NCBI GenBank assembly: GCA_963576565.1
Contig: OY755047.1
Coordinates: 8,402,931 to 8,466,930 of the forward strand
Reading direction: 5' to 3'
Length of the DNA: 64,000 nucleotides
Source: Aspidapion aeneum
Lineage: Eukaryota > Arthropoda > Insecta > Coleoptera > Brentidae
Part shown: positions 1-64,000 of the stretch, one piece after another
Layout of the letters: each line of letters starts with the position of its first letter
Position numbering within the stretch: position 1 is the stretch's first letter
Position numbers and translations under genes: made by a program
The notes under the pieces: generated by a model
The model's database searches: none
Told to the model about the DNA's origin: nothing
Seen by the model: only the letters and a program-made list of their open reading frames with translations

Positions 1-104
1 AAATGGCGGATCCAGGGGGGGGGCAGTAGGGGCACTTGCCCCCCCCCAAGAATTTTTTGAATATACAAAAAATGAGTAAAAAGTAATGTTTTTGCTAATA
101 AAAA
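1..104. repeat. hAT-like terminal fragment
   Basis: The stretch opens with a GGCGGATCCAGGGGG-type end followed by G and C runs. It resembles the termini of the hAT MITEs seen complete at 14071 and 41590. No partner end or target duplication is visible because the window edge cuts it. Confidence 0.35.
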
Positions 105-346
105 TTCTGCGTGTCGGCTCCTGGACTACACCTGCGTATATTCTTGATGTTTAAGGTCAACTTATATATATTTTGCGTGCATCGCATCGCACGCTAATTC
201 GATGACGACTCTTGAACGCTGAAAAGGAAGTGAGCGGCAGGGCGACCTGACTTTTTTTTTTGTTTTTGCATCGTTGTTCGAGACGCGAACCTGGTACCTT
301 CTGAATGTGAAGCCGACTACCATACCACGGCACTACCCTGCCGCCT
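105..346 (-). repeat. tRNA-derived SINE-like remnant
   Basis: Read on the minus strand, a tRNA-like head begins near 345. It has an A-box-like TGGTATGGTAGTCGG and, about 30 nt on, a B-box-like GGTTCGCGTCT. The body that follows (around 105-180) reappears at 41811-41861, so this is a dispersed family and not a lone tRNA. The tRNA acceptor stem is not convincing. The call rests on the box spacing and the second copy. Confidence 0.4.
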
Positions 347-611
347 ACCCAAGATACGTAAATATTTAAACTTTCTTATATACGTGGAGTCTTTAATATC
401 AAGTACATAACTCGAAAACGACTTACCTTTATTCGCAAGCTCCTGCGAAATTCCAGAATCCGAGACTTCTAAACGGCTTTGTCTAGTCCTGCCGATCGTC
501 CCTCGTATCACACGATTCTGAAACAAGAAAAATATAAACTAAAATACAAAAAAAAAATAATAATAATTTTATTTAGAAAACAAAATAAAATACCAATAAA
601 TAAAATTATTC

Positions 612-1446
612 ACTTGCGATATCCCAAAGCCAGAAAATTGTCACTTAGCAACATTTGCCGATGATACTGGTTTATTGACGGTAGAAAAATCTATTGAAAA
701 TGCAGTCACCGAAGTTCACCAAGTTGGACCACAAAGTGGCGAATAAAATTAAATGAAACCAAATCAATTCATGTTGATTTTACAAACAAAACTATAAATC
801 ACATACAAATAAAAATTAACAACATTCCCGCACCATATTCAAATCAGGCAAAATATCTCGGTATGGAAAGCACATGTTAAGAAAAAAAAAGAAGAACTTG
901 AGATAAGGTATAGAAAAATGAACTGGCTAATTGGAAGAAAGTCCAATTTAACAATTCATAATAAGTTACTGCTTTATAAACAAATACTGAAACCAGTATG
1001 GACATAATATGATATTCAACTATGGGTTTGTGCTAAAGAGAGTAACACTCTAGTTTTACAGAGATTTTAAAATAAAGTATTAAGAAACATTGTGAATGCA
1101 CCTTGGTACGTTAGAACTAGTGACCTTTATCGGGATCTAAAAATCGAAACTGTTGCAGAAACTATAAAAAAGTACGCAAAAAACCATGAAGATAGACTTC
1201 ATCGACATGTGAATGTTGAAGCAGTTCAGCCTCTAGACAATACTATGCTAGCTCGAAGACTAAAAAGAGTGAAATCGTTTGAGCTAGTAAACTAAGTGAA
1301 TTACATAAAACAAAAATAAGCTATAAACACTGTTGAGTGAACCCTAAGTTTAAATCTGACTTTTTTAGTAAATTAAGTTAAAACAAAATTGCTAATTAGT
1401 CTTACTGACTAGATTGTAATACAATAAATACAGTGTTTGACAAATA
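612..1446 (+). pseudogene. Decayed 3' end of a jockey-clade retrotransposon
   Basis: This stretch aligns base for base, with substitutions and small deletions, to the 3' half of the intact jockey copy at 49056-51199: the palm motif AFADD region near 650, the C-terminal domain and the 3' UTR. A deletion of about 20 bases near 863 and a further one near 705 break the frame. The longest remaining open piece is 1092-1295, ending in the same residues (FELVN) as the intact copy. The 5' part is missing, as is usual for target-primed insertions. It is not expected to be functional. Confidence 0.85.
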
Positions 1447-1935
1447 ATTTAGTTAATAAATAAAATAATTTAAAAAATATAGAACAAAATAAAACATATT
1501 TTTTTTATAAAACAAAATAAAATACCAAAAAATAAAATAAAAAACAAGGCAAAAAAATGTTTTTCAATAGAAAATATAAAAAAGAAACTTGGATATAGAA
1601 ATGAATAAGATAATAATATTTAATGTTTTAAATTTTATTTACATATCTCTTAGTTATATATTAAAATATAACATTTTTGTTATTAAACGAGAGAGCTTTC
1701 CCCAGGCTTGTGCTCCGTTCCCTCCTGCTGAAGCCTACAAAGTACTCTATTATTATTAATTTCCTTTCCCTTTGATAATAAGCCAAACGTAAAATTAACT
1801 GAACGACTAAATTACCGTCTGCCGTATTTATTTCGCTTTTTCTCTCAGCAGAGATTTATATTTTCGGAAATACGGCAAAATGTACTGCCAGTTTAATAAC
1901 TATAATAATGTTCTTTCCTTTTGAATTTATATCTT
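1447..1935. other. AT-rich stretch without gene
   Basis: This is simple A/T-rich sequence after the jockey 3' end, with no open frame, RNA gene or clear repeat structure that I can support. Confidence 0.5.
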
Positions 1936-2056
1936 ATACCATGGGCGCACTCAGGGGGGGAGGCTCGGGGGTTCGGTAGTAGTGGGGGGGGGTTGACCCG
2001 CAGGTCTGACAAGTAGGCCAGAGTAGGCCCTTTTTGCCATGCCCCAAGTCTGTCCC
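1936..2056 (-). repeat. 3' UTR/tail of R1/I-type element, abutting hAT-like end
   Basis: On the minus strand this follows the RNase H pseudogene stop and ends in CCCCCCCACTACTACC-type sequence. The outermost part (about 1939-1990) resembles a hAT MITE end (GGCGCACTCAGGGGG). The ACTACTAC tail recalls the (CTA)n end of the element at 41196-41861. Confidence 0.4.
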
Positions 2057-2841
2057 TTAACCCACTCTCTGCACTTCCCTTTGATGGTCGGGTAACTCAT
2101 TGGGCCTTCCTGTTCTCTCTACAAAGTCCAGTAAGTCTGCCCATTTGAGCATGTGCAGTTCTTCCTCGCTCAGAGTTGGCGCTCCGAGTGCCTGTTGTCT
2201 CATCCTTGCGTAGGCCTCGCATTCTGCCACGAGGTGTCTTGATGTCTCTTCTTCCTGTCCACAGGCTGGGCAGGTAGGGTCATTCTCGACTCCTATACGT
2301 GTCATGTGCTTCCTCAACCGGTTATGTCCGGTTAGAGTACCTATTAGCAGTCCGAGGTCTTTTCGTGTCCGTCCCAGCATCCATCTAATTCTGGTCGCTT
2401 TTGGACGGTCTACGAATTCTCTGGTCTGTCTGCAACCCGTTCCTGTTTCCCAGGAGTTTAATAGCGCGTCCTGGGCCCATTTGTTGAGTCCGCTTTGCAC
2501 TTGTCTTTTTGTCACGCCCAAAAGTGGCTCCGGTCCTACATAGGCGGTTCCTGCTCCGAGTCGTGTGAGTTCGTCCGCCTTCTCGTTGCCTGGTACCCCC
2601 GTATGTCCCGGAACCCAAACCAGCGTCACCCGTTTGCCATCGAGGGTCTCCAGCGCCACTGCTTGGGTGCGTTTAGCGCCTTCAGGGTGGCTTGACTGTC
2701 AGAGCATATATATATAAGTTCCTCTTCGCTGTTCCGAACCTCTTCTAGGGTTGCCGCCATTATTATGGCGTAGACTTCTGCTTGAAAAACAGTATCCTGC
2801 TCACCGAGCGAGTAGCTCTTCTGAACTTCTAGTTTTTCCAC
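2057..2841 (-). pseudogene. R1/I-type non-LTR retrotransposon: RNase H domain and C-terminus, frameshifted
   Basis: Two overlapping minus-strand frames, 2841-2626 and 2659-2057, together read as the RNase H domain of an I- or R1-type element. The first frame has FQAEVYAI (catalytic Glu) and SDSQATLKAL (catalytic Asp). The second has VTLVWVPGHTGVPGNEKADE (last catalytic Asp). It continues into a C-terminal zinc-knuckle-like CPACGQEEETSRHLVAEC. A small deletion near 2650-2660 shifts the frame between them. The first RNase H Asp and all upstream domains (endonuclease, reverse transcriptase) are absent: the copy is 5'-truncated at about 2842. R1 versus I clade cannot be decided from this fragment. 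Confidence 0.85.
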
Positions 2842-2975
2842 GTAAAAAAAAACTACACTAAGTTGTTTGCAAAATACTGAAATAAAATTCTTTCGGTAAG
2901 TTTTTTATCTCATTTTTCATTCAATTTAAATTTCTGCCCCCCCCCCTCCAATTTATAACGTCACCACTGTTTGGG
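2842..2975 (+). repeat. 3' end of the hAT element family seen at 8557-9649
   Basis: These ~130 bases align with 9510-9642 (shared ACTACAC...AAG start, TTTCGGTAAG, then a C run and AATTTATAA). The end reads GTCACCACTG, the complement of a CAGTGG-type hAT terminus. Nothing of the transposase is present. Confidence 0.55.
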
Positions 2976-4317
2976 ACGTATATTAGCATGTTATACAATA
3001 ACACCCAGTATAAACGAACAATGTAGTGTGGAGTTACTTAAATGTCAGTCAAGAAGAGGGTGAAAATTTTTTCATTAAAATTGCATCAAAGAAAAATCCA
3101 ATAACTTTCAGTAGGGTAACAAAATGCATTAAATCCAAAAAAAAAATTTTTTCAGAAAAACTTAAAAAATCTAAGTTAGAACAAAAATTAAGATGTTGAT
3201 GTTGATGTTTGCCTTTGGCTATTCTGAATGGATTAAATGCGCTTTGATTGAATTGTGTTGTTTTTATTATAGATTGACAAAAAAGCAAAACATTATTGTA
3301 TTTAGCCCGAAAATTACAAAAAGTAGATTTAATGCATTTTGGTCAGTTGCTCCTCAACTGTATTTAACGCGTGCGGTATATTTTTTGGAAGGGTGGAAAA
3401 TGAGGGAAGGGCCAAGAATGTTTGTTTAATGGACTTCAGTCTACTATTAGTAAAATTAATTGAGTTTTTATTAAAACCCCTCTGTTTTCGTACACTGAAA
3501 AAAAAACCATCATGCCAAGGTAAATCTATCGTATTTGACAAGAGATATCGGAAGGGAATAGATAAGAGCAGTGGCGGCAAGGGCGTCGATAGCTTTTTTT
3601 CTTGGGGGGGGGGGTACTCTGCCCTACTTTTGCAAAACCTACTACGAGAGCGTTTTTTCTAAAATATTTTGCTAATGGGAAATAATGAAAATGCGAAGGC
3701 TATTATCGCAAAACCATTTTTTTTTAGTTTGCTGAATGGGTTTAAAATATTTTAAAATGATCAAAAAAAAAATAATAAAAAATAAGAAGTAATAAAAAAA
3801 TAAAAATATAAAAAAAATATAAATAAATAAATAAAATATTAAGTGTAACACATCATTTTAATGGAAATTTTACGCTGATTTCAAAAATCAAATAAAAATA
3901 GGGTCATTTCATAAGAAAATTACAAACTTTATGTAATATCTCAAAAATTAAAAGTGAAAGATAAAATTTAATTTGACAGTTGAATTGCTCTTAAAAACGG
4001 GCTTTAAGAATGTTTTTACAGAAATAAAAAATATTCATAAATAAACAAGTTACGGGGGTGGGTCGAAAATGCACCAAATTGAAAACCACCCTATATCTTG
4101 TAAGTAGTTTAAGATATCGATGTGCGGTTTTCGGCATTAACTTTTTAACGAAAATCGAGCTCGCAAAATGCCAGTTAGTTTTTTTCTCTCTCCTCTAGAA
4201 ATAGGCGTTTCCTATCAATAAAAGAAATTTTAGGTTTTTCTTACCGTTAGTTTCAGCTGACCAAAACTCAATTACAAATCAGAACAAATCCTATTTTTAA
4301 CTTTACAAATACTTATA
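2976..4317. other. No gene; AT-rich, one hAT-like end
   Basis: Open frames here (up to 107 codons at 3339-3662) have no recognisable protein features and lie in biased sequence. A CAGTGGCGGCAAGGG hAT-type end starts at 3569 without a visible partner. The rest is A/T-rich with homopolymer runs. Confidence 0.4.
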
Positions 4318-4546
4318 GTCTAAATTATACGCATTTGTAATGACGTCACCAGGTAAGAAAAAAAGTATGGCGTAGATATTTTTGTCAATCAATGTTTTTT
4401 GATTGACAGTGACGGATACTTCACATAACCAATTACCTACCTATTTAAATAATAGACACTACTTTTTTTTTAAAGTTTATTGTCACCGCTGTTTATAATA
4501 TACCAAACAAAGATAAACAAAAATGACGTCATTACAAATGGGTATA
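4318..4546. mobile_element. TIR MITE, short copy
   Basis: The ends are inverted copies: GTCTAAATTATACGC on the left, and TGACGTCATTACAAA reading into the right end. It is an internally shorter copy (229 bp) of the element at 17340-17788, with which it shares both ends and a stretch around GATTGACAGTGACGG. It encodes no protein. Confidence 0.7.
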
Positions 4547-5084
4547 ACACATTGACTTCTATACCCTACGGGTAGACCCGGCATGGGCCAAAATTGCCAT
4601 TATATCAAGCTTTTATCGCAATTGACCAAATACAAGTAAGAATTTAATGAGCAAAATAGGGATGAAAATAGAATTTCGGTTTGGTGAGTCCGGAAACATG
4701 CAACATCGCAAAAATATTCTATTTGCTTGTCTTGGATAAAAAAGGGCAGTGGCGGCGCAAAATAAAAATTTTGAATTCCACTAGAATTTTTTTATCAACA
4801 ATTTTCTGTTTGAATAATAAATAATCATGAATACTTACTTGTGTGTGTTTACAAAATTCTCTTCAGTAAAAAAAAAGAGTAAAAAGAATTTCTTAGCATG
4901 CTAAGTGCAGTGGATGTATTAAAATTATTGTTTTCATCTTAGAACTTTACAAATGTTGTACCTTCCAGGTAAAATATTTTCTTTCTTTGAACAAGGGTCT
5001 TCTTCAACTCTTCTTTTCTTGGGTGGACTACAAGTTATGCTCGAGTCAGATGAAATTTCGGAACTAAAAATTTCAATTCGAAAT
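4547..5084. other. No gene seen
   Basis: The stretch is A/T-rich. A CAGTGGCGGCG hAT-like end lies at 4746 without a partner. I see no coding or RNA feature. Confidence 0.4.
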
Positions 5085-5513
5085 GGGACAACCGGGCGCC
5101 GGGCCAACTCGGCGCCGCCAACAGGCCGCCACGCCGGGCCTAATGGGCGCCGGGCCAACTCAGCGCCGGACTATTTTTTTTTCGATAAAATGTGCAGATA
5201 AAAACAAAATAAATATGTTATTTATACAAAACTTTCAACATCTATTAAGTCGAGTGTTGAAATTTGGTAGGTGTAGTGTTCTGCGACTTGAAACACCGCC
5301 AAGTTCCATATTCGATACATATCGATGCATAAATAAGAAAGTCCGCCATTTTGGATCCGCCACTTTAATTTTTTTAAGGTTGTTTTTCATTTGCACATTT
5401 TATCAAGAAAAAATATTTTAGTCCGGCGCCCAGTTGGCTCGGCGTCAAGTTGGCCCGGCGCCCAGTTGGCCTGCCGCCCAGTTGGTGGCGCCGAGTTGGC
5501 GGCTCCCAGTTGT
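5085..5513. mobile_element. Foldback MITE with GC-rich ends made of repeated GGCGCC phrases
   Basis: GC-rich blocks at 5085-5170 and 5420-5513 are inverted relative to each other. Each is built from direct repeats of a phrase like CAACTGGGCGCCGGGC or GCCAACTCGGCGCC, standing out against very AT-rich flanks. The interior holds GTCCGCCATTTTGGATCCGCC. The open frames over it (4953-5201, 5083-5421, 5391-5621 and the reverse) are products of the GC-rich repeats, not genes. Confidence 0.6.
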
Positions 5514-6057
5514 CTTAGACTGCAACACATTTCAGGGGTCTGGTACGTTTTACCACCTTTCTTAAAACTACGAAGTTTTTTGAAAAATGATAATTTTAGA
5601 CCATTTTATAGTGATTTCTAAAAAAAAAATTGCGGACTATCGTTGATTTTGTTAAAAAAATTGAAATTGAAACATTCTTAAAACCCCATTAAAACCCATA
5701 CAAATTGCTACAAAAGAAGCATTTTCTCATTTCAAACTGAAACAAAACGGTCCCTGACGTCTATCAGCTGTCAACAAAAACTTGAAATAACTAAGGTCAC
5801 TGATCCAAATCGGGTCAGTTTTTTTGGTCCTTTTATGAAAATGCACAATTTTTAAAAAAGCATGAAATTCAAAACAAAATCAAGAAAATTATGATTCCTA
5901 CATTTTTACAAATAAAAATTAGTTTAATTGAACATTATATCAATTTTTATTCCTTAAAACACTAAAAATTAATAATTATTTACTTTTTTAAAATTTATCG
6001 AAGGTCTAACTGAACAAAAGCAAACTGAACCCATCCGTATCGAAATGAACCAAATCA
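5514..6057. other. No gene seen
   Basis: AT-rich single-copy-looking sequence with no coding frame above background. Confidence 0.4.
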
Positions 6058-7066
6058 AACCGAATCTAACGGTTCGGTTTGGTTCGGTTCGATTTGCTTA
6101 AACTGAACCGAACCTAACCGAATATAGCTAAACCTAACCTAAACAATCCTAGCGGAACCTAACCGAACATACTCAAACTGAACCAACCTAACCCAACCTA
6201 ACCCAACCTAACCCAACCTAACCCAACCTAACCCAACCTAACCCAACCTAACCCAACCTAACCCAACCTAACCCAACCTAACCCAACCTAACCCAACCTA
6301 ACCCAACCTAACCCAACCTAACCCAACCTAACCCAACCTAACCCAACCTAACCCAACCTAACCCAACCTAACCCAACCTAACCCAACCTAACCCAACCTA
6401 ACCCAACCTAACCCAACCTAACCCAACCTAACCCAACCTAACCCAACCTAACCCAACCTAACCCAACCTAACCCAACCTAACATAACCTAACCCAACCTA
6501 ACCCAACGTAACCCAACGTAACCCAACGTAACCCAACCTAACCCAACCTAACCCAACCTAACCCAACCTAACCCAACCTAACCCAACCTAACCCAACCTA
6601 ACCCAACCTAACCCAACCTAACCCAACCTAACCCAACCTAACCCAACCTAACCCAACCTAACCCAACCTAACCCAACCTAACCCAACCTAACCCAACCTA
6701 ACCCAACCTAACCCAACCTAACCCAACCTAACCCAACCTAACCCAACCTAACCCAACCTAACCCAACCTAACCCAACCTAACCCAACCTAACCCAACCTA
6801 ACCCAACCTAACCCAACCTAACCCAACCTAACCCAACCTAACCCAACCTAACCCAACCTAACCCAACCTAACCCAACCTAACCCAACCTAACCCAACCTA
6901 ACCCAACCTAACCCAACCTAACCCAACCTAACCCAACCTAACCCAACCTAACCCAACCTAACCCAACCTAACCCAACCTAACCCAACCTAACCCAACCCA
7001 GCCCAACCTAACCCAACCTAACCCAACCTAACCAAACCTAACCAAACCTAACCAAACCTAACCTAC
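6058..7066. repeat. Telomere-like decamer array (TTAGGTTGGG)n
   Basis: From about 6182 to 7062 the sequence is an almost perfect tandem array of CCTAACCCAA (TTAGGTTGGG on the other strand), about 85 units. Each unit joins the arthropod telomere pentamer TTAGG to its variant TTGGG. A few variant units sit at 6481-6534 (ACATAACCTA, ACCCAACGTA three times) and 6997-7050 (CCCAGCCCAA, ACCAAACCTA). The left margin (6058-6180) is a degenerate mix of AACCGAACC and its complement GGTTCGGTT, switching strand near 6085. Confidence 0.95.
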
Positions 7067-8556
7067 CTATTGTTAATAAATATAGTAAAAGTTGTTAGGT
7101 TTATGTCCAGGGGGTAACCATTGTCCATAATCGTCGGAAATCGAGTTAGGATTAGTGTATGCGACCATAAACATTGAGTGGCGAGTGAGTGGTCTTCAAT
7201 TTTTTAGGGACATTTTTCAAAATCTTTTTTTGCGCACTCTGGGCACCCTAATAAACCGTAATCTGGTCACCCTAATCCATCGCAATCAAAGAAAATGGGT
7301 AATCGAAGTGTCACAAATTTTTTGTTGGTTTCTATTCTTCTTTTATATTATGTAGGACAAAATTATTAATTAAACTAAGTGACCTTACTAAGTAAGACAG
7401 CATGATAGTCAAATGACATTAGAAGGACATAAACATATGATACCGGCCTGTAGACCGGTCGCGGTGGTCATATAATAATAAATATATACTTTCGCGATGA
7501 AAGACCAAAATTTAACTTAAAATTACTGTAAAGTCCGCAAAAAACATTAAATTTATCGAAATTTATAAAAACATAGATCAGTGTGTGTAACAATTCATCA
7601 AGATGTATGAAACTCGACCGTGACATGTCAAAAGTTTGGTTCGAAAAAACAAAAACAACTGGATAAAAATCGGTATGTAAGAATTTAAAAAGAAATCATT
7701 TTTAAGAAAATCAAATACTTTTTGTTAATTTTCATGCAATGCAAAAAAAAGTGCGGGGAAGTGACACTTTCTGAATCAAAATGTGTGTGGGTAAAATCGC
7801 ACGGTCGCAGAAAAAACTATCTATCGTGACGCTACTGAACTTTCTCGTATTTTAGGAAAAACTATCTGTCAAGACGACTTACCCATGAAATGTTGTTTTT
7901 TTATGGATTTTTTTTCTTCTTTTGCACAAAAAACAATTTTGGACCATGTTTAAACTCAAATAGTTACTTCTAAACTTGTTTTTAAACGTTTTAAGATTTC
8001 TTTTTGTAATATTCCCGCACAAAATTCAAAAAAAATCATTTCCGTACTTAGACAACATTGTCTATCAGTTTTCCCTGTATACACGGACTAACAGGTAGAA
8101 TCACTCAAAATACGGCAGGTCGATTAAAGGTAGCCAGCTGCTTTTCTGTCGCACTTATGCCGTCAGTGTGAAAGAGATAAAAGTACCCTTATATTATCTA
8201 GGGTATTATTAGCATGCAAAATCACCCTATCTTTGTCCGTTTCACATGTTCAATAATGTCTATCTCTGTTTTTATTGTAAAAGAAATACCCGACCATAGG
8301 AACCAAATTGGATAGGGTCAATAAAAAATGCCTTGTCTTTCCGTCTCTAACGCCCTTTTAGGGCGTTATACAACTCAATGGTATAACACCTTTGAACTTA
8401 TACATACTATATATAAGTTGAACTATATAACATACTTAATTTTTTTTTTGCAAATTTTCGGGAGCTTTGCATTACGAGTGCTCGATAATAAAAAACTTCA
8501 GTTCTTGGATTCTTGGGGGGGTACTGACCCCCAGTACCCCCCTTAACGACGCGCTT
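7067..8556. other. No gene; small hairpins
   Basis: There is no supportable coding region. Two hairpin-forming stretches are visible: around 8349-8367 (AACGCCC / GGGCGTT) and 8514-8543 (GGGGGGTACTG / CAGTACCCCCC). The latter ends just before the hAT element. Confidence 0.4.
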
Positions 8557-9649
8557 GAGTGGCGGCAGCTACAGGGAGGGCAACGGGGTAGTGCCCTCCC
8601 AAAACTAGACAACAAACAGTATTTTTAATTGATTTAATTAAAAAAAGTTAAATCTTCCCTTAAGCAGGCAGCGCCGCGTGAGGCAAGGTTTCAATTTTAC
8701 CCGTTTTTCAGCGTTGTATGGGTGGCTGTTCTCGCGTGGGGGCGGGAGGCATGCTTGTTTTAGTTGACATCGACCATCATCATCGTGCGTAAACGTTTGT
8801 TGCCCTTTCTAGTGTTGCCGGTTCTATCCTTAGTGAAGACGTAGGAATTTGTTTTGATCTGGGTTTTGTCAGTAGTAAAAAGCTTACCGGTCGCGTGTCA
8901 TTGTTGTTGTTATCGTTTGTTTATAAAATGGAAATAAATACCGACGATTACATAAATAACTCTGCAAATTTAAATACGTTGACATATGAACTTCGATTAC
9001 AAATAAAATCTTTAGGGTTACATAGACCGGACCTAAAAATTAACCAAAATTTTATTGTAAGTAATGCCGAGGGGTGTTCCATAAAAACTTACAAAAGAAA
9101 ATTTAATAAAAAAATTATACGATGCTGAAAACTGGTTGTGGGGTTGTGAAAAAATAAATGCTTTTTTTTTGCTTTATTTTTCTTGTTATGAACAATCCAC
9201 GAAGTGATCCTGCGTGGGTGGCAAAGGGAATGTGTGATATCAACCACTTTAGTGAAAAGTTAAAAAGACACAAAGTAAGTGGTATACATTTAAATAACCA
9301 CATAGAATTTTCTAGGCTTGGCAAGACTGATATTAGGTGCCAATTGAATAGTGCCTATAGGCAAAACATTACCGAACATAATAAAAATGTGACAGAAATT
9401 AGACATATACTTAGTAGGTTAATAGACTGTTTAAAATTCTGTGGGATTTTTGAGGTTGTTCTACGGGGCCATAAAAGAAAGGCGAATGAACTTTATCTAT
9501 AAACAAATAAACTAAAAACTACACCAAGTAGCTGCTTGTTTGGAAAATACTAAAATAAAATTGTTTCGGTAAGTTTTTTTATTTCATTTTTTTCATGCAA
9601 TTTAAATTTCTGTCCCCCCCCCAATTTATAATGTCACTACCCGCCTCTG
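8557..9649 (+). mobile_element. Internally deleted hAT transposon
   Basis: A GAGTGGCGG start and CCGCCTCTG (or the nearby CACTAC) end give hAT-like termini. The interior carries the first part of a hAT transposase and then jumps to the 3' non-coding end shared with 2842-2975. No clean 8-bp target duplication is seen, so the exact ends are uncertain to within about 10 bases. Confidence 0.6.
8931..9502 (+). pseudogene. hAT transposase N-terminal part (TTF-type zinc finger), frameshifted and truncated
   Basis: Two frames, 8895-9128 and 9158-9502, together match the N-terminal half of hAT-family transposases annotated as zinc finger MYM-type/TTF-type proteins. The order is TYKRKFNKK, then WLWGC, FCF, DPAWVAKGMCDINHFSEKL, LGKTDIRCQLNSAYRQNI and RHILSRLIDCLKFCG, ending in LRGH. 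A frame change falls in the T run around 9160. After LRGH the family normally continues for several hundred residues (DDE catalytic core and dimerisation domain), all missing here. The start at 8931 follows the first Met that fits the family. No transposase activity is possible. Confidence 0.75.
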
Positions 9650-10148
9650 ATCTAGTCCTATATATCTATATCTCTGGTATAAATAAGGGTCGGGACGTAT
9701 CCAGACGATATTATGTGTCATTTTTAACCCTTCGATCCACCTGGAAGCTATTTTTGAACTCCGACTTGATCGATTAACTCGACCAAATTATGTCTGACTC
9801 ACCCGGAAAGCCGGGGGCGGAAAGGTCATTTTACCACCCCTGAACTTCCCTTATCAACATAGCAACAGGGTGATTTTTTTGTAAACGTCTTTTGCGATAA
9901 CTTTGTTATTATTTTGCCGAAGAAGGATGAGACAAAAACTGGATTAAAAGATGGATTGTTGACCATTTTTCACATTTGACACTTTTTTAACAGATGTCGC
10001 TACGTATGGTTACAAGTTGAACAATTTTGTTAAATAAAAAACCCTTTATTTTTTGTTTTTAGATTTAGATTTTCTTTCTGAGTTCAAAAATATATATGTG
10101 TATGCTGTGATTAACATTTTCTAAGATAAGCAGATAAATAGATAGTTA
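9650..10148. other. No gene seen
   Basis: Mixed-composition sequence without coding frames, hairpins or matches to other parts of the window. Confidence 0.4.
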
Positions 10149-10410
10149 TTGGAATAAAACCTGATCTTATTTTAAAATCGGCAGTATTGTGACAGATTTA
10201 CATATAAAAAGCAGCTGCTTTCTTTCAAAATTCGGCCTTTGTGTATTTAAAAATCGGATTTGTTAGTGTCTGTTTTTATTAAATGAAAGTTAGCGACTTT
10301 ATTTTTAAATTTGATTTTGGTACGTCAATTTTGAAAGGTCAGCTGTCAGTTTTCTTTGTAAATCTGTCAGAATAAAGCTGACTCTAAAATTAAGTCAGGT
10401 TTTATTCCAA
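10149..10410. mobile_element. 262-bp TA-flanked MITE, copy 1
   Basis: The terminal inverted repeats read TTGGAATAAAACCTGA on the left and AGTCAGGTTTTATTCCAA on the right. TA dinucleotides flank both sides (10147-10148 and 10411-10412), as in Tc1/mariner-type insertions. A second copy of exactly the same length lies at 26483-26744. No coding capacity. Confidence 0.85.
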
Positions 10411-10423
10411 TATTTCCCTATTG

Positions 10424-10530
10424 TTTATCGAGGTTGCAGTGACCATTAACATCGAAAAAATACTGTATTTTTTATTATTATTTTTTTTTTTTAAATTAAA
10501 TTTACATAGTATAAAATAACAAAAAGAAAT
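10424..10530. repeat. Diverged monomer of the 323-bp tandem repeat
   Basis: The run around TATCGAGG...GCAGTG.CCATTAACATCGAAA and the following TTTACATAGT.TAAAAT matches the monomers arrayed at 12679-13670. Confidence 0.55.
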
Positions 10531-10670
10531 GATTATTAGGAACATTTTGCACGCTCTCCTTTATCCTTTATAAATGCGATATTAAATGACACATGTCACG
10601 TGATATTTAGAGGCTATATTTTGACCTTTTTGCAGACATAATTTTTTATCCTTTATCCTTTATTCTGTAG

Positions 10671-10865
10671 GCAACATTAATTAAAAAGTTCGTTAAACAA
10701 CTAGGGAAAGACGGAAAGAGCCATACCAGTGAAAAACCGCCAGGAAAATATAGGATTAGATCTGTGTTTACTTGTGTACTTCTTATTTTTTTAGGCACTT
10801 CACAGAATATTGATGACTTTTGGTTAGTTGGTGAACACTATTGCCAAACAACAGTTTTTATTTAA
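10671..10865 (+). other. Short open frame behind a splice-acceptor-like site
   Basis: A 64-codon open stretch without an initial Met follows a pyrimidine-rich TTTATTCTGTAG at 10659-10670 and ends at TAA 10863-10865. It includes KKFVKQLGKDGKSH and DDFWLVGEHYC. I do not recognise it. It could be a terminal exon, part of a transposon gene or chance. Confidence 0.2.
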
Positions 10866-10903
10866 AAAAAATTCAATAATTGGCATAAAATTAAATCTGC
10901 GGA

Positions 10904-12322
10904 TTACCACGCATTGGTAGCTCTTAAAATAATCGTCTGGTACCAAAAATATTTATATATGTATATATATTTATCGGTTTCACAACGTTCTACGTCTTTC
11001 GATACCCAATCTCCACTCGTTTCTGTTTGCCCATAATTCATCATCTGGCCTCTTATTCTTATTTCACTGTCTATTCCTTCTCTCCAGCTTCTCCTTGGCC
11101 GTCCTCGTTTTCTTCGGCCAGTTGGTTTCCATTGTAGTATTTGTTTAGGTAGTCTTTCATCATTCATTCTTTGTACATGTCCGTACCACACTAGTTGTTT
11201 TGTTCTTATATCATCCACTAAAGTACGTTCACCCACTGTCATAATTTCTCTTATTCTTTGATTCTCTCTTTCTCTTTTTGATTTCCCTGCTGCTCTGCTC
11301 CAATAGTCCATCTCCGTAGCGGAAAGCATTTTTTCTGTTCTATCCTTGATTGGCCATACTTCTGAGCCGTATGTAATAATACTTTTTACAATGGTGTTTT
11401 ATATAAACTTTTTGTTATGTTTTGATATACTTTGATCCCAAATTCTTCCATTTAATAAAGTTATTGCTTTTCTTCCTTGTACGTTTCAATCTTTTATAGC
11501 TTTGTCTAGTGTTCCGTCAGCTGTAATTTTTAGACCTAAGTATTTATACTCATCACAGGACTGAATTCGCTGCCCGGTATCTAAGATTAGATCCTGTTTC
11601 ATTCCACCGATACACATATATTCTGTCTTATTGAGATTAACCTCTAGTCCCCACTTATTGTACTCTTCTATTAGTTTTCGTGTCATATATTCGAGGTCGT
11701 CATAATCCTGAGCCACTACTATCTGATCATCGGCGAAACATAAAGTATACAAGGCGGTTTCGTCCAACGGAATTCCCATGTTTTGGCATTTTCTCTTCCA
11801 TACTTTAAGGACTTGTTCCAAGTATATCTTGAAGAGCGTAGGCGAGATACAGCAACCTTGTTTAAGACCTTTATTTACTTGAAAGCCTTTGGTTAGTTTT
11901 GCTTTTATTTTAACTTTTGCCTTACTATTGCGGTATAACTCTTTGATGGCCTTAATTAGTTGTACGCTTATGTTTGTGTTTTCCAACGCTTTCCAAAGTA
12001 GATTTAGTGGTATACTATCATATGCCTTCTGCAAATCGACGTAAAGCAGATGCAGCTCTTGTCCGTATGCCATTTTCTTTTCAATAACTTGGGTTAAACA
12101 AAAGAGATGATCTGAAGTCGATCTACCCGCCCTAAAACCAGCTTGTTCTTCTGCCTCCATGTCTTTATATTCGCTCTCCACTTTATTTCTTATTATTTTA
12201 CCGTATATTCTGCTTAGCGTACTAGTCACAGATATACCTCTATAATTGTCACATATATCTTTCCTTCCTTTTTTTGTGTATTGTGGATATATATGACGTT
12301 CAGTTGGTACTACAAATACCAA
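10904..12322 (-). pseudogene. RTE-like non-LTR reverse transcriptase, two stops and a frameshift
   Basis: One minus-strand frame runs from 12322 to 10904 and is interrupted by TGA near 11488 and TAA near 11401; both open pieces are in the same phase. The first piece (278 codons) is a reverse transcriptase: NYRGISVTSTLSRIYGKII, the catalytic YVDLQKAYD (Asp 96), KGLKQGCCISPTLF, and FADD at 196-199. It continues through YLGLKITADG. The second piece is the C-terminal domain with LVWYGHVQRM and GRRKRGRPRRSW. Near 11040 a further shift is needed to reach the expected end (EWRLGIERRRTL then stop, about 10985). The 5' part including the endonuclease is missing beyond 12322. The clade is uncertain; RTE-like is my best reading. 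Confidence 0.85.
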
Positions 12323-12678
12323 AAATATTTGAAATTTACATTACATTTTGTCATTATGTTATAGGCGCGGCAACATTGTCTCTAAATAAATGAACTAGAA
12401 GCCTGCGTTATTCGAACACAAGTAAGGTCAAACACTATCCTTTAGTAAAGGATAAGATTCAAACGAGGTAACTGCACATGCCTCAAAAAAAAATAAGAGA
12501 AAAATGGGACATGTCCTAATGTTCAACTTCTCTCATTTAATGGAAGTAGAAGTGAGGCAAAGAAAACTGCTTAGGGAGGAGGTCGTATGGGGCAAGACAA
12601 ATGAATGGAGACACTAAAACTGAAATGGCATTTTCAGCGAGCGTCTGCCTTTTTCGAAGAACAATGGACGTGTCTGTC
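12323..12678. other. No gene recognised
   Basis: The interval between the retrotransposon remnant and the tandem array. A short plus-strand open stretch (about 12500-12600) has no recognisable match. Confidence 0.35.
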
Positions 12679-13670
12679 ATTTATTATAACTTTTATGATC
12701 ATCGATTTTTCATTTCGTTTCGCTGCTCTTTTTCATTCTTTAATTTATTACCTAGTTTTTTTTATGACTTATATTGTTTCTCGAGGCCTGCAGTGGCCAT
12801 TAACATCAAAACTGTTATTATTTAATTTTTGTATTATTTATTTAATTGCATTTTTTACTTTTTTCTGTTTCTATTTTAAACTAGGTTTACATAGTTTAAA
12901 ATATTTTTAAAACAGCAAATTATAATATATAACAAAAGAGGTAAGAAACAACAATTAAAAAAAACTATAAAATGACAAAAAAATTGAATATTAACGGTAA
13001 TATTTATTATAATTTTTATGATCATCGATTTTTCATTTCGTTTCACTGCTCTTTTTCATTCTTTAATTTATTACATTGTTTTTTTTATTACTTATATTGT
13101 TTATCGAGGCCTGCAGTGGCCATTAACATCGAAACTGTTATTATTTAATTTTTGTATTATTTACCTAATTTTTTTCTGTTTATATTTTAAACTAAGTTTA
13201 CATAGTTTAAAATATTTTTAAAATAGCAAATTCAAAAATATAACAAAATAGGTAAAAAAAAACAATTTAAAAAAACTATAAAATGACAAAAAAAATTGAA
13301 TATTAACGTCATTTCGTTTCATTGCTCTTTTTTATTATTACCTCGTTTTTTTTATGACCTATATTGTTTCTCGAGGCCTGCAGTGGCCATTAACATCGAA
13401 ACTGTTATTATTTAATTTTTGTCTTATTTATTTAAGTGCATTTTTTAATTTTTTCTGTTTCTATTTTAATCTAAGTTTACATATAGTTTAAAATATTTTT
13501 AAAACAGGAAATAATAACAAATAAAACAAAAGAGGTAAGAAAAAACAATTTAAAAAACTATAAAATAACAAAAAAAAAATAACGGTGATATTTATTATAA
13601 CTTTTATGATCATCGATTTTCTATTTCGTTTCACTGCTTTTTTTCTTTCTTTTATTTATAACATAGTTTT
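12679..13670. repeat. Tandem repeat, ~323-bp unit, about 3.3 copies
   Basis: Units start near 12679, 13002, 13310 (lacking its first ~30 bases) and 13589. Each contains GATCATCGATTTT, CGAGGCCTGCAGTGGCCATT and TTTACATAGTTTAAAAT. The units differ by scattered substitutions and small indels. The open frames 12605-12910 and 13018-13221 are the same repeat read through and are not genes. Confidence 0.9.
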
Positions 13671-14062
13671 TTTGTATATTATGTACCAAATTTCATTAAA
13701 ATCGGGCTAGCGGTTTTTGAGTTATGCGCGTTGGTCGTTACAGACAGACAGACATACAGACAGACAGACAACACAACAAAAAAGTTTCAAAATCATCTGA
13801 AACGCAAAGATATTTGAAAATTTTTGAAATCGGTGCAACTTTTTTTTTCTCGAAAAAATTAGGATCACCATAGCTCACACTACTATAGTATAGTAGTCGT
13901 GTGAGCTAAAATAATTATATTAGCACACTTCAAGTGAAGCCATAATATATCAGCCTTGAAAACAGTTTTTGTAAATATCTCAGAAACTAAAGCCGTAGGA
14001 ATTTTTTGGTTATAACACAAATTATTGAGCAAAAAATACAGTCTACTACAAACGTAAAGTTT
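13671..14062. repeat. Microsatellite and dispersed repeat
   Basis: A (CAGA)n run lies at 13741-13771 inside a widespread-looking element (AAATCGGGCTAGCGGTTTTT before it). A 36-base near-perfect palindrome follows at 13873-13908 (AGCTCACAC / GTGTGAGCT). The 13923-14062 segment is repeated at 60946-61075. Confidence 0.6.
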
Positions 14063-14070
14063 AGTATTCC

Positions 14071-14309
14071 CAGTGGCGTGTCGTATAGGGGGCCAGGGGG
14101 GGCGAATGCCCCCCCGCCCCTCTGCGCTTGGCGCCCCTGGCGGCCTTTGAGAAAAAAATAGAATTAATAGTGTTATTATTTAAAAAAAAGGTTTGTAATT
14201 TATTTGTCTCCCATACCTATATTTGCGCCCCTTAAGGTCTTCGCCCCCCCCCCCCCCGAACCGAACCGAACCGAACCCCCCCCGCCCTTTTATCCACGAC
14301 ACGCTACTG
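14071..14309. mobile_element. hAT MITE with perfect 8-bp target-site duplication
   Basis: The ends are CAGTGGCGTGTCGT and ACGACACGCTACTG, inverted repeats with one mismatch in 14. AGTATTCC is duplicated exactly on both sides (14063-14070 and 14310-14317). An 8-bp duplication with CAGTGGCG-type ends is the hAT signature. The interior is non-coding with G and C runs. It is inserted into a copy of the hammerhead-bearing repeat. Confidence 0.93.
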
Positions 14310-14560
14310 AGTATTCCGTGAATAAAGAAAACAACAATTTTTCGTGGCTAAGCGGGCATAGAAAGATTTTGTTTCTCTTGTATTTTTCCGTGGACACGAA
14401 AGCTGTACACCCAAAGGGGTCCAAGATCTAATGGACACCTATTAAGGGTTGATAGTTGACTGTTTTGTCCTTAAGGGACTCTTCAGAACACTGCATGGTC
14501 AATGTGACACTTTTGTAAAGCTATAGAGACGGTATATGAATCTTATCTTACGATATAGGT
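14310..14560 (-). repeat. Hammerhead-bearing repeat family, older copy
   Basis: The copy matches the arms of the palindrome at 61718-62280: GTGAATAAAG, TTTCGTGGCTAAGCGGGCA, CCAAGATCTAATGGACACCT. It is split by the hAT MITE just before it. A partial further copy follows at 14800-14850. Confidence 0.75.
14440..14500 (-). ncRNA. Decayed type I hammerhead ribozyme
   Basis: On the minus strand the core reads CTGAAGA (14486-14480), stem II GTCC-CTTAA-GGAC, then AAAA where GAAA is required (14466-14463). Stem I is AGTGTT against AACCCT, with one mismatch to the intact copies. Stem III has lost one pair. The G12 position, needed for catalysis, is changed, so it is probably inactive. Confidence 0.6.
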
Positions 14561-15540
14561 AAGAGAAATAAATAAATAATGCCCGCGATACCGTATGCTT
14601 TCACATAAGTGGCGACATCTACAAATACAAAAGAAACTACCAGAGGAAAAATGAACGGCAGGCAGATGACACGAAAAACAGTACCCATGACCGTGACATA
14701 CTTTGTTCCCCAGGTCGGGTCAATGCATATTGTATTTTTTCCGCCTTCGCAACTTTTTATGTCGAGTCAGCGGGGTGTGAGCCCAAAATAATAGAAACAT
14801 AAAGTTTGATACCCGTGAATAAAGAAAACAACAATTTTTCGTGGCAAAGTGTATAACAAAAGATCAATGAAAAGACAAATGTTTTTTTCATTTCATTTCA
14901 TAAGCTTTATTGTCCAAAAAATCTTAATTTCTATTGACAAAGCAAAATGTATTTAGATTACTACAACAAAAATATTATTACTAAACACAGTTTATATGAT
15001 TTTTCCCCAATATTAAAAATACACAGTATATATTACATTTCCTTGGCAATATTGAGAGCTTTTAATTATTTAAATCCCTGTCAAAGTTTTACTTAACAAT
15101 ATACATTGTTCCCCCTTTATCCAGAATTTTTATGCAATATATTTTTTATAGATATATTGATACCTAGCGTTTAAAATAGCAAGATATTGGTCATTTAAAA
15201 TTATAAAAATACATAAAAACAAAATAAAAATACAGACAACAGTAAAAAATAAAAAATAAAACAAAAAGAAACATTTATAAAAGCGAATTTGGCTTGTAAA
15301 ATTGACATTTAATCACACTTAAATGTTTAATTTACAACAGTTTTATAAACTAACATCACAGCAATTCAGGTACAAACCATATTAAAGTGAACAAAAATTA
15401 AACAAAAATTAAAATATATAGTAGACAAAAATTTTTTAAACAGCACTATAGCCGCAAAAAAAAACAAGATAAACAAGACAATACTAAACATGCTATAAAA
15501 GTAATTTAAAATGCCGTATCATAAAACTCATCCAGACTAT
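14561..15540. other. No gene; possible 3' UTR of a minus-strand retroelement
   Basis: The stretch is AT-rich. Read on the minus strand, the end at about 14920-14880 has AATAAA followed by ATGAAATGAAATGAAA, like the short-repeat tails of non-LTR elements. No coding sequence is recognisable upstream of it. Confidence 0.35.
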
Positions 15541-15926
15541 AGAAAGCTTTGGCTACTAGGAGAACCCTAACCGAGCTGCGAAAACTTGTTACATGTAAAG
15601 CTAACAGATAGAAAAAGGAACGAATGGATAAGAAATAAAACAAAAGTAAGGAATGTCAGAGGAGAACTAGCAAAATTAAAATGAAAATTTGCCGGTCATA
15701 ATATCAGACACAAAGACGATCGATGGAACAAATGTATTGTAAACTGGAGACCTTGGGAAAATAAAAGAAGTAGGGGAAGACCCTAAATGAGATGCGCGGA
15801 CGATTTGAGGAAACATGCGGGAACTAGAGGGATGAACACGGCAACAGACAGGGAAGAGTGGAAGATATTGGGGGAGGCCTATGTCCAAAGATGGATCGAA
15901 GAAGGCTAAATTGAAATAGAATAGAT
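15541..15926 (+). pseudogene. RTE-type retrotransposon, C-terminal end
   Basis: The plus-strand translation gives LTDRKRNEWI, DDRWNKCIVNWRPW and TATDREEWKILGEAYVQRWI, broken by in-frame stops (for example after LAKLK, and after SRGRP). The same domain is found on the minus strand at 17800-18213 and 33880-34200. Only the C-terminal end remains. Confidence 0.75.
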
Positions 15927-15982
15927 GAAATACGACATTATGAAGTCTTATCCCCCCCATCAAGACATATTCCTGAGTGCGC
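15927..15982. repeat. hAT MITE right-end fragment
   Basis: The segment ends CAAGACATATTCCTGAG then TGCGCTACTG, matching the right end of the MITE at 40583-40768. Its left part is replaced by the RTE fragment. Confidence 0.6.
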
Positions 15983-16310
15983 TACTGGCCTGTGTACATT
16001 GTGAACTGTCTTTGCAATCAATTAGATAATTCTAGAATTATTTCTATGAACAAAAATTATTTTCTGTCATCCATTTATTTTGCAATAAACGCGGCATTAA
16101 AAAGTAAACAGGATCCGATGTCGAGTATGCAAATGGACAAGTTTGCATATTTTTTTTTTACATACGAGTGGTGTAAAATGAGACTTTTTAATCTGGTTTT
16201 GCCAAGATCCGGTCGCGCCTCGGCTTATTTCGCAACATTGTAAATTTATTGCCAAGTGAACCAATCGAACTTGTGTGCAATTTTGAGTCTTAAGCCGGGC
16301 TTCAATTCTC
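15983..16310. other. No gene recognised
   Basis: The 88-codon open frame at 15977-16243 has no protein features I recognise. Confidence 0.3.
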
Positions 16311-17057
16311 GTGTATTTGTCAATTGACCATATTTGCCAAATAGTGGGAGTGGTATCATCTAAAGTTATAACCTTCTCCAGAAAAAAAAATAAAATTAAT
16401 TATGAATACAAAATAAATAACATAACTATACCCAGAGTAGATGTGGCGAATGATCTTGGGGTTATCTTTGATTCCCAGTTTCGATTTACAGATCACATTG
16501 ATAATATTGTCAGCAAGGCTTTTAAGATGTTAGGATTTATTATCAGGTCCAGTAGGGAATTTAAAAACATTGAGGTTTTAAAAATACTATATTTTTCGAT
16601 TGTTAGGAGTCATCTGGAATATTGCTGCCTGGTTTGGTCGCCATATTATGAGGTGCATGTCACAAGACTAGAAAGGGTTCAACATAAATTTGTCAACTTT
16701 GTAATGTATAAACTAAATATAGACAAATCGCTATACAGTTATGAGGAAAGATTGAAAATGATTAACTTTGATAGTCTGCACACTCGTCGTGAAAAGCAAA
16801 TACTTAAATTTGGCCATAAATTAATAATTAATGAAATTAACTGTCCATATCTTCTATCCCTTTTAAATTATCATGCACCTATGAGACATGGCAGAAACAA
16901 TAATACATTTTATATAAATTCAAGTCGAACTGATGTTGGTAAAAACAGTATTGAAAACAAAATAATGGTTTTACTTAATAAATATATCCCAAATGATTTT
17001 GATATATTTTCATTTTCTAGTGATTTGTTTAAACATAGGTTGGACAGATTACTGTAA
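16311..17057 (+). pseudogene. Non-LTR retrotransposon ORF2 C-terminal half
   Basis: A 248-codon open frame reads as the region after the reverse transcriptase palm of a CR1/jockey-superfamily element: VDVANDLGVIFDSQFRFTDH (the thumb-proximal LGV motif), LYFSIVRSHLEYCCLVWSP, and RLERVQHKF. The FADD palm motif and everything before it are missing, so the copy is 5'-truncated at about 16350. The ATG at 16311 is fortuitous. The 3' UTR runs to a (AAAT)n tail at 17311-17339, the typical end of several insect non-LTR families. No internal stop remains in this part, so the insertion is not very old. Confidence 0.8.
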
Positions 17058-17307
17058 TAATAAAAGTTTCTAATATGTAAGTACTAATTGTTTATAGTCA
17101 CTTATTTCTTATCTTTTCTTAGGTTACCTTACTTATTTTTACCTAATTAATTTTGTACCTGAAGCTTACCATTTTATTGTTTATAGTTTTAAATTTTTTT
17201 ATTCTTTGTTATTTATTTTCTGTTTATTGTGTATTTTTTATTACTGTGAAATGATAGATTAAAATTAAACATGTACCAATTGGGGAAACTCTCTGTAATG
17301 TGCATTC

Positions 17308-17310
<3 letters not shown>

Positions 17311-17338
<28 letters not shown>

Positions 17339-17339
17339 A
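17311..17339. repeat. (AAAT)n tail of the retrotransposon
   Basis: About seven AAAT units close the 3' end of the preceding retrotransposon. Confidence 0.85.
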
Positions 17340-17788
17340 GTCTAAATTATACGGATTTGTAATGACGTCACCAGGTGAGAAAAAAACGTATGGCGTAGAT
17401 TCTTTTTTATATTTACTATCGTTGTTGGGCTCAATTTTGTTGCATCTGCGGCACATTGTCAAATTGAAGTGCGATTCCATTTCGGACTTGTTCCCTTTTC
17501 AGTTGAAAAAAAGCCATTATATTTAAAATTATCAGCTGCGATTGTTCATTATACCTATTATATTCTCGGCATTTAACAACTTTAGAAAATAATTTTCGAC
17601 AAGTTGACAAACTCATGTTTTTAATTGACAGTGACGGATACTTCACAAAACCAATTACCTACCTATTTAAAAAATGAATTAATCATAGAGACTACTTTTC
17701 TTAAAAAGTTTATTGTCACCGCTGTTTATAATATACTAAACAAAGATAAACAAAAATGACGTCATTACAAATTACGTATAATTTGGAC
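17340..17788. mobile_element. TIR MITE, long copy
   Basis: The left end GTCTAAATTATACGG and right end CGTATAATTTGGAC are inverted repeats; TGACGTCA lies inside both ends. It shares ends and the GATTGACAGTGACGG region with 4318-4546 and has an extra ~200 bp inside. The small reverse-strand frame 17646-17431 has no recognisable product. The element lies immediately next to the retrotransposon tail. Confidence 0.8.
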
Positions 17789-18214
17789 TATATCTATCTA
17801 TCTATTTAGCCTTCTTCAATCCATTTTTGGACATAGGCCTCCCCCAATATCTTCCACTCTTCTCTGTCTGTCGCCGTGTTCATCCATCTAGTTCCCGCGT
17901 GTTTCTTCAAATCGACCGCCATCTCATTTAGGGTCTTCCCCTACCTCTTTTATTTTTCCAAGGTCTCCAGTTTACAATACATTTGTTCCATCGATCGTCT
18001 TTCTGTCTGAGATTACGACCGGCAAATTTCCATTTTAATTTTGCTACCTCTCCTCTGACATCCCTTACTTCTGTTTTATATTTTATCCACTCATTCCTTT
18101 TTCTATCTGTTAGCTTTACATGTAACATTTGTCTTTTCATTGATCTTGGGGCTTTTGTTACTATTACCATGTTTGATTTTGTAAGTGTCCAGGTCTCGGA
18201 TCTATAGGTAAGTA

Positions 18215-19733
18215 CAGCGTGTCCCATTTTCGATGGGATTAAATGGGAAACTCGGTTATTATTAAAGATATTGATTTTCTGATTGCACCTTACCGTGCTC
18301 TTTTTTTGAGCCCTTAAAAATGTCGTAATCAGATTTTTGCTATACCCCGTAGTTTCGCTAATACAGGGAGTTTTTAAAAAAACTGTATTTTTAATAATCC
18401 CTTTTATCTCGCTTATCTTGCGAGATACTTTTATTCTGTAAAAACATTTTTATGGCAACTTTTTTAGAAGAAAATAATGACGTCAATTTTTTAAAATATT
18501 GTTTAGTGGTTGAGATATGGTATTTATCATAAAAAAAAATTAAATACGGACCTGGATTTTTTTTATTACTATTTTGATTGGTTTCATGCTAGTATTATCA
18601 TAAAATAATAAAAATTTTAAAAAAAATTGTTTTAAGGTAAAAAAAAATATTTAATATAAAAAAAAAAATTAGTCCGAACCTGGATATTTCCAATATAAAT
18701 ATAAACTAAAAATTGCTAGTTAAACAATTTTTAGTTTATCTGTTTTGATACTTAGCATATTAAAATGATTTTACGTTAATTTACAGATTTATTTGAAACA
18801 AAGTCTACGAAAAATACAAAAAAAACAAATTATAAAAAATAACTAATTTTCTGATTACCATTTTGTGTAAGACATTGTTGGCATTTTGAGTAATTTTTCT
18901 TAACGCATTTTGCATAAAAATATTTCTGCCATTTAAATATTGGGATTTTGTTGCTTGAATGAAGCAGTCACATTTTTCAAAATCTGGATATGGTCGATTT
19001 CTAGCCAGTTTAAAATAATTGTAAGCCATTCACAAAAATGACAAGTAAAATGACAATGTCAATTCCACGCTTTTGTTTTGTAAATTTCACGACCTGCTTT
19101 TCGGTTATCAAATAATTAGTATGATATTATTTTGGTAACTTTTTAACGTTTTTTACTTTATTTCTAAATCTTTTTTTTATCATTTTAAAACAGATAAACT
19201 AAAAATCGTTCAACTAGTGTGTCTTGCAATTTTTAATTTATAATTTAGTTGGAAATTTCCAGGTTCGGACTAAAATTTTTTTTTTCAAATAATAAATAGT
19301 TTTTTTTAACCTTAAATCAAAAAACTATTAAAGATTTATCATTTTAAGGTAATGATAGCATGGAACTAATCAAAGTAGTAATAAAAAAAATCCAGGTCCG
19401 TATTTAATTTTTTTATGATAAATACCATATCTCAAAAACTATACAATATTTTAAAAAATTGACAACGTCATTATTTTGCTCTAAAAAAGTTGCTATAGAA
19501 AGGTATTTACAAAATAAAAATATCTTGCAAAATAAGCGAGATACAAGGAATTAATTAAAATGCAATTTTTTCAAAAACGCCCTGTATTAGCGAAACCACG
19601 GGGTATCGCAAAAATCTAATTACACCACTTTTAAGGGCTCCAAAAAAGAGCACGGTAAGGTGCAATCAGAAAATCGATATCTTTAATAATAACCGAGTTT
19701 CCCATTTAATCCCATCGAAAATGGGACACGCTG
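18215..19733. mobile_element. Foldback element with TA target duplication, ~1.5 kb
   Basis: The ends are CAGCGTGTCCCATTTTCG and its exact complement, flanked by TA at 18213-18214 and 19734-19735. The inverted arms extend about 550-580 bases inwards with moderate divergence (18215-18790 against 19150-19733). The centre holds a 74-codon minus frame (19029-18805) of unknown nature. It is probably a non-autonomous TA-target element; superfamily not decided. Confidence 0.85.
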
Positions 19734-19802
19734 TACAGGAAGGATACATTGGTTATACACTTTCGTTTTGAGGTGTGAGGATTTCAGCTGTTTGTTTTTT
19801 TT

Positions 19803-20422
19803 TAGTTGGAATCATATGGAAAAATTTTTATTAATAATTTTCGAAAAAAAAGTTATTCTTCATAAAAAGTTTTGCATTATCTAAAACCTAGAATACAGTC
19901 ATCAAATATCAAATTTTTTCAGTGATATACGAGGTTTGTCAAAAAATATGAGTTTTACTCAAGAGTAAACTACCTTTAAATTTGCAAAATAAATAAATAA
20001 GCACTTATTAGGCGTTTTAATTGCAAAATTATTAGAAAGCATCGAAAAACTAAAAGGTTAGCATGTGTTTCGTAATCACAAGAGATACATGTTCATTCAA
20101 AATTGAAATATTAGTAAAAAATAAAATAATCTGAAGTTTTAATTTAAATTGATGTACTTGCATATTTAAACATAATTTGAAATTCTTCATCATTCATCAA
20201 CTTTTTTTAGTAACATTTTTTAATATTGTCAAATTTAAAGGCACTTTACTCTTGAGCAAAACTCATATTTTTTGACAAACCTCGTATACCACTGAAAAAA
20301 TTTGATACTTGATGACTGTATTCTACGTTTTAGATAATGCAGAACTTTTTATGAAGAATAACTTTTTTTCCTAAAATTAATAATAAAAAAGTTTTCCATA
20401 TGATTCAGGGGGACATACTGTA
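19803..20422. mobile_element. Second foldback element in the same retrotransposon
   Basis: GAATCATATGGAAAA at 19808 is inverted at about 20390-20407. The arms (about 250 bases each) include GAGGTTTGTCAAAAAATATG and its complement. The right end continues as GGGGGACATACTGTATA, whereas the left end is shortened. Comparison with 34351-34400 gives the insertion limits. Confidence 0.7.
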
Positions 20423-20640
20423 TATGCCTCTACTTGTTACATTTTTTTTGGTTTATTCTGATCGTAATATTTTTATCTGTATTTGTTAGGATTTTAGTTT
20501 TAGTGCAGTTCATAATTAAGCCTATATTTTTAGCTGCTGTATCTATCCAGTTCTTCCAGAATTTGTATAAATTTTTCTTTCTTGTCTGTTCTTAAGGCGA
20601 TATCATCAGCATATTAGGTGGTTCAAGTATTGTCCGCTTA

Positions 20641-20909
20641 CTTTGATGCCTATTTTTTTCCAATCTAAGCACAATAAAAGAAAAAAATAAATAGAAACCC
20701 AATAAAAGGATGTGAATTATGAACGGGCTGGAGTCGATTTCTTTAAACGTACCAGACGAGCACCATTTTTTCTTGAAATATTAAAATTTTGTTCATGGTA
20801 AATTTGCTAAAAATTAAGACCACCCAGTAAGACAAAAGTGCTGTAAACAGAGGGAGATAGATTGAGTTGAGCCATCTCTTTTGCGCCACATTTTATTCTG
20901 GCCGGACAG
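20641..20909. repeat. Dispersed repeat
   Basis: The phrase AATTATGAACGGGCTGGAG with TCGATTTC and TTAAACGTAC at 20690-20745 recurs at 29076-29117 and 29135-29200. Confidence 0.5.
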
Positions 20910-20911
20910 TA

Positions 20912-21348
20912 GATAGTTTAAATTGTGCTACGTATTTTTACGTAAAACTGCACGTTAAGCGCTCTACGTTTTGTTCCAAATTTGAGTTCAAGTTGAATGT
21001 TTTTACGTTACCATAACAAGTCTACTAATAGCAGAGAATATGGAATTCGGCACTGTGTTTTTTTGATGTTACAATTTTGTTTTTTGTCTTTTCAACTACA
21101 GTAGAAATATATTTGCAAAGAATCGTTTGTACTGGAAGCGGAAATTATCGTCTAGGCCTCATTTTTCGATCGGTCAATCAACCAATTCTATTCTTTGGTA
21201 ACGTTAAGGTGCCCGCAGACTGCCGTAAGCTAACGTAAATACGTAAGCTCCTAACGTGACCTTGACGACGGTGTGACGAAGTGCGCTTGCGTAACTGTCA
21301 AATCTCATGCTTACGTAAAAATACGTAGGTAGCACAACTTAAACTATC
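20912..21348. mobile_element. 437-bp TIR element with TA target duplication
   Basis: The ends GATAGTTTAAATTGTGCTAC and the near-complement at the right (GTAGCACAACTTAAACTATC) are flanked by TA at 20910-20911 and 21349-21350. TACGTATTTTTACGTAA recurs inverted inside both ends. Non-coding. Confidence 0.8.
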
Positions 21349-21350
21349 TA

Positions 21351-21690
21351 ATATGTGGTTGGTGAAAACATTAAATAAAGCTCTGACTTGCAGCCATATT
21401 CACTAAATACATAATTAAAATCAGCACATTTTTTACAAGAACGTCTTTCTACTGGGAATTTTATATTTATGCATTCTAGCATTTCCGCTACACAAACAAA
21501 ATTGACATTCTGAGAATATTCCGCGAAACATTATATACTTGTTATGACATTCAAAAAATAAACAAAAAGCAACTATCAACAGACAGTGGCGCCTCTTAGC
21601 TTTAAAACATGGTGAAGACAGTGAAGAGCTACTTAAGGAAAATAATATCTGGGGGTACGGCAGTGCCCGCCAAGTTCACGTTAACTGTTA
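21351..21690. repeat. Host repeat flanking the Penelope insertion
   Basis: The last part (CAGTGCCCGCCAAGTTC... at about 21660) matches 42360-42400. It is a repeat into which the Penelope element inserted. The rest holds nothing recognisable. Confidence 0.5.
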
Positions 21691-21691
21691 A

Positions 21692-23020
21692 TTCTGCCTA
21701 ACGACATCATATTTCACCTTCAATGAACAAATTTATGAACAGATCGATGGAGTATCAATGGGTAGCCCTTTATCTCCAGTGATTGCGAACTTTTTCATGG
21801 AGAAACTAGAAGAGAAGGCGTTGAATAATGCCCCTCATAAACCCAAAGTCTGGTTTCGATATGTAGATGACACTTTTGTCGTTTGGCCTTATGGTAGAGA
21901 CAGCCTTAATGAATTTCTCAACCACATTAACAGCATACACCCCAGTATACAATTTACAATGGAAACAGAGAACAACAGAAAATTAGCATTCCTTGACGTA
22001 CTAGTAACGAGGAAAGAGGGACGACTAGGACATACCGTATACAGAAAACCTACTCACACAGACCGCTACCTAAACAACACATCTAACCACCACCCGTGCC
22101 AACGAAAAGGGGTAATAAGAACATTGGTAGAAAGGGCGAAAAGAATCTGCGAACCAGAACATCTAGACAAAGAATTAAACCATCTTAAAAACGCCCTCGT
22201 AGCAAATGGATACACTCAAAGCGACATAGATAAATGTATACGACCAAAGCCGAGCACTAGAAGTAACAGTAGCGGTGGACTGAGCAGCCGTGAAGTTACT
22301 TCAAGAGCCTTTCTGCTCTACATCCCTAGAGTGACAGATAGGATCGGACGTATTCTGGGAAAACACAACATAAAAACGATCTTCAAGCCATCTAAGAAGA
22401 TCGAGAACCACCTCAGATCTGCGAAGGATATAAGGAACCCACTAAGTTCTTCGGGGGTATACCGCATTCCCTGTACCTGTGGAAGTGTCTACATCGGAAC
22501 AACCAAACGGTCCGTAAACACAAGAATCAAAGAACACAAAGCCAACTGTCGACTCGGACATACGGAAAAATCCGCAGTTGCAGACCACACACTAAACAAT
22601 GAAGACCACCGAATAAAATTCGAAGACACACAAGTTCTCTGCGCTTCCTCTTCATACTATCCAAGACTTTATAGAGAAGCAATCGAAATTCATAAACACC
22701 AGCAGAACTTCAACAGATCTGAAGAAACTCTTAAAATTAACAGAACATGGGTACCGGTTCTTAAAAACACTAAACGGCTCGCTTACAATAACAAAACTGA
22801 ATCAAGGGAATGTGACCAATCACCGACCAGCTCTGATATACGCCCCGCCCACCATAGCGTATATAACCTGCGCCCGCGACAGACTAACCACCAGTCTTCG
22901 AGAAGCCGACTCGAGATGGCGAAACGTCGAGAACGAATTTCCAACGACGACGGCCGAACAGCCCGAAAGCACACCCACCATTGGACAATGGCCGCGAAAG
23001 CCTTTCACAATTTGTCATAT
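21692..23020 (+). CDS. Penelope-like retroelement: reverse transcriptase 3' half plus GIY-YIG endonuclease
   Basis: The frame is open from about 21692 to TGA 23045-23047 (first ATG 21758; numbering from there). GSPLSPVIANFFME (residues 2-15) and YVDD at 35-38 are the catalytic heart of a Penelope-type reverse transcriptase. LAFLDVLVTR follows at 77-85. At 233-257 the GIY-YIG nuclease appears: GVYRIPC, VYIGTTKR with CXC between, then the catalytic Arg in NTRIKEH, and a Glu in YREAIEIHKH. This RT plus GIY-YIG order is specific to Penelope-like elements. The N-terminal half of the RT is missing (5' truncation). The last residues (SYLTYLKLFF) come from flanking host repeat, so the element ends near 23010-23020. 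The copy has no internal stop, so it is fairly young. It cannot act on its own. Confidence 0.92.
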
Positions 23021-24490
23021 TTGACCTATCTAAAACTCTTCTTTTGAATAAGCTACGAAACTCAAACTTTGCACAGTCGTAGATCTTCATAGGGTTAACA
23101 ACACCTCCAAACTGATAGGGTAGGTTGTTGAAAAAGTCCAATCTGGAAGTACAGAAGAAGTTTGATGATTTGTATACATGACTAAGTGAGTGAGTTGCAA
23201 TTTCGACGTTTTTTGAAATTTCGTAACTACTTTACTACTTTATGGAAGTCCATGATATTTGGAGGTGTTAAAGTCAAAGCTACTCTCAAGAAGGGGCATT
23301 ATACTGATAGGGTAGGTTGTTGAAAAAGTCCAATCCTTCTTTAAAATTATTTATAACCTACGCGTTTCGAACTAAACGTTCATCATCAGGGCTTAGGAAC
23401 CGCAACACAGGAAATTATCACAAAGTGCCCAATTTCGTCTGCCTGAACATATAAAAACATAAAAAGTAAAATACAAACTACAAGATTTCTTAAAACAAAC
23501 AAAATTATTAAAAAACTATTATTATTATTTTTTTAAAAAATAATTTTGTGTTAGCTCCCGCTAAAATTTCGCGGTTGTTTGTAAATTTTTAAAACCACAC
23601 AATTGGATGAAAGGACAGAGTGCATTTGCGCATTTTGGACATGCGCACCAAAATCAGAGAGATCCTTTGTCAATCGCCTCGAGAAATGTCGTGTTAATTT
23701 CGTTCTCCAACTATTTCAAATTTCTACACCTCAAAGTGCTCGATTTTGGTGTACTGAAGCATAGAACTAGAAACTTCAGCCCTTCAGCTACGTGGTGACA
23801 TCATTAGATCCAATCAGGGGCCCCTTGGAAGTGGATAAATTGGCTGCAAACTGGTGAGTGCCTTTGTTTCTGATTGCCGTTGTGTGGCACAACAATTAAC
23901 CTATGGACGTTTGATTATTTCGTAATTTCATATCAATATATTTATGTTTGTTCGCGCTTCATTTAATTAAAATATTTACAGTCCATTGCAGTTATCGTTT
24001 TTCTTACTGCGGGCATAACATAAGTTACATATATGTTCCTTTCGAGCCGAATTATTTTAAATTTACTCCATACCACGGTATTGATCGGTCGGCCATTATT
24101 TTCACGCCGAAAACAAGGCGGCCTTGAATTTTTTGTTTTAAGAAATCTTGTAGTTTGTGTTTTACTTTTTGTGTTTTTATATGTTCAGGCAGACGAAATT
24201 GGGCACTTTGTGATAATTTCCTGTGTTGCGGTTCCTAAGCCCTAATGATGAACGTTTAGTTCGAAACGCGTAGACTATAAATAATTTTAAAGAAGGATTG
24301 GACTTTTTCAATAACCTACCCTATCAGTATAATGCCCCTTCTTGAGAGTAGCTTAGACTTTAACACCTCCAAATATCATGGACTTCCATAAAGTAGTAAA
24401 GTAGTTACGAAATTTCAAAAAACGTCGAAATTGCAACTCACTTACTTAGTCATGTATACAAATCATCAAACTTCTTCTGTACTTCCAGAC
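23021..24490. repeat. 1.35-kb palindrome inside a dispersed repeat
   Basis: The arms 23141-23500 and about 24150-24490 are inverted copies, including the repeat flank (ATGACTAAGTGAGTGAGTTG and its complement). The inner parts read TGATAGGGTAGGTTGTTG and CGCGTTTCGAAC...TCATCATCAGGG, with their complements. The loop, 23500-24150, has no convincing gene; the small frames at 23607 and 24033 are unremarkable. Each arm has a CTGATGA...GAAACGCG motif (see findings). Confidence 0.8.
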
Positions 24491-24990
24491 ATGCTACAAA
24501 GCTGAAATTTGGCAGACTGATAGAAATTATGACCAAACCCTTGGAAAAGATCAAAAAACCCCGAAATTCTAATTTACTCCCCTCCCCTATACATGTAAAG
24601 TTATGTAAAATTAATATTACCCACTTCCAAAAGCGTTAGAGAGCTGAGCTTTGGCAGACTGAGACTGAGAAATATGATAAAACTATAGAAAAAAAATTTA
24701 AAACCCCAAAATTTTAATTAACTTCCCTCCCCCATAAATATAAAGTTATGTAAAAGTAATATTGCACACTTCCAGAAATGCTAGAGAGCTGAGCTTTGGA
24801 AGCCTGATAGAAACTATGATAAAACTATAGGAAAACATTTAAAAACACCAAAGTTTTAATTTATTTCCTTCCTACAAATGGAAAGTTATGTAAAAGTAAC
24901 ATTGCCCAGTTCCAAGAACGTAGAGAGCTAAGCTTTAGAAGGCTGATAGGAACTATAATAACACCATAGGAAATAATTATAAATACTCTA
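24491..24990. repeat. ~142-bp tandem repeat, four diverged units
   Basis: GCTGA(A/G)(A/C)TTTGG.AG recurs at 24501, 24643, 24788 and 24928. Each unit also carries AACTATGATAAAACTATAG-like and AAGTTATGTAAAAGTAA-like segments. One unit of the family lies at 42565-42650, next to another retrotransposon. Confidence 0.85.
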
Positions 24991-25176
24991 ATTTTTTATG
25001 CGCCCTATTGGTTGCCATTCTAGGACCTGCTTTGGTAATCTTTCGTCGTTCATCCGTCGTACATGACCGTACCATATCAGTTGCCTTTTAGTGATGCCAG
25101 CTGTTCTGCATCCCTCGATTCTCATTTTTCCTTTTATGATTTTTTTCTTATATGATCTGTTCTAGATATTCTTATT

Positions 25177-26210
25177 GGGTCGCGGTTCGTTTGTCGAAAA
25201 CACGTTTATCGAAAACATCTTTATCGAAGACATTTTGATCGAAAATCTTAATTTCGAATGACATTTTGATCGAATAATGCTTTAATCGAAAACTTTTTTA
25301 TCGAATACAACTTTTTCGAATGACTTTTTAATCGAAAACTGTGCATGCAAGTGCTGAAAAATAATGGAATTTCCTTCGACAGGTCGCCGGTTTGGCTTCA
25401 CAAGCACATTTAAAAATAATTGTCGGTATTGACGATTGTAAATGAAAAGTTACGATACATATTGAATTTTATATGAAAAGGCACCTACCTCGGACTCTCT
25501 TGCGGCTCCAGTCAGCGTTTAAACGTCCAGTTTTTCACCTCAAAATTCACTTTTTTGGGAACGTGATTTTTCTAGTGTCTTGTTGTGACGGTGGTTCTTT
25601 GCACACTCATCGCGGCGCTGCTTCTCCGCACACTCATCGCGGCGCTGCTTCTCCGCGCACGTGTGCGGTGCCGTAAAAACCCATATGCATATTTTTGAGC
25701 GCGAAAATTTAAATTATTTTAAACGCGCAGAAAAGGAAAAGAAAATGAAAAATAGGAAATTCATTGCTTGCACCAACAAAAACATTTTTAAAATATCTGA
25801 AAGTTATCCAAATATGCCGGCGGCCTGCGTTATGCGGCCCGCATATTTGTAAACGACGTCCATGATTGCGATTCGGTTGTAGCCCGAACGCTGCCGTAAC
25901 CGTGTCAATGAAGCCCTATTCTACATTGACACGGTTCGGTTACGTTGGCGATCAATTGACAATGGTTAGGTTCCACATTCTCTAGGATCCCGGGAAAGAG
26001 GTCAGGAGAGTATGTTTTAAAAAAATATATGATTTTCGATTAAATTGTTATTCGATAAAAGTGCCATTCGAAATTAAGATTTTCGATCAAAATGTCATTC
26101 GAAATTAAGATTTTCGATCAAAATGTCATTCGAAATTAAGATTTTCGATCAAAATGTCTTCGATAAAGATGTTTTCGATAAACGTGTTTTCGACAAACGA
26201 ACCGCGACCC
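25177..26210. mobile_element. Foldback element with 9-bp target duplication (Mutator-like?)
   Basis: The ends GGGTCGCGGTTCGTTTGTCG and exact complement are inverted over at least 100 bases. They are built of repeated TCGAAAAC / ATCGAAGACATTTTGATCG phrases. ATTCTTATT (25168-25176) and ATTCTCATT (26211-26219) flank it: a 9-base duplication with one difference, and the uninterrupted relative at 27665-27680 has ATTCTCATT once. Nine-base duplications fit Mutator-like elements. The interior (about 25380-25990) is less AT-rich and includes a 27-bp direct repeat at 25604-25658. The frames 25473-25676 and 25661-25852 show no known domain. No transposase is visible. Confidence 0.85.
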
Positions 26211-26482
26211 ATTCTCATTGATCTTATTGCATCGATTTCGACACTTTCTATTTTTGTTTTGTATTTTTCTGTTACGCGTCAAGTCTCTATTCCATACAAC
26301 AGCATGTTTTTAATCATTAATGCTCCTTTTCATTTTTGATTCCCAGAAATTATTTCTGGATTAAACTGATATATGTCATTAATTTTATTAACTTGGCAAA
26401 AAATTGCCCACAGAAGCTTCACGCTTAACTTCGCTGAGTATAAAATAAAGTCCTTTTTATTTATTTATTTATTAGACACTTA

Positions 26483-26744
26483 TTGGAATAAAACCTAACC
26501 TTATTTTTAAATCGACACTATGGTGACAGATTTACATATAAAAAACAGCTGCTCTCCTTCAAAATTCGGCCTTTGTGTATTTAAAAACCGGATTTATTAG
26601 TGTCGGTATTTATTAAATAAACGTTAGCGTCTTCATTATTAAATTTGGCTTTGGTATGTCAATTTTAAGAAGTCAGCTGTTAGTTTTCTGTGTAAATGTG
26701 TCAAAATAAAGTCGAGTCTAAAATAAAGTCAGGTTGTATTCCAA
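26483..26744. mobile_element. 262-bp TA-flanked MITE, copy 2
   Basis: It has the same ends and same length as 10149-10410, with TA on both sides (26481-26482, 26745-26746). The two copies differ by scattered substitutions. Confidence 0.85.
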
Positions 26745-26945
26745 TAAGTCCCTATTGTTTCCTATATGTTAAATTTTACATACTTTTTTTATCTCTCTGC
26801 TCTATAAAATACTGTTAAGACATCCAATAACCTTTTTTGTTTTTCCTATTCTTTTTTCCAGTTCTTTATAGTCTGTTCCTGTCTTATCAAATGTGACAAC
26901 CAAGTATACATACTCCTTGCATGGAGATATTGTTTGTCCATTGTC

Positions 26946-27358
26946 TAGTTCAAACTCACTTGATTCGTTTCCAATACGTAAGTACTGTGTGCATTATTAT
27001 TGTATGTTTTTTTAATCGATATGTAATTAGAGAAACTAGTTACTAGGTACGTATTTCTTGAGGCAGTCATTAGGTTGTTATGTATACAAATGTATCATTT
27101 CCATTTTTAATAACAATCACAGAATAACGAGGGCCCTGGAGCCAAGGAAATAATTCTTCGTAGAAACCGTTTTTCTTACAACCAGAAACGCAACGGAGCA
27201 GCTGATATTTAGGTGAATTTATTTCTTAACTACAGCTATTACCCGCATGTATCGCTTCATAAATTTTTTATGTTTGGAACGAAAAAAAAACGGCAAATTG
27301 ATCTAGATTTATAGTCGGGTTTTAAAAGGAGTTTTGCGAATACTACTACTATGTCGGT
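26946..27358. other. No gene seen
   Basis: The spacer between two RTE-like remnants has nothing recognisable. Confidence 0.35.
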
Positions 27359-27996
27359 TTAGAACGTTTTTCTACGTTGTTCGACGCCTATTCTCCACCT
27401 CCTTCTATCCTGACAATCATCTTCTGTCAGATTTTTTTGACTCATTGATCTTTGTATTGATTGTTGCCATTCTAGTTTAGGACGCCCTCTTTTTTTGCGT
27501 CCCATTGGTTGCCAATCTAGGACCTGCTTTGGTAATCTTTCGTTGGTCATCCGTTGTACATGGCCGTACCATATCAGTTGTCTTTTAGTGATGTCATCCG
27601 TTATGCTTCCCTCGATTCCCATTCTTTCTTTTATCTTCATTTCTTATGTGATCTGTTCTAGATATTCTCATTGATCTTCTTATTGCATTTATTTCGACAC
27701 TTTTCATTTTTGTTTTGCATTTTTCTGTTACGCGACAAGTCTCTATTCTATACAACTGCGTGCTTTTCACCATTTTTTATCTCTCTGCTCCATAAAATAC
27801 TGTTAAGACATCCAATAACCTTTTTTGCGTTTACTATTCTTTTTTCCAGTTCTTTACAGTCTGTTCCTGTCTTATCAAATGTGACACCCAAGTATACATA
27901 CTCATTGCATGGAGATATTGTTTGTCCATTGTATTCTGCTTGATAGGCTGCGCACCAAACCAAACACACAAAAACAAAAAAAAAACGTGGACTCAT
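27359..27996 (-). pseudogene. RTE-like retrotransposon, C-terminal part, frameshifted
   Basis: The upstream minus frame (27996-27748) has YNGQTISPCNEYVYLGVTFD and ELEKRIVNAKKVIGCLNSIL, the region after the palm. The second (27640-27359) has DDITKRQLIWYGHVQRM, LPKQVLDWQP, KKRGRPKLEW and WRIGVEQRRKTF to the stop. They are in different phases, so a shift lies between about 27640 and 27748. It is related to, but distinct from, 10904-12322. The 5' part is missing before about 27945. Confidence 0.85.
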
Positions 27997-29600
27997 CTCA
28001 GAAGCTCACGCAACCCAACCAAACCCGTTTGCTTGATGAATACCCAACAAGTTATTTTATTTATTTTTATCTTGTAGGTGCTTTTTTTATATTCATGATT
28101 CTTAAACAATGAAGCCATTGTTTTGGAGCCCTCGGTTATAGGCTCGTAAATTGGTTTACGTGTGACTAAGACTCGGTGAATTTTAGTGTAACTGTTCTAG
28201 TTTTTTATTAATTTTTTAGTCACCAAAAATATATATGGACATTCGAAAATCGTATTTTTTTTCAGATGCTAGACCACTGCAAACAAGAGGAAAATATGAT
28301 CGCCCCCAGTAGAAATAATCGGATAGAACAATTCGCCGCGGCCGATTCGCCGCGGTTCGATTCGCCGCGGGGACAATTTGCCGCCGACAAGGTTGCAATT
28401 TTTTACTTTGTGTAGTAAACATATTTATGAAAAAATATTTTCATTTTATAAACCAGTTTTTGGTAAACTTGCTTTGTGAAAAAGTATTATTTTATAAAAA
28501 AAGTTATTTTTATTTGATTAGTTTTTCGGAAACTTTTTTTTTAAATATTTATTTTCAAAAAAAAATTTTTGTAACATTTTTTTTTGTTCTTTTTATTAGT
28601 TTTTGTAAAAACTACTTAAATTCCGGTCAGAATAAAATGAGGCGGAAAAGAGATGGCTTCAATTAGCACTATCTTTCTCTGTCCACTGGGGTGCTATAAT
28701 TTTTTAATTTATTATTATTAGGTATTAATTTTACATTTTACTCATAAGCCTTTTTTTTGCTGGAAAACTCCATACCTTATTTCTCTTAAAAAGAAATATT
28801 TTTTTCAAAACTTTTATACTTATTATATTAGATAGGTACCTACCTATTTCATTAGGCAGGTGCGTACGAATCTAGAAACCTAAAAAAATACCAATTGACT
28901 TTCTTAAAAATTGCAAAAATCCAAAACCATTCGTTATATCTTCAAAATTGGAACTCCACACAGTTTTGATTAAAAAATTAACAAAGTGTAAATGATACGC
29001 CACTGTTTCTGTTTGAAATTTAGAATGTGTATGAAACGTGCCTAGTCATCATGTTTGATCCCAGCGATAATAATAGAAGCCTAATAAAAGGGTGTAAATT
29101 GTGAACGGACCGGAGTCTAATTATGCCAGCGGTAACAATAGAAACCTAATTAAATTATGTAAATTATGAACGGGCTGGAGTCGATTTCGTTAAACGTACG
29201 CAAATTGTCCTCTACCCAGAAATAATCTACTAGGTTTGATATTATTTCCCTCTGTATTTTATTTATTTTTATTAAACATTTTATTATAAAAATGTTATAA
29301 AATAAATTGAAATTTTCTTTAGGTTATAACTTTTTAATAATTATTTTGTTATTTAGGTTTTTATGGGCGGTGCGGTATAAACAATTTTTTTTTTAATGAA
29401 ATTCAACAAAAGCAATAATAATTTTAATCTTCAAGGTGAGCTTGTGAGCATTTTTTTTTCAATGTCAAAGTCAAAACAGATAAATACCCATTACACATAC
29501 AATAAATAATTGCAAGAAAATATAAGATAATTATTTATATTAATAACTGCTGTATATAAATATAGGTATTACATTTGTTTAGCTCACACCTACATAAATA
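27997..29600. other. No gene; dispersed repeats
   Basis: A GC-rich cluster at 28330-28385 contains four ATTCGCCGCGG / ATTTGCCGCCG phrases, like those at 61404-61455. Two copies of the AATTATGAACGGGCTGGAG repeat lie at 29076-29200. Otherwise T- and A-rich sequence; the open frames there are compositional. Confidence 0.45.
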
Positions 29601-29815
29601 CAGTGAAACCTCCTATAAGCGGACATTCGCGGTTACGTCGATTTTGTCCGCTTATTGGAGGTGTCCGCTTAAGAGAAAGAACTGCGAAATTTTAATATAT
29701 ATTTATTAACAATTTCCGCTGCTTGAGTTTTTCCGAGATTAAATTTTTTAGCGATCTTTCGTGCTGATGGATTTTCCTTCTTCGAAACGTTAACAACTTC
29801 CTTTTTTTCAATGGG
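29601..29815 (-). pseudogene. pogo/Tigger-type transposon fragment
   Basis: CAGTGAAACCTCCTATAAGC at 29601, preceded by TA, is a pogo-type terminal repeat. On the minus strand, upstream of it, lies a piece of the N-terminal DNA-binding helix-turn-helix (CENP-B/Tigger type): KPIEKKEVVNVSKKEN, ARKIAKKFNLGKTQAAEIVN. The reading runs straight from this N-terminal piece into the terminal repeat, so the DDE catalytic part has been deleted. The start is lost where the 630-bp tandem array begins (29815). Confidence 0.75.
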
Positions 29816-32800
29816 TTTTAACGCGAATTTCACATCGAATTGAAGGTGAAAATTTTCTCTATACGTTGAATGGCTCAAAAAGTCATAATCTACTCAAAAA
29901 TGATCAAAAAATAAAGTGTCTCGTCTCAAAAAAAGGCAATTTATAAAATGTGCAAAAATATTGGTTTGTAAAGAAGTTAATTAGGAATAAATCGAAAATA
30001 AAAAATATCTTTTAACACGCCGTATCTCGGTTATTTTTAACTTTTCAATTATTGAGTGTGTCCAAATCTTAATATTTTTTTTTTAACCAAGGAATTTACA
30101 TTTTTAATATGTATACTATTAGTTTTCGCTCACCCTGTAGGTATATTATTGAAAACGATATAAAGACAATTGAATTAAAATAATCAGGACCAATTATTGA
30201 ATTCAAAATGGCCGCCATCTTACCTAAACACACACGTCGCCAATTCATCCATCTTGGGTAAAATTAGACACACACATGTATTAATCCTTTAAACAAAGTC
30301 ACAAAAACCCCTAAAACTAGTTAATCCCATCCAATATGGGGCTCTATCCACCTCTATACGCTCTATATATTCAAAAATCCCACCCTAAAGGAAAATTATT
30401 TTATTCCCTAGGTTGTTTTTTTCAAAATTTCCCGGGGTGTTCAATCGATTTTAACGCCAATTTCACATCGAAATGACGGTGAAAATTTTCTCTATGCGTT
30501 GGGCTGCTCAAAAAGTCATAATCTGCTCAAAAATCGTTCACAATAATCAAAAAAAAAGTGTCTCGTCTCAAAAAAACGCAACTTATAAAATGTACAAAAA
30601 TACTGGTTTGTAAAGAAGTTAATTAAAAAAAATTCAAAATAAAAAATATCTTTTAACACCCTGTATCTGGGATATTTTTAACTTTTGAATTATTAAGTGT
30701 GTCCAAATCTTAATATTTTTTTTTAACCAAGGAATTTACAGTTTTATTTTGTATACTATCAGTTTTCGACCACCCTGTAGGTATATTATTGAAAACGATA
30801 TAAAAACAATTGAATTAAAATAATTAGGACCAATTATTGAATTCAAAATGGCCGCCATCTTACCTAAACACACACGTCGCCAATTCGTCCATCTTGGGTA
30901 AAATTAGACACACACATTTATTAATCCTTTTAACAAAGTCACAAAAATCCGTAAAACTAGTTAATCCAATCCAATATGGGGCTCTATCCTGCTCTATACG
31001 TTCTATATATTCAAAAATCCCACCCTAAAGGAAAATTATTTTATTCCCTAGGTTGTTTTTTTCAAAATTTCCCGGGGTGTTCAATCGATTTTAATGCCAA
31101 TTTCACATCGAATTGAAGGTGAAAAGTTTCCCAACGCGTTGCGCTGCTCAAAAAGTTATAACCTGCTCAAAAACCGTTCAAAATAATCAAAAAGAAAGTG
31201 TCTCGTCTCAAAAAAACGCAACTTATAAAATGTACAAAAATACTGGTTTGTAAAGGAGTTAATTAAGAAAATCGAAAATAAAAAATATCTTTTAAAACCC
31301 TGTATCTCGGTTATTTTTAACTTTTCAATTATTAAGTGTGTTCAAACCTTAATATTTTTTTTAACCAAGGAATTTACAGTTTTATTTTGTATACTATCAG
31401 TTTTCGACCACCCTGTAGGTATATTATTGAAAACGATATAAAGACAATTGAATTAAAATAATCAGGACCAATTATTGAATTCAAAATGGCCGCCATCTTA
31501 CCTAAACACACATGTCGCCAATTCATCCATCTTGGGTAAAATTAGACACACACATGTATTAATCCTTTAAACAAAGTCACAAAAACCCCTAAAACTAGTT
31601 AATCCCATCCAATATGGGGCTCTATCCACCTCTATACGCTCTATATATTTAAAAATCCCACCCTAAAGGAAAATTATTTTATTCCCTAGGTTGTTTTTTT
31701 CAAAATTTCCCGGGGTGGTCAATCGATTTTAACGCCAATTTCACATCGAAATGAAGGTGAAAATTTTCTCTATGCGTTGGGCTGCTCAAAAAGTCATAAT
31801 CTGCTCAAAAATCGTTCAAAATAATAAAAAAAAAAGTGTCTCGTCTCAAAAAAACGCAACTTATAAAATGTACAAAACTACTGGTTTGTAAAGAAGTTAA
31901 TTAAAAAAATTCAAAATAAAAAATATCTTTTATCTGGGATATTTTTAAGTTTTGAGTTATTAAGTGTGTCCAAATCTTAATATTTTTTTTTAACCAAGGA
32001 ATTTACAGTTTTATTTTGTATACTATCAGTTTTCGACCACCCTGTAGGTATATTATTGAAAACGATATAAAAACAATTGAATTAAAATAATCAGGACCAA
32101 TTATTGAATTCAAAATGGCCGCCATCTTACCTAAACACACACGTCGCCAATTCATCCATCTTGGGTAAAATTAGACACACACATTATTAACAAAGTCACA
32201 AAAACCCCTAAAACTAGTTAATCCAATCCAATATGGGGCTCTATACGCTCTATATATTCAAAAATCCCACCCTAAAGGAAAATTGTTTTATTCCCTAGGT
32301 TGTTTTTTTCAAAATTTTCCGGGTTTTTCAATCGATTTTGACGCAAATTTCAAATCGAATTGAAAGTGAAAATTTTCTCTATGCCTTGGGCTGCTTAAAA
32401 AGTCATAATCTGCTCAAAAATGGCTCAAAATGATCAAAAGAATAAAGTGTCTCGTCTCAAAAAAACGCAACTTATAAAATGTGCAAAAATATTGGTTTGT
32501 AAAGAAGTTAATTAAGAAAATCGAAAATAAAAAAATATCTTTTAACACCCTGTATCTCGGTTATTTTTAACTTTTCAAATATTAAGTGTGTCTAAATCTT
32601 AATATTATTTTTTAACCAAGGAAGATACAGTTTTATTTTGTATACTATTAGTTTTCGCTCACCCTATCGGTATATTATCGAAACGATATAAAAACAATTG
32701 AATTAAAATAATCAGGACCAATTATTGAATTCAAAATGGCCGCCATCTTACCTAAACACACACGTAGTCAATTCATCCATCTTGGGTAAAATTAGACACA

Positions 32801-33690
32801 CACATTTATTAATCCTTTAAACAAAGTCACAAAAATCAGTAAAGCTAGTTATTCCAATCCAATATGGGGCTCTATCCGGCTCTATACGCTCTATATATTC
32901 AAAACTCCCACCCTAGAAGAAAATTATTTTCTCCTCCATGTTGTTTTTTCAAAATTTCTCGGGTTTTTCAATCGATTTTGACGAGAATTTCACATCGAAT
33001 TGAAGGTGAAAATTCTCTTTGCGCGTTGGGTGGCTTAAAAAGTCATAATACGCTCAAAAATGGCTCAAAATAATCAAAAGTGTCTCGTTAAAAAAAAACG
33101 CGTGTGCAAAAATATTGGTTTGTAAAGAAGTTAATTAAGAAAACATCGAAAATAAAAAATATCTTTTAGCACCATGTATCACAGTTATTTTTAACTTTTC
33201 AATTAAGTGTGTCCAAATCTTAATATTCTTTTTTAACCAAGGAATTTACAGTTTTATTTTGTATACTATCAGTTTTCGACCACCCTGTAGGTATATTATT
33301 GAAAACGATATAAAAACAATTGAATTAAAATAATCAGGACCAATTATTGAATTCAAAATGGCCGCCATCTTACCTAAACACACACGTCGCCAATTCATCC
33401 ATCTTGGGTAAAATTAGACACACACATTTATTAATCCTTTAAACAAAGTCACAAAAATCCGTAAAACTAGTTAATCCAATCCAATATGGGGCTCTATCCA
33501 GCTCTATACGCTCTATATACTCAAAAATTCCACCCTAAAGGAAAATTATTTTATTCCCTAGGTTGTTTTTTTCAAAATTTCCCGGGTTTTTCAATCGATT
33601 TTGACCCGAATTTCACATCGAATTGAAGATGAAAATTTTCTCTATGCGTTGGGCTGCTCAAAAAGTCATAATCTGCTCAAAAATGGCTCA
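29815..33690. repeat. ~630-bp tandem repeat, about six copies
   Basis: TCAATCGATTTT starts recur at 30441, 31081, 31719, 32328, 32968 and 33591, spacings 609-640; a partial first unit begins at 29815. Each full unit has AAAATGGCCGCCATCTTACC, CGACCACCCTGTAGGTAT (or CTCACCC variants), and CCAATATGGGGCTCTATCC. Units differ by substitutions and small indels. Open frames inside (for example 30837-31028, 33601-33831) are shared by the repeat and are not genes. Confidence 0.95.
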
Positions 33691-33879
33691 AAAATTGTGG
33701 TTTTTGACGCGCTTACACTCAGAGTTCGCGGGAACGCGATCGAGACGCAAGTTTTAGTAACAAAGCGTTGTGTGAGAGCAGCTTTTGGCTCGAATGAGTG
33801 GGTTTTACACAACACTGAACTAAATAAATAATAAATTAAGTAATAAACATGAATGTTTAAAGTAAGATAAACATCCATC
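33691..33879. other. No gene seen
   Basis: The right margin of the array has somewhat higher GC around 33700-33780; nothing is recognised. Confidence 0.35.
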
Positions 33880-34690
33880 TATGCATCTATTTAGCCTTCT
33901 TCGATCCATCTTTGGACATAGGCCTCTCCCCCAATACCACTCTTATCTGTCTGTCACTATGTTCATCCATCTGGTTTCCGAATGTTTCTTGAAATCGCCC
34001 GTTTATCTCATTTGGCGTCTTCCCCAACTTCTTTTATTTCCCCCAGGTCTTTCTGTCTAATATTATTACTGGCAAATTTCTAGTTTAATTTTGCTACTAC
34101 TCTTCTCCCTTACTTTTGTATTATTGGTTATACATTCATTCCTTTTTCTATCTGTTATATTTCATGTAACATTTGTATTTCCGTTGATCTTTGGGCTTTT
34201 GTTACCTTATCCATGTTTGATTTTGTGTCCAGTTCTTGGATCCATAGGTAAATAGAGGAAGGATACATTGGTTATACATTTTCGTTTTGAGATATTGAGG
34301 ATATTTTTTATTTTTTAATGTGTAGCTTAATCTTACTCATCTCTTGATTTCAGCTGTTTGGTTTTTTTGTTCTATTTTGTCTTGGTTTGTTCTGATCGTG
34401 ATATCTTTATCTGTGTTTGTTATCATTTCAGTTTTAGTGTTATTTATACTCAAGCCTATATTTTTAGCTGCTAAATCCAGTTCTTTCAGCATTTTTATCA
34501 GTTCTTCTTTCTTATCAGTTATTAAGGCGATATCGTCAGTATATTTTAAATATTGTCCGGTTACCTTGATACCTATTTCTTCCGATTCTAAGTTTTTAAA
34601 AACATCTTCTAGGGCCTAGTTAAATAGTTTAGGGGATATTGTGTCACCCTGTTTGTCACCTCTTTTTATAGGTTCTTTCGTGGATTGTGA
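33880..34690 (-). pseudogene. RTE-type reverse transcriptase, palm to C-terminus, decayed
   Basis: The minus-strand translation, with shifts, has QGDTISPKLFN near 34630, IGIKVTGQYLKYTDDIALIT near 34530 (the FADD palm box altered to YTDD) and NNTKTEMITNTD, then the C-terminal region with an early stop. It is the uninterrupted relative of 17800-20640 and shows its pre-insertion order. QGDTISPKLF is typical of RTE-clade elements in insects. Confidence 0.75.
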
Positions 34691-36392
34691 TTTTTTATCC
34701 ATTAAATCCATCCATCCAAGTTCAAAAACCGCTTTCGAACGATCCGAAATCAATCTCAAAAAGATTCGTCTGTTCGATTTAAGCGTCGCGTCGCTTCCGC
34801 TAAGATTTCTTTATTAGGCAAAACACACGGGTCGATCTCGCTTGCTCCTAGTCCTAAGACGGCTCAAAGGATTTGGATCAAAACTATAAACATAACCCTA
34901 CTTTGACCGTTTTTTTACACTTGAAAACGGTTAGAGATACTTACTAACCGAAACGTCGTATTTAAAATAAATAAAGACAATGAAAGTTCGAAATTTTGTT
35001 CCTACTTTTTGAATTGTGTTTTGTTAATAGAGCTACCGGGTGGGCCAAAAAAAACCGGACAATTTTTATTTCGTTATAACTTTTGAACTATACAATCGAT
35101 TTTAATGGAACAAACTGCACTTGGCAGAGAATTCATCAGAGTTTTGACTTGATATATTTTTATATCCGCCATCTCAAAATCCATGATGGCGGACGAAATT
35201 AAATTGTACCCTTCAAAGATGCTGGTTTATTCTTGTGTTGCGAACATGTTTTAATTATTTTTTTAAATTAATAAAAAATCTGCATTCTTGCCACGCACAA
35301 CAAGGTAAGAATTAGAAAAATCGGTTCAGTGATTAAAAAATAAAATATTTTAATTTCAACCATTGTTTTGCATATTATAAGATTTCCTTGCCAAACATGT
35401 GTGCATTTATTTCCTTATAAAGTCATTAATACTGAACCGATTTTGATGAAATAAAAAGCATCCTGGTAAGAATTGATTTCTTTTTAAAGATCATACCATA
35501 CCACTGGCATATATAGAGGGTGTTCTAAGTTAAATGTCCTACATTGCTAATTTTGTTATTATTAAAGATCGAAATAATCTTAAACTGGAAAACTAGTAGA
35601 ATTTTTGAAACTCTTTAAGTGGTCAATCAAAAAAACATCGAGGATTTTAAAAACATGAATTTTTTTTAAAAATAAATTTTAAAAGTTTTATAAGTCTTCA
35701 ATTCTAAACAACAATAGTTTTTAATTTTTTCTTAAGTAAAAATAACGAAGAAATTTGAAATTAAAACATTAAACATTTTGTTGAATTCTGAGAAATAAAA
35801 ATTGTATAAATATTATTATTATTATTTATTAAAGCTCACAAGTTTATAAACATCAGTGTTTGTTCAGGAATAGTGAACTGTATGTAGCCGGCGCGAGACA
35901 CGCGCAGGAAAGGGGGCCGGGGGGAGGGGCAGGGGAAGGGAAATGGCTTCAGCAGCAGTTCATAGCGGCAGGACGGGCCAGACCGGTTGCTAAATGTCGA
36001 AGAATTTAAAAGAATATTAGAACCCAACACAGATAGATGATATAGATCATTTTTAGATGACGTCACAACACGACAGCCATTTTAGCTGGAGGACAAACAA
36101 ACCAAATTTAGGTTAACTCTAGTGTTATTAATGGCCCACCGCTTTTATTATTATGATATCAGAACACTCAAAAAATAATTTTATGCTTTTTAGTCCATTT
36201 TATAAAAGCTTGTTTTCAAAAAGTTTTTTTTCTAAATTTATTTTTTAATTTTTAGATTTGTCTAAGTCTATGCATTTCAGCTAGCGCATCGATATTGCAG
36301 GGAGTCTTTCCTGTCAATTTTGAAATATCTAAGTCTTCGATGAGAAGGCCGTCCAACGATTTGACTCTAAACAAAATACAAACTAAAATTTT
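34691..36392. other. No gene recognised; repeat debris
   Basis: 34918-34952 has a hairpin followed by CCGAAACGTCG (hammerhead-like, see findings). 35031 starts TACCGGGTGGGCC, a possible element end. 35880-35990 is an isolated GC-rich patch overlapped by a 76-codon minus frame without recognised features. No coding sequence can be supported. Confidence 0.4.
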
Positions 36393-36935
36393 ACCCCCTC
36401 TCCGCCCTCCACGTTAGGGAGAAGGTAGGCAGTCAGTGATACCACATTATTGGATTGTCATCGGAACTATAACGTTATGCGAAATTTAAAGTTATTCGGA
36501 TACGTGGAAGTCAGTTGAAAGTAATCAGAAAAACTTGACATTAAATCGTCGAATCTGATCAAAAATTCGTAATCCTCATCCTCAAAAACCCCCAGATACC
36601 AATTTTGGTGGAAATCCAACAAATTAAAATTTTACCCCCTCTCCAGGTTAGGGGTGAGGTAGGCAGTCAGTTATACCACATTATTGGATTGTCATCGGAA
36701 CTATAATGGTATACGAAATTTAAAGTCAATCGGATACGTGGAAGTCAGTTGAATGTAATCAGAAAAACTTGAAATTAAATCGTCCATTTTGATTCCGCCA
36801 TATTGAATTTTTGTAATCTGATCAAAAATTCGTAATTCTCATCCTCAAAAACCCCCAGATACCAATTTTGGTGGAAATCGGACAAACTAAAGCTTTACCC
36901 CCTCTCCACCCCCCACGTTAGGGGGGGAAGTTCTT
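36393..36935. repeat. ~235-265-bp direct repeat, two units and a third start
   Basis: ACCCCCTCTCC recurs at about 36393, 36633 and 36897. GTAGGCAGTCAGT.ATACC occurs at 36424 and 36658. AAAAACCCCCAGATACC is shared too. Confidence 0.8.
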
Positions 36936-36959
36936 CAAAAATGAGTTGCAAGATTTGAT

Positions 36960-36990
36960 TACATACATACATACCCACATACATACAGGT
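36960..36990. repeat. (ACAT)n microsatellite
   Basis: ACATACATACATAC and ACATACATAC, interrupted by one CCC step. Confidence 0.8.
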
Positions 36991-37035
36991 GAAGTTAAAT
37001 AAAAGCTTGTAAAAAAACAGACCAATTTGACTCAC

Positions 37036-37130
37036 CTCAAGCTGAGTATTCTGTTGGTGTAGCAACGCTGATGATCTGCTCCTCCTTGGCGTTATTCCCA
37101 CGACTTCTCCACGCATGATAGATTCCACCA
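37036..37130 (-). CDS. KDM3/JMJD1-type histone demethylase, internal exon (third seen)
   Basis: The minus-strand exon of 95 bases lies between an acceptor (CTAATTAATAG) and a donor (GAG|GTGAGT). With one base carried from the previous exon it encodes VVESIMRGEVVGITPRRSR, then SSALLHQQNTQLE, ending in phase 0. The ITPRRSR stretch matches the GITSRRRSR region that closes the conserved N-terminal module of human JMJD1C, as I recall that protein. No continuation exon could be recognised below 37036. The catalytic zinc finger and JmjC domains are not seen in this window. Confidence 0.85.
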
Positions 37131-37199
37131 CTATTAATTAGAAAAAACAAGAATTTGGAATAATATTATAAGTAATGGAAAAATATTTTTAAAACTATA

Positions 37200-38255
37200 C
37201 AGGGTGTTCGGCACATGAACCGTCAAAATTTTTGGGGATATTATTGGGGTCATTTGCTACCTTTTCAACCTTGGAACTTCGAGTCACGGCTAAAGAGATA
37301 TGAATTTTTTAATTTTTTTTCTCAAATTAATAATTAATAATAATAATAATAATTCTGTAATATGCTACTTCAACTAATTAATAGATTTGTTAAAATTTAT
37401 GTACCAAAGGGATATACGAGGTTTTTTATTGAAGAACATTAGTGATTTTGTGAAAGAAAATCAATTTCAAAATTAAAAATTAAAAAAAGTATCGACACTT
37501 GAGAACTTCATTTTCTTTTAAAAACTTCTCTAGTTGATTACCTTTCTAACGGTATGCTTCACATTGATTAAAAAAAACAATTCTGCTTTAAAATACGGAT
37601 ATTCTGTGAGACGGGCAATAATCGTTCGGACTTAATAAGAAAAAAAATTTGATGTTTATGATCGTTTCTAACAAAATATATAAATAAAGAACACAATACA
37701 ATATTGTTAAAAGTTTAACTTTTGTTTAAGTAGGTAAAAGATCATAAACATCAAATTGTTTTTCTTACCAATTCCGAACGAGTCTCGCCCTTCTGACGGA
37801 ATATCCGTATTTTAAAGCAGAAATGTTTTTTTTATCAATGTGTAGCATACCGTGAGAAAGGTAATAAATTAAAGAAGTTTTTAAAAGAAAATAAAGTTCT
37901 CAATTGTCGATACTTTTTTTGATTTTGAATTTTGAAATTGACATTCTTTCACAAAATCACTAATGTTCTTCAATAAAAAACCTCGTATGTCCCTTTGGTA
38001 CATCAATTTTAACAAATCTATTAATTAGTTGAAGAAGCATAAGATTAAAGAATAATTTTTTTAAAAATGGTGCTTTTCCAGACATTAATAAAAAGCTTAC
38101 GAGGGTTTAAAGGTGGGATTTTGGATAATTTGAGAAAAAAAATAAAAAAATTCATATCTCTTTAGCCGTGACTCTTAGAACCAAGCTTGAAAAGGTTGCA
38201 AATGACCCCAACAATATCCCAAAAAATTTTGACGGTTCATGTGCCGAACACCCTG
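37200..38255. mobile_element. 1.06-kb foldback element in a KDM3 intron, TA duplication
   Basis: The ends CAGGGTGTTCGGCACATGAA and exact complement are flanked by TA at 37198-37199 and 38256-38257. The arms are long, about 400 bases each (for example CGTGACTC...AAGAGATATGAA), and include CTAACGGTATGCTTC against TAGCATACCGTGAG. The centre is AT-rich without a coding frame. It lies in the intron between the exons at 38589 and 37130. Confidence 0.88.
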
Positions 38256-38269
38256 TATATTTTATGATC

Positions 38270-38570
38270 AAAAGCTCCTACTTGTGGTATTGTCGGGTCA
38301 TCTAGATTCGAAAAAACCAAACAATTTTTTCTACAATTCAGATTTCGAAAAACATTATTTACAGTTTTTTAAAGTATAACATCCCATGAACTCAAATAAA
38401 AATTTTTTTGCAAAATCATATTTTAAAAACTATACATTTTACTAAAAAAGCACCGAGTTGTGGTATTGTCCGGCCATCTTAATGCGAAAAAACTACACTG
38501 TGATTTAAGATTTCAAAAAACTTTGAAAATGTATATTTACGAACAAAACCACTAAGTTCAAGTAGATACT
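38270..38570 (+). repeat. Diverged monomers of the 169-bp satellite
   Basis: TTGTGGTATTGTCGGGTCAT at 38282 and AGTTGTGGTATTGTCCGGCC at 38456, with the intervening GATTTCGAAAAAC.TTATTTAC, match the satellite at 46-61 kb. The unit here is about 176 bases and clearly more diverged than any in the array. Confidence 0.8.
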
Positions 38571-38588
38571 AAATAACTTTTTACTTAC

Positions 38589-38673
38589 CTCCATCACCGA
38601 TGATTCGCATCTGAATAAGGGAGGGGTCTTCATTGTGTTCCTCCAAAACTGTATCGTCCGTAACGGTCAGGTC
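38589..38673 (-). CDS. KDM3/JMJD1-type histone demethylase, internal exon (second seen)
   Basis: The minus-strand exon of 85 bases lies between TTTTGTATTTCAG and G|GTAAGTAA. It encodes DLTVTDDTVLEEHNEDPSL and then IQMRIIGDG, leaving one base, which the next exon completes. The pattern VLE..N.DPS..QM matches JMJD1C (VLEPQNVDPSMVQM). Codon composition is clearly higher in GC than its surroundings, and no repeat overlaps it. Consistent splice phases with both neighbours make this a firm call. Confidence 0.9.
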
Positions 38674-39177
38674 CTGAAATACAAAAAAAAACAAGAGTAA
38701 CGGACGTTGTCCCCTAGGGATTTACGTAGATTGTGTTGCAGTGTTGCCACTTACACGCTTACTAGACTGTAAGTTAAAAATTTCCAAAAAAACTCATCTA
38801 TCAAATGAAAATACGATAACACAAAACACCGAAGCCTTCAAAAAATCTAACAAATTTATTATAGATAGCTATTATAAAATAAAGATAATTCTGCCCAAAT
38901 ATAGACTAGCAAAAAAATCAAAATGCGTTTTTTTGTTACCAGTTTAAAATAATTTTTTTTCACAAGTTCTCAATTTTGACACTGTTTCCGCGCGCAATTG
39001 GATTTTCGATCTTTTTTAGTAAGTTATTGAAGGCACTATTCTTAGTAACTATACTAAATTTCGTGGGGTGACACGAACGGTCAGTCAGTCAAATAAACAA
39101 AAAAAAAAGCCTTAGTGGTATATCTCTGAGCCAAAGTATTAAGCCTAAATCATTTATTGTTGTAATCTGCAGAGGTT
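38674..39177. other. Intronic, repeat debris
   Basis: A segment at 38958-39075 (TTTTGACACTGTTTCCGCG, GATCTTTTTTAGTAAGTTATTG) recurs at 41138-41195 and 41862-42070. Frame 38741-38947 has no recognisable protein character. Confidence 0.45.
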
Positions 39178-39397
39178 TTTTTTATGTGCTGGCACAGTGC
39201 GACCCTATAAAATTTAGGTTTTTTGAGAAGGCCACCAAAAATATTTTTTGGTTTCTAATAATAGACTGCCCCGTCATTAAAAGCCACTGCTCGCCTAAAT
39301 CGCAGCTGATCCTTCTTAAGAGATTTTTCAGATTAAAATGTTTTAAATGTTTTTTGTTAACAGTCTTTTAAAAAAAAATTAATTTATAAATTTTGTA

Positions 39398-39564
39398 CTG
39401 GCGCACCCAGGAATATGTCTTGGGGGGAGCCCGAGACCTTTGAGGGGGCCCTAGGCCTCATGATGGCGTATTTTATGCTATCTTATCTTTTAATTTTTGA
39501 AATATGTGAAAAATATCTAAAACCGTCTTGGACTTGGGGGGGCCCGGGCTATGTCCCCCCCATG
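39398..39564. mobile_element. hAT MITE remnant in the left arm
   Basis: GGCGCACCCAGGAATATGTC start, G-rich and C-rich ends and the middle ATGATGGCGTATTTTATGCT match, inverted, the copy at 40583-40768. Its outer ~40 bases are missing on one side. Confidence 0.65.
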
Positions 39565-39739
39565 AAATAAGCCAAAAATTTCCGACTCACTAAATTATTT
39601 AATAAATCCTTGGTCGTTTTTTAACTCTAATGAAAATTAATTCTATCTTATAAGTCTTTTTTTTGTTTATTTTTGCGATGTATATTTTTAGTTTTTATTA
39701 GATTATTATTAGTTTCGGATGTTTTCGTAGTGATTTAAA

Positions 39740-40205
39740 ATGAGTGCTCATCCGAGAAATCATTGCTATCACGAAGAAAATCGAAGAAAGGTTTGTGCAG
39801 AGTGTGGTTCAAAAATTAATTTTGGGAAAAAGAACCTGGATAGCAAATTTAGAGTTTCAGTGGGCTTGGAAAATCTTATTTGTGGGTTTTTAAACTCAAG
39901 TTATAGTATTTCAGATGATAAGTATCCAATAGCTTGTCGCATTATTCTAAAAAAGAAAAAGAAAGGAAACTTAAAAAAAACTACCAATAATGCCTGATTA
40001 TAAAAATAAAGTGGTTTTAAAAAATACTAGAAATTTCGATCAATCATACTGTAATTGCATGATTTGCACCTGTGCACGAAGTAAGGGACATAAAAAAACC
40101 AAAAAAATTAGACAGCAAACTAAGATTTGCCAGACTTGCTTGCAAACTCTTGGTGAAGGAATTCAGCATCCTCTACCTTATATAAAGGTAGCAACAATGC
40201 TTTAA
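39740..40205 (+). pseudogene. Cys-rich protein of an inverted-repeat element, one frameshift
   Basis: Two overlapping frames, 39740-39997 and 39990-40205, form one protein of about 155 residues after a single shift near 39993. It has three cysteine groups: CYHEENRRKVCAECG at the start, then YCNCMICTCARS (CXCXXCXC) and KICQTCLQTLGEG. The layout suggests zinc-binding knuckles. Related Cys-rich proteins of unknown function, as far as I recall, occur in several invertebrate genomes within mobile DNA, but I cannot name the family. The ATG at 39740 is the first Met in a region clearly richer in coding-like composition than its flanks. It may be the N-terminal part of a lost transposon gene. Confidence 0.5.
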
Positions 40206-40582
40206 CTCATTTACGACCAAGGATAGAATAAAACTTAACATTTTTAAAGATTATATTTGAAATATCATCATCATATCAACACATTACAGTAACACAAATG
40301 TGGCGTCAAAAAAAATTACTCCGCTACATCATGTTTACCAGTGGGTCAATGATATCGCCCATATATTAAGCAAAAAAATCTCCCATTTTTAATAATGAGT
40401 TAATTAAAAATAATTGCTGCTATGTTGCGTATACGCATCAGCGGTCATATATGGGTTAAAACTTCTGGAAGCAGCACCTTCTAAAAAGCTAGAACAAGTA
40501 GCAGTGGATATTATTAAAAAAAGAGTGAAAAGACCAAAGATTTATTAAATATTTTGGTGAGTCGGATATTTTTTGCTCCTTT

Positions 40583-40768
40583 CATGAGCGCACCCAGGGG
40601 GGGGGCGGTCTCGCCCCTCCCCAAGCCTAAGACGTTTTTAGATACTTTTTACAGATTTCATGAATGAAAAGATAAGGTAGCATTAAATACGCCATCATAA
40701 GGTCTGCCCCCTCCCCCCCCCCCAGAGGTCTCGGGCCCCCGCAAGACATATTCCTGTGTGCACAACTG
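40583..40768. mobile_element. hAT MITE, 186 bp
   Basis: Ends CATGAGCGCACCCAGG and CCTGTGTGCACAACTG are imperfect inverted repeats. It has the same length and the same G-run/C-run layout as 41590-41775. The flanking 8 bases match only partly (CTCCTTT / CTTATTT), so the target duplication has decayed. Confidence 0.75.
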
Positions 40769-41195
40769 CTTATTTGATGGTATCATCTGATATGACCCTC
40801 ATAGCCAGTAGAAAATTTAAAAATTATTTTTTTTTAAAGAATGATAACAAAAAACATTAAAAAAATTTTAATATCAAAAATCTCTTAAGAAGGATCAGCT
40901 GCGATTTAGGCGAGCAGTGATTTTTAATGACGGGGCAGTCTATTATTAGGAACCAAAAAAAATTTTTGGTGGCCTTCTGAAAATACCTAAATTTTATAGG
41001 GTCGCACCGTGCTGGGTGGAAAAAAAATGCCACTTTAGTCAAACTCAGTATGCATGGAGGTTCAGTAGGGCCTGCCACCACTTTCGAATACATACATACA
41101 TACAGACAAAAAAAACATGCAAAAATGTAAATTTTTTCACAAGTTCTTGATTTTGACACTGTTCCGGCGATTAGATCGGCGATCTTCTTTAGTGT

Positions 41196-41861
41196 GTAAT
41201 TAGTAGTAGTAGTAGTGGTGGGGAGACCATTTTTGGTCTAGCGACGCGCCCTTTTCGCAAACCCCGATTTGTCCGTACACCACATACCAAACTGATGCAC
41301 GTGCCCCTTAGGATGCAAGTTTTCTTTCTCTAAGAGGACTTAATTTTGCTTGGCACCTCTTTGTCGAGGGCAGGGATCTTTATACTGCGTAGCAAATACA
41401 CACAGTGGACCCACTCTTTTACACCCCTTCCAAAAGGTGGTTTTGTTACATGTTAGACTATCGTCCCAACAGAACTTGGTTATAGACGATAGACTTCTTT
41501 CCTTTTCAGCGCAACAGTCGTAGTCGTTGTGGTGGACTGTAGGAGATTTATGGCGCCACTATACAGCACTTATAGCAGGCTCCTGGGTTCAGTGGCGTAT
41601 ATACGGGGGAGGGGCGGGCCCCCCCGAAGCTAAGATTTTTTTGGATATTTTCCACATATTTCATGAATACAAACATAAAATAGCATAAAATACAGCCTCA
41701 TGTGGTCTCGGCCCCCCCCCCCCCCCCAAAACTGTCTCGGGCCCACCCCGAAACTTTTTTCTATATACGCCACTGCCTGGGTTATTATGCCTGGTTCCTC
41801 TGCTGGCTGCGTATCGGCTCCTGGACTTAGGACTACACTGGTCAACTTATATTTTGCCGCC
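41196..41861 (-). mobile_element. Retroposon (SINE/LINE 3' end) with 10-bp target duplication
   Basis: TCTTTAGTGT stands at 41186-41195 and again at 41862-41871, and the host repeat continues across. On the minus strand the inserted piece starts with sequence shared with the SINE-like remnant at 105-180. It ends in GGTCTCCCCACCACTACTACTACTACTAATT-like sequence, a (CTA)n tail. The body has no reading frame. A hAT MITE inserted into it later. I take it as a 5'-truncated retroposon. Confidence 0.65.
41590..41775. mobile_element. hAT MITE with perfect 8-bp target-site duplication
   Basis: The ends CAGTGGCGTATATA and TATATACGCCACTG are exact inverted repeats. CCTGGGTT is duplicated exactly (41582-41589 and 41776-41783). 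It is non-coding, with G run, C run and an AT-rich middle. It sits inside the retroposon at 41196-41861, so it is the younger insertion. Confidence 0.95.
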
Positions 41862-42656
41862 TCTTTAGTGTATTATTGAAGGCATTATTCCTAGAAACTG
41901 GACTGAATTTGGTTGATGGTGTGACAGGGACGCTAAGTGAATCAAATAATCAAACAAACAAAAAACAAAAAAAAAAGATTGTTTTTTTCACTATTTTTTT
42001 CACTGTTCCCACGATTAGATTTTCGAACTTTTTTAGTATGTTATTAAAGACAATATAGTAACTGCGCCAAATTTCGATCTAAAGGCGGGAGCAACGTTGC
42101 CGAGTTTAGCTCAAAGTATTAGTCCTTGGAGAAAGCGCGCGCAAATGGAACCACTGTACAGGGTGTTTCCGTATATCTGAACCAAGGTCTGCTGTGCTTA
42201 TTATAAGAGATAGAAAAAAGTGTAAATACAAAAGTTGTAAGGTCTGTCTTAAACCGCCAGAAAATGTTATTTGACAAACAACGTTATAAAAAAGCACACA
42301 CATAGTAACTCACAAAACACCCTATAAATTAAACTTAAAATTAATCTGGGGGCACGTGCACGGCAGTGCCCCGCCAAGTTCGCGTAAACTGCTGTACTGT
42401 CTTTTCTTGAAACATTTCAGGCCTTATTTGACCTATCTAAAACTCTACTTCGGAATGAGCTACGAAACTTAAACTTCACTAAAGTAGGTACGAAATTTTA
42501 AAAAACTTCGAAATTGCCACTCACTCACTCATGTATAAATCATCAAAATTCTACTATATTTCCAGAAATGCTACAAAGCTGAAATTTGGCAGACTGATAG
42601 AAATTATGACTCTTGGAAAAATTCAAAAAACCCCAAAATTCTAATTTACATTGCAC
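41862..42656. repeat. Intronic dispersed repeats
   Basis: 41862-42110 continues the GATTTTCGAACTTTTTTAG family in two tandem pieces. 42348-42650 is the repeat that also flanks the Penelope insertion (GCAGTGCCCCGCCAAGTTCG, TTGACCTATCTAAAACTC, GCTGAAATTTGGCAGACTGA). No gene. Confidence 0.6.
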
Positions 42657-42664
42657 ACAATTTT

Positions 42665-43867
42665 GTGTTTACATTTGTATATCTTACATACGTCACTCAC
42701 TTATGGCAAAAAGCGATTGAGTTGCGAGGTGAAACAAGAACAATTGCCTTAGATATATCTAAAGCATTCGATAAAGTCTGGCATGAAAATCTGCTCAACA
42801 AGCTCAAAGCAACGGGATTGTCGCCGAGACTTTGCACTTGGTTTGAAAGTTACCTTAAGGATAGATCCATTTATGTTGCACTGGATGGCCGGAACTCCAA
42901 CTCTTACCAAATAAATGCTGGTGTGCCACAGGGAGCAATCCTTTCGCCAACACTTTTTCTGATTTACATAAATGACCTCATAGACAAAACAGTAAATCCA
43001 CTTTATTGCTTTGCAGATGATGGCAATGTAGTCTCGTCAGTCATACCACCCACATGTCTCTCCGCACGTGAATTCCATTGCCTTAGACTAACTGAAATAT
43101 CACAGATAAATAACGACTTGGAGATAATAGAGGACTGGGGCAACAAAAACCTTGTACAGTTCAACGCGCAGAAAACCCAAGCAGCCCTGTTTTCAAAAAA
43201 GACCAGCACCGGTGAGCCAAACATCATGCTATCTGGAAGTGCTGTCTCATTGCAGAGCCAGTTGAACATCTTAGGAGTCACTGCAGAGACCAACATGTCT
43301 TGGCACAGTCACGTGGCAGATATAGCTAAAAGGGCGTCTCAAAAGCTTGGGGTGCTATTTCGTACAAGACATCTGTATACACCAAGCCAACTGCTGACAC
43401 TCTACAAAGCCCAGATTCGACCAACTGTGGAGTACTGCTCACATATATGGAGTGCGGCACCCAAACATACCTTAATACTTTTGAACACCGTGCAAAAACG
43501 AGCTATCAAGCTGATCAATGACCCCGCACTTACCCGTAGCTTGGATAGTCTCGAACATCGAAGAACTGTGGGCGATCTATCTCTCTTCTACAGATATTAT
43601 CACGGAAAATGCTCTGAAGAGTTGGCACGTATGATCCCCCCGGGAGTAGCACCTACTAGGCGAACACGTCAAACAGACGGTAACCATCAATTTATTGTCA
43701 AAATAGAGGCACCAAGAACCTCATTATATCAGAACTCATATCTCTGGAGAACAGCATCGCTGTGGAATAAACTCCCTGCGACAGTTTTCCCTGCAGGTTA
43801 CAACCTGAACCGATTCAAAACCAACACACACCAACATTTCCGCGCACTTGCCGCTTCTCGAGCGTGA
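42665..43867 (+). CDS. Non-LTR retrotransposon reverse transcriptase, 5'-truncated but open
   Basis: The open frame of 400 codons starts inside the reverse transcriptase. TIALDISKAFDKVWHENLL carries the first catalytic Asp (residue 30), then INAGVPQGAILSPTLFLIYI, and YCFADD with the Asp pair at 118-119. NILGVTAETNMSWHSHV and the C-terminal region with PTVEYCSHIWSAAP and YLWRTASLWNKLP follow. The C-terminus is complete and followed by a short 3' UTR ending in an A run near 43900-43910. The endonuclease domain and ORF1 are missing. It belongs to the jockey/CR1 superfamily; the exact clade is not settled. It lies within an intron of the KDM3 gene, on the opposite strand. With no stop in 400 codons it is young. 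Confidence 0.9.
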   Translation: MFTFVYLTYVTHLWQKAIELRGETRTIALDISKAFDKVWHENLLNKLKATGLSPRLCTWFESYLKDRSIYVALDGRNSNSYQINAGVPQGAILSPTLFLIYINDLIDKTVNPLYCFADDGNVVSSVIPPTCLSAREFHCLRLTEISQINNDLEIIEDWGNKNLVQFNAQKTQAALFSKKTSTGEPNIMLSGSAVSLQSQLNILGVTAETNMSWHSHVADIAKRASQKLGVLFRTRHLYTPSQLLTLYKAQIRPTVEYCSHIWSAAPKHTLILLNTVQKRAIKLINDPALTRSLDSLEHRRTVGDLSLFYRYYHGKCSEELARMIPPGVAPTRRTRQTDGNHQFIVKIEAPRTSLYQNSYLWRTASLWNKLPATVFPAGYNLNRFKTNTHQHFRALAASRA

Positions 43868-43999
43868 TAGAGATCTCCTTGCGAGTGCGCATACCCGTAA
43901 AAAAAAAAATCCCTTATAATAAGCATAGCAGACTTAATTAAAATATCCAGTACACACCGAGTACATAATGGACCGTATTCGAAAGCTCCAACTACTCAC

Positions 44000-44203
44000 C
44001 CTAGTAGCTTCGTTGTATCCGATTATCACAGCCGTATACCATTGCGTAGTCCCTTCAGCCCTGTACACTTCGACCCTGTAGCCCACCAGAACGCTGGGCG
44101 TGGTCAGCAGGATACGCTGCCCATCTTGCAGCTCGCTCCACCGTTTCACGGCTAAACGTAGCTCCGGATAGTCTCGAAGGCCACGTAACGACGTATCCCA
44201 CTC
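44000..44203 (-). CDS. KDM3/JMJD1-type histone demethylase, internal exon (first seen)
   Basis: The minus-strand exon of 204 bases (68 codons, phase 0 at both ends) lies between an acceptor (AATATTTGTTTCAG) and a donor (AGG|GTGAGT). It encodes EWDTSLRGLRDYPELRLAVK, RWSELQDGQRILLTTPSVL and VGYRVEVYRAEGTTQWYTAV, ending NEATR. GYRV.VYR.....TQW.T..I matches the conserved N-terminal module of JMJD1C, a member of the KDM3 family of JmjC H3K9 demethylases. The known family proteins have roughly 150-200 residues before this point, so further 5' exons must lie above 44203. A gene symbol is withheld because paralogue identity cannot be set from three exons. Confidence 0.88.
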
Positions 44204-44529
44204 CTGAAACAAATATTTTGGTTATGCCCGGGCTGAATAAAGCGTGATGCACAAGTTTTTGGGTTTTAACATTTCTACGGCCCATATTATCAAAGATTTT
44301 TGAGAAAACATAAATGACATTATATAAACGTTATATCAGAGTTATATAAAAGTTAGGTACTTATATAAAAGTTATTTAACAAAGTAGAAAAACGTCCCTG
44401 AGCTACCCCCTAATACCTCTTGTAATGCATAAGTTTTTGGGTTTTAAAATTTCTAGGGCCTATATTATTTATAAATTCTTTGAGAAAGCAATTCTATAAA
44501 ACATAAATGTCAAATTAATTATATAAACC
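44204..44529. other. Intron, no feature seen
   Basis: AT-rich intron sequence upstream (in gene direction) of the exon, with the phrase CACAAGTTTTTGGGTTTTAA recurring near 44249 and 44430. Confidence 0.4.
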
Positions 44530-44770
44530 TATATAAGTATTTTATACGTAAGTTGTAAAAAAAGTTATACAAAAGTTATATAAAAATTATATAAAAGTTA
44601 TATAAAGGTTATATAAAAGTTATATAAAGGTTATGTAAAAGTTATATAAAAGTTCTATAAAATTTATATAAAAGTTATATAAAAGTTCTATAAAATGTAT
44701 ATAAAAGTTATATAAAATTTATTTAAAGGTATATAAAGTTTATATAAAAGTTATATAAAAGTTACTTTTT
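44530..44770. repeat. Short tandem repeat of TTATATAAAAG
   Basis: About 20 imperfect units of 11-12 bases, variants including TTATATAAAGG and TTCTATAAAAT. Confidence 0.85.
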
Positions 44771-44802
44771 AAAAAGGTATATTTGTAGAAAACTTTATAA
44801 AA

Positions 44803-46060
44803 ATTACTATATAAAAATTTTGTTGAAAAGTAATTTTAGGTATAGTTTTTGCAAAGTCACTTGAATAACTCCTAATACGGGGTTCTATCGATTTCATGAA
44901 ATTTTGCTTCATTCTGCCCTTTAAAAGTTATCCAAATTCATTTAAAATCTTCCTGGTATAATTTCAACCCTACCGACAGAGAAGAGGCGCAGCTCTTTGC
45001 GGTCCGGCCACAAAGTATTTGTTTTTCGACCGACCGAGCCCAGGTGGATAGACGGCACCTGATTGGCAGATTTTTTTGAGATGCGCTTTTAATTTGCTCT
45101 TAGGTGTGCTTTTCGGAACCCCTTTAGTCGGCAGTATGCAGAGTTAGAAAATAAATCAGTGTCGTTCCTGTAGGTGTAGCAATAGAAAGTTTTATTATCT
45201 ATTTTTATTTCTTTAGTTTACCCCATATCATTTTCTAAAAAGGATATGCCGATGGTCTGCTTTTATCTTTGTTCAACTGACTTTGCAAAAACTATAGTTC
45301 TCTATTTTTTATTTTTTCTGATAGCGATATATGTAACAGTTTATTATTAAAACACCTCGTACAATTAAGCAAAAAGCTTCTTCAAAGTTTCTAATCCAAA
45401 GCTTTTTCAATTTTTTTTACAAACGATCGAAAAACTTTTGCCCAAGTAAAAACTTTATTTCTGAATAAACTTTACAAATTACTTTTTATTCGATTAAAGA
45501 GGAAACTTCCGAAGTTAAAGTTGGGAAACTCTTCGCAGAGAGTTCAGAGTTTGATCTTGCATAAAAAATCGCATGGAAAATTTTCCAAAATGTGTAAATA
45601 TAATATATAATATTTATTCTTAGAGTAAGAAAAAAATAAAGAGAAGTAAACAACCGCGGCCCCGTACAAATTTTTCGCTATTCGTGGCGGTCATTCCTAA
45701 AAACTTAGAATTTACAGAATCCCCGGCGATGGCAACATAGCTGCGTCACTGAAATCACCTTGCAAAAACCAAACTAGACTGAATTTTCACAATATTTTCA
45801 TAAACATAGCACTTCTTGTTTATTTTTACGTCCAACTAAGTTCTTTTTTACAAAAACAAAACTCAACACACAGTAAAAAACTCCAAAAACTCAATACAAT
45901 CCGAGTCCGACGGCCAAGACAACACTGCATTTAATACAAACACATGTTACTGTCAGTGTCGACCTTAGAGCTTAGGAAACTTTGGGCAAATGGTTCACGA
46001 CTTGGGGGCCACCTAATTAAACTTTTTTTTTTTCGAACCGAACTTTAAAAATTCATATTT
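44803..46060. repeat. E block, longest copy (about 1.26 kb)
   Basis: The sequence from CTATATAAAAATTTTGTTG through CGAACCGAACTTTAAAAATTC is the longest version of a block found four more times inside the satellite (46845-47420, 48047-48860, 51961-52540, 54503-55082). The other copies lack its left part or an internal ~455 bases. It contains AGAGGAAACTTCCGAAGTTA, AACCGCGGCCCCGTAC and TCCCCGGCGATGGCAACATA. It has no protein-coding frame of note and its origin is unknown. Confidence 0.75.
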
Positions 46061-49055
46061 GAGAAGCTAAACATTTTACGAAAAAAAGCACCGAGTTGTG
46101 GTATTGTCGGGTCATGTAGATGCTAAAAAACCACACAGTGATTTGAGATTCCGAAAAACGTCATTTACGGTTTTTCATTGTTTGAAATCCCATAACCTCC
46201 AAATATCGAAACTGAAAATTAATACTTCAGAAACTAAATATTTTACGAAGAAAAGTACCTAGTTGTGGTATTGTCGGGTCATGTAGATGCAAAAAACCAT
46301 ACAGTGATTCGAAATTCCGAAAAACGTCATTTACGATTTTTCAGGGTTTGACATCCCATATCGAAACTTTGAAAATTCATATTTCAGAAATTAAACTTTT
46401 TACGAAAAAAAGCACCGAGTTGTGGTATTGTCGGGTCATGTAGATGCGAAAAAACCACACAGTGATTTGAGATTCCGAAAAACGTCATTTACGGTTTTTC
46501 AGGGTTTGAAATCCCATAAGCTCCAAATATCGAAACTTTGAAAATTCATATTTCAGAAACTAAACATTTTACGAAAAAAAGCACCGAGTTGTGGTATTGT
46601 CGGGTCATTTAGATGCGAAAAAACCTCACAGTGATTTGAGATTCCGAAAAACGTCATTTACGGTTTTTCAGGGTTTGAAATCCCATAAGCTCCAAATATC
46701 GAAACTTTGAAAATTCATATTTCAGAAACTAAACATTTTACGAAAAAAAGCATCGAGTTGTGGTATTGTCGGGTCATGTAGATGCGAAAAAACCACACAG
46801 TGATTTGAGATTCCGAAAAACGTCATTTACGGTTTTTCAGGGTTCATTAAAGAGGAAACTTCCGAAGTTAAAGTTGGGAAACTCTTCGCAGAGAGTTCAG
46901 AGTTTGATTTTGCATAAAAAATCGCATGAAAAATTTTCCAAAATGTGTAAATATAATATATAATATTTATTCTTAGAGTAAGAAAAAAATAAAGAGAAGT
47001 AATCAACCGCGGCCCCGTATATATTTTTCGCTATTCGTGGCGGTCATTCCTAAAAACTTAGAATTTACAGAATCCCCGGCGATGGCAACATAGCTGCGTC
47101 ACTGAAATCACCTTACAAAAACCAAACTAGACTGAATTTTCACAATATTTTCATAAACATAGCACTTCTTGTTTATTTTTACGTCCAACTAAGTTCTTTT
47201 TTACAAAAACAAAACTCAACACACAGTAAAAACCAAAAACTCAATACAATCCGGGTCCGACGGCCAAGACAACACTGCATTTAATACAAACACATGTTAC
47301 TGTCAGTGTCGACCTTAGAGCTTAGGAAACTTTGGGCTAACGGTTCACGACTAATGGGCCACCTAATTAAACTTTTTTTTTCTTTCGAACCGAACCGAAC
47401 CGAACTTTACAAATTCATATTTCAGAAACTAAACATTTTACGAAAAAAAGCACCGAGTTGTGGTATTGTCGGGTCATGTAGATGCGAAAAAAACACACAG
47501 TGATTTGAGATTCCGAAAAACGTCATTTACGGTTTTTCAATCCCATAAGCTCCAAACATCGAAACTTTGAAAATTCATATTTCAGAAACTAAATATTTTA
47601 CGAAGAAAAGCACCGAGTTGTGATATTGTCGAGTCATGTAGATGCGAAAAAACCACACAGTGATTTGAGATTCCGAAAAACGTCATTTACGGCTTTTCAG
47701 GGTTTGAAATCCCATAAGCTCCAAATATCGAAACTTTGAAAATTCATATTTCAGAAACTAAACATTTTACGAAGAAAAGCACCGAGTTGTGGTATTGTCG
47801 GGTCATGTAGATGCAAAAAAACCCTACAGTGATTCGAGATTCCGAAAAACGTCATTTACGGTTTTTCAGGGTTTGAAATCCCATAAGCTCCAAATATCGA
47901 AACTTTGAAAATTCATATTTCAGAAACTAAACATTTTACGAAGAAAAGCACCGAGTTGTGGTATTGTCGGGTCATCTAGATGCGAAAAAACCACACAGTG
48001 ATTTGATATTCCAAAAAACGTCATTTACGGTTTTTCAGGGTATGAAATCTCACTACTATATAAAAATTTTGTTGAAAAGTAATTTTAGGTATTTATCTAT
48101 TTTTTATCTTTTCTAATAGCGATATATGTAACAGTTTATTTTTAAAACACCTCGTACAATTAAGCAAAAAGCTTCTTCAAAGTTTCTAATCCAAAGCTTT
48201 TTCAATTTTTTTACAAACGATCGAAAAACTTTTGCCCAAGTAAAAACTTTATTTCTGAATAAACTTTACAAATTACTTTTTATTCGATTAAAGAGGAAAC
48301 TTCCGAAGTTAAAGTTGGGAAACTCTTCTCAGAGAGTTCAGAGTTTGATCTTGCAAAAAAAATCGCATGAAAAATTTTCCAAAATGTGTAAATATAATAT
48401 ATAATATTTATTCTTAGAGTAAGAAAAAAATAAAGAGAAGTAATCAATCGCGGCCCCGTACAAATTTTTCGCTATTCGTGGCGGTCATTCCTAAAAACTT
48501 AGAATTTACAGAATCCCCGGCGATGGCAACATAGCTGCGTCACTGAAATCACCTTACAAAAACCAAACTAGGCTGAATTTTCACAATATTTTCATAAACA
48601 TAGCACTTCTTGTTTATTTTTACGTCCAACTAAGTTCTTTTTTAGAAAAACAAAACTCAACACACAGTAAAAACCAAAAACTCAATACAATCCGGGTCCG
48701 ACGGCCAAGACAACACTGCATTTAATACAAACACATGTTACTGTCAGTGACGACCTTAGAGCTTAGGACACTGGGCTAACGGTTCACGACTTGGGGGCCA
48801 CCTAATTAAACTTTTTTTTTCTTTCGAACCGAACCGAACCGAACGTTAAAAATTCAGAAACTAAACATTTTAGGAAAAAAGCACCGAGTTGTGGTATTGT
48901 CGGGTCATGTAGATGCGAAAAAACCACACAGTGATTTGAGATTCCGAAAAACGTCATTTACGGTTTTTCATTGTTTGAAATCCCATAAGCTCCAAATATC
49001 GAAACTTTGAAAATTCATATTTCAGAAACTAAACATTTCGCGAAGAAAAGCACCG
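46061..49055 (+). repeat. 169-bp satellite with two E-block insertions
   Basis: Monomers start GAGTTGTGGTATTGTCGGG and carry CACACAGTGATTTGAGATTC, AAAACGTCATTTACGG and AATCCCATAAGCTCCAAATA. E blocks interrupt at 46845-47420 and 48047-48860. Several monomers here are shortened or diverged (for example lacking the AGCTCCAA part), more than in the right-hand array. Frames such as 46760-46963 span satellite and E block and are not genes. Confidence 0.92.
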
Positions 49056-50998
49056 CAGCAAGTTTTAAACAAAGTCTGTCAGAAAAAATAAACCTATCAG
49101 TACCATTGCAAACACCAGAACAAATCGATAAAGAAGTTGAATATTTTGTTACAAATATTCAACAAGCAGCTTGGGAAAACAGTCCAAAACCAAAGATAAT
49201 TTTTAAGGGCAAAAACTATGCAAAGGAAATTAGAGACCTTATATTGGAAAAAAGGAAACTAAGAAGAAAGTGGCAGCAAAGCCGTGATCCTCGGGACAAA
49301 ACAAATCTCAACAACATGACGCAGCGCATTAGGCGAGAAATTCTAGTAATAAAAAATGAATCTATTAACCATTTTCTTAATGACCTTACAGATGATAAAA
49401 ATACCGACTATTCCCTTTGGAAAGCAACCAAAGATTTTAAGAGACCAATTATCCAAATTCCACCCATACGAAAATCTAACAACCAGTGGGCAAGGAGTAA
49501 CGAAGAAAAAGCAGATATTTTTGCAAGTCATTTAGAAAAAACATTTCAGCCCCACGAAGCACCAGATGAACACTTTCATTTAAATGAACCCCATCAAATC
49601 GAGGACCATATTAAGCTTACATCACCAAAAGAAATATTAACAGAAATCAAAAATATTAATTCGAAAAAAGCCCCAGGGTATGATCTTATTAACGGGGTAG
49701 TCATAAAACAACTCCCCAGAAAAGCTATCGTAAAACTATGCAACCTAATTAATGCGTCTTTTAGGCTTAGGTATGTACCTAAACTGTGGAAAGTTGCAGA
49801 AGTTATCATGATTCCAAAACCGGGAAAACCACTCCATGACGTGTCATCTTACAGGCCAATATCTTTGCTGCCAATTATATCCAAGCTCTATGAAAAATTA
49901 TTGCTTAAAAGAATAAAACCCATCATAGAAAGACAAGAAATTATTCCATCTCATCAATTTGGTTTTCGAGACAAGCATTCCACGATAGATCAAGTACACA
50001 GAATTACTAATATAATAGAAAAAGCACTAGAAGAGGGAAAAGTTTGTTCTGCAGTTTTTCTAGATGTAGCACAAGCATTTGACAAAGTGTGGCATGAAGG
50101 CCTTAATTTTAAACTAAAACGGTTTCTGCCAAAACAATATTCGGATATTTTGGAATCATACATATCTGATAGACATTTTAGAGTAAAACAGGAAGACTCA
50201 TACTCAAATTTAAGAGAAATTCAAGCAGGCGTGCCCCAGGGTAGCGTACTAGGCCCTTATCTATACTTATTATTCACTTGTGATATCCCAAAGCCAGAAA
50301 ATTGTCACTTAGCAACATTTGCCGATGATACTGGTTTATTGACGGTAGAAAAATCTATTGAAAAATGCATAGAAAAACTTCAGGATTCAGTCACCCAAGT
50401 TCACAGTTGGACCACAAAGTGGCGAATAAAATTAAATGAAACCAAATCAATTCATGTTGATTTTACAAACAAAAATATAAATCACATACAAATAACAATT
50501 AACAACATTCCAGTACCATATTCGAATCAGGCAAAATATCTAGGTATGACACTTGATGCCAAATTGCGCTGGAAAGCACATGTTAAGAAAAAAAAGGAAG
50601 AACTTGAGATAAGGTATAGAAAAATGAACTGGCTAATTGGAAGGAAGTCCAATTTAACAATTCATAATAAGTTACTGCTTTATAGACAAATACTGAAACC
50701 AGTATGGACATATGGTATTCAACTATGGGGTTGTGCTAAAGAGAGTAACATTCTAGTTGTACAGAGATTTCAAAATAAAGTATTAAGAAACATTGTGAAT
50801 GCACCTTGGTACGTTCGAAATAGTGACCTTCATCGAGATCTAAAAATCGAAACTGTAGCAGAGACTATAAAAAAGTACGCAAAAAGCCATGAAGATAGAC
50901 TCCATCGGCATGTGAATGTGGAAGCAATTCAGCTTCTAGACAATACTATGCTAGTTCGAAGACTAAAAAGAGTGAAGCCGTTTGAGCTAGTAAACTAA
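49007..50998 (+). CDS. Jockey-clade retrotransposon ORF2, reverse transcriptase complete, endonuclease lost
   Basis: The open frame of 663 codons; the first ~16 (from ATG 49007) are translated satellite, and element sequence begins at 49056. Next come the connector (RKLRRKWQQSRD), reverse transcriptase with KAPGYDLI, MIPKPGKP and SYRPISLLPIISKLYEKLL, the first catalytic Asp at 353 (FLDVAQAFDKVWHEGL), QAGVPQGSVLGP at 406-417 and FADD with Asp 440-441. YLGMTLDAKLRWKAHV and WTYGIQLWGCA follow. Full-length jockey ORF2 also has an N-terminal APE endonuclease, absent here by 5' truncation. There is no stop or frameshift in the remaining ORF. The 3' UTR and A-rich tail end at about 51199. The flanks show the target duplication. 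Confidence 0.93.
   Translation: MKIHISETKHFAKKSTAASFKQSLSEKINLSVPLQTPEQIDKEVEYFVTNIQQAAWENSPKPKIIFKGKNYAKEIRDLILEKRKLRRKWQQSRDPRDKTNLNNMTQRIRREILVIKNESINHFLNDLTDDKNTDYSLWKATKDFKRPIIQIPPIRKSNNQWARSNEEKADIFASHLEKTFQPHEAPDEHFHLNEPHQIEDHIKLTSPKEILTEIKNINSKKAPGYDLINGVVIKQLPRKAIVKLCNLINASFRLRYVPKLWKVAEVIMIPKPGKPLHDVSSYRPISLLPIISKLYEKLLLKRIKPIIERQEIIPSHQFGFRDKHSTIDQVHRITNIIEKALEEGKVCSAVFLDVAQAFDKVWHEGLNFKLKRFLPKQYSDILESYISDRHFRVKQEDSYSNLREIQAGVPQGSVLGPYLYLLFTCDIPKPENCHLATFADDTGLLTVEKSIEKCIEKLQDSVTQVHSWTTKWRIKLNETKSIHVDFTNKNINHIQITINNIPVPYSNQAKYLGMTLDAKLRWKAHVKKKKEELEIRYRKMNWLIGRKSNLTIHNKLLLYRQILKPVWTYGIQLWGCAKESNILVVQRFQNKVLRNIVNAPWYVRNSDLHRDLKIETVAETIKKYAKSHEDRLHRHVNVEAIQLLDNTMLVRRLKRVKPFELVN
49046..49055. 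other. Target-site duplication of the jockey insertion, left
   Basis: AAAAGCACCG of a satellite monomer stands directly before the element and again at 51200-51209 after its A-rich tail, where the satellite resumes in register. This is the footprint of target-primed reverse transcription. Confidence 0.88.
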
Positions 50999-51199
50999 GT
51001 GAATTACACATAAAACAAAATAATGCTATAAACACAACACAATTGTGAGTTACAGACTAAACAAAGCGGGGAGAACTGTTGAGTGAACCCTAAGTTTAAA
51101 TCTGACTTTTCTAGTAAATTAAGTTAAAACAAAATTGCTAATTAGTCTTACTGACTAGATTGTAATAAAAAAAACACAGTGTGTTTGACAAATAAAAAA

Positions 51200-53075
51200 A
51201 AAAGCACCGAGTTGTGATATTGTCGGGTCATGTAGATGCGAAAAAACCACACAGTGATTTGAGATTCCGAAAAACGTCATTTACGGCTTTTCAGGGTTTG
51301 AAATCCCATAAGCTCCAAATATCGAAACTTTGAAAATTAATATTTCAGACACTAAATATTTTACGAAGAAAAGCACCTAGTTGTGGTATTGTCGGGTCAT
51401 GTAGATGCAAAAAAACCATACAGTGATTCGAGATTCCGAAAAACGTCATTTACGGTTTTCCAGGGTTTGACATCCCATATCGAAACTTTGAAAATTCATA
51501 TTTCAGAAACTAAACATTTTACGAAAAAAAGCACCGAGTTGTGGTATTGTCGGGCCATGTAGATGCGAAAAAACCACACAGTGATTTGAGATTCCGAAAA
51601 ACGTCATTTATGGTTTTTCAGGGTTTCAAATCCCATAAGCTTCAAATATCAAAACTTTGAAAATTCATATTTCAGAAACTAAACATTTTACGAAAAAAAG
51701 CACCGAGTTGTGGTATTGTCGGGTCATTTAGATGCGAAAAAACCTCACAGTGATTTGAGATTCCGAAAAACGTCATTTACGGTTTTTCAGGGTTTGAAAT
51801 CCCATAAGCTCCAAATATCGAAACTTTGAAAATTCATATTTCAGAAACTAAACATTTTACGAAAAAAAGCATCGAGTTGTGGTATTGTCGGGTCATGTAG
51901 ATGCGAAAAAACCACACAGTGATTTGAGATTCCGAAAAACGTCATTTACGGTTTTTCAGGGTTCATTAAAGAGGAAACTTCCGAAGTTAAAGTTGGGAAA
52001 CTCTTCGCAGAGAGTTCAGAGTTTGATCTTGCATAAAAAATCGCATGAAAAATTTTCCAAAATGTGTAAATATAATATATAATATTTATTCTTAGAGTAA
52101 GAAAAAAATAAAGAGAAGTAATCAACCGCGGCCCCGTACATATTTTTCGATATTCGTGGCGGTCATTCCTAAAAACTTAGAATTTACAGAATCCCCGGCG
52201 ATGGCAACATAGCTGCGTCACTGAAATCACCTTACAAAAACCAAACTAGACTGAATTTTCACAATATTTTCATAAACATAGCACTTCTTGTTTATTTTTA
52301 CGTCCAACTAAGTTCTTTTTTACAAAAACAAAACTCAACAAACAGTAAAAACCAAAAACTCAATACAATCCGAGTCCGACGGCCAAGACAACACTGCATT
52401 TAATACAAATATATGTTACTGTCAGTGTCGACCTTAGAGCTTAGGAAACTTTGGGCTAACGGTTCACGACTTGGGGGCCACCTAATTAAACTTTTTTTTT
52501 CTTTCGAACCGAACCGAACCAAACTTTAAAAATTCATATTTTAGAAACTAAACATTTTACGAAAAAAAGCACCGAGTTGTGGTATTGTCGGGTCATGGAG
52601 GTGTGAAAAAACCATACAGTGATTCAAGATTCCGAAAAACGTCATTTACGGCTTTTCAGGGTTTGAAATCCCATAAGCTCCAAATATCGAAACTGAAAAT
52701 TAATATTTCAGAAACTAAATATTTTACGAAGAAAAGCACCTAGTTGTGGTATTGTCGGGTCATGTAGATGCAAAAAAACCATACAGTGATTCGAGATTCC
52801 GAAAAACGTCATTTACGGTTTTTCAGGGTTTGACATCCCATATCGAAACTTTGAAAATTCATATTTCAGAAACTAAACATTTTACAAAAAAAAGCACCGA
52901 GTTGTGGTATTGTCGGGTCATGTAGATGCGAAAAAACCACACAGTGATTTGAGATTCCGAAAAACGTCATTTACGGTTTTTCAGGGTTTGAAATCCCATA
53001 AGCTCCAATTATCGAAACTTTGAAAATTCATATTTCAGAAACTAAACATTTTACGAAAAAAAGCACCGAGTTGTG
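51200..53075 (+). repeat. Satellite plus E block, first copy of a 2542-bp tandem duplication (part)
   Basis: Satellite monomers 51200-51960, E block 51961-52540, satellite 52541-53075. Together with the jockey 3' end from 50536 this is the unit repeated at 53078-55617. Confidence 0.92.
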
Positions 53076-53077
53076 CT

Positions 53078-53540
53078 ATATCTAGGTATGACACTTGATG
53101 CCAAATTGCGCTGGAAAGCACATGTTAAGAAAAAAAAGGAAGAACTTGAGATAAGGTATAGAAAAATGAACTGGCTAATTGGAAGGAAGTCCAATTTAAC
53201 AATTCATAATAAGTTACTGCTTTATAGACAAATACTGAAACCAGTATGGACATATGGTATTCAACTATGGGGTTGTGCTAAAGAGAGTAACATTCTAGTT
53301 GTACAGAGATTTCAAAATAAAGTATTAAGAAACATTGTGAATGCACCTTGGTACGTTCGAAATAGTGACCTTCATCGAGATCTAAAAATCGAAACTGTAG
53401 CAGAGACTATAAAAAAGTACGCAAAAAGCCATGAAGATAGACTCCATCGGCATGTGAATGTGGAAGCAATTCAGCTTCTAGACAATACTATGCTAGTTCG
53501 AAGACTAAAAAGAGTGAAGCCGTTTGAGCTAGTAAACTAA
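53078..53540 (+). pseudogene. Jockey C-terminus duplicated with the satellite
   Basis: Starting at ATATCTAGGTATGACACTTG the sequence repeats 50536-50998 without a difference that I can see. It preserves the C-terminal 150 residues of the retrotransposon ORF but no reverse transcriptase palm. It was made by duplication of DNA, not by a separate retrotransposition: the left edge joins directly to a satellite monomer with two extra bases (53076-53077) and no target duplication. Confidence 0.92.
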
Positions 53541-55617
53541 GTGAATTACACATAAAACAAAATAATGCTATAAACACAACACAATTGTGAGTTACAGACT
53601 AAACAAAGCGGGGAGAACTGTTGAGTGAACCCTAAGTTTAAATCTGACTTTTCTAGTAAATTAAGTTAAAACAAAATTGCTAATTAGTCTTACTGACTAG
53701 ATTGTAATAAAAAAAACACAGTGTGTTTGACAAATAAAAAAAAAAGCACCGAGTTGTGATATTGTCGGGTCATGTAGATGCGAAAAAACCACACAGTGAT
53801 TTGAGATTCCGAAAAACGTCATTTACGGCTTTTCAGGGTTTGAAATCCCATAAGCTCCAAATATCGAAACTTTGAAAATTAATATTTCAGACACTAAATA
53901 TTTTACGAAGAAAAGCACCTAGTTGTGGTATTGTCGGGTCATGTAGATGCAAAAAAACCATACAGTGATTCGAGATTCCGAAAAACGTCATTTACGGTTT
54001 TCCAGGGTTTGACATCCCATATCGAAACTTTGAAAATTCATATTTCAGAAACTAAACATTTTACGAAAAAAAGCACCGAGTTGTGGTATTGTCGGGCCAT
54101 GTAGATGCGAAAAAACCACACAGTGATTTGAGATTCCGAAAAACGTCATTTATGGTTTTTCAGGGTTTCAAATCCCATAAGCTTCAAATATCAAAACTTT
54201 GAAAATTCATATTTCAGAAACTAAACATTTTACGAAAAAAAGCACCGAGTTGTGGTATTGTCGGGTCATTTAGATGCGAAAAAACCTCACAGTGATTTGA
54301 GATTCCGAAAAACGTCATTTACGGTTTTTCAGGGTTTGAAATCCCATAAGCTCCAAATATCGAAACTTTGAAAATTCATATTTCAGAAACTAAACATTTT
54401 ACGAAAAAAAGCATCGAGTTGTGGTATTGTCGGGTCATGTAGATGCGAAAAAACCACACAGTGATTTGAGATTCCGAAAAACGTCATTTACGGTTTTTCA
54501 GGGTTCATTAAAGAGGAAACTTCCGAAGTTAAAGTTGGGAAACTCTTCGCAGAGAGTTCAGAGTTTGATCTTGCATAAAAAATCGCATGAAAAATTTTCC
54601 AAAATGTGTAAATATAATATATAATATTTATTCTTAGAGTAAGAAAAAAATAAAGAGAAGTAATCAACCGCGGCCCCGTACATATTTTTCGATATTCGTG
54701 GCGGTCATTCCTAAAAACTTAGAATTTACAGAATCCCCGGCGATGGCAACATAGCTGCGTCACTGAAATCACCTTACAAAAACCAAACTAGACTGAATTT
54801 TCACAATATTTTCATAAACATAGCACTTCTTGTTTATTTTTACGTCCAACTAAGTTCTTTTTTACAAAAACAAAACTCAACAAACAGTAAAAACCAAAAA
54901 CTCAATACAATCCGAGTCCGACGGCCAAGACAACACTGCATTTAATACAAATATATGTTACTGTCAGTGTCGACCTTAGAGCTTAGGAAACTTTGGGCTA
55001 ACGGTTCACGACTTGGGGGCCACCTAATTAAACTTTTTTTTTCTTTCGAACCGAACCGAACCAAACTTTAAAAATTCATATTTTAGAAACTAAACATTTT
55101 ACGAAAAAAAGCACCGAGTTGTGGTATTGTCGGGTCATGGAGGTGTGAAAAAACCATACAGTGATTCAAGATTCCGAAAAACGTCATTTACGGCTTTTCA
55201 GGGTTTGAAATCCCATAAGCTCCAAATATCGAAACTGAAAATTAATATTTCAGAAACTAAATATTTTACGAAGAAAAGCACCTAGTTGTGGTATTGTCGG
55301 GTCATGTAGATGCAAAAAAACCATACAGTGATTCGAGATTCCGAAAAACGTCATTTACGGTTTTTCAGGGTTTGACATCCCATATCGAAACTTTGAAAAT
55401 TCATATTTCAGAAACTAAACATTTTACAAAAAAAAGCACCGAGTTGTGGTATTGTCGGGTCATGTAGATGCGAAAAAACCACACAGTGATTTGAGATTCC
55501 GAAAAACGTCATTTACGGTTTTTCAGGGTTTGAAATCCCATAAGCTCCAATTATCGAAACTTTGAAAATTCATATTTCAGAAACTAAACATTTTACGAAA
55601 AAAAGCACCGAGTTGTG
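53541..55617 (+). repeat. Second copy of the 2542-bp duplication (3' UTR, satellite, E block)
   Basis: Jockey 3' UTR 53541-53741, satellite to 54502, E block 54503-55082, satellite to 55617, each 2542 bases from its partner. Frame 54421-54624 repeats 51879-52082 exactly. Confidence 0.92.
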
Positions 55618-58600
55618 GTATTGTCCGGTCATTTAGATGCGAAAAAACCACACAGTGATTTGAGATTCCAAAAAACGTCATTTACGGTTTTTCAGGGTTT
55701 GAAATCCCATAAGCTCCAAATATCGAAACTTTGAAAATTCATATTTCAGAAACTAAACATTTTACGAAAAAAAGCACCGAGTTGTGGTATTGTCGGGTCA
55801 TTTAGATGCGAAAAAACCACACAGTGATTTGAGATTCCAAAAAACGTCATTTACGGTTTTTCAGGGTTTGAAATCCCATAAGCTCCAAATATCGAAACTT
55901 TGAAAATTCATATTTCAGAAACTAAACATTTTACGAAAAAAAGCACCGAGTTGTGGTATTGTCGGGTCATTTAGATGCGAAAAAACCACACAGTGATTTG
56001 AGATTCCGAAAAACGTCATTTACGGTTTTTCAGGGTTTGAAATCCCATAAGCTCCAATTATCGAAATTTTGAAAATTCATATTTCAGAAACTAAACATTT
56101 TACGAAAAAAAGCACCGAGTTGTGGTATTGTCTGGTCATTTAGATGCGAAAAAACCACACAGTGATTTGAGATTCCAAAAAACGTCATTTACGGTTTTTC
56201 AGGGTTTGAAATCCCATAAGCTCCAAATATCGAAACTTTGAAAATTCATAATTCAGAAACTAAACATTTTACGAAAAAAAGCACCGAGTTGTGGTATTGT
56301 CGGGTCATGTAGATGCGAAAAAACCACACAGTGATTTGAGATTCCGAAAAACGTCATTTACGGTTTTTCAGGGTTTGAAATCCCATAAGCTCCAATTATC
56401 GAAACTTTGAAAATTCATATTTCAGAAACTAAACATTTTACGAAAAAAAACACCGAGTTGTGGTATTGTCCGGTCATTTAGATGCGAAAAAACCACACAG
56501 TGATTTGAGATTCCAAAAAACGTCATTTACGGTTTTTCAGGGTTTGAAATCCCATAAGCTCCAAATATCGAAACTTTGAAAATTCATATTTCAGAAACTA
56601 AACATTTTACGAAAAAAAGCATCGAGTTGTGGTATTGTCGGGTCATGTAGATGCGAAAAAACCACACAGTGATTTGAGATTCCGAAAAACGTCATTTACG
56701 GTTTTTCAGGGTTTGAAATCCCATAAGCTCCAATTATCGAAACTTTGAAAATTCATATTTCAGAAACTAAACATTTTACGAAAAAAAACACCGAGTTGTG
56801 GTATTGTCCGGTCATTTAGATGCGAAAAAACCACACAGTGATTTGAGATTCCAAAAAACGTCATTTACGGTTTTTCAGGGTTTGAAATCCCATAAGCTCC
56901 AAATATCGAAACTTTGAAAATTCATATTTCAGAAACTAAACATTTTACGAAAAAAAGCACCGAGTTGTGGTATTGTCGGGTCATTTAGATGCGAAAAAAC
57001 CACACAGTGATTTGAGATTCCAAAAAACGTCATTTACGGTTTTTCAGGGTTTGAAATCCCATAAGCTCCAAATATCGAAACTTTGAAAATTCATATTTCA
57101 GAAACTAAACATTTTACAAAAAAAAGCACCGAGTTGTGGTATTGTCGGGCCATGTAGATGCGAAAAAACCACACAGTGATTTGAGATTCCGAAAAACGTC
57201 ATTTACGGTTTTTCAGGGTTTGAAATCCCATAAGCTCCAATTATCGAAACTTTGAAAATTCATATTTCAGAAACTAAACATTTTACGAAAAAAAGCACCG
57301 AGTTGTGGTATTGTCCGGTCATTTAGATGCGAAAAAACCACACAGTGATTTGAGATTCCAAAAAACGTCATTTACGGTTTTTCAGGGTTTGAAATCCCAT
57401 AAGCTCCAAATATCGAAACTTTGAAAATTCATATTTCAGAAACTAAACATTTTACGAAAAAAAGCACCGAGTTGTGGTATTGTCGGGTCATTTAGATGCG
57501 AAAAAACCACACAGTGATTTGAGATTCCAAAAAACGTCATTTACGGTTTTTCAGGGTTTGAAATCCCATAAGCTCCAAATATCGAAACTTTGAAAATTCA
57601 TATTTCAGAAACTAAACATTTTACGAAAAAAAGCACCGAGTTGTGGTATTGTCGGGTCATTTAGATGCGAAAAAACCACACAGTGATTTGAGATTCCGAA
57701 AAACGTCATTTACGGTTTTTCAGGGTTTGAAATCCCATAAGCTCCAATTATCGAAATTTTGAAAATTCATATTTCAGAAACTAAACATTTTACGAAAAAA
57801 AGCACCGAGTTGTGGTATTGTCTGGTCATTTAGATGCGAAAAAACCACACAGTGATTTGAGATTCCAAAAAACGTCATTTACGGTTTTTCAGGGTTTGAA
57901 ATCCCATAAGCTCCAAATATCGAAACTTTGAAAATTCATAATTCAGAAACTAAACATTTTACGAAAAAAAGCACCGAGTTGTGGTATTGTCGGGTCATGT
58001 AGATGCGAAAAAACCACACAGTGATTTGAGATTCCGAAAAACGTCATTTACGGTTTTTCAGGGTTTGAAATCCCATAAGCTCCAATTATCGAAACTTTGA
58101 AAATTCATATTTCAGAAACTAAACATTTTACGAAAAAAAACACCGAGTTGTGGTATTGTCCGGTCATTTAGATGCGAAAAAACCACACAGTGATTTGAGA
58201 TTCCAAAAAACGTCATTTACGGTTTTTCAGGGTTTGAAATCCCATAAGCTCCAAATATCGAAACTTTGAAAATTCATATTTCAGAAACTAAACATTTTAC
58301 GAAAAAAAGCATCGAGTTGTGGTATTGTCGGGTCATGTAGATGCGAAAAAACCACACAGTGATTTGAGATTCCGAAAAACGTCATTTACGGTTTTTCAGG
58401 GTTTGAAATCCCATAAGCTCCAATTATCGAAACTTTGAAAATTCATATTTCAGAAACTAAACATTTTACGAAAAAAAACACCGAGTTGTGGTATTGTCCG
58501 GTCATTTAGATGCGAAAAAACCACACAGTGATTTGAGATTCCAAAAAACGTCATTTACGGTTTTTCAGGGTTTGAAATCCCATAAGCTCCAAATATCGAA

Positions 58601-60690
58601 ACTTTGAAAATTCATATTTCAGAAACTAAACATTTTACGAAAAAAAGCACCGAGTTGTGGTATTGTCGGGTCATTTAGATGCGAAAAAACCACACAGTGA
58701 TTTGAGATTCCAAAAAACGTCATTTACGGTTTTTCAGGGTTTGAAATCCCATAAGCTCCAAATATCGAAACTTTGAAAATTCATATTTCAGAAACTAAAC
58801 ATTTTACAAAAAAAAGCACCGAGTTGTGGTATTGTCGGGTCATGTAGATGCGAAAAAACCACACAGTGATTTGAGATTCCGAAAAACGTCATTTACGGTT
58901 TTTCAGGGTTTGAAATCCCATAAGCTCCAATTATCGAAACTTTGAAAATTCATATTTCAGAAACTAAACATTTTACGAAAAAAAGCACCGAGTTGTGGTA
59001 TTGTCCGGTCATTTAGATGCGAAAAAACCACACAGTGATTTGAGATTCCAAAAAACGTCATTTACGGTTTTTCAGGGTTTGAAATCCCATAAGCTCCAAA
59101 TATCGAAACTTTGAAAATTCATATTTCAGAAACTAAACATTTTACGAAAAAAAGCACCGAGTTGTGGTATTGTCGGGTCATTTAGATGCGAAAAAACCAC
59201 ACAGTGATTTGAGATTCCAAAAAACGTCATTTACGGTTTTTCAGGGTTTGAAATCCCATAAGCTCCAAATATCGAAACTTTGAAAATTCATATTTCAAAA
59301 ACTAAACATTTTACGAAAAAAAGCACCGAGTTGTGGTATTGTCGGGTCATTTAGATGCGAAAAAACCACACAGTGATTTGAGATTCCGAAAAACGTCATT
59401 TACGGTTTTTCAGGGTTTGAAATCCCATAAGCTCCAATTATCGAAATTTTGAAAATTCATATTTCAGAAACTAAACATTTTACGAAAAAAAGCACCGAGT
59501 TGTGGTATTGTCTGGTCATTTAGATGCGAAAAAACCACACAGTGATTTGAGATTCCAAAAAACGTCATTTACGGTTTTTCAGGGTTTGAAATCCCATAAG
59601 CTCCAAATATCGAAACTTTGAAAATTCATAATTCAGAAACTAAACATTTTACGAAAAAAAGCACCGAGTTGTGGTATTGTCGGGTCATGTAGATGCGAAA
59701 AAACCACACAGTGATTTGAGATTCCGAAAAACGTCATTTACGGTTTTTCAGGGTTTGAAATCCCATAAGCTCCAATTATCGAAACTTTGAAAATTCATAT
59801 TTCAGAAACTAAACATTTTACGAAAAAAAACACCGAGTTGTGGTATTGTCCGGTCATTTAGATGCGAAAAAACCACACAGTGATTTGAGATTCCAAAAAA
59901 CGTCATTTACGGTTTTTCAGGGTTTGAAATCCCATAAGCTCCAAATATCGAAACTTTGAAAATTCATATTTCAGAAACTAAACATTTTACGAAAAAAAGC
60001 ATCGAGTTGTGGTATTGTCGGGTCATGTAGATGCGAAAAAACCACACAGTGATTTGAGATTCCGAAAAACGTCATTTACGGTTTTTCAGGGTTTGAAATC
60101 CCATAAGCTCCAATTATCGAAACTTTGAAAATTCATATTTCAGAAACTAAACATTTTACGAAAAAAAACACCGAGTTGTGGTATTGTCCGGTCATTTAGA
60201 TGCGAAAAAACCACACAGTGATTTGAGATTCCAAAAAACGTCATTTACGGTTTTTCAGGGTTTGAAATCCCATAAGCTCCAAATATCGAAACTTTGAAAA
60301 TTCATATTTCAGAAACTAAACATTTAACGAAAAAAAGCACCGAGTTGTGGTATTGTCGGGTCATTTAGATGCGAAAAAACCACACAGTGATTTGAGATTC
60401 CAAAAAACGTCATTTACGGTTTTTCAGGGTTTGAAATCCCATAAGCTCCAAATATCGAAACTTTGAAAATTCATATTTCAGAAACTAAACATTTTACGAA
60501 AAAAAGCACCGAGTTGTAGTATTGTCGGGTCATTTAGATGCGAAAAAACCACACAGTGATTTGAGATTCCGAAAAACGTCATTTACGGTTTTTCAGGGTT
60601 TGAAATTCCTAAGCTCCAAATATCGAAATTTTGAAAATCCATATTTCAGAAACTAAACATTTTACGAAAAAAAACACCGAGTTGTGGTAT
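55425..60690 (+). repeat. Ten-monomer higher-order satellite repeat, three copies
   Basis: Monomers are 169 bases (GAGTTG at 55610, 55779, 55948). Variant markers return every 1690 bases: TTGTCCGGTC at 55621, 57311 and 59001; TCTGG at 56131, 57821 and 59511; GCATCGAG ending the prefix at 56620, 58310 and 60000; ATTCATAATTCAG near 56248, 57938 and 59628. 1690 is exactly ten monomers. Neighbouring monomers differ (CCAAATATCG or CCAATTATCG, CATTTAG or CATGTAG, CCGAAAAA or CCAAAAAA) while the 1690-base units are almost identical. Confidence 0.95.
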
Positions 60691-60833
60691 TGTCGGGTCA
60701 TGTAGATGCGAAAAAACCATACAGTGATTCGAGATTCCGAAAAACGTCATTTACGGTTTTTCAGGGTTTGAAATCCCATAAGCTCCAGATATCGAAACTT
60801 TGAAAATTCATATTTCAGAAACTAAACATTTTC
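60691..60833 (+). repeat. Satellite edge monomer
   Basis: The last monomer is diverged from the higher-order pattern and stops in ACTAAACATTTT at 60833. Confidence 0.85.
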
Positions 60834-61403
60834 TTTTGCAGGGGCAAGGCCGGCATTAACCCTATGTACGGTACTACCCCCCTTCAACAAAAAAATAAAT
60901 GGATCCATGACAGATCTGGTACCTTCCTAGCTAGCCATCAGCACACTACAAGTGAAGCTATGATAATATATTAGCTTTCAAAACAGTTTTTTGTAAATAT
61001 CTCAGAAAGTAAAGCTCTTACGAAGCTTTTGGTTATAACACAAATTATTGAGCAAAATGTAGTCTACTATATGCTAAAAATTATATATTGGTACGATGCT
61101 CCGTTAAAAAGTTAGCATTTTTAAAAATTTTAATTGTCCAAAAACTGTCATTAGCATTAATGGATTTTGACCAAAATCTAATCAGCTCGTAAGAGTGTCG
61201 AGCACTATTTTACCTGAAAATTTTATAAAAATCGGTTTAGCGGTTTAGGAGCTATCCTGTTACGGACAGAAATAATAACACACACATACACAGATAGACA
61301 TCACGACGATATTGCTAGGATAGGTCAAAATACACCCAAATAACACATTTTCGAGGTTATCCTAAGAAAAAATTGTCGTCGAAAATAATACCTTCTCTAG
61401 CTG
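60834..61403. repeat. Dispersed repeat
   Basis: 60946-61075 matches 13923-14062 (AGTGAAGC.AT, AAATATCTCAGAAA, TTGGTTATAACACAAATTAT). An AATCGGTTTAGCGGTTTAGG segment follows. No gene. Confidence 0.6.
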
Positions 61404-61717
61404 GAATGGGACAATTCGCCGTCGACCGATTCGCCGCGGGGACAATTCCCCGCGAGATTTTTTGTTTTATGATATTACCATTGGCAATTGTTTAAACAGC
61501 TTTATTTAGCTTGACTTCATATAATATATTTGTTTGTTTGTTTGATCATAACTTTTTTCAAACTTTTTCTTTAGGTGTGGTTAGTATACAGTTCAACATT
61601 TTTTTTAATTAGAAAAATAAATAAAATGGCGGATTTTTCCATTTATGAACCGATATGCAGCAAACTCAAAACTTTGCGATCTTTCAAGTCGCTGATTATT
61701 ATTTTTAACAAACGTGA
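61404..61717. other. ATTCGCCGCGG cluster; no gene
   Basis: 61404-61455 repeats the CAATTCGCCG / GATTCGCCGCGG phrases seen at 28330-28385. 61626 has AATGGCGGATTTTTCC, related to the motif at 62780-63180. Confidence 0.5.
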
Positions 61718-62280
61718 AATTTCGTACCCGTGAATTTAAAAATCAAACAAGTTTCATGGCTAATCGGGCAAAAAGGAGTTTTTTGTTTCCCTTATATTTT
61801 TCCGTGGGTAGCTTGAAAGCTTAACCTCACGGGGGTCCAAGATCTAATGGACACCTAATAAGTGTTGACAGTTAAAGCTGTCGTAGGTCACGGACTATAG
61901 TTGTTTTCTTTTCATTGATCGATATTGTATAGCAGTGTTTTCCCTGCTTTTGGTTTTTTGTTTCTCTCGCATCTCGGTAGATGGCGCCTCTTGCTATAGT
62001 TCGCTCACTAATTACATTTAATTAGAGACAAAACCGTCTGATTAACTTCGCAAGATTTGTCACTTGACCAGCAGTGTTCTGAGGAGTCCCATAAGGACGA
62101 AACGGTTAACTGTCAACACTTATTAGGTGTCCATTAGATCTTGGACCCCCGTGAGGTTAAGCTTTCAAGCTACCCACGGAAAAATATAAGGGAAACAAAA
62201 AACTCCTTTTTGCCCGATTAGCCATGAAACTTGTTTGATTTTTAAATTCACGGGTACGAAATTTCACGTTTGTTAGTATT
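61718..62280. repeat. Palindromic copy of the hammerhead-bearing repeat
   Basis: Arms 61718-61880 and 62108-62280 are near-perfect inverted copies (AAACGTGAAATTTCGTACCC, CAAACAAGTTTCATGGCTAA, CAAGATCTAATGGACACCTA). The inner edge of both arms is the stem III/cleavage part of the hammerhead. The loop carries the rest of the ribozyme. Confidence 0.88.
62066..62131 (+). ncRNA. Type I hammerhead ribozyme, copy 1
   Basis: Core CTGAGGA 62079-62085; stem II GTCC (62086-62089), loop CATAA, GGAC (62095-62098); GAAA 62099-62102; stem III ACGG-TTAA-CTGT; cleavage site GTC ending at 62114. Stem I pairs AGTGTT (62073-62078) with AACACT (62115-62120) and, across an internal loop, ACC (62067-62069) with GGT (62126-62128). 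All conserved nucleotides of the natural hammerhead core are present. Predicted to self-cleave after C62114. Confidence 0.88.
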
Positions 62281-62370
62281 ATTTGGCTTAAAAATTCCGT
62301 TGATTGACGCTCACTGTCTTGATGACGGGTAAAAATGCAAAATGCGTTAATCCGGCCTGAAAAGACAAAG

Positions 62371-62757
62371 AGCTGTCGTAGGTCACGGACTATAGTTGTT
62401 TTCTTTTATTTGCATTCGATCTTTTCATCGATCGATATTGTATAGCAGTGTTTTTCCCTGCTTTTGGTTTTTTGTTTCTCTCGTATCTCGGTAGATGGCG
62501 CCTCTTGCTATAGTTCGCTCACTAATTACATTTAATTAGAGACAAAACCGTCTGATTAACTTCGCAAGATTTGTCACTTGACCAGCAGTGTTCTGAGGAG
62601 TCCCATGAGGACGAAACGGTTAACTGTCAACACTTATTAGGTGTCCATTAGATCTTGGACCCCCGTGAGGTTAAGCTTTCAAGCTACCCACGGAAAAATA
62701 TAAGGGAAACAAAAAACTCCTTTTTGCCCGATTAACCATGAAACTTGTTTGATTATT
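62371..62757 (+). repeat. Direct duplication of the hammerhead repeat
   Basis: This segment repeats 61882-62270, from GAGCTGTCGTAGGTCACGG through the arm sequence to CCATGAAACTTGTTTGATT, with an extra ~20 bases (TATTTGCATTCGATC) near 62410 and a few substitutions. Confidence 0.9.
62587..62640 (+). ncRNA. Type I hammerhead ribozyme, copy 2
   Basis: Core CTGAGGA 62593-62599; stem II GTCC-CATGA-GGAC (62600-62612); GAAA 62613-62616; stem III CGG/CTG with TTAA loop; cleavage after C62628. Stem I AGTGTT (62587-62592) with AACACT (62629-62634). The only difference from copy 1 in the core region is the stem II loop (CATGA for CATAA). Confidence 0.88.
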
Positions 62758-62769
62758 TTTAACTTAAAT

Positions 62770-63180
62770 TTAAAAAAATCAAAATGGCGAATCCAAAATG
62801 GCAGACTTTCTCATTTATGAACCAATAAGCGTCAAATTCGGAACTTTCAGGTGTTTTAGGTCGCTGATTGTGATTTCTAACTTGAAAAAAAAACAAAATG
62901 GCGGGGACAAAATCGCGTATTTTCCCATTTCCCATGATTATTATGTTTAACTTAAATTTAAAAAAATCAAAATGGCGAATCCGAAATGGCGGACGTTCCC
63001 ATTTATGAACCAATATGCATTAAATTCGGAACTTTGGGGTGTTTTAGGTCCCTGATTTTAATTTCTAACTTAAACTTTAAAAAAACCAAAATGGTGGTTT
63101 CAAAATGGCGCACTTTCTTATTTATAAACCGATTTGCCTCAAACTTGAAACATCGCATCCGCCATTGTCATTGTCATTTT
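62770..63180. repeat. ATGGCG-rich tandem repeat
   Basis: AAAATGGCGAATCC.AAATGGC recurs at 62782 and 62970 (187 bases apart), with weaker units at 62897 and 63090. Each is followed by CATTTATGAACCAAT and TTAAATTCGGAACTTT. The related phrase is at 61626. The frames on both strands are repeat read-through. Confidence 0.75.
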
Positions 63181-63261
63181 TTTAAAGAAATTTTGTTAAA
63201 AAAGTGAACTTTGTTTTTCTTTTATTTTTTTGACTATTTAAATTCAATTCTTATAAATTAA

Positions 63262-63745
63262 ACAAACACAACTTTTTCTGGGTATTACGCCACTAGTAAG
63301 GAAAAATTACTTTAAAAATTATAAAAAACCACTGCGTTTCTCCTAGAAAAATAAAAATCACTAATTTGTCAGTGGCTTTCTATAAAAATAAATAGTTGCC
63401 TAGTAAAACCTAAACCACTTATCTTTTAATTGAATTTGAATACGCTACGTTTCGATTGCCAATCTACAATCGTTTTCAAGCTTTTTATTTATATTTTGTC
63501 TCAAAATCTTAAATGTTTCTTGTTCAAATATATTTTTTATTATAATGGCAATCGAAACGTAGCGTATTCAAATTCAATTAAAAGATAAGTGGTTTAGGTT
63601 TTACTAGGCAACTATTTATTTTTATAGAAAGCCACTGACAAATTAGTGATTTTTATTTTTCTAGGAGAAACGCAGTGGTTTTTTATAATTTTTAAAGTAA
63701 TTTTTCCTTACTAGTGGCGTAATACCCAGAAAAAGTTGTGTTTGT
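63262..63745. repeat. Near-perfect palindrome, 2 x ~202 bp arms, ~81-bp loop
   Basis: 63262-63463 and 63545-63745 are inverted copies with no mismatch I can find. The loop edge carries CTACGTTTCGATTGCCAAT, complemented on the other side. No coding sequence. Compare the palindromes at 23141-24490 and 61718-62280. Confidence 0.92.
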
Positions 63746-63867
63746 AAAATGAATCCGCCACAAACATATAGATTTTATTCTTATAAATTAAGCCATTATA
63801 CATAATGTACTTAAACTAAGTATACCAAAGATACAAACACCCTAACCTCTCTCTAAATAGTAGTTTA

Positions 63868-63989
63868 CCTAACTAGTGCGGAAAGTGCCTCTTTTCCGCA
63901 CGCGATTGCACATGGCCAAACGACGCGATAGCGGAGTTTGGCCAGCAATCAAGTGCGGAAAAGACACTTTACGCACGAGTTAGGTACAC
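63868..63989. repeat. Imperfect hairpin element
   Basis: GTGCGGAAAGTGCCTCTTTT... pairs with AAAAGACACTTTACGCAC near the other end, within CTAACTAGTGCGG and CGAGTTAGG. Inner GATTGCACATGGCCAAACG pairs with GTTTGGCCAGCAATC. Confidence 0.75.
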
Positions 63990-64000
63990 TATTTTTTCTA

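Follow-up and report, generated by a model that had tools for sequence, protein, structure and literature searches.

Two hammerhead-like motifs lie in direct orientation within the 64-kb stretch of DNA analysed here (the window), and they raise the question of which kind of mobile element carries them and by what route it entered this site. Earlier publications already describe Penelope pseudo-LTR hammerheads, ORF-less retrozymes, the capture of noncoding sequence between pseudo-LTRs, and non-autonomous Penelope elements of short length. The combination of an ORF-less, retrozyme-like hammerhead unit with a Penelope insertion layout was not found in the literature portions consulted, and we make no claim that it is absent from print. 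A retrozyme review states that metazoan retrozyme repeats carry no conserved motif pointing to the autonomous element that mobilises them (PMC7761336), and Penelope-like elements are regarded as strong candidate mobilisers of animal retrozymes (PMC7229834). An ORF-less hammerhead element with a Penelope insertion layout would supply sequence-level evidence for this link.

Results

Two type I hammerhead motifs

The preliminary description placed two type I hammerheads 514 nt apart in direct orientation, and the coordinates, the cores and full-length matches to the Rfam model RF00163 all agree with it. Each part that it listed can be read in both motifs (HHR1 and HHR2): the core segments CTGAGGA, GAAA and GTC (GUC in the RNA), a GTCC/GGAC stem II, a stem I of six pairs (AGTGTT/AACACT), and a stem III in which three pairs and a basal A-U pair are capped by a UUAA loop. 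The general type I pattern of CUGANGA / GAAA / NUH with three helices and an open stem I is likewise present in both. With the hammerhead fold enforced, the outer pairing proposed across the internal loop of stem I amounts to seven pairs in HHR1 (62061-62067 with 62123-62129), and the folded motif contains both this internal loop and a 5-nt loop II. Stem III is self-complementary across 12 nt. The predicted cuts, both on the + strand, fall where the preliminary description had put them and are spaced by 514 nt.

A model score below threshold for both motifs had been proposed as grounds for abandoning the hammerheads, and both indeed score below the RF00163 gathering score of 34 bits. At relaxed thresholds, HHR1 and HHR2 reached 24.7 and 24.2 bits (E of 0.0053 and 0.0078 with 2.6 kb searched; 0.0022 and 0.0032 with 1.06 kb searched), and an Rfam scan of the whole window at gathering thresholds listed nothing. 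Both matches nevertheless span model positions 1-45 and include a complete core. The gathering score serves as a cut-off for curation rather than as an element of the hammerhead definition, and both cores are complete; for these reasons we did not take the shortfall as decisive, and we judge a below-threshold test to be too strict for short-stem hammerheads. A core pattern that was composed after the motifs had been seen matched three times in the window with up to one mismatch, against 0.14 matches expected, and none of 100 shuffles reached three; the third match (14463-14486, minus strand) is a decayed relative. Viral contigs scanned for the hammerhead pattern yielded 0 matches.

Fold computations, which were made without tertiary contacts, disfavour the hammerhead in isolated RNA. 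Left free, the single motif has a minimum free energy (MFE) of -16.5 kcal/mol, compared with -13.7 kcal/mol for the imposed hammerhead pairing. In each of five sequence contexts, the least probable pair in stems I and III had a probability no higher than about 0.03. Dimer pairing via the self-complementary stem III could rescue cleavage, by analogy with the dimer-type hammerheads reported for axolotl and newt (PMC7229834), and so could a protein partner, as in the Anolis Penelope-like hammerhead, for which cleavage is described only together with its protein (PMC11167929). The complete cores and full-length model matches make hammerheads our best reading of both motifs, with catalysis predicted from their sequence.

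Both hammerheads sit in a single insertion

The segment 61710-62751 is a single insertion of 1,042 bp that carries both hammerheads in its two direct repeats (Table 1). We regard it as one insertion because its flanks form an exact target site duplication (TSD), because its empty site is gapless, and because such 12-mer pairs are rare. When 61709 is joined to 62764, the restored site aligns without gaps at the joint to two neighbouring tandem-repeat units. Elsewhere in the window, of 60,000 start positions scanned with the element itself left out, six begin a comparable 12-mer pair at this 1,042-nt spacing, with a tolerance of 4 nt, and all six are in one place. The TSD starts with ATT, and the target is AT-rich.

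Table 1. Coordinates of the features discussed (positions in the 64-kb window)
Feature	Position	Strand	Basis or remark
Left TSD copy, 12 bp, ATTATTTTTAAC	61698..61709	.	exact match to 62752-62763
Inverted 5' arm (partial inverted pseudo-LTR)	61710..61875	-	with 4 nt of the TSD (61706-61875), reverse complement of 62106-62275
First direct pseudo-LTR, 362 nt, with HHR1	61876..62237	+	aligned to 62371-62751
HHR1, type I hammerhead	62073-62120	+	RF00163 24.7 bits; core and helices; predicted cut after C62114
514-nt unit between predicted cuts	62115..62628	+	cut-site coordinates
ORF-less internal spacer, 133 nt	62238..62370	+	between direct pseudo-LTRs
Candidate 'tail' between the element's two ends	62238-62275	+	unit positions of 3' end and arm end
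Second direct pseudo-LTR, 381 nt, with HHR2; element end = 62751	62371..62751	+	BLAST, alignment
HHR2, type I hammerhead	62587-62634	+	RF00163 24.2 bits; predicted cut after C62628
Right TSD copy, 12 bp, ATTATTTTTAAC	62752..62763	.	exact match to 61698-61709
Diverged, older ORF-less copy (unit 104-514, followed by 1 to about 160)	14048..14848	-	BLAST
Decayed hammerhead of older relative	about 14444-14492	-	core AAAA in place of GAAA
5'-truncated Penelope-like ORF, RT palm and GIY-YIG	21692..23047	+	PF00078, PF01541

A BLAST comparison of the region with itself returned three related pieces, namely 61876-62237, 62371-62751 and, inverted, 61706-61875. When aligned, the two direct pseudo-LTRs differ by four substitutions together with one 18-nt and one 1-nt indel. 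The arm match, which includes 4 nt inside the TSD, is identical to its internal counterpart at 170 of 170 positions. Counted from the predicted cut, the 3' end of the element lies at unit position +123..126 and the end of the arm at +157..161, which is a difference of 31-38 nt. Microhomology of 3-4 nt is present at both ends, with 4 nt at the priming end of the arm. No 3' poly(A) is present at 62751, and neither the ORF list nor the stop-free stretches revealed an RT/GIY-YIG ORF inside the element, which is thus not an autonomous Penelope-like member. The preliminary description was also right that the copy lacks coding capacity, as the longest stop-free stretch of the circular unit is 43 codons on the plus strand and 82 on the minus strand.

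Three other interpretations of this anatomy were rejected. A satellite array does not fit one full unit with two partial ones bounded by a TSD; a DNA transposon with terminal inverted repeats does not fit an arm that repeats internal sequence and a right end that is not the reverse complement of the left; and a minus-strand ribozyme would have an incomplete core, since the arm is only 62106-62275 reversed.

Related segments sharing the word AAAATGGCG occupy 62752-63188 and also 61624-61709 to the left of the insertion, and the empty-site comparison was made with two of these segments. Just upstream of the element, at 60000-60946, lies a tandem array whose period is about 169 bp, its copies being 66-97% alike to the first. 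A near-perfect inverted repeat at 63257-63750 (210-nt arms, 98% complementary, 74-nt gap) is probably an element of the fold-back or miniature inverted-repeat kind.

A probable Penelope-like route of insertion

The preliminary description had named two homes for such tandem hammerheads, Penelope-like elements and animal retrozymes. The scar, with its direct pseudo-LTRs, inverted arm, TSD and tail-spaced ends, favours the Penelope mechanism, while the ORF-less 514-nt unit is also retrozyme-like, and judged by its sequence the element sits between the two classes. We put the probability at roughly three in four that it is a non-autonomous Penelope-like retroelement, comprising two hammerhead-bearing direct pseudo-LTRs, an ORF-less 133-nt spacer and an inverted 5' arm, and that it was moved in trans.

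The sequence directly shows how the element is laid out, its 12-bp TSD, its two end positions and that it has no ORF, and from these features we infer the following steps of transcription and insertion. The element would be transcribed as a tandem RNA, to which a Penelope-like RT/GIY-YIG protein would bind in trans. This protein would nick an AT-rich target with a 12-nt stagger, and cDNA would be primed at both nicks, starting inside the RNA, past the hammerhead. On one strand, a start at unit +123..126 would give rise to the long direct part; on the other, a start at +157..161 would produce the inverted arm. The second cDNA would end at 62106, in the stem III loop of HHR1, and the junction between the two cDNAs would lie near 61875/61876. 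Cleavage by the hammerheads may reduce the tandem transcript to 514-nt units, and these could be circularised by a ligase of the host. Given the 3-4 nt of microhomology at both ends, base pairing could have set the two start sites, in place of positions fixed by the RT.

Against this reading, the window contains no autonomous Penelope-like element with the same pseudo-LTR, and its sole RT/GIY-YIG gene is truncated. This gene, the only Penelope-like one found in the window, is matched from 21695 by the C-terminal parts only (residues 300-439 onward) of six Penelope-like proteins of 699-785 aa, and BLAST found no pseudo-LTR copy beside it. A truncated gene without a neighbouring pseudo-LTR indicates that the class is present in this genome but does not point to a helper role. 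Among 120 of its 2,769 matches, the best named ones come from the weevil Sitophilus oryzae (62%) and the lizard Anolis sagrei (60%), together with many further insects, which suggests that the host is an insect and perhaps a beetle. Directly after the gene, an inverted repeat spans 23142-24489, with 361-nt arms that are 98% complementary and 626 nt apart.

The 514-nt unit and its predicted RNA

The unit has a GC content of 39.5%, and its circular monomer folds at -133.3 kcal/mol, compared with a mean of -113.6 (sd 6.1) for 100 shuffles, none of which was as low (z -3.2). In this fold 59% of the bases are paired, and stem II is present while stems I and III are absent. When the arm is included in the transcript, the MFE structure pairs 169 of the 170 arm bases with 62106-62275, the cut side of HHR1, and none with the HHR2 copy. 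This modelled pairing argues against efficient double cleavage of an arm-containing transcript, and efficient monomer release would need either a transcript start after 61876 or a different copy. As originally suggested, a 514-nt RNA may be released by double cleavage and may then circularise.

Cut junctions were copied unbroken three times within the insertion, at 62114/62115, at 62628/62629, and at the first of these again in the arm. At these places the cDNA was thus copied either from tandem RNA that the hammerheads had left uncut or from a circle closed again by ligation. A reverse transcription template intact across the cut sites parallels the Anolis system, in which unprocessed RNA is the dominant substrate (PMC11167929). 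The sequence leans toward a mixed tandem template, as the direct repeats differ from each other and the arm is identical to the middle unit, although the difference (4 of 362 versus 0 of 170 substitutions) is non-significant (p 0.31).

An ordinary animal non-LTR retrozyme is the first alternative to consider. Here tandem units would be transcribed, self-cleaved and circularised, and the circle would be copied through more than one round by some RT to yield a dimer. Type I hammerheads in a direct dimer, low GC, the lack of an ORF and a self-paired monomer (z -3.2) all fit the published description (PMC7229834). However, the 514-nt unit is longer than the published RNAs of 170-400 nt and repeats of 150-450 bp (PMC7229834), and the inverted arm and paired ends follow a Penelope layout. 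In addition, four substitutions and two indels between the repeats would be unexpected from one circle copied twice, even if later mutation is possible (p 0.31). We therefore consider this origin unlikely, while regarding it as a serious contender.

The scar itself allows a second alternative. In LINE twin priming, a TSD and a 5' inversion result from a second, internal priming event. Acting on multimeric hammerhead RNA, target-primed reverse transcription with such an event would invert an upstream unit, and could also give the TSD and inverted arm. The 4-nt microhomology at the arm's priming end is in line with this, as are the 95 nt that, on a longer multimeric template, would be missing between the arm and the direct part, and several further RT genes are present in the window. 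The element nevertheless ends at 62751 without poly(A), and the distance between its two priming positions is that of one Penelope 'tail'; both positions lie beyond the hammerhead, like those of the Penelope-like element of Anolis (PMC11167929). In our view this makes twin priming improbable. One of these other RT genes is a LINE-like ORF of 669 aa at 48989-50998, with a best identity of 71% among 120 of its 3,135 matches. Its last 153 residues recur in identical letters at 53046-53540, which is probably a young truncated copy or a duplication.

An older relative in the same window

A second, diverged and likewise ORF-less copy is present in the window (Table 1). It aligns to unit positions 104-514 at 63% identity (E 5e-23) and to positions 1-139 at 77% (E 4e-25), and reaches 78% across a 225-nt stretch that includes the hammerhead. 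Its own hammerhead has decayed, and an Rfam search of 13000-26000 at E values up to 10 reported none in this copy. Its 3' end is uncertain and can be placed only to within unit +160..+182, and a search for its TSD found none. Identity between the young and old copies peaks at the hammerhead and just past the cut, with 79 of 91 positions identical from -51 to +40 versus 251 of 459 elsewhere (p 2e-9), although these boundaries were picked after inspection of the profile and depend on the alignment. Just past the cut, 26 bases (TAGGTGTCCATTAGATCTTGGACCCC, within 62115-62190) are identical in both copies and form a hairpin in both, which makes this hairpin a candidate site for binding of the helper.

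The older relative contains a recognisable part of the spacer of the young copy, and the ORF-less unit is therefore probably older than the 61710-62751 insertion. Since an ORF-less relative shares the unit and part of the spacer, it is unlikely that the ORF-less form arose as a one-off deletion. The older copy also contains a nested element of 239 bp at 14071-14309 (minus strand), which is flanked by 8-bp repeats (GGAATACT) and has 14-nt inverted ends that are alike at 13 of 14 positions (CAGTAGCGTGTCGT / CAGTGGCGTGTCGT). Its 8-bp TSDs suggest that the nested element is hAT-like.

These observations bear upon a third alternative, in which an autonomous Penelope-like element decayed and lost its ORF by deletion. 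Loop II of HHR2 does contain an ATG (62605-62607), whose A lies 24 nt from the cut, a distance similar to the 26 bp given for the element from Anolis (PMC11167929). The reading frame from this ATG, however, stops after 11 codons, and HHR1 has ATA at the same place, so the ATG may have arisen by chance. The older relative is likewise ORF-less and shares part of the spacer, and the identity of the arm and its partner over 170 nt leaves little time for decay. This history is thus quite improbable. Finally, it is very improbable that the motifs are non-catalytic look-alikes or without present importance, for although both score under the Rfam gathering score, isolated RNA disfavours the fold, and in Anolis hammerhead mutants left in vitro insertion unchanged and 0 RNA-seq reads ended at the cut (PMC11167929), every core letter is present in both motifs, none of 100 shuffles reached their count, identity to the old copy is concentrated on the hammerhead and a flank whose boundaries were set post hoc, and the Anolis hammerhead did cut with its protein present (PMC11167929).

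Discussion

The reading of this locus as a non-autonomous Penelope-like element leads to a broader proposal, which we offer tentatively and with some doubt: animal retrozymes of this kind may be ORF-less Penelope-like elements, and the scar may be the work of a Penelope-like RT starting at two internal sites, at both nicks, on RNA with intact cut sites. If true, the helper of animal retrozymes would be named by sequence alone. The insertion described here makes the helper question testable through the end positions of all copies in one genome. It also links the inverted arms seen in Penelope-like elements with the extension of both strands that the Anolis protein performs in vitro.

The element resembles animal non-LTR retrozymes in its type I hammerheads within direct repeats, its lack of an ORF, its low GC and its self-paired monomer, and differs from them in its 514-nt unit, inverted arm and pseudo-LTR layout (PMC7229834). 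Published Penelope hammerheads are termed minimal, with helix III absent, whereas the motifs here have a helix III of 3-4 pairs (PMC6155905, PMC7761336). Like the noncoding and host sequences captured by Penelope elements of A. vaga, the insertion holds sequence other than a Penelope ORF between its pseudo-LTRs, has a TSD, and would have been moved in trans; the captured sequences are, however, described as unrelated (PMC3846280), while here two diverged copies share a spacer and so look like a family. The short nonautonomous Penelope elements of heliconiine butterflies are likewise short, nonautonomous and from insects (PMC6685494); the word 'ribozyme' has 0 occurrences in the main text of that paper.

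The closest parallels come from two systems that have the RT/GIY-YIG ORF missing here. Typical A. vaga Penelope elements consist of two direct pseudo-LTRs and an adjacent, somewhat shorter inverted one, although some families have no inverted copy or TSD, and the same arrangement as here is found in Pen2a_Av, which has a TSD of 9 bp and a tail of 31 bp (PMC3846280). Where present, TSDs of the rotifer elements are 8-10 bp, compared with 12 bp here, and the 31-bp tail is optional and located on one of the inverted pseudo-LTRs (PMC3846280). In vitro, the Anolis protein makes nicks in the two target strands, with a preference for ATT, and extends both, and reverse transcription starts inside the RNA, past the hammerhead, at a site described as having no homology to the target (PMC11167929). 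In Anolis PAc, the hammerhead is at the border of pseudo-LTR and ORF and reverse transcription begins 111-118 nt inside the ORF, or about 85-92 nt beyond the cut, compared with +123..126 and +157..161 past the cut here (PMC11167929). The insertion nonetheless shares with PAc/Poseidon an RT start downstream of the hammerhead, an AT-rich target and a tail between the starts (PMC11167929). Its end spacing of 31-38 nt, taken from one copy, is close to the 31 bp of the rotifer tail (PMC3846280) and to the 30-40 bp given for the Penelope 'tail', the region between the two RT start sites (PMC11167929).
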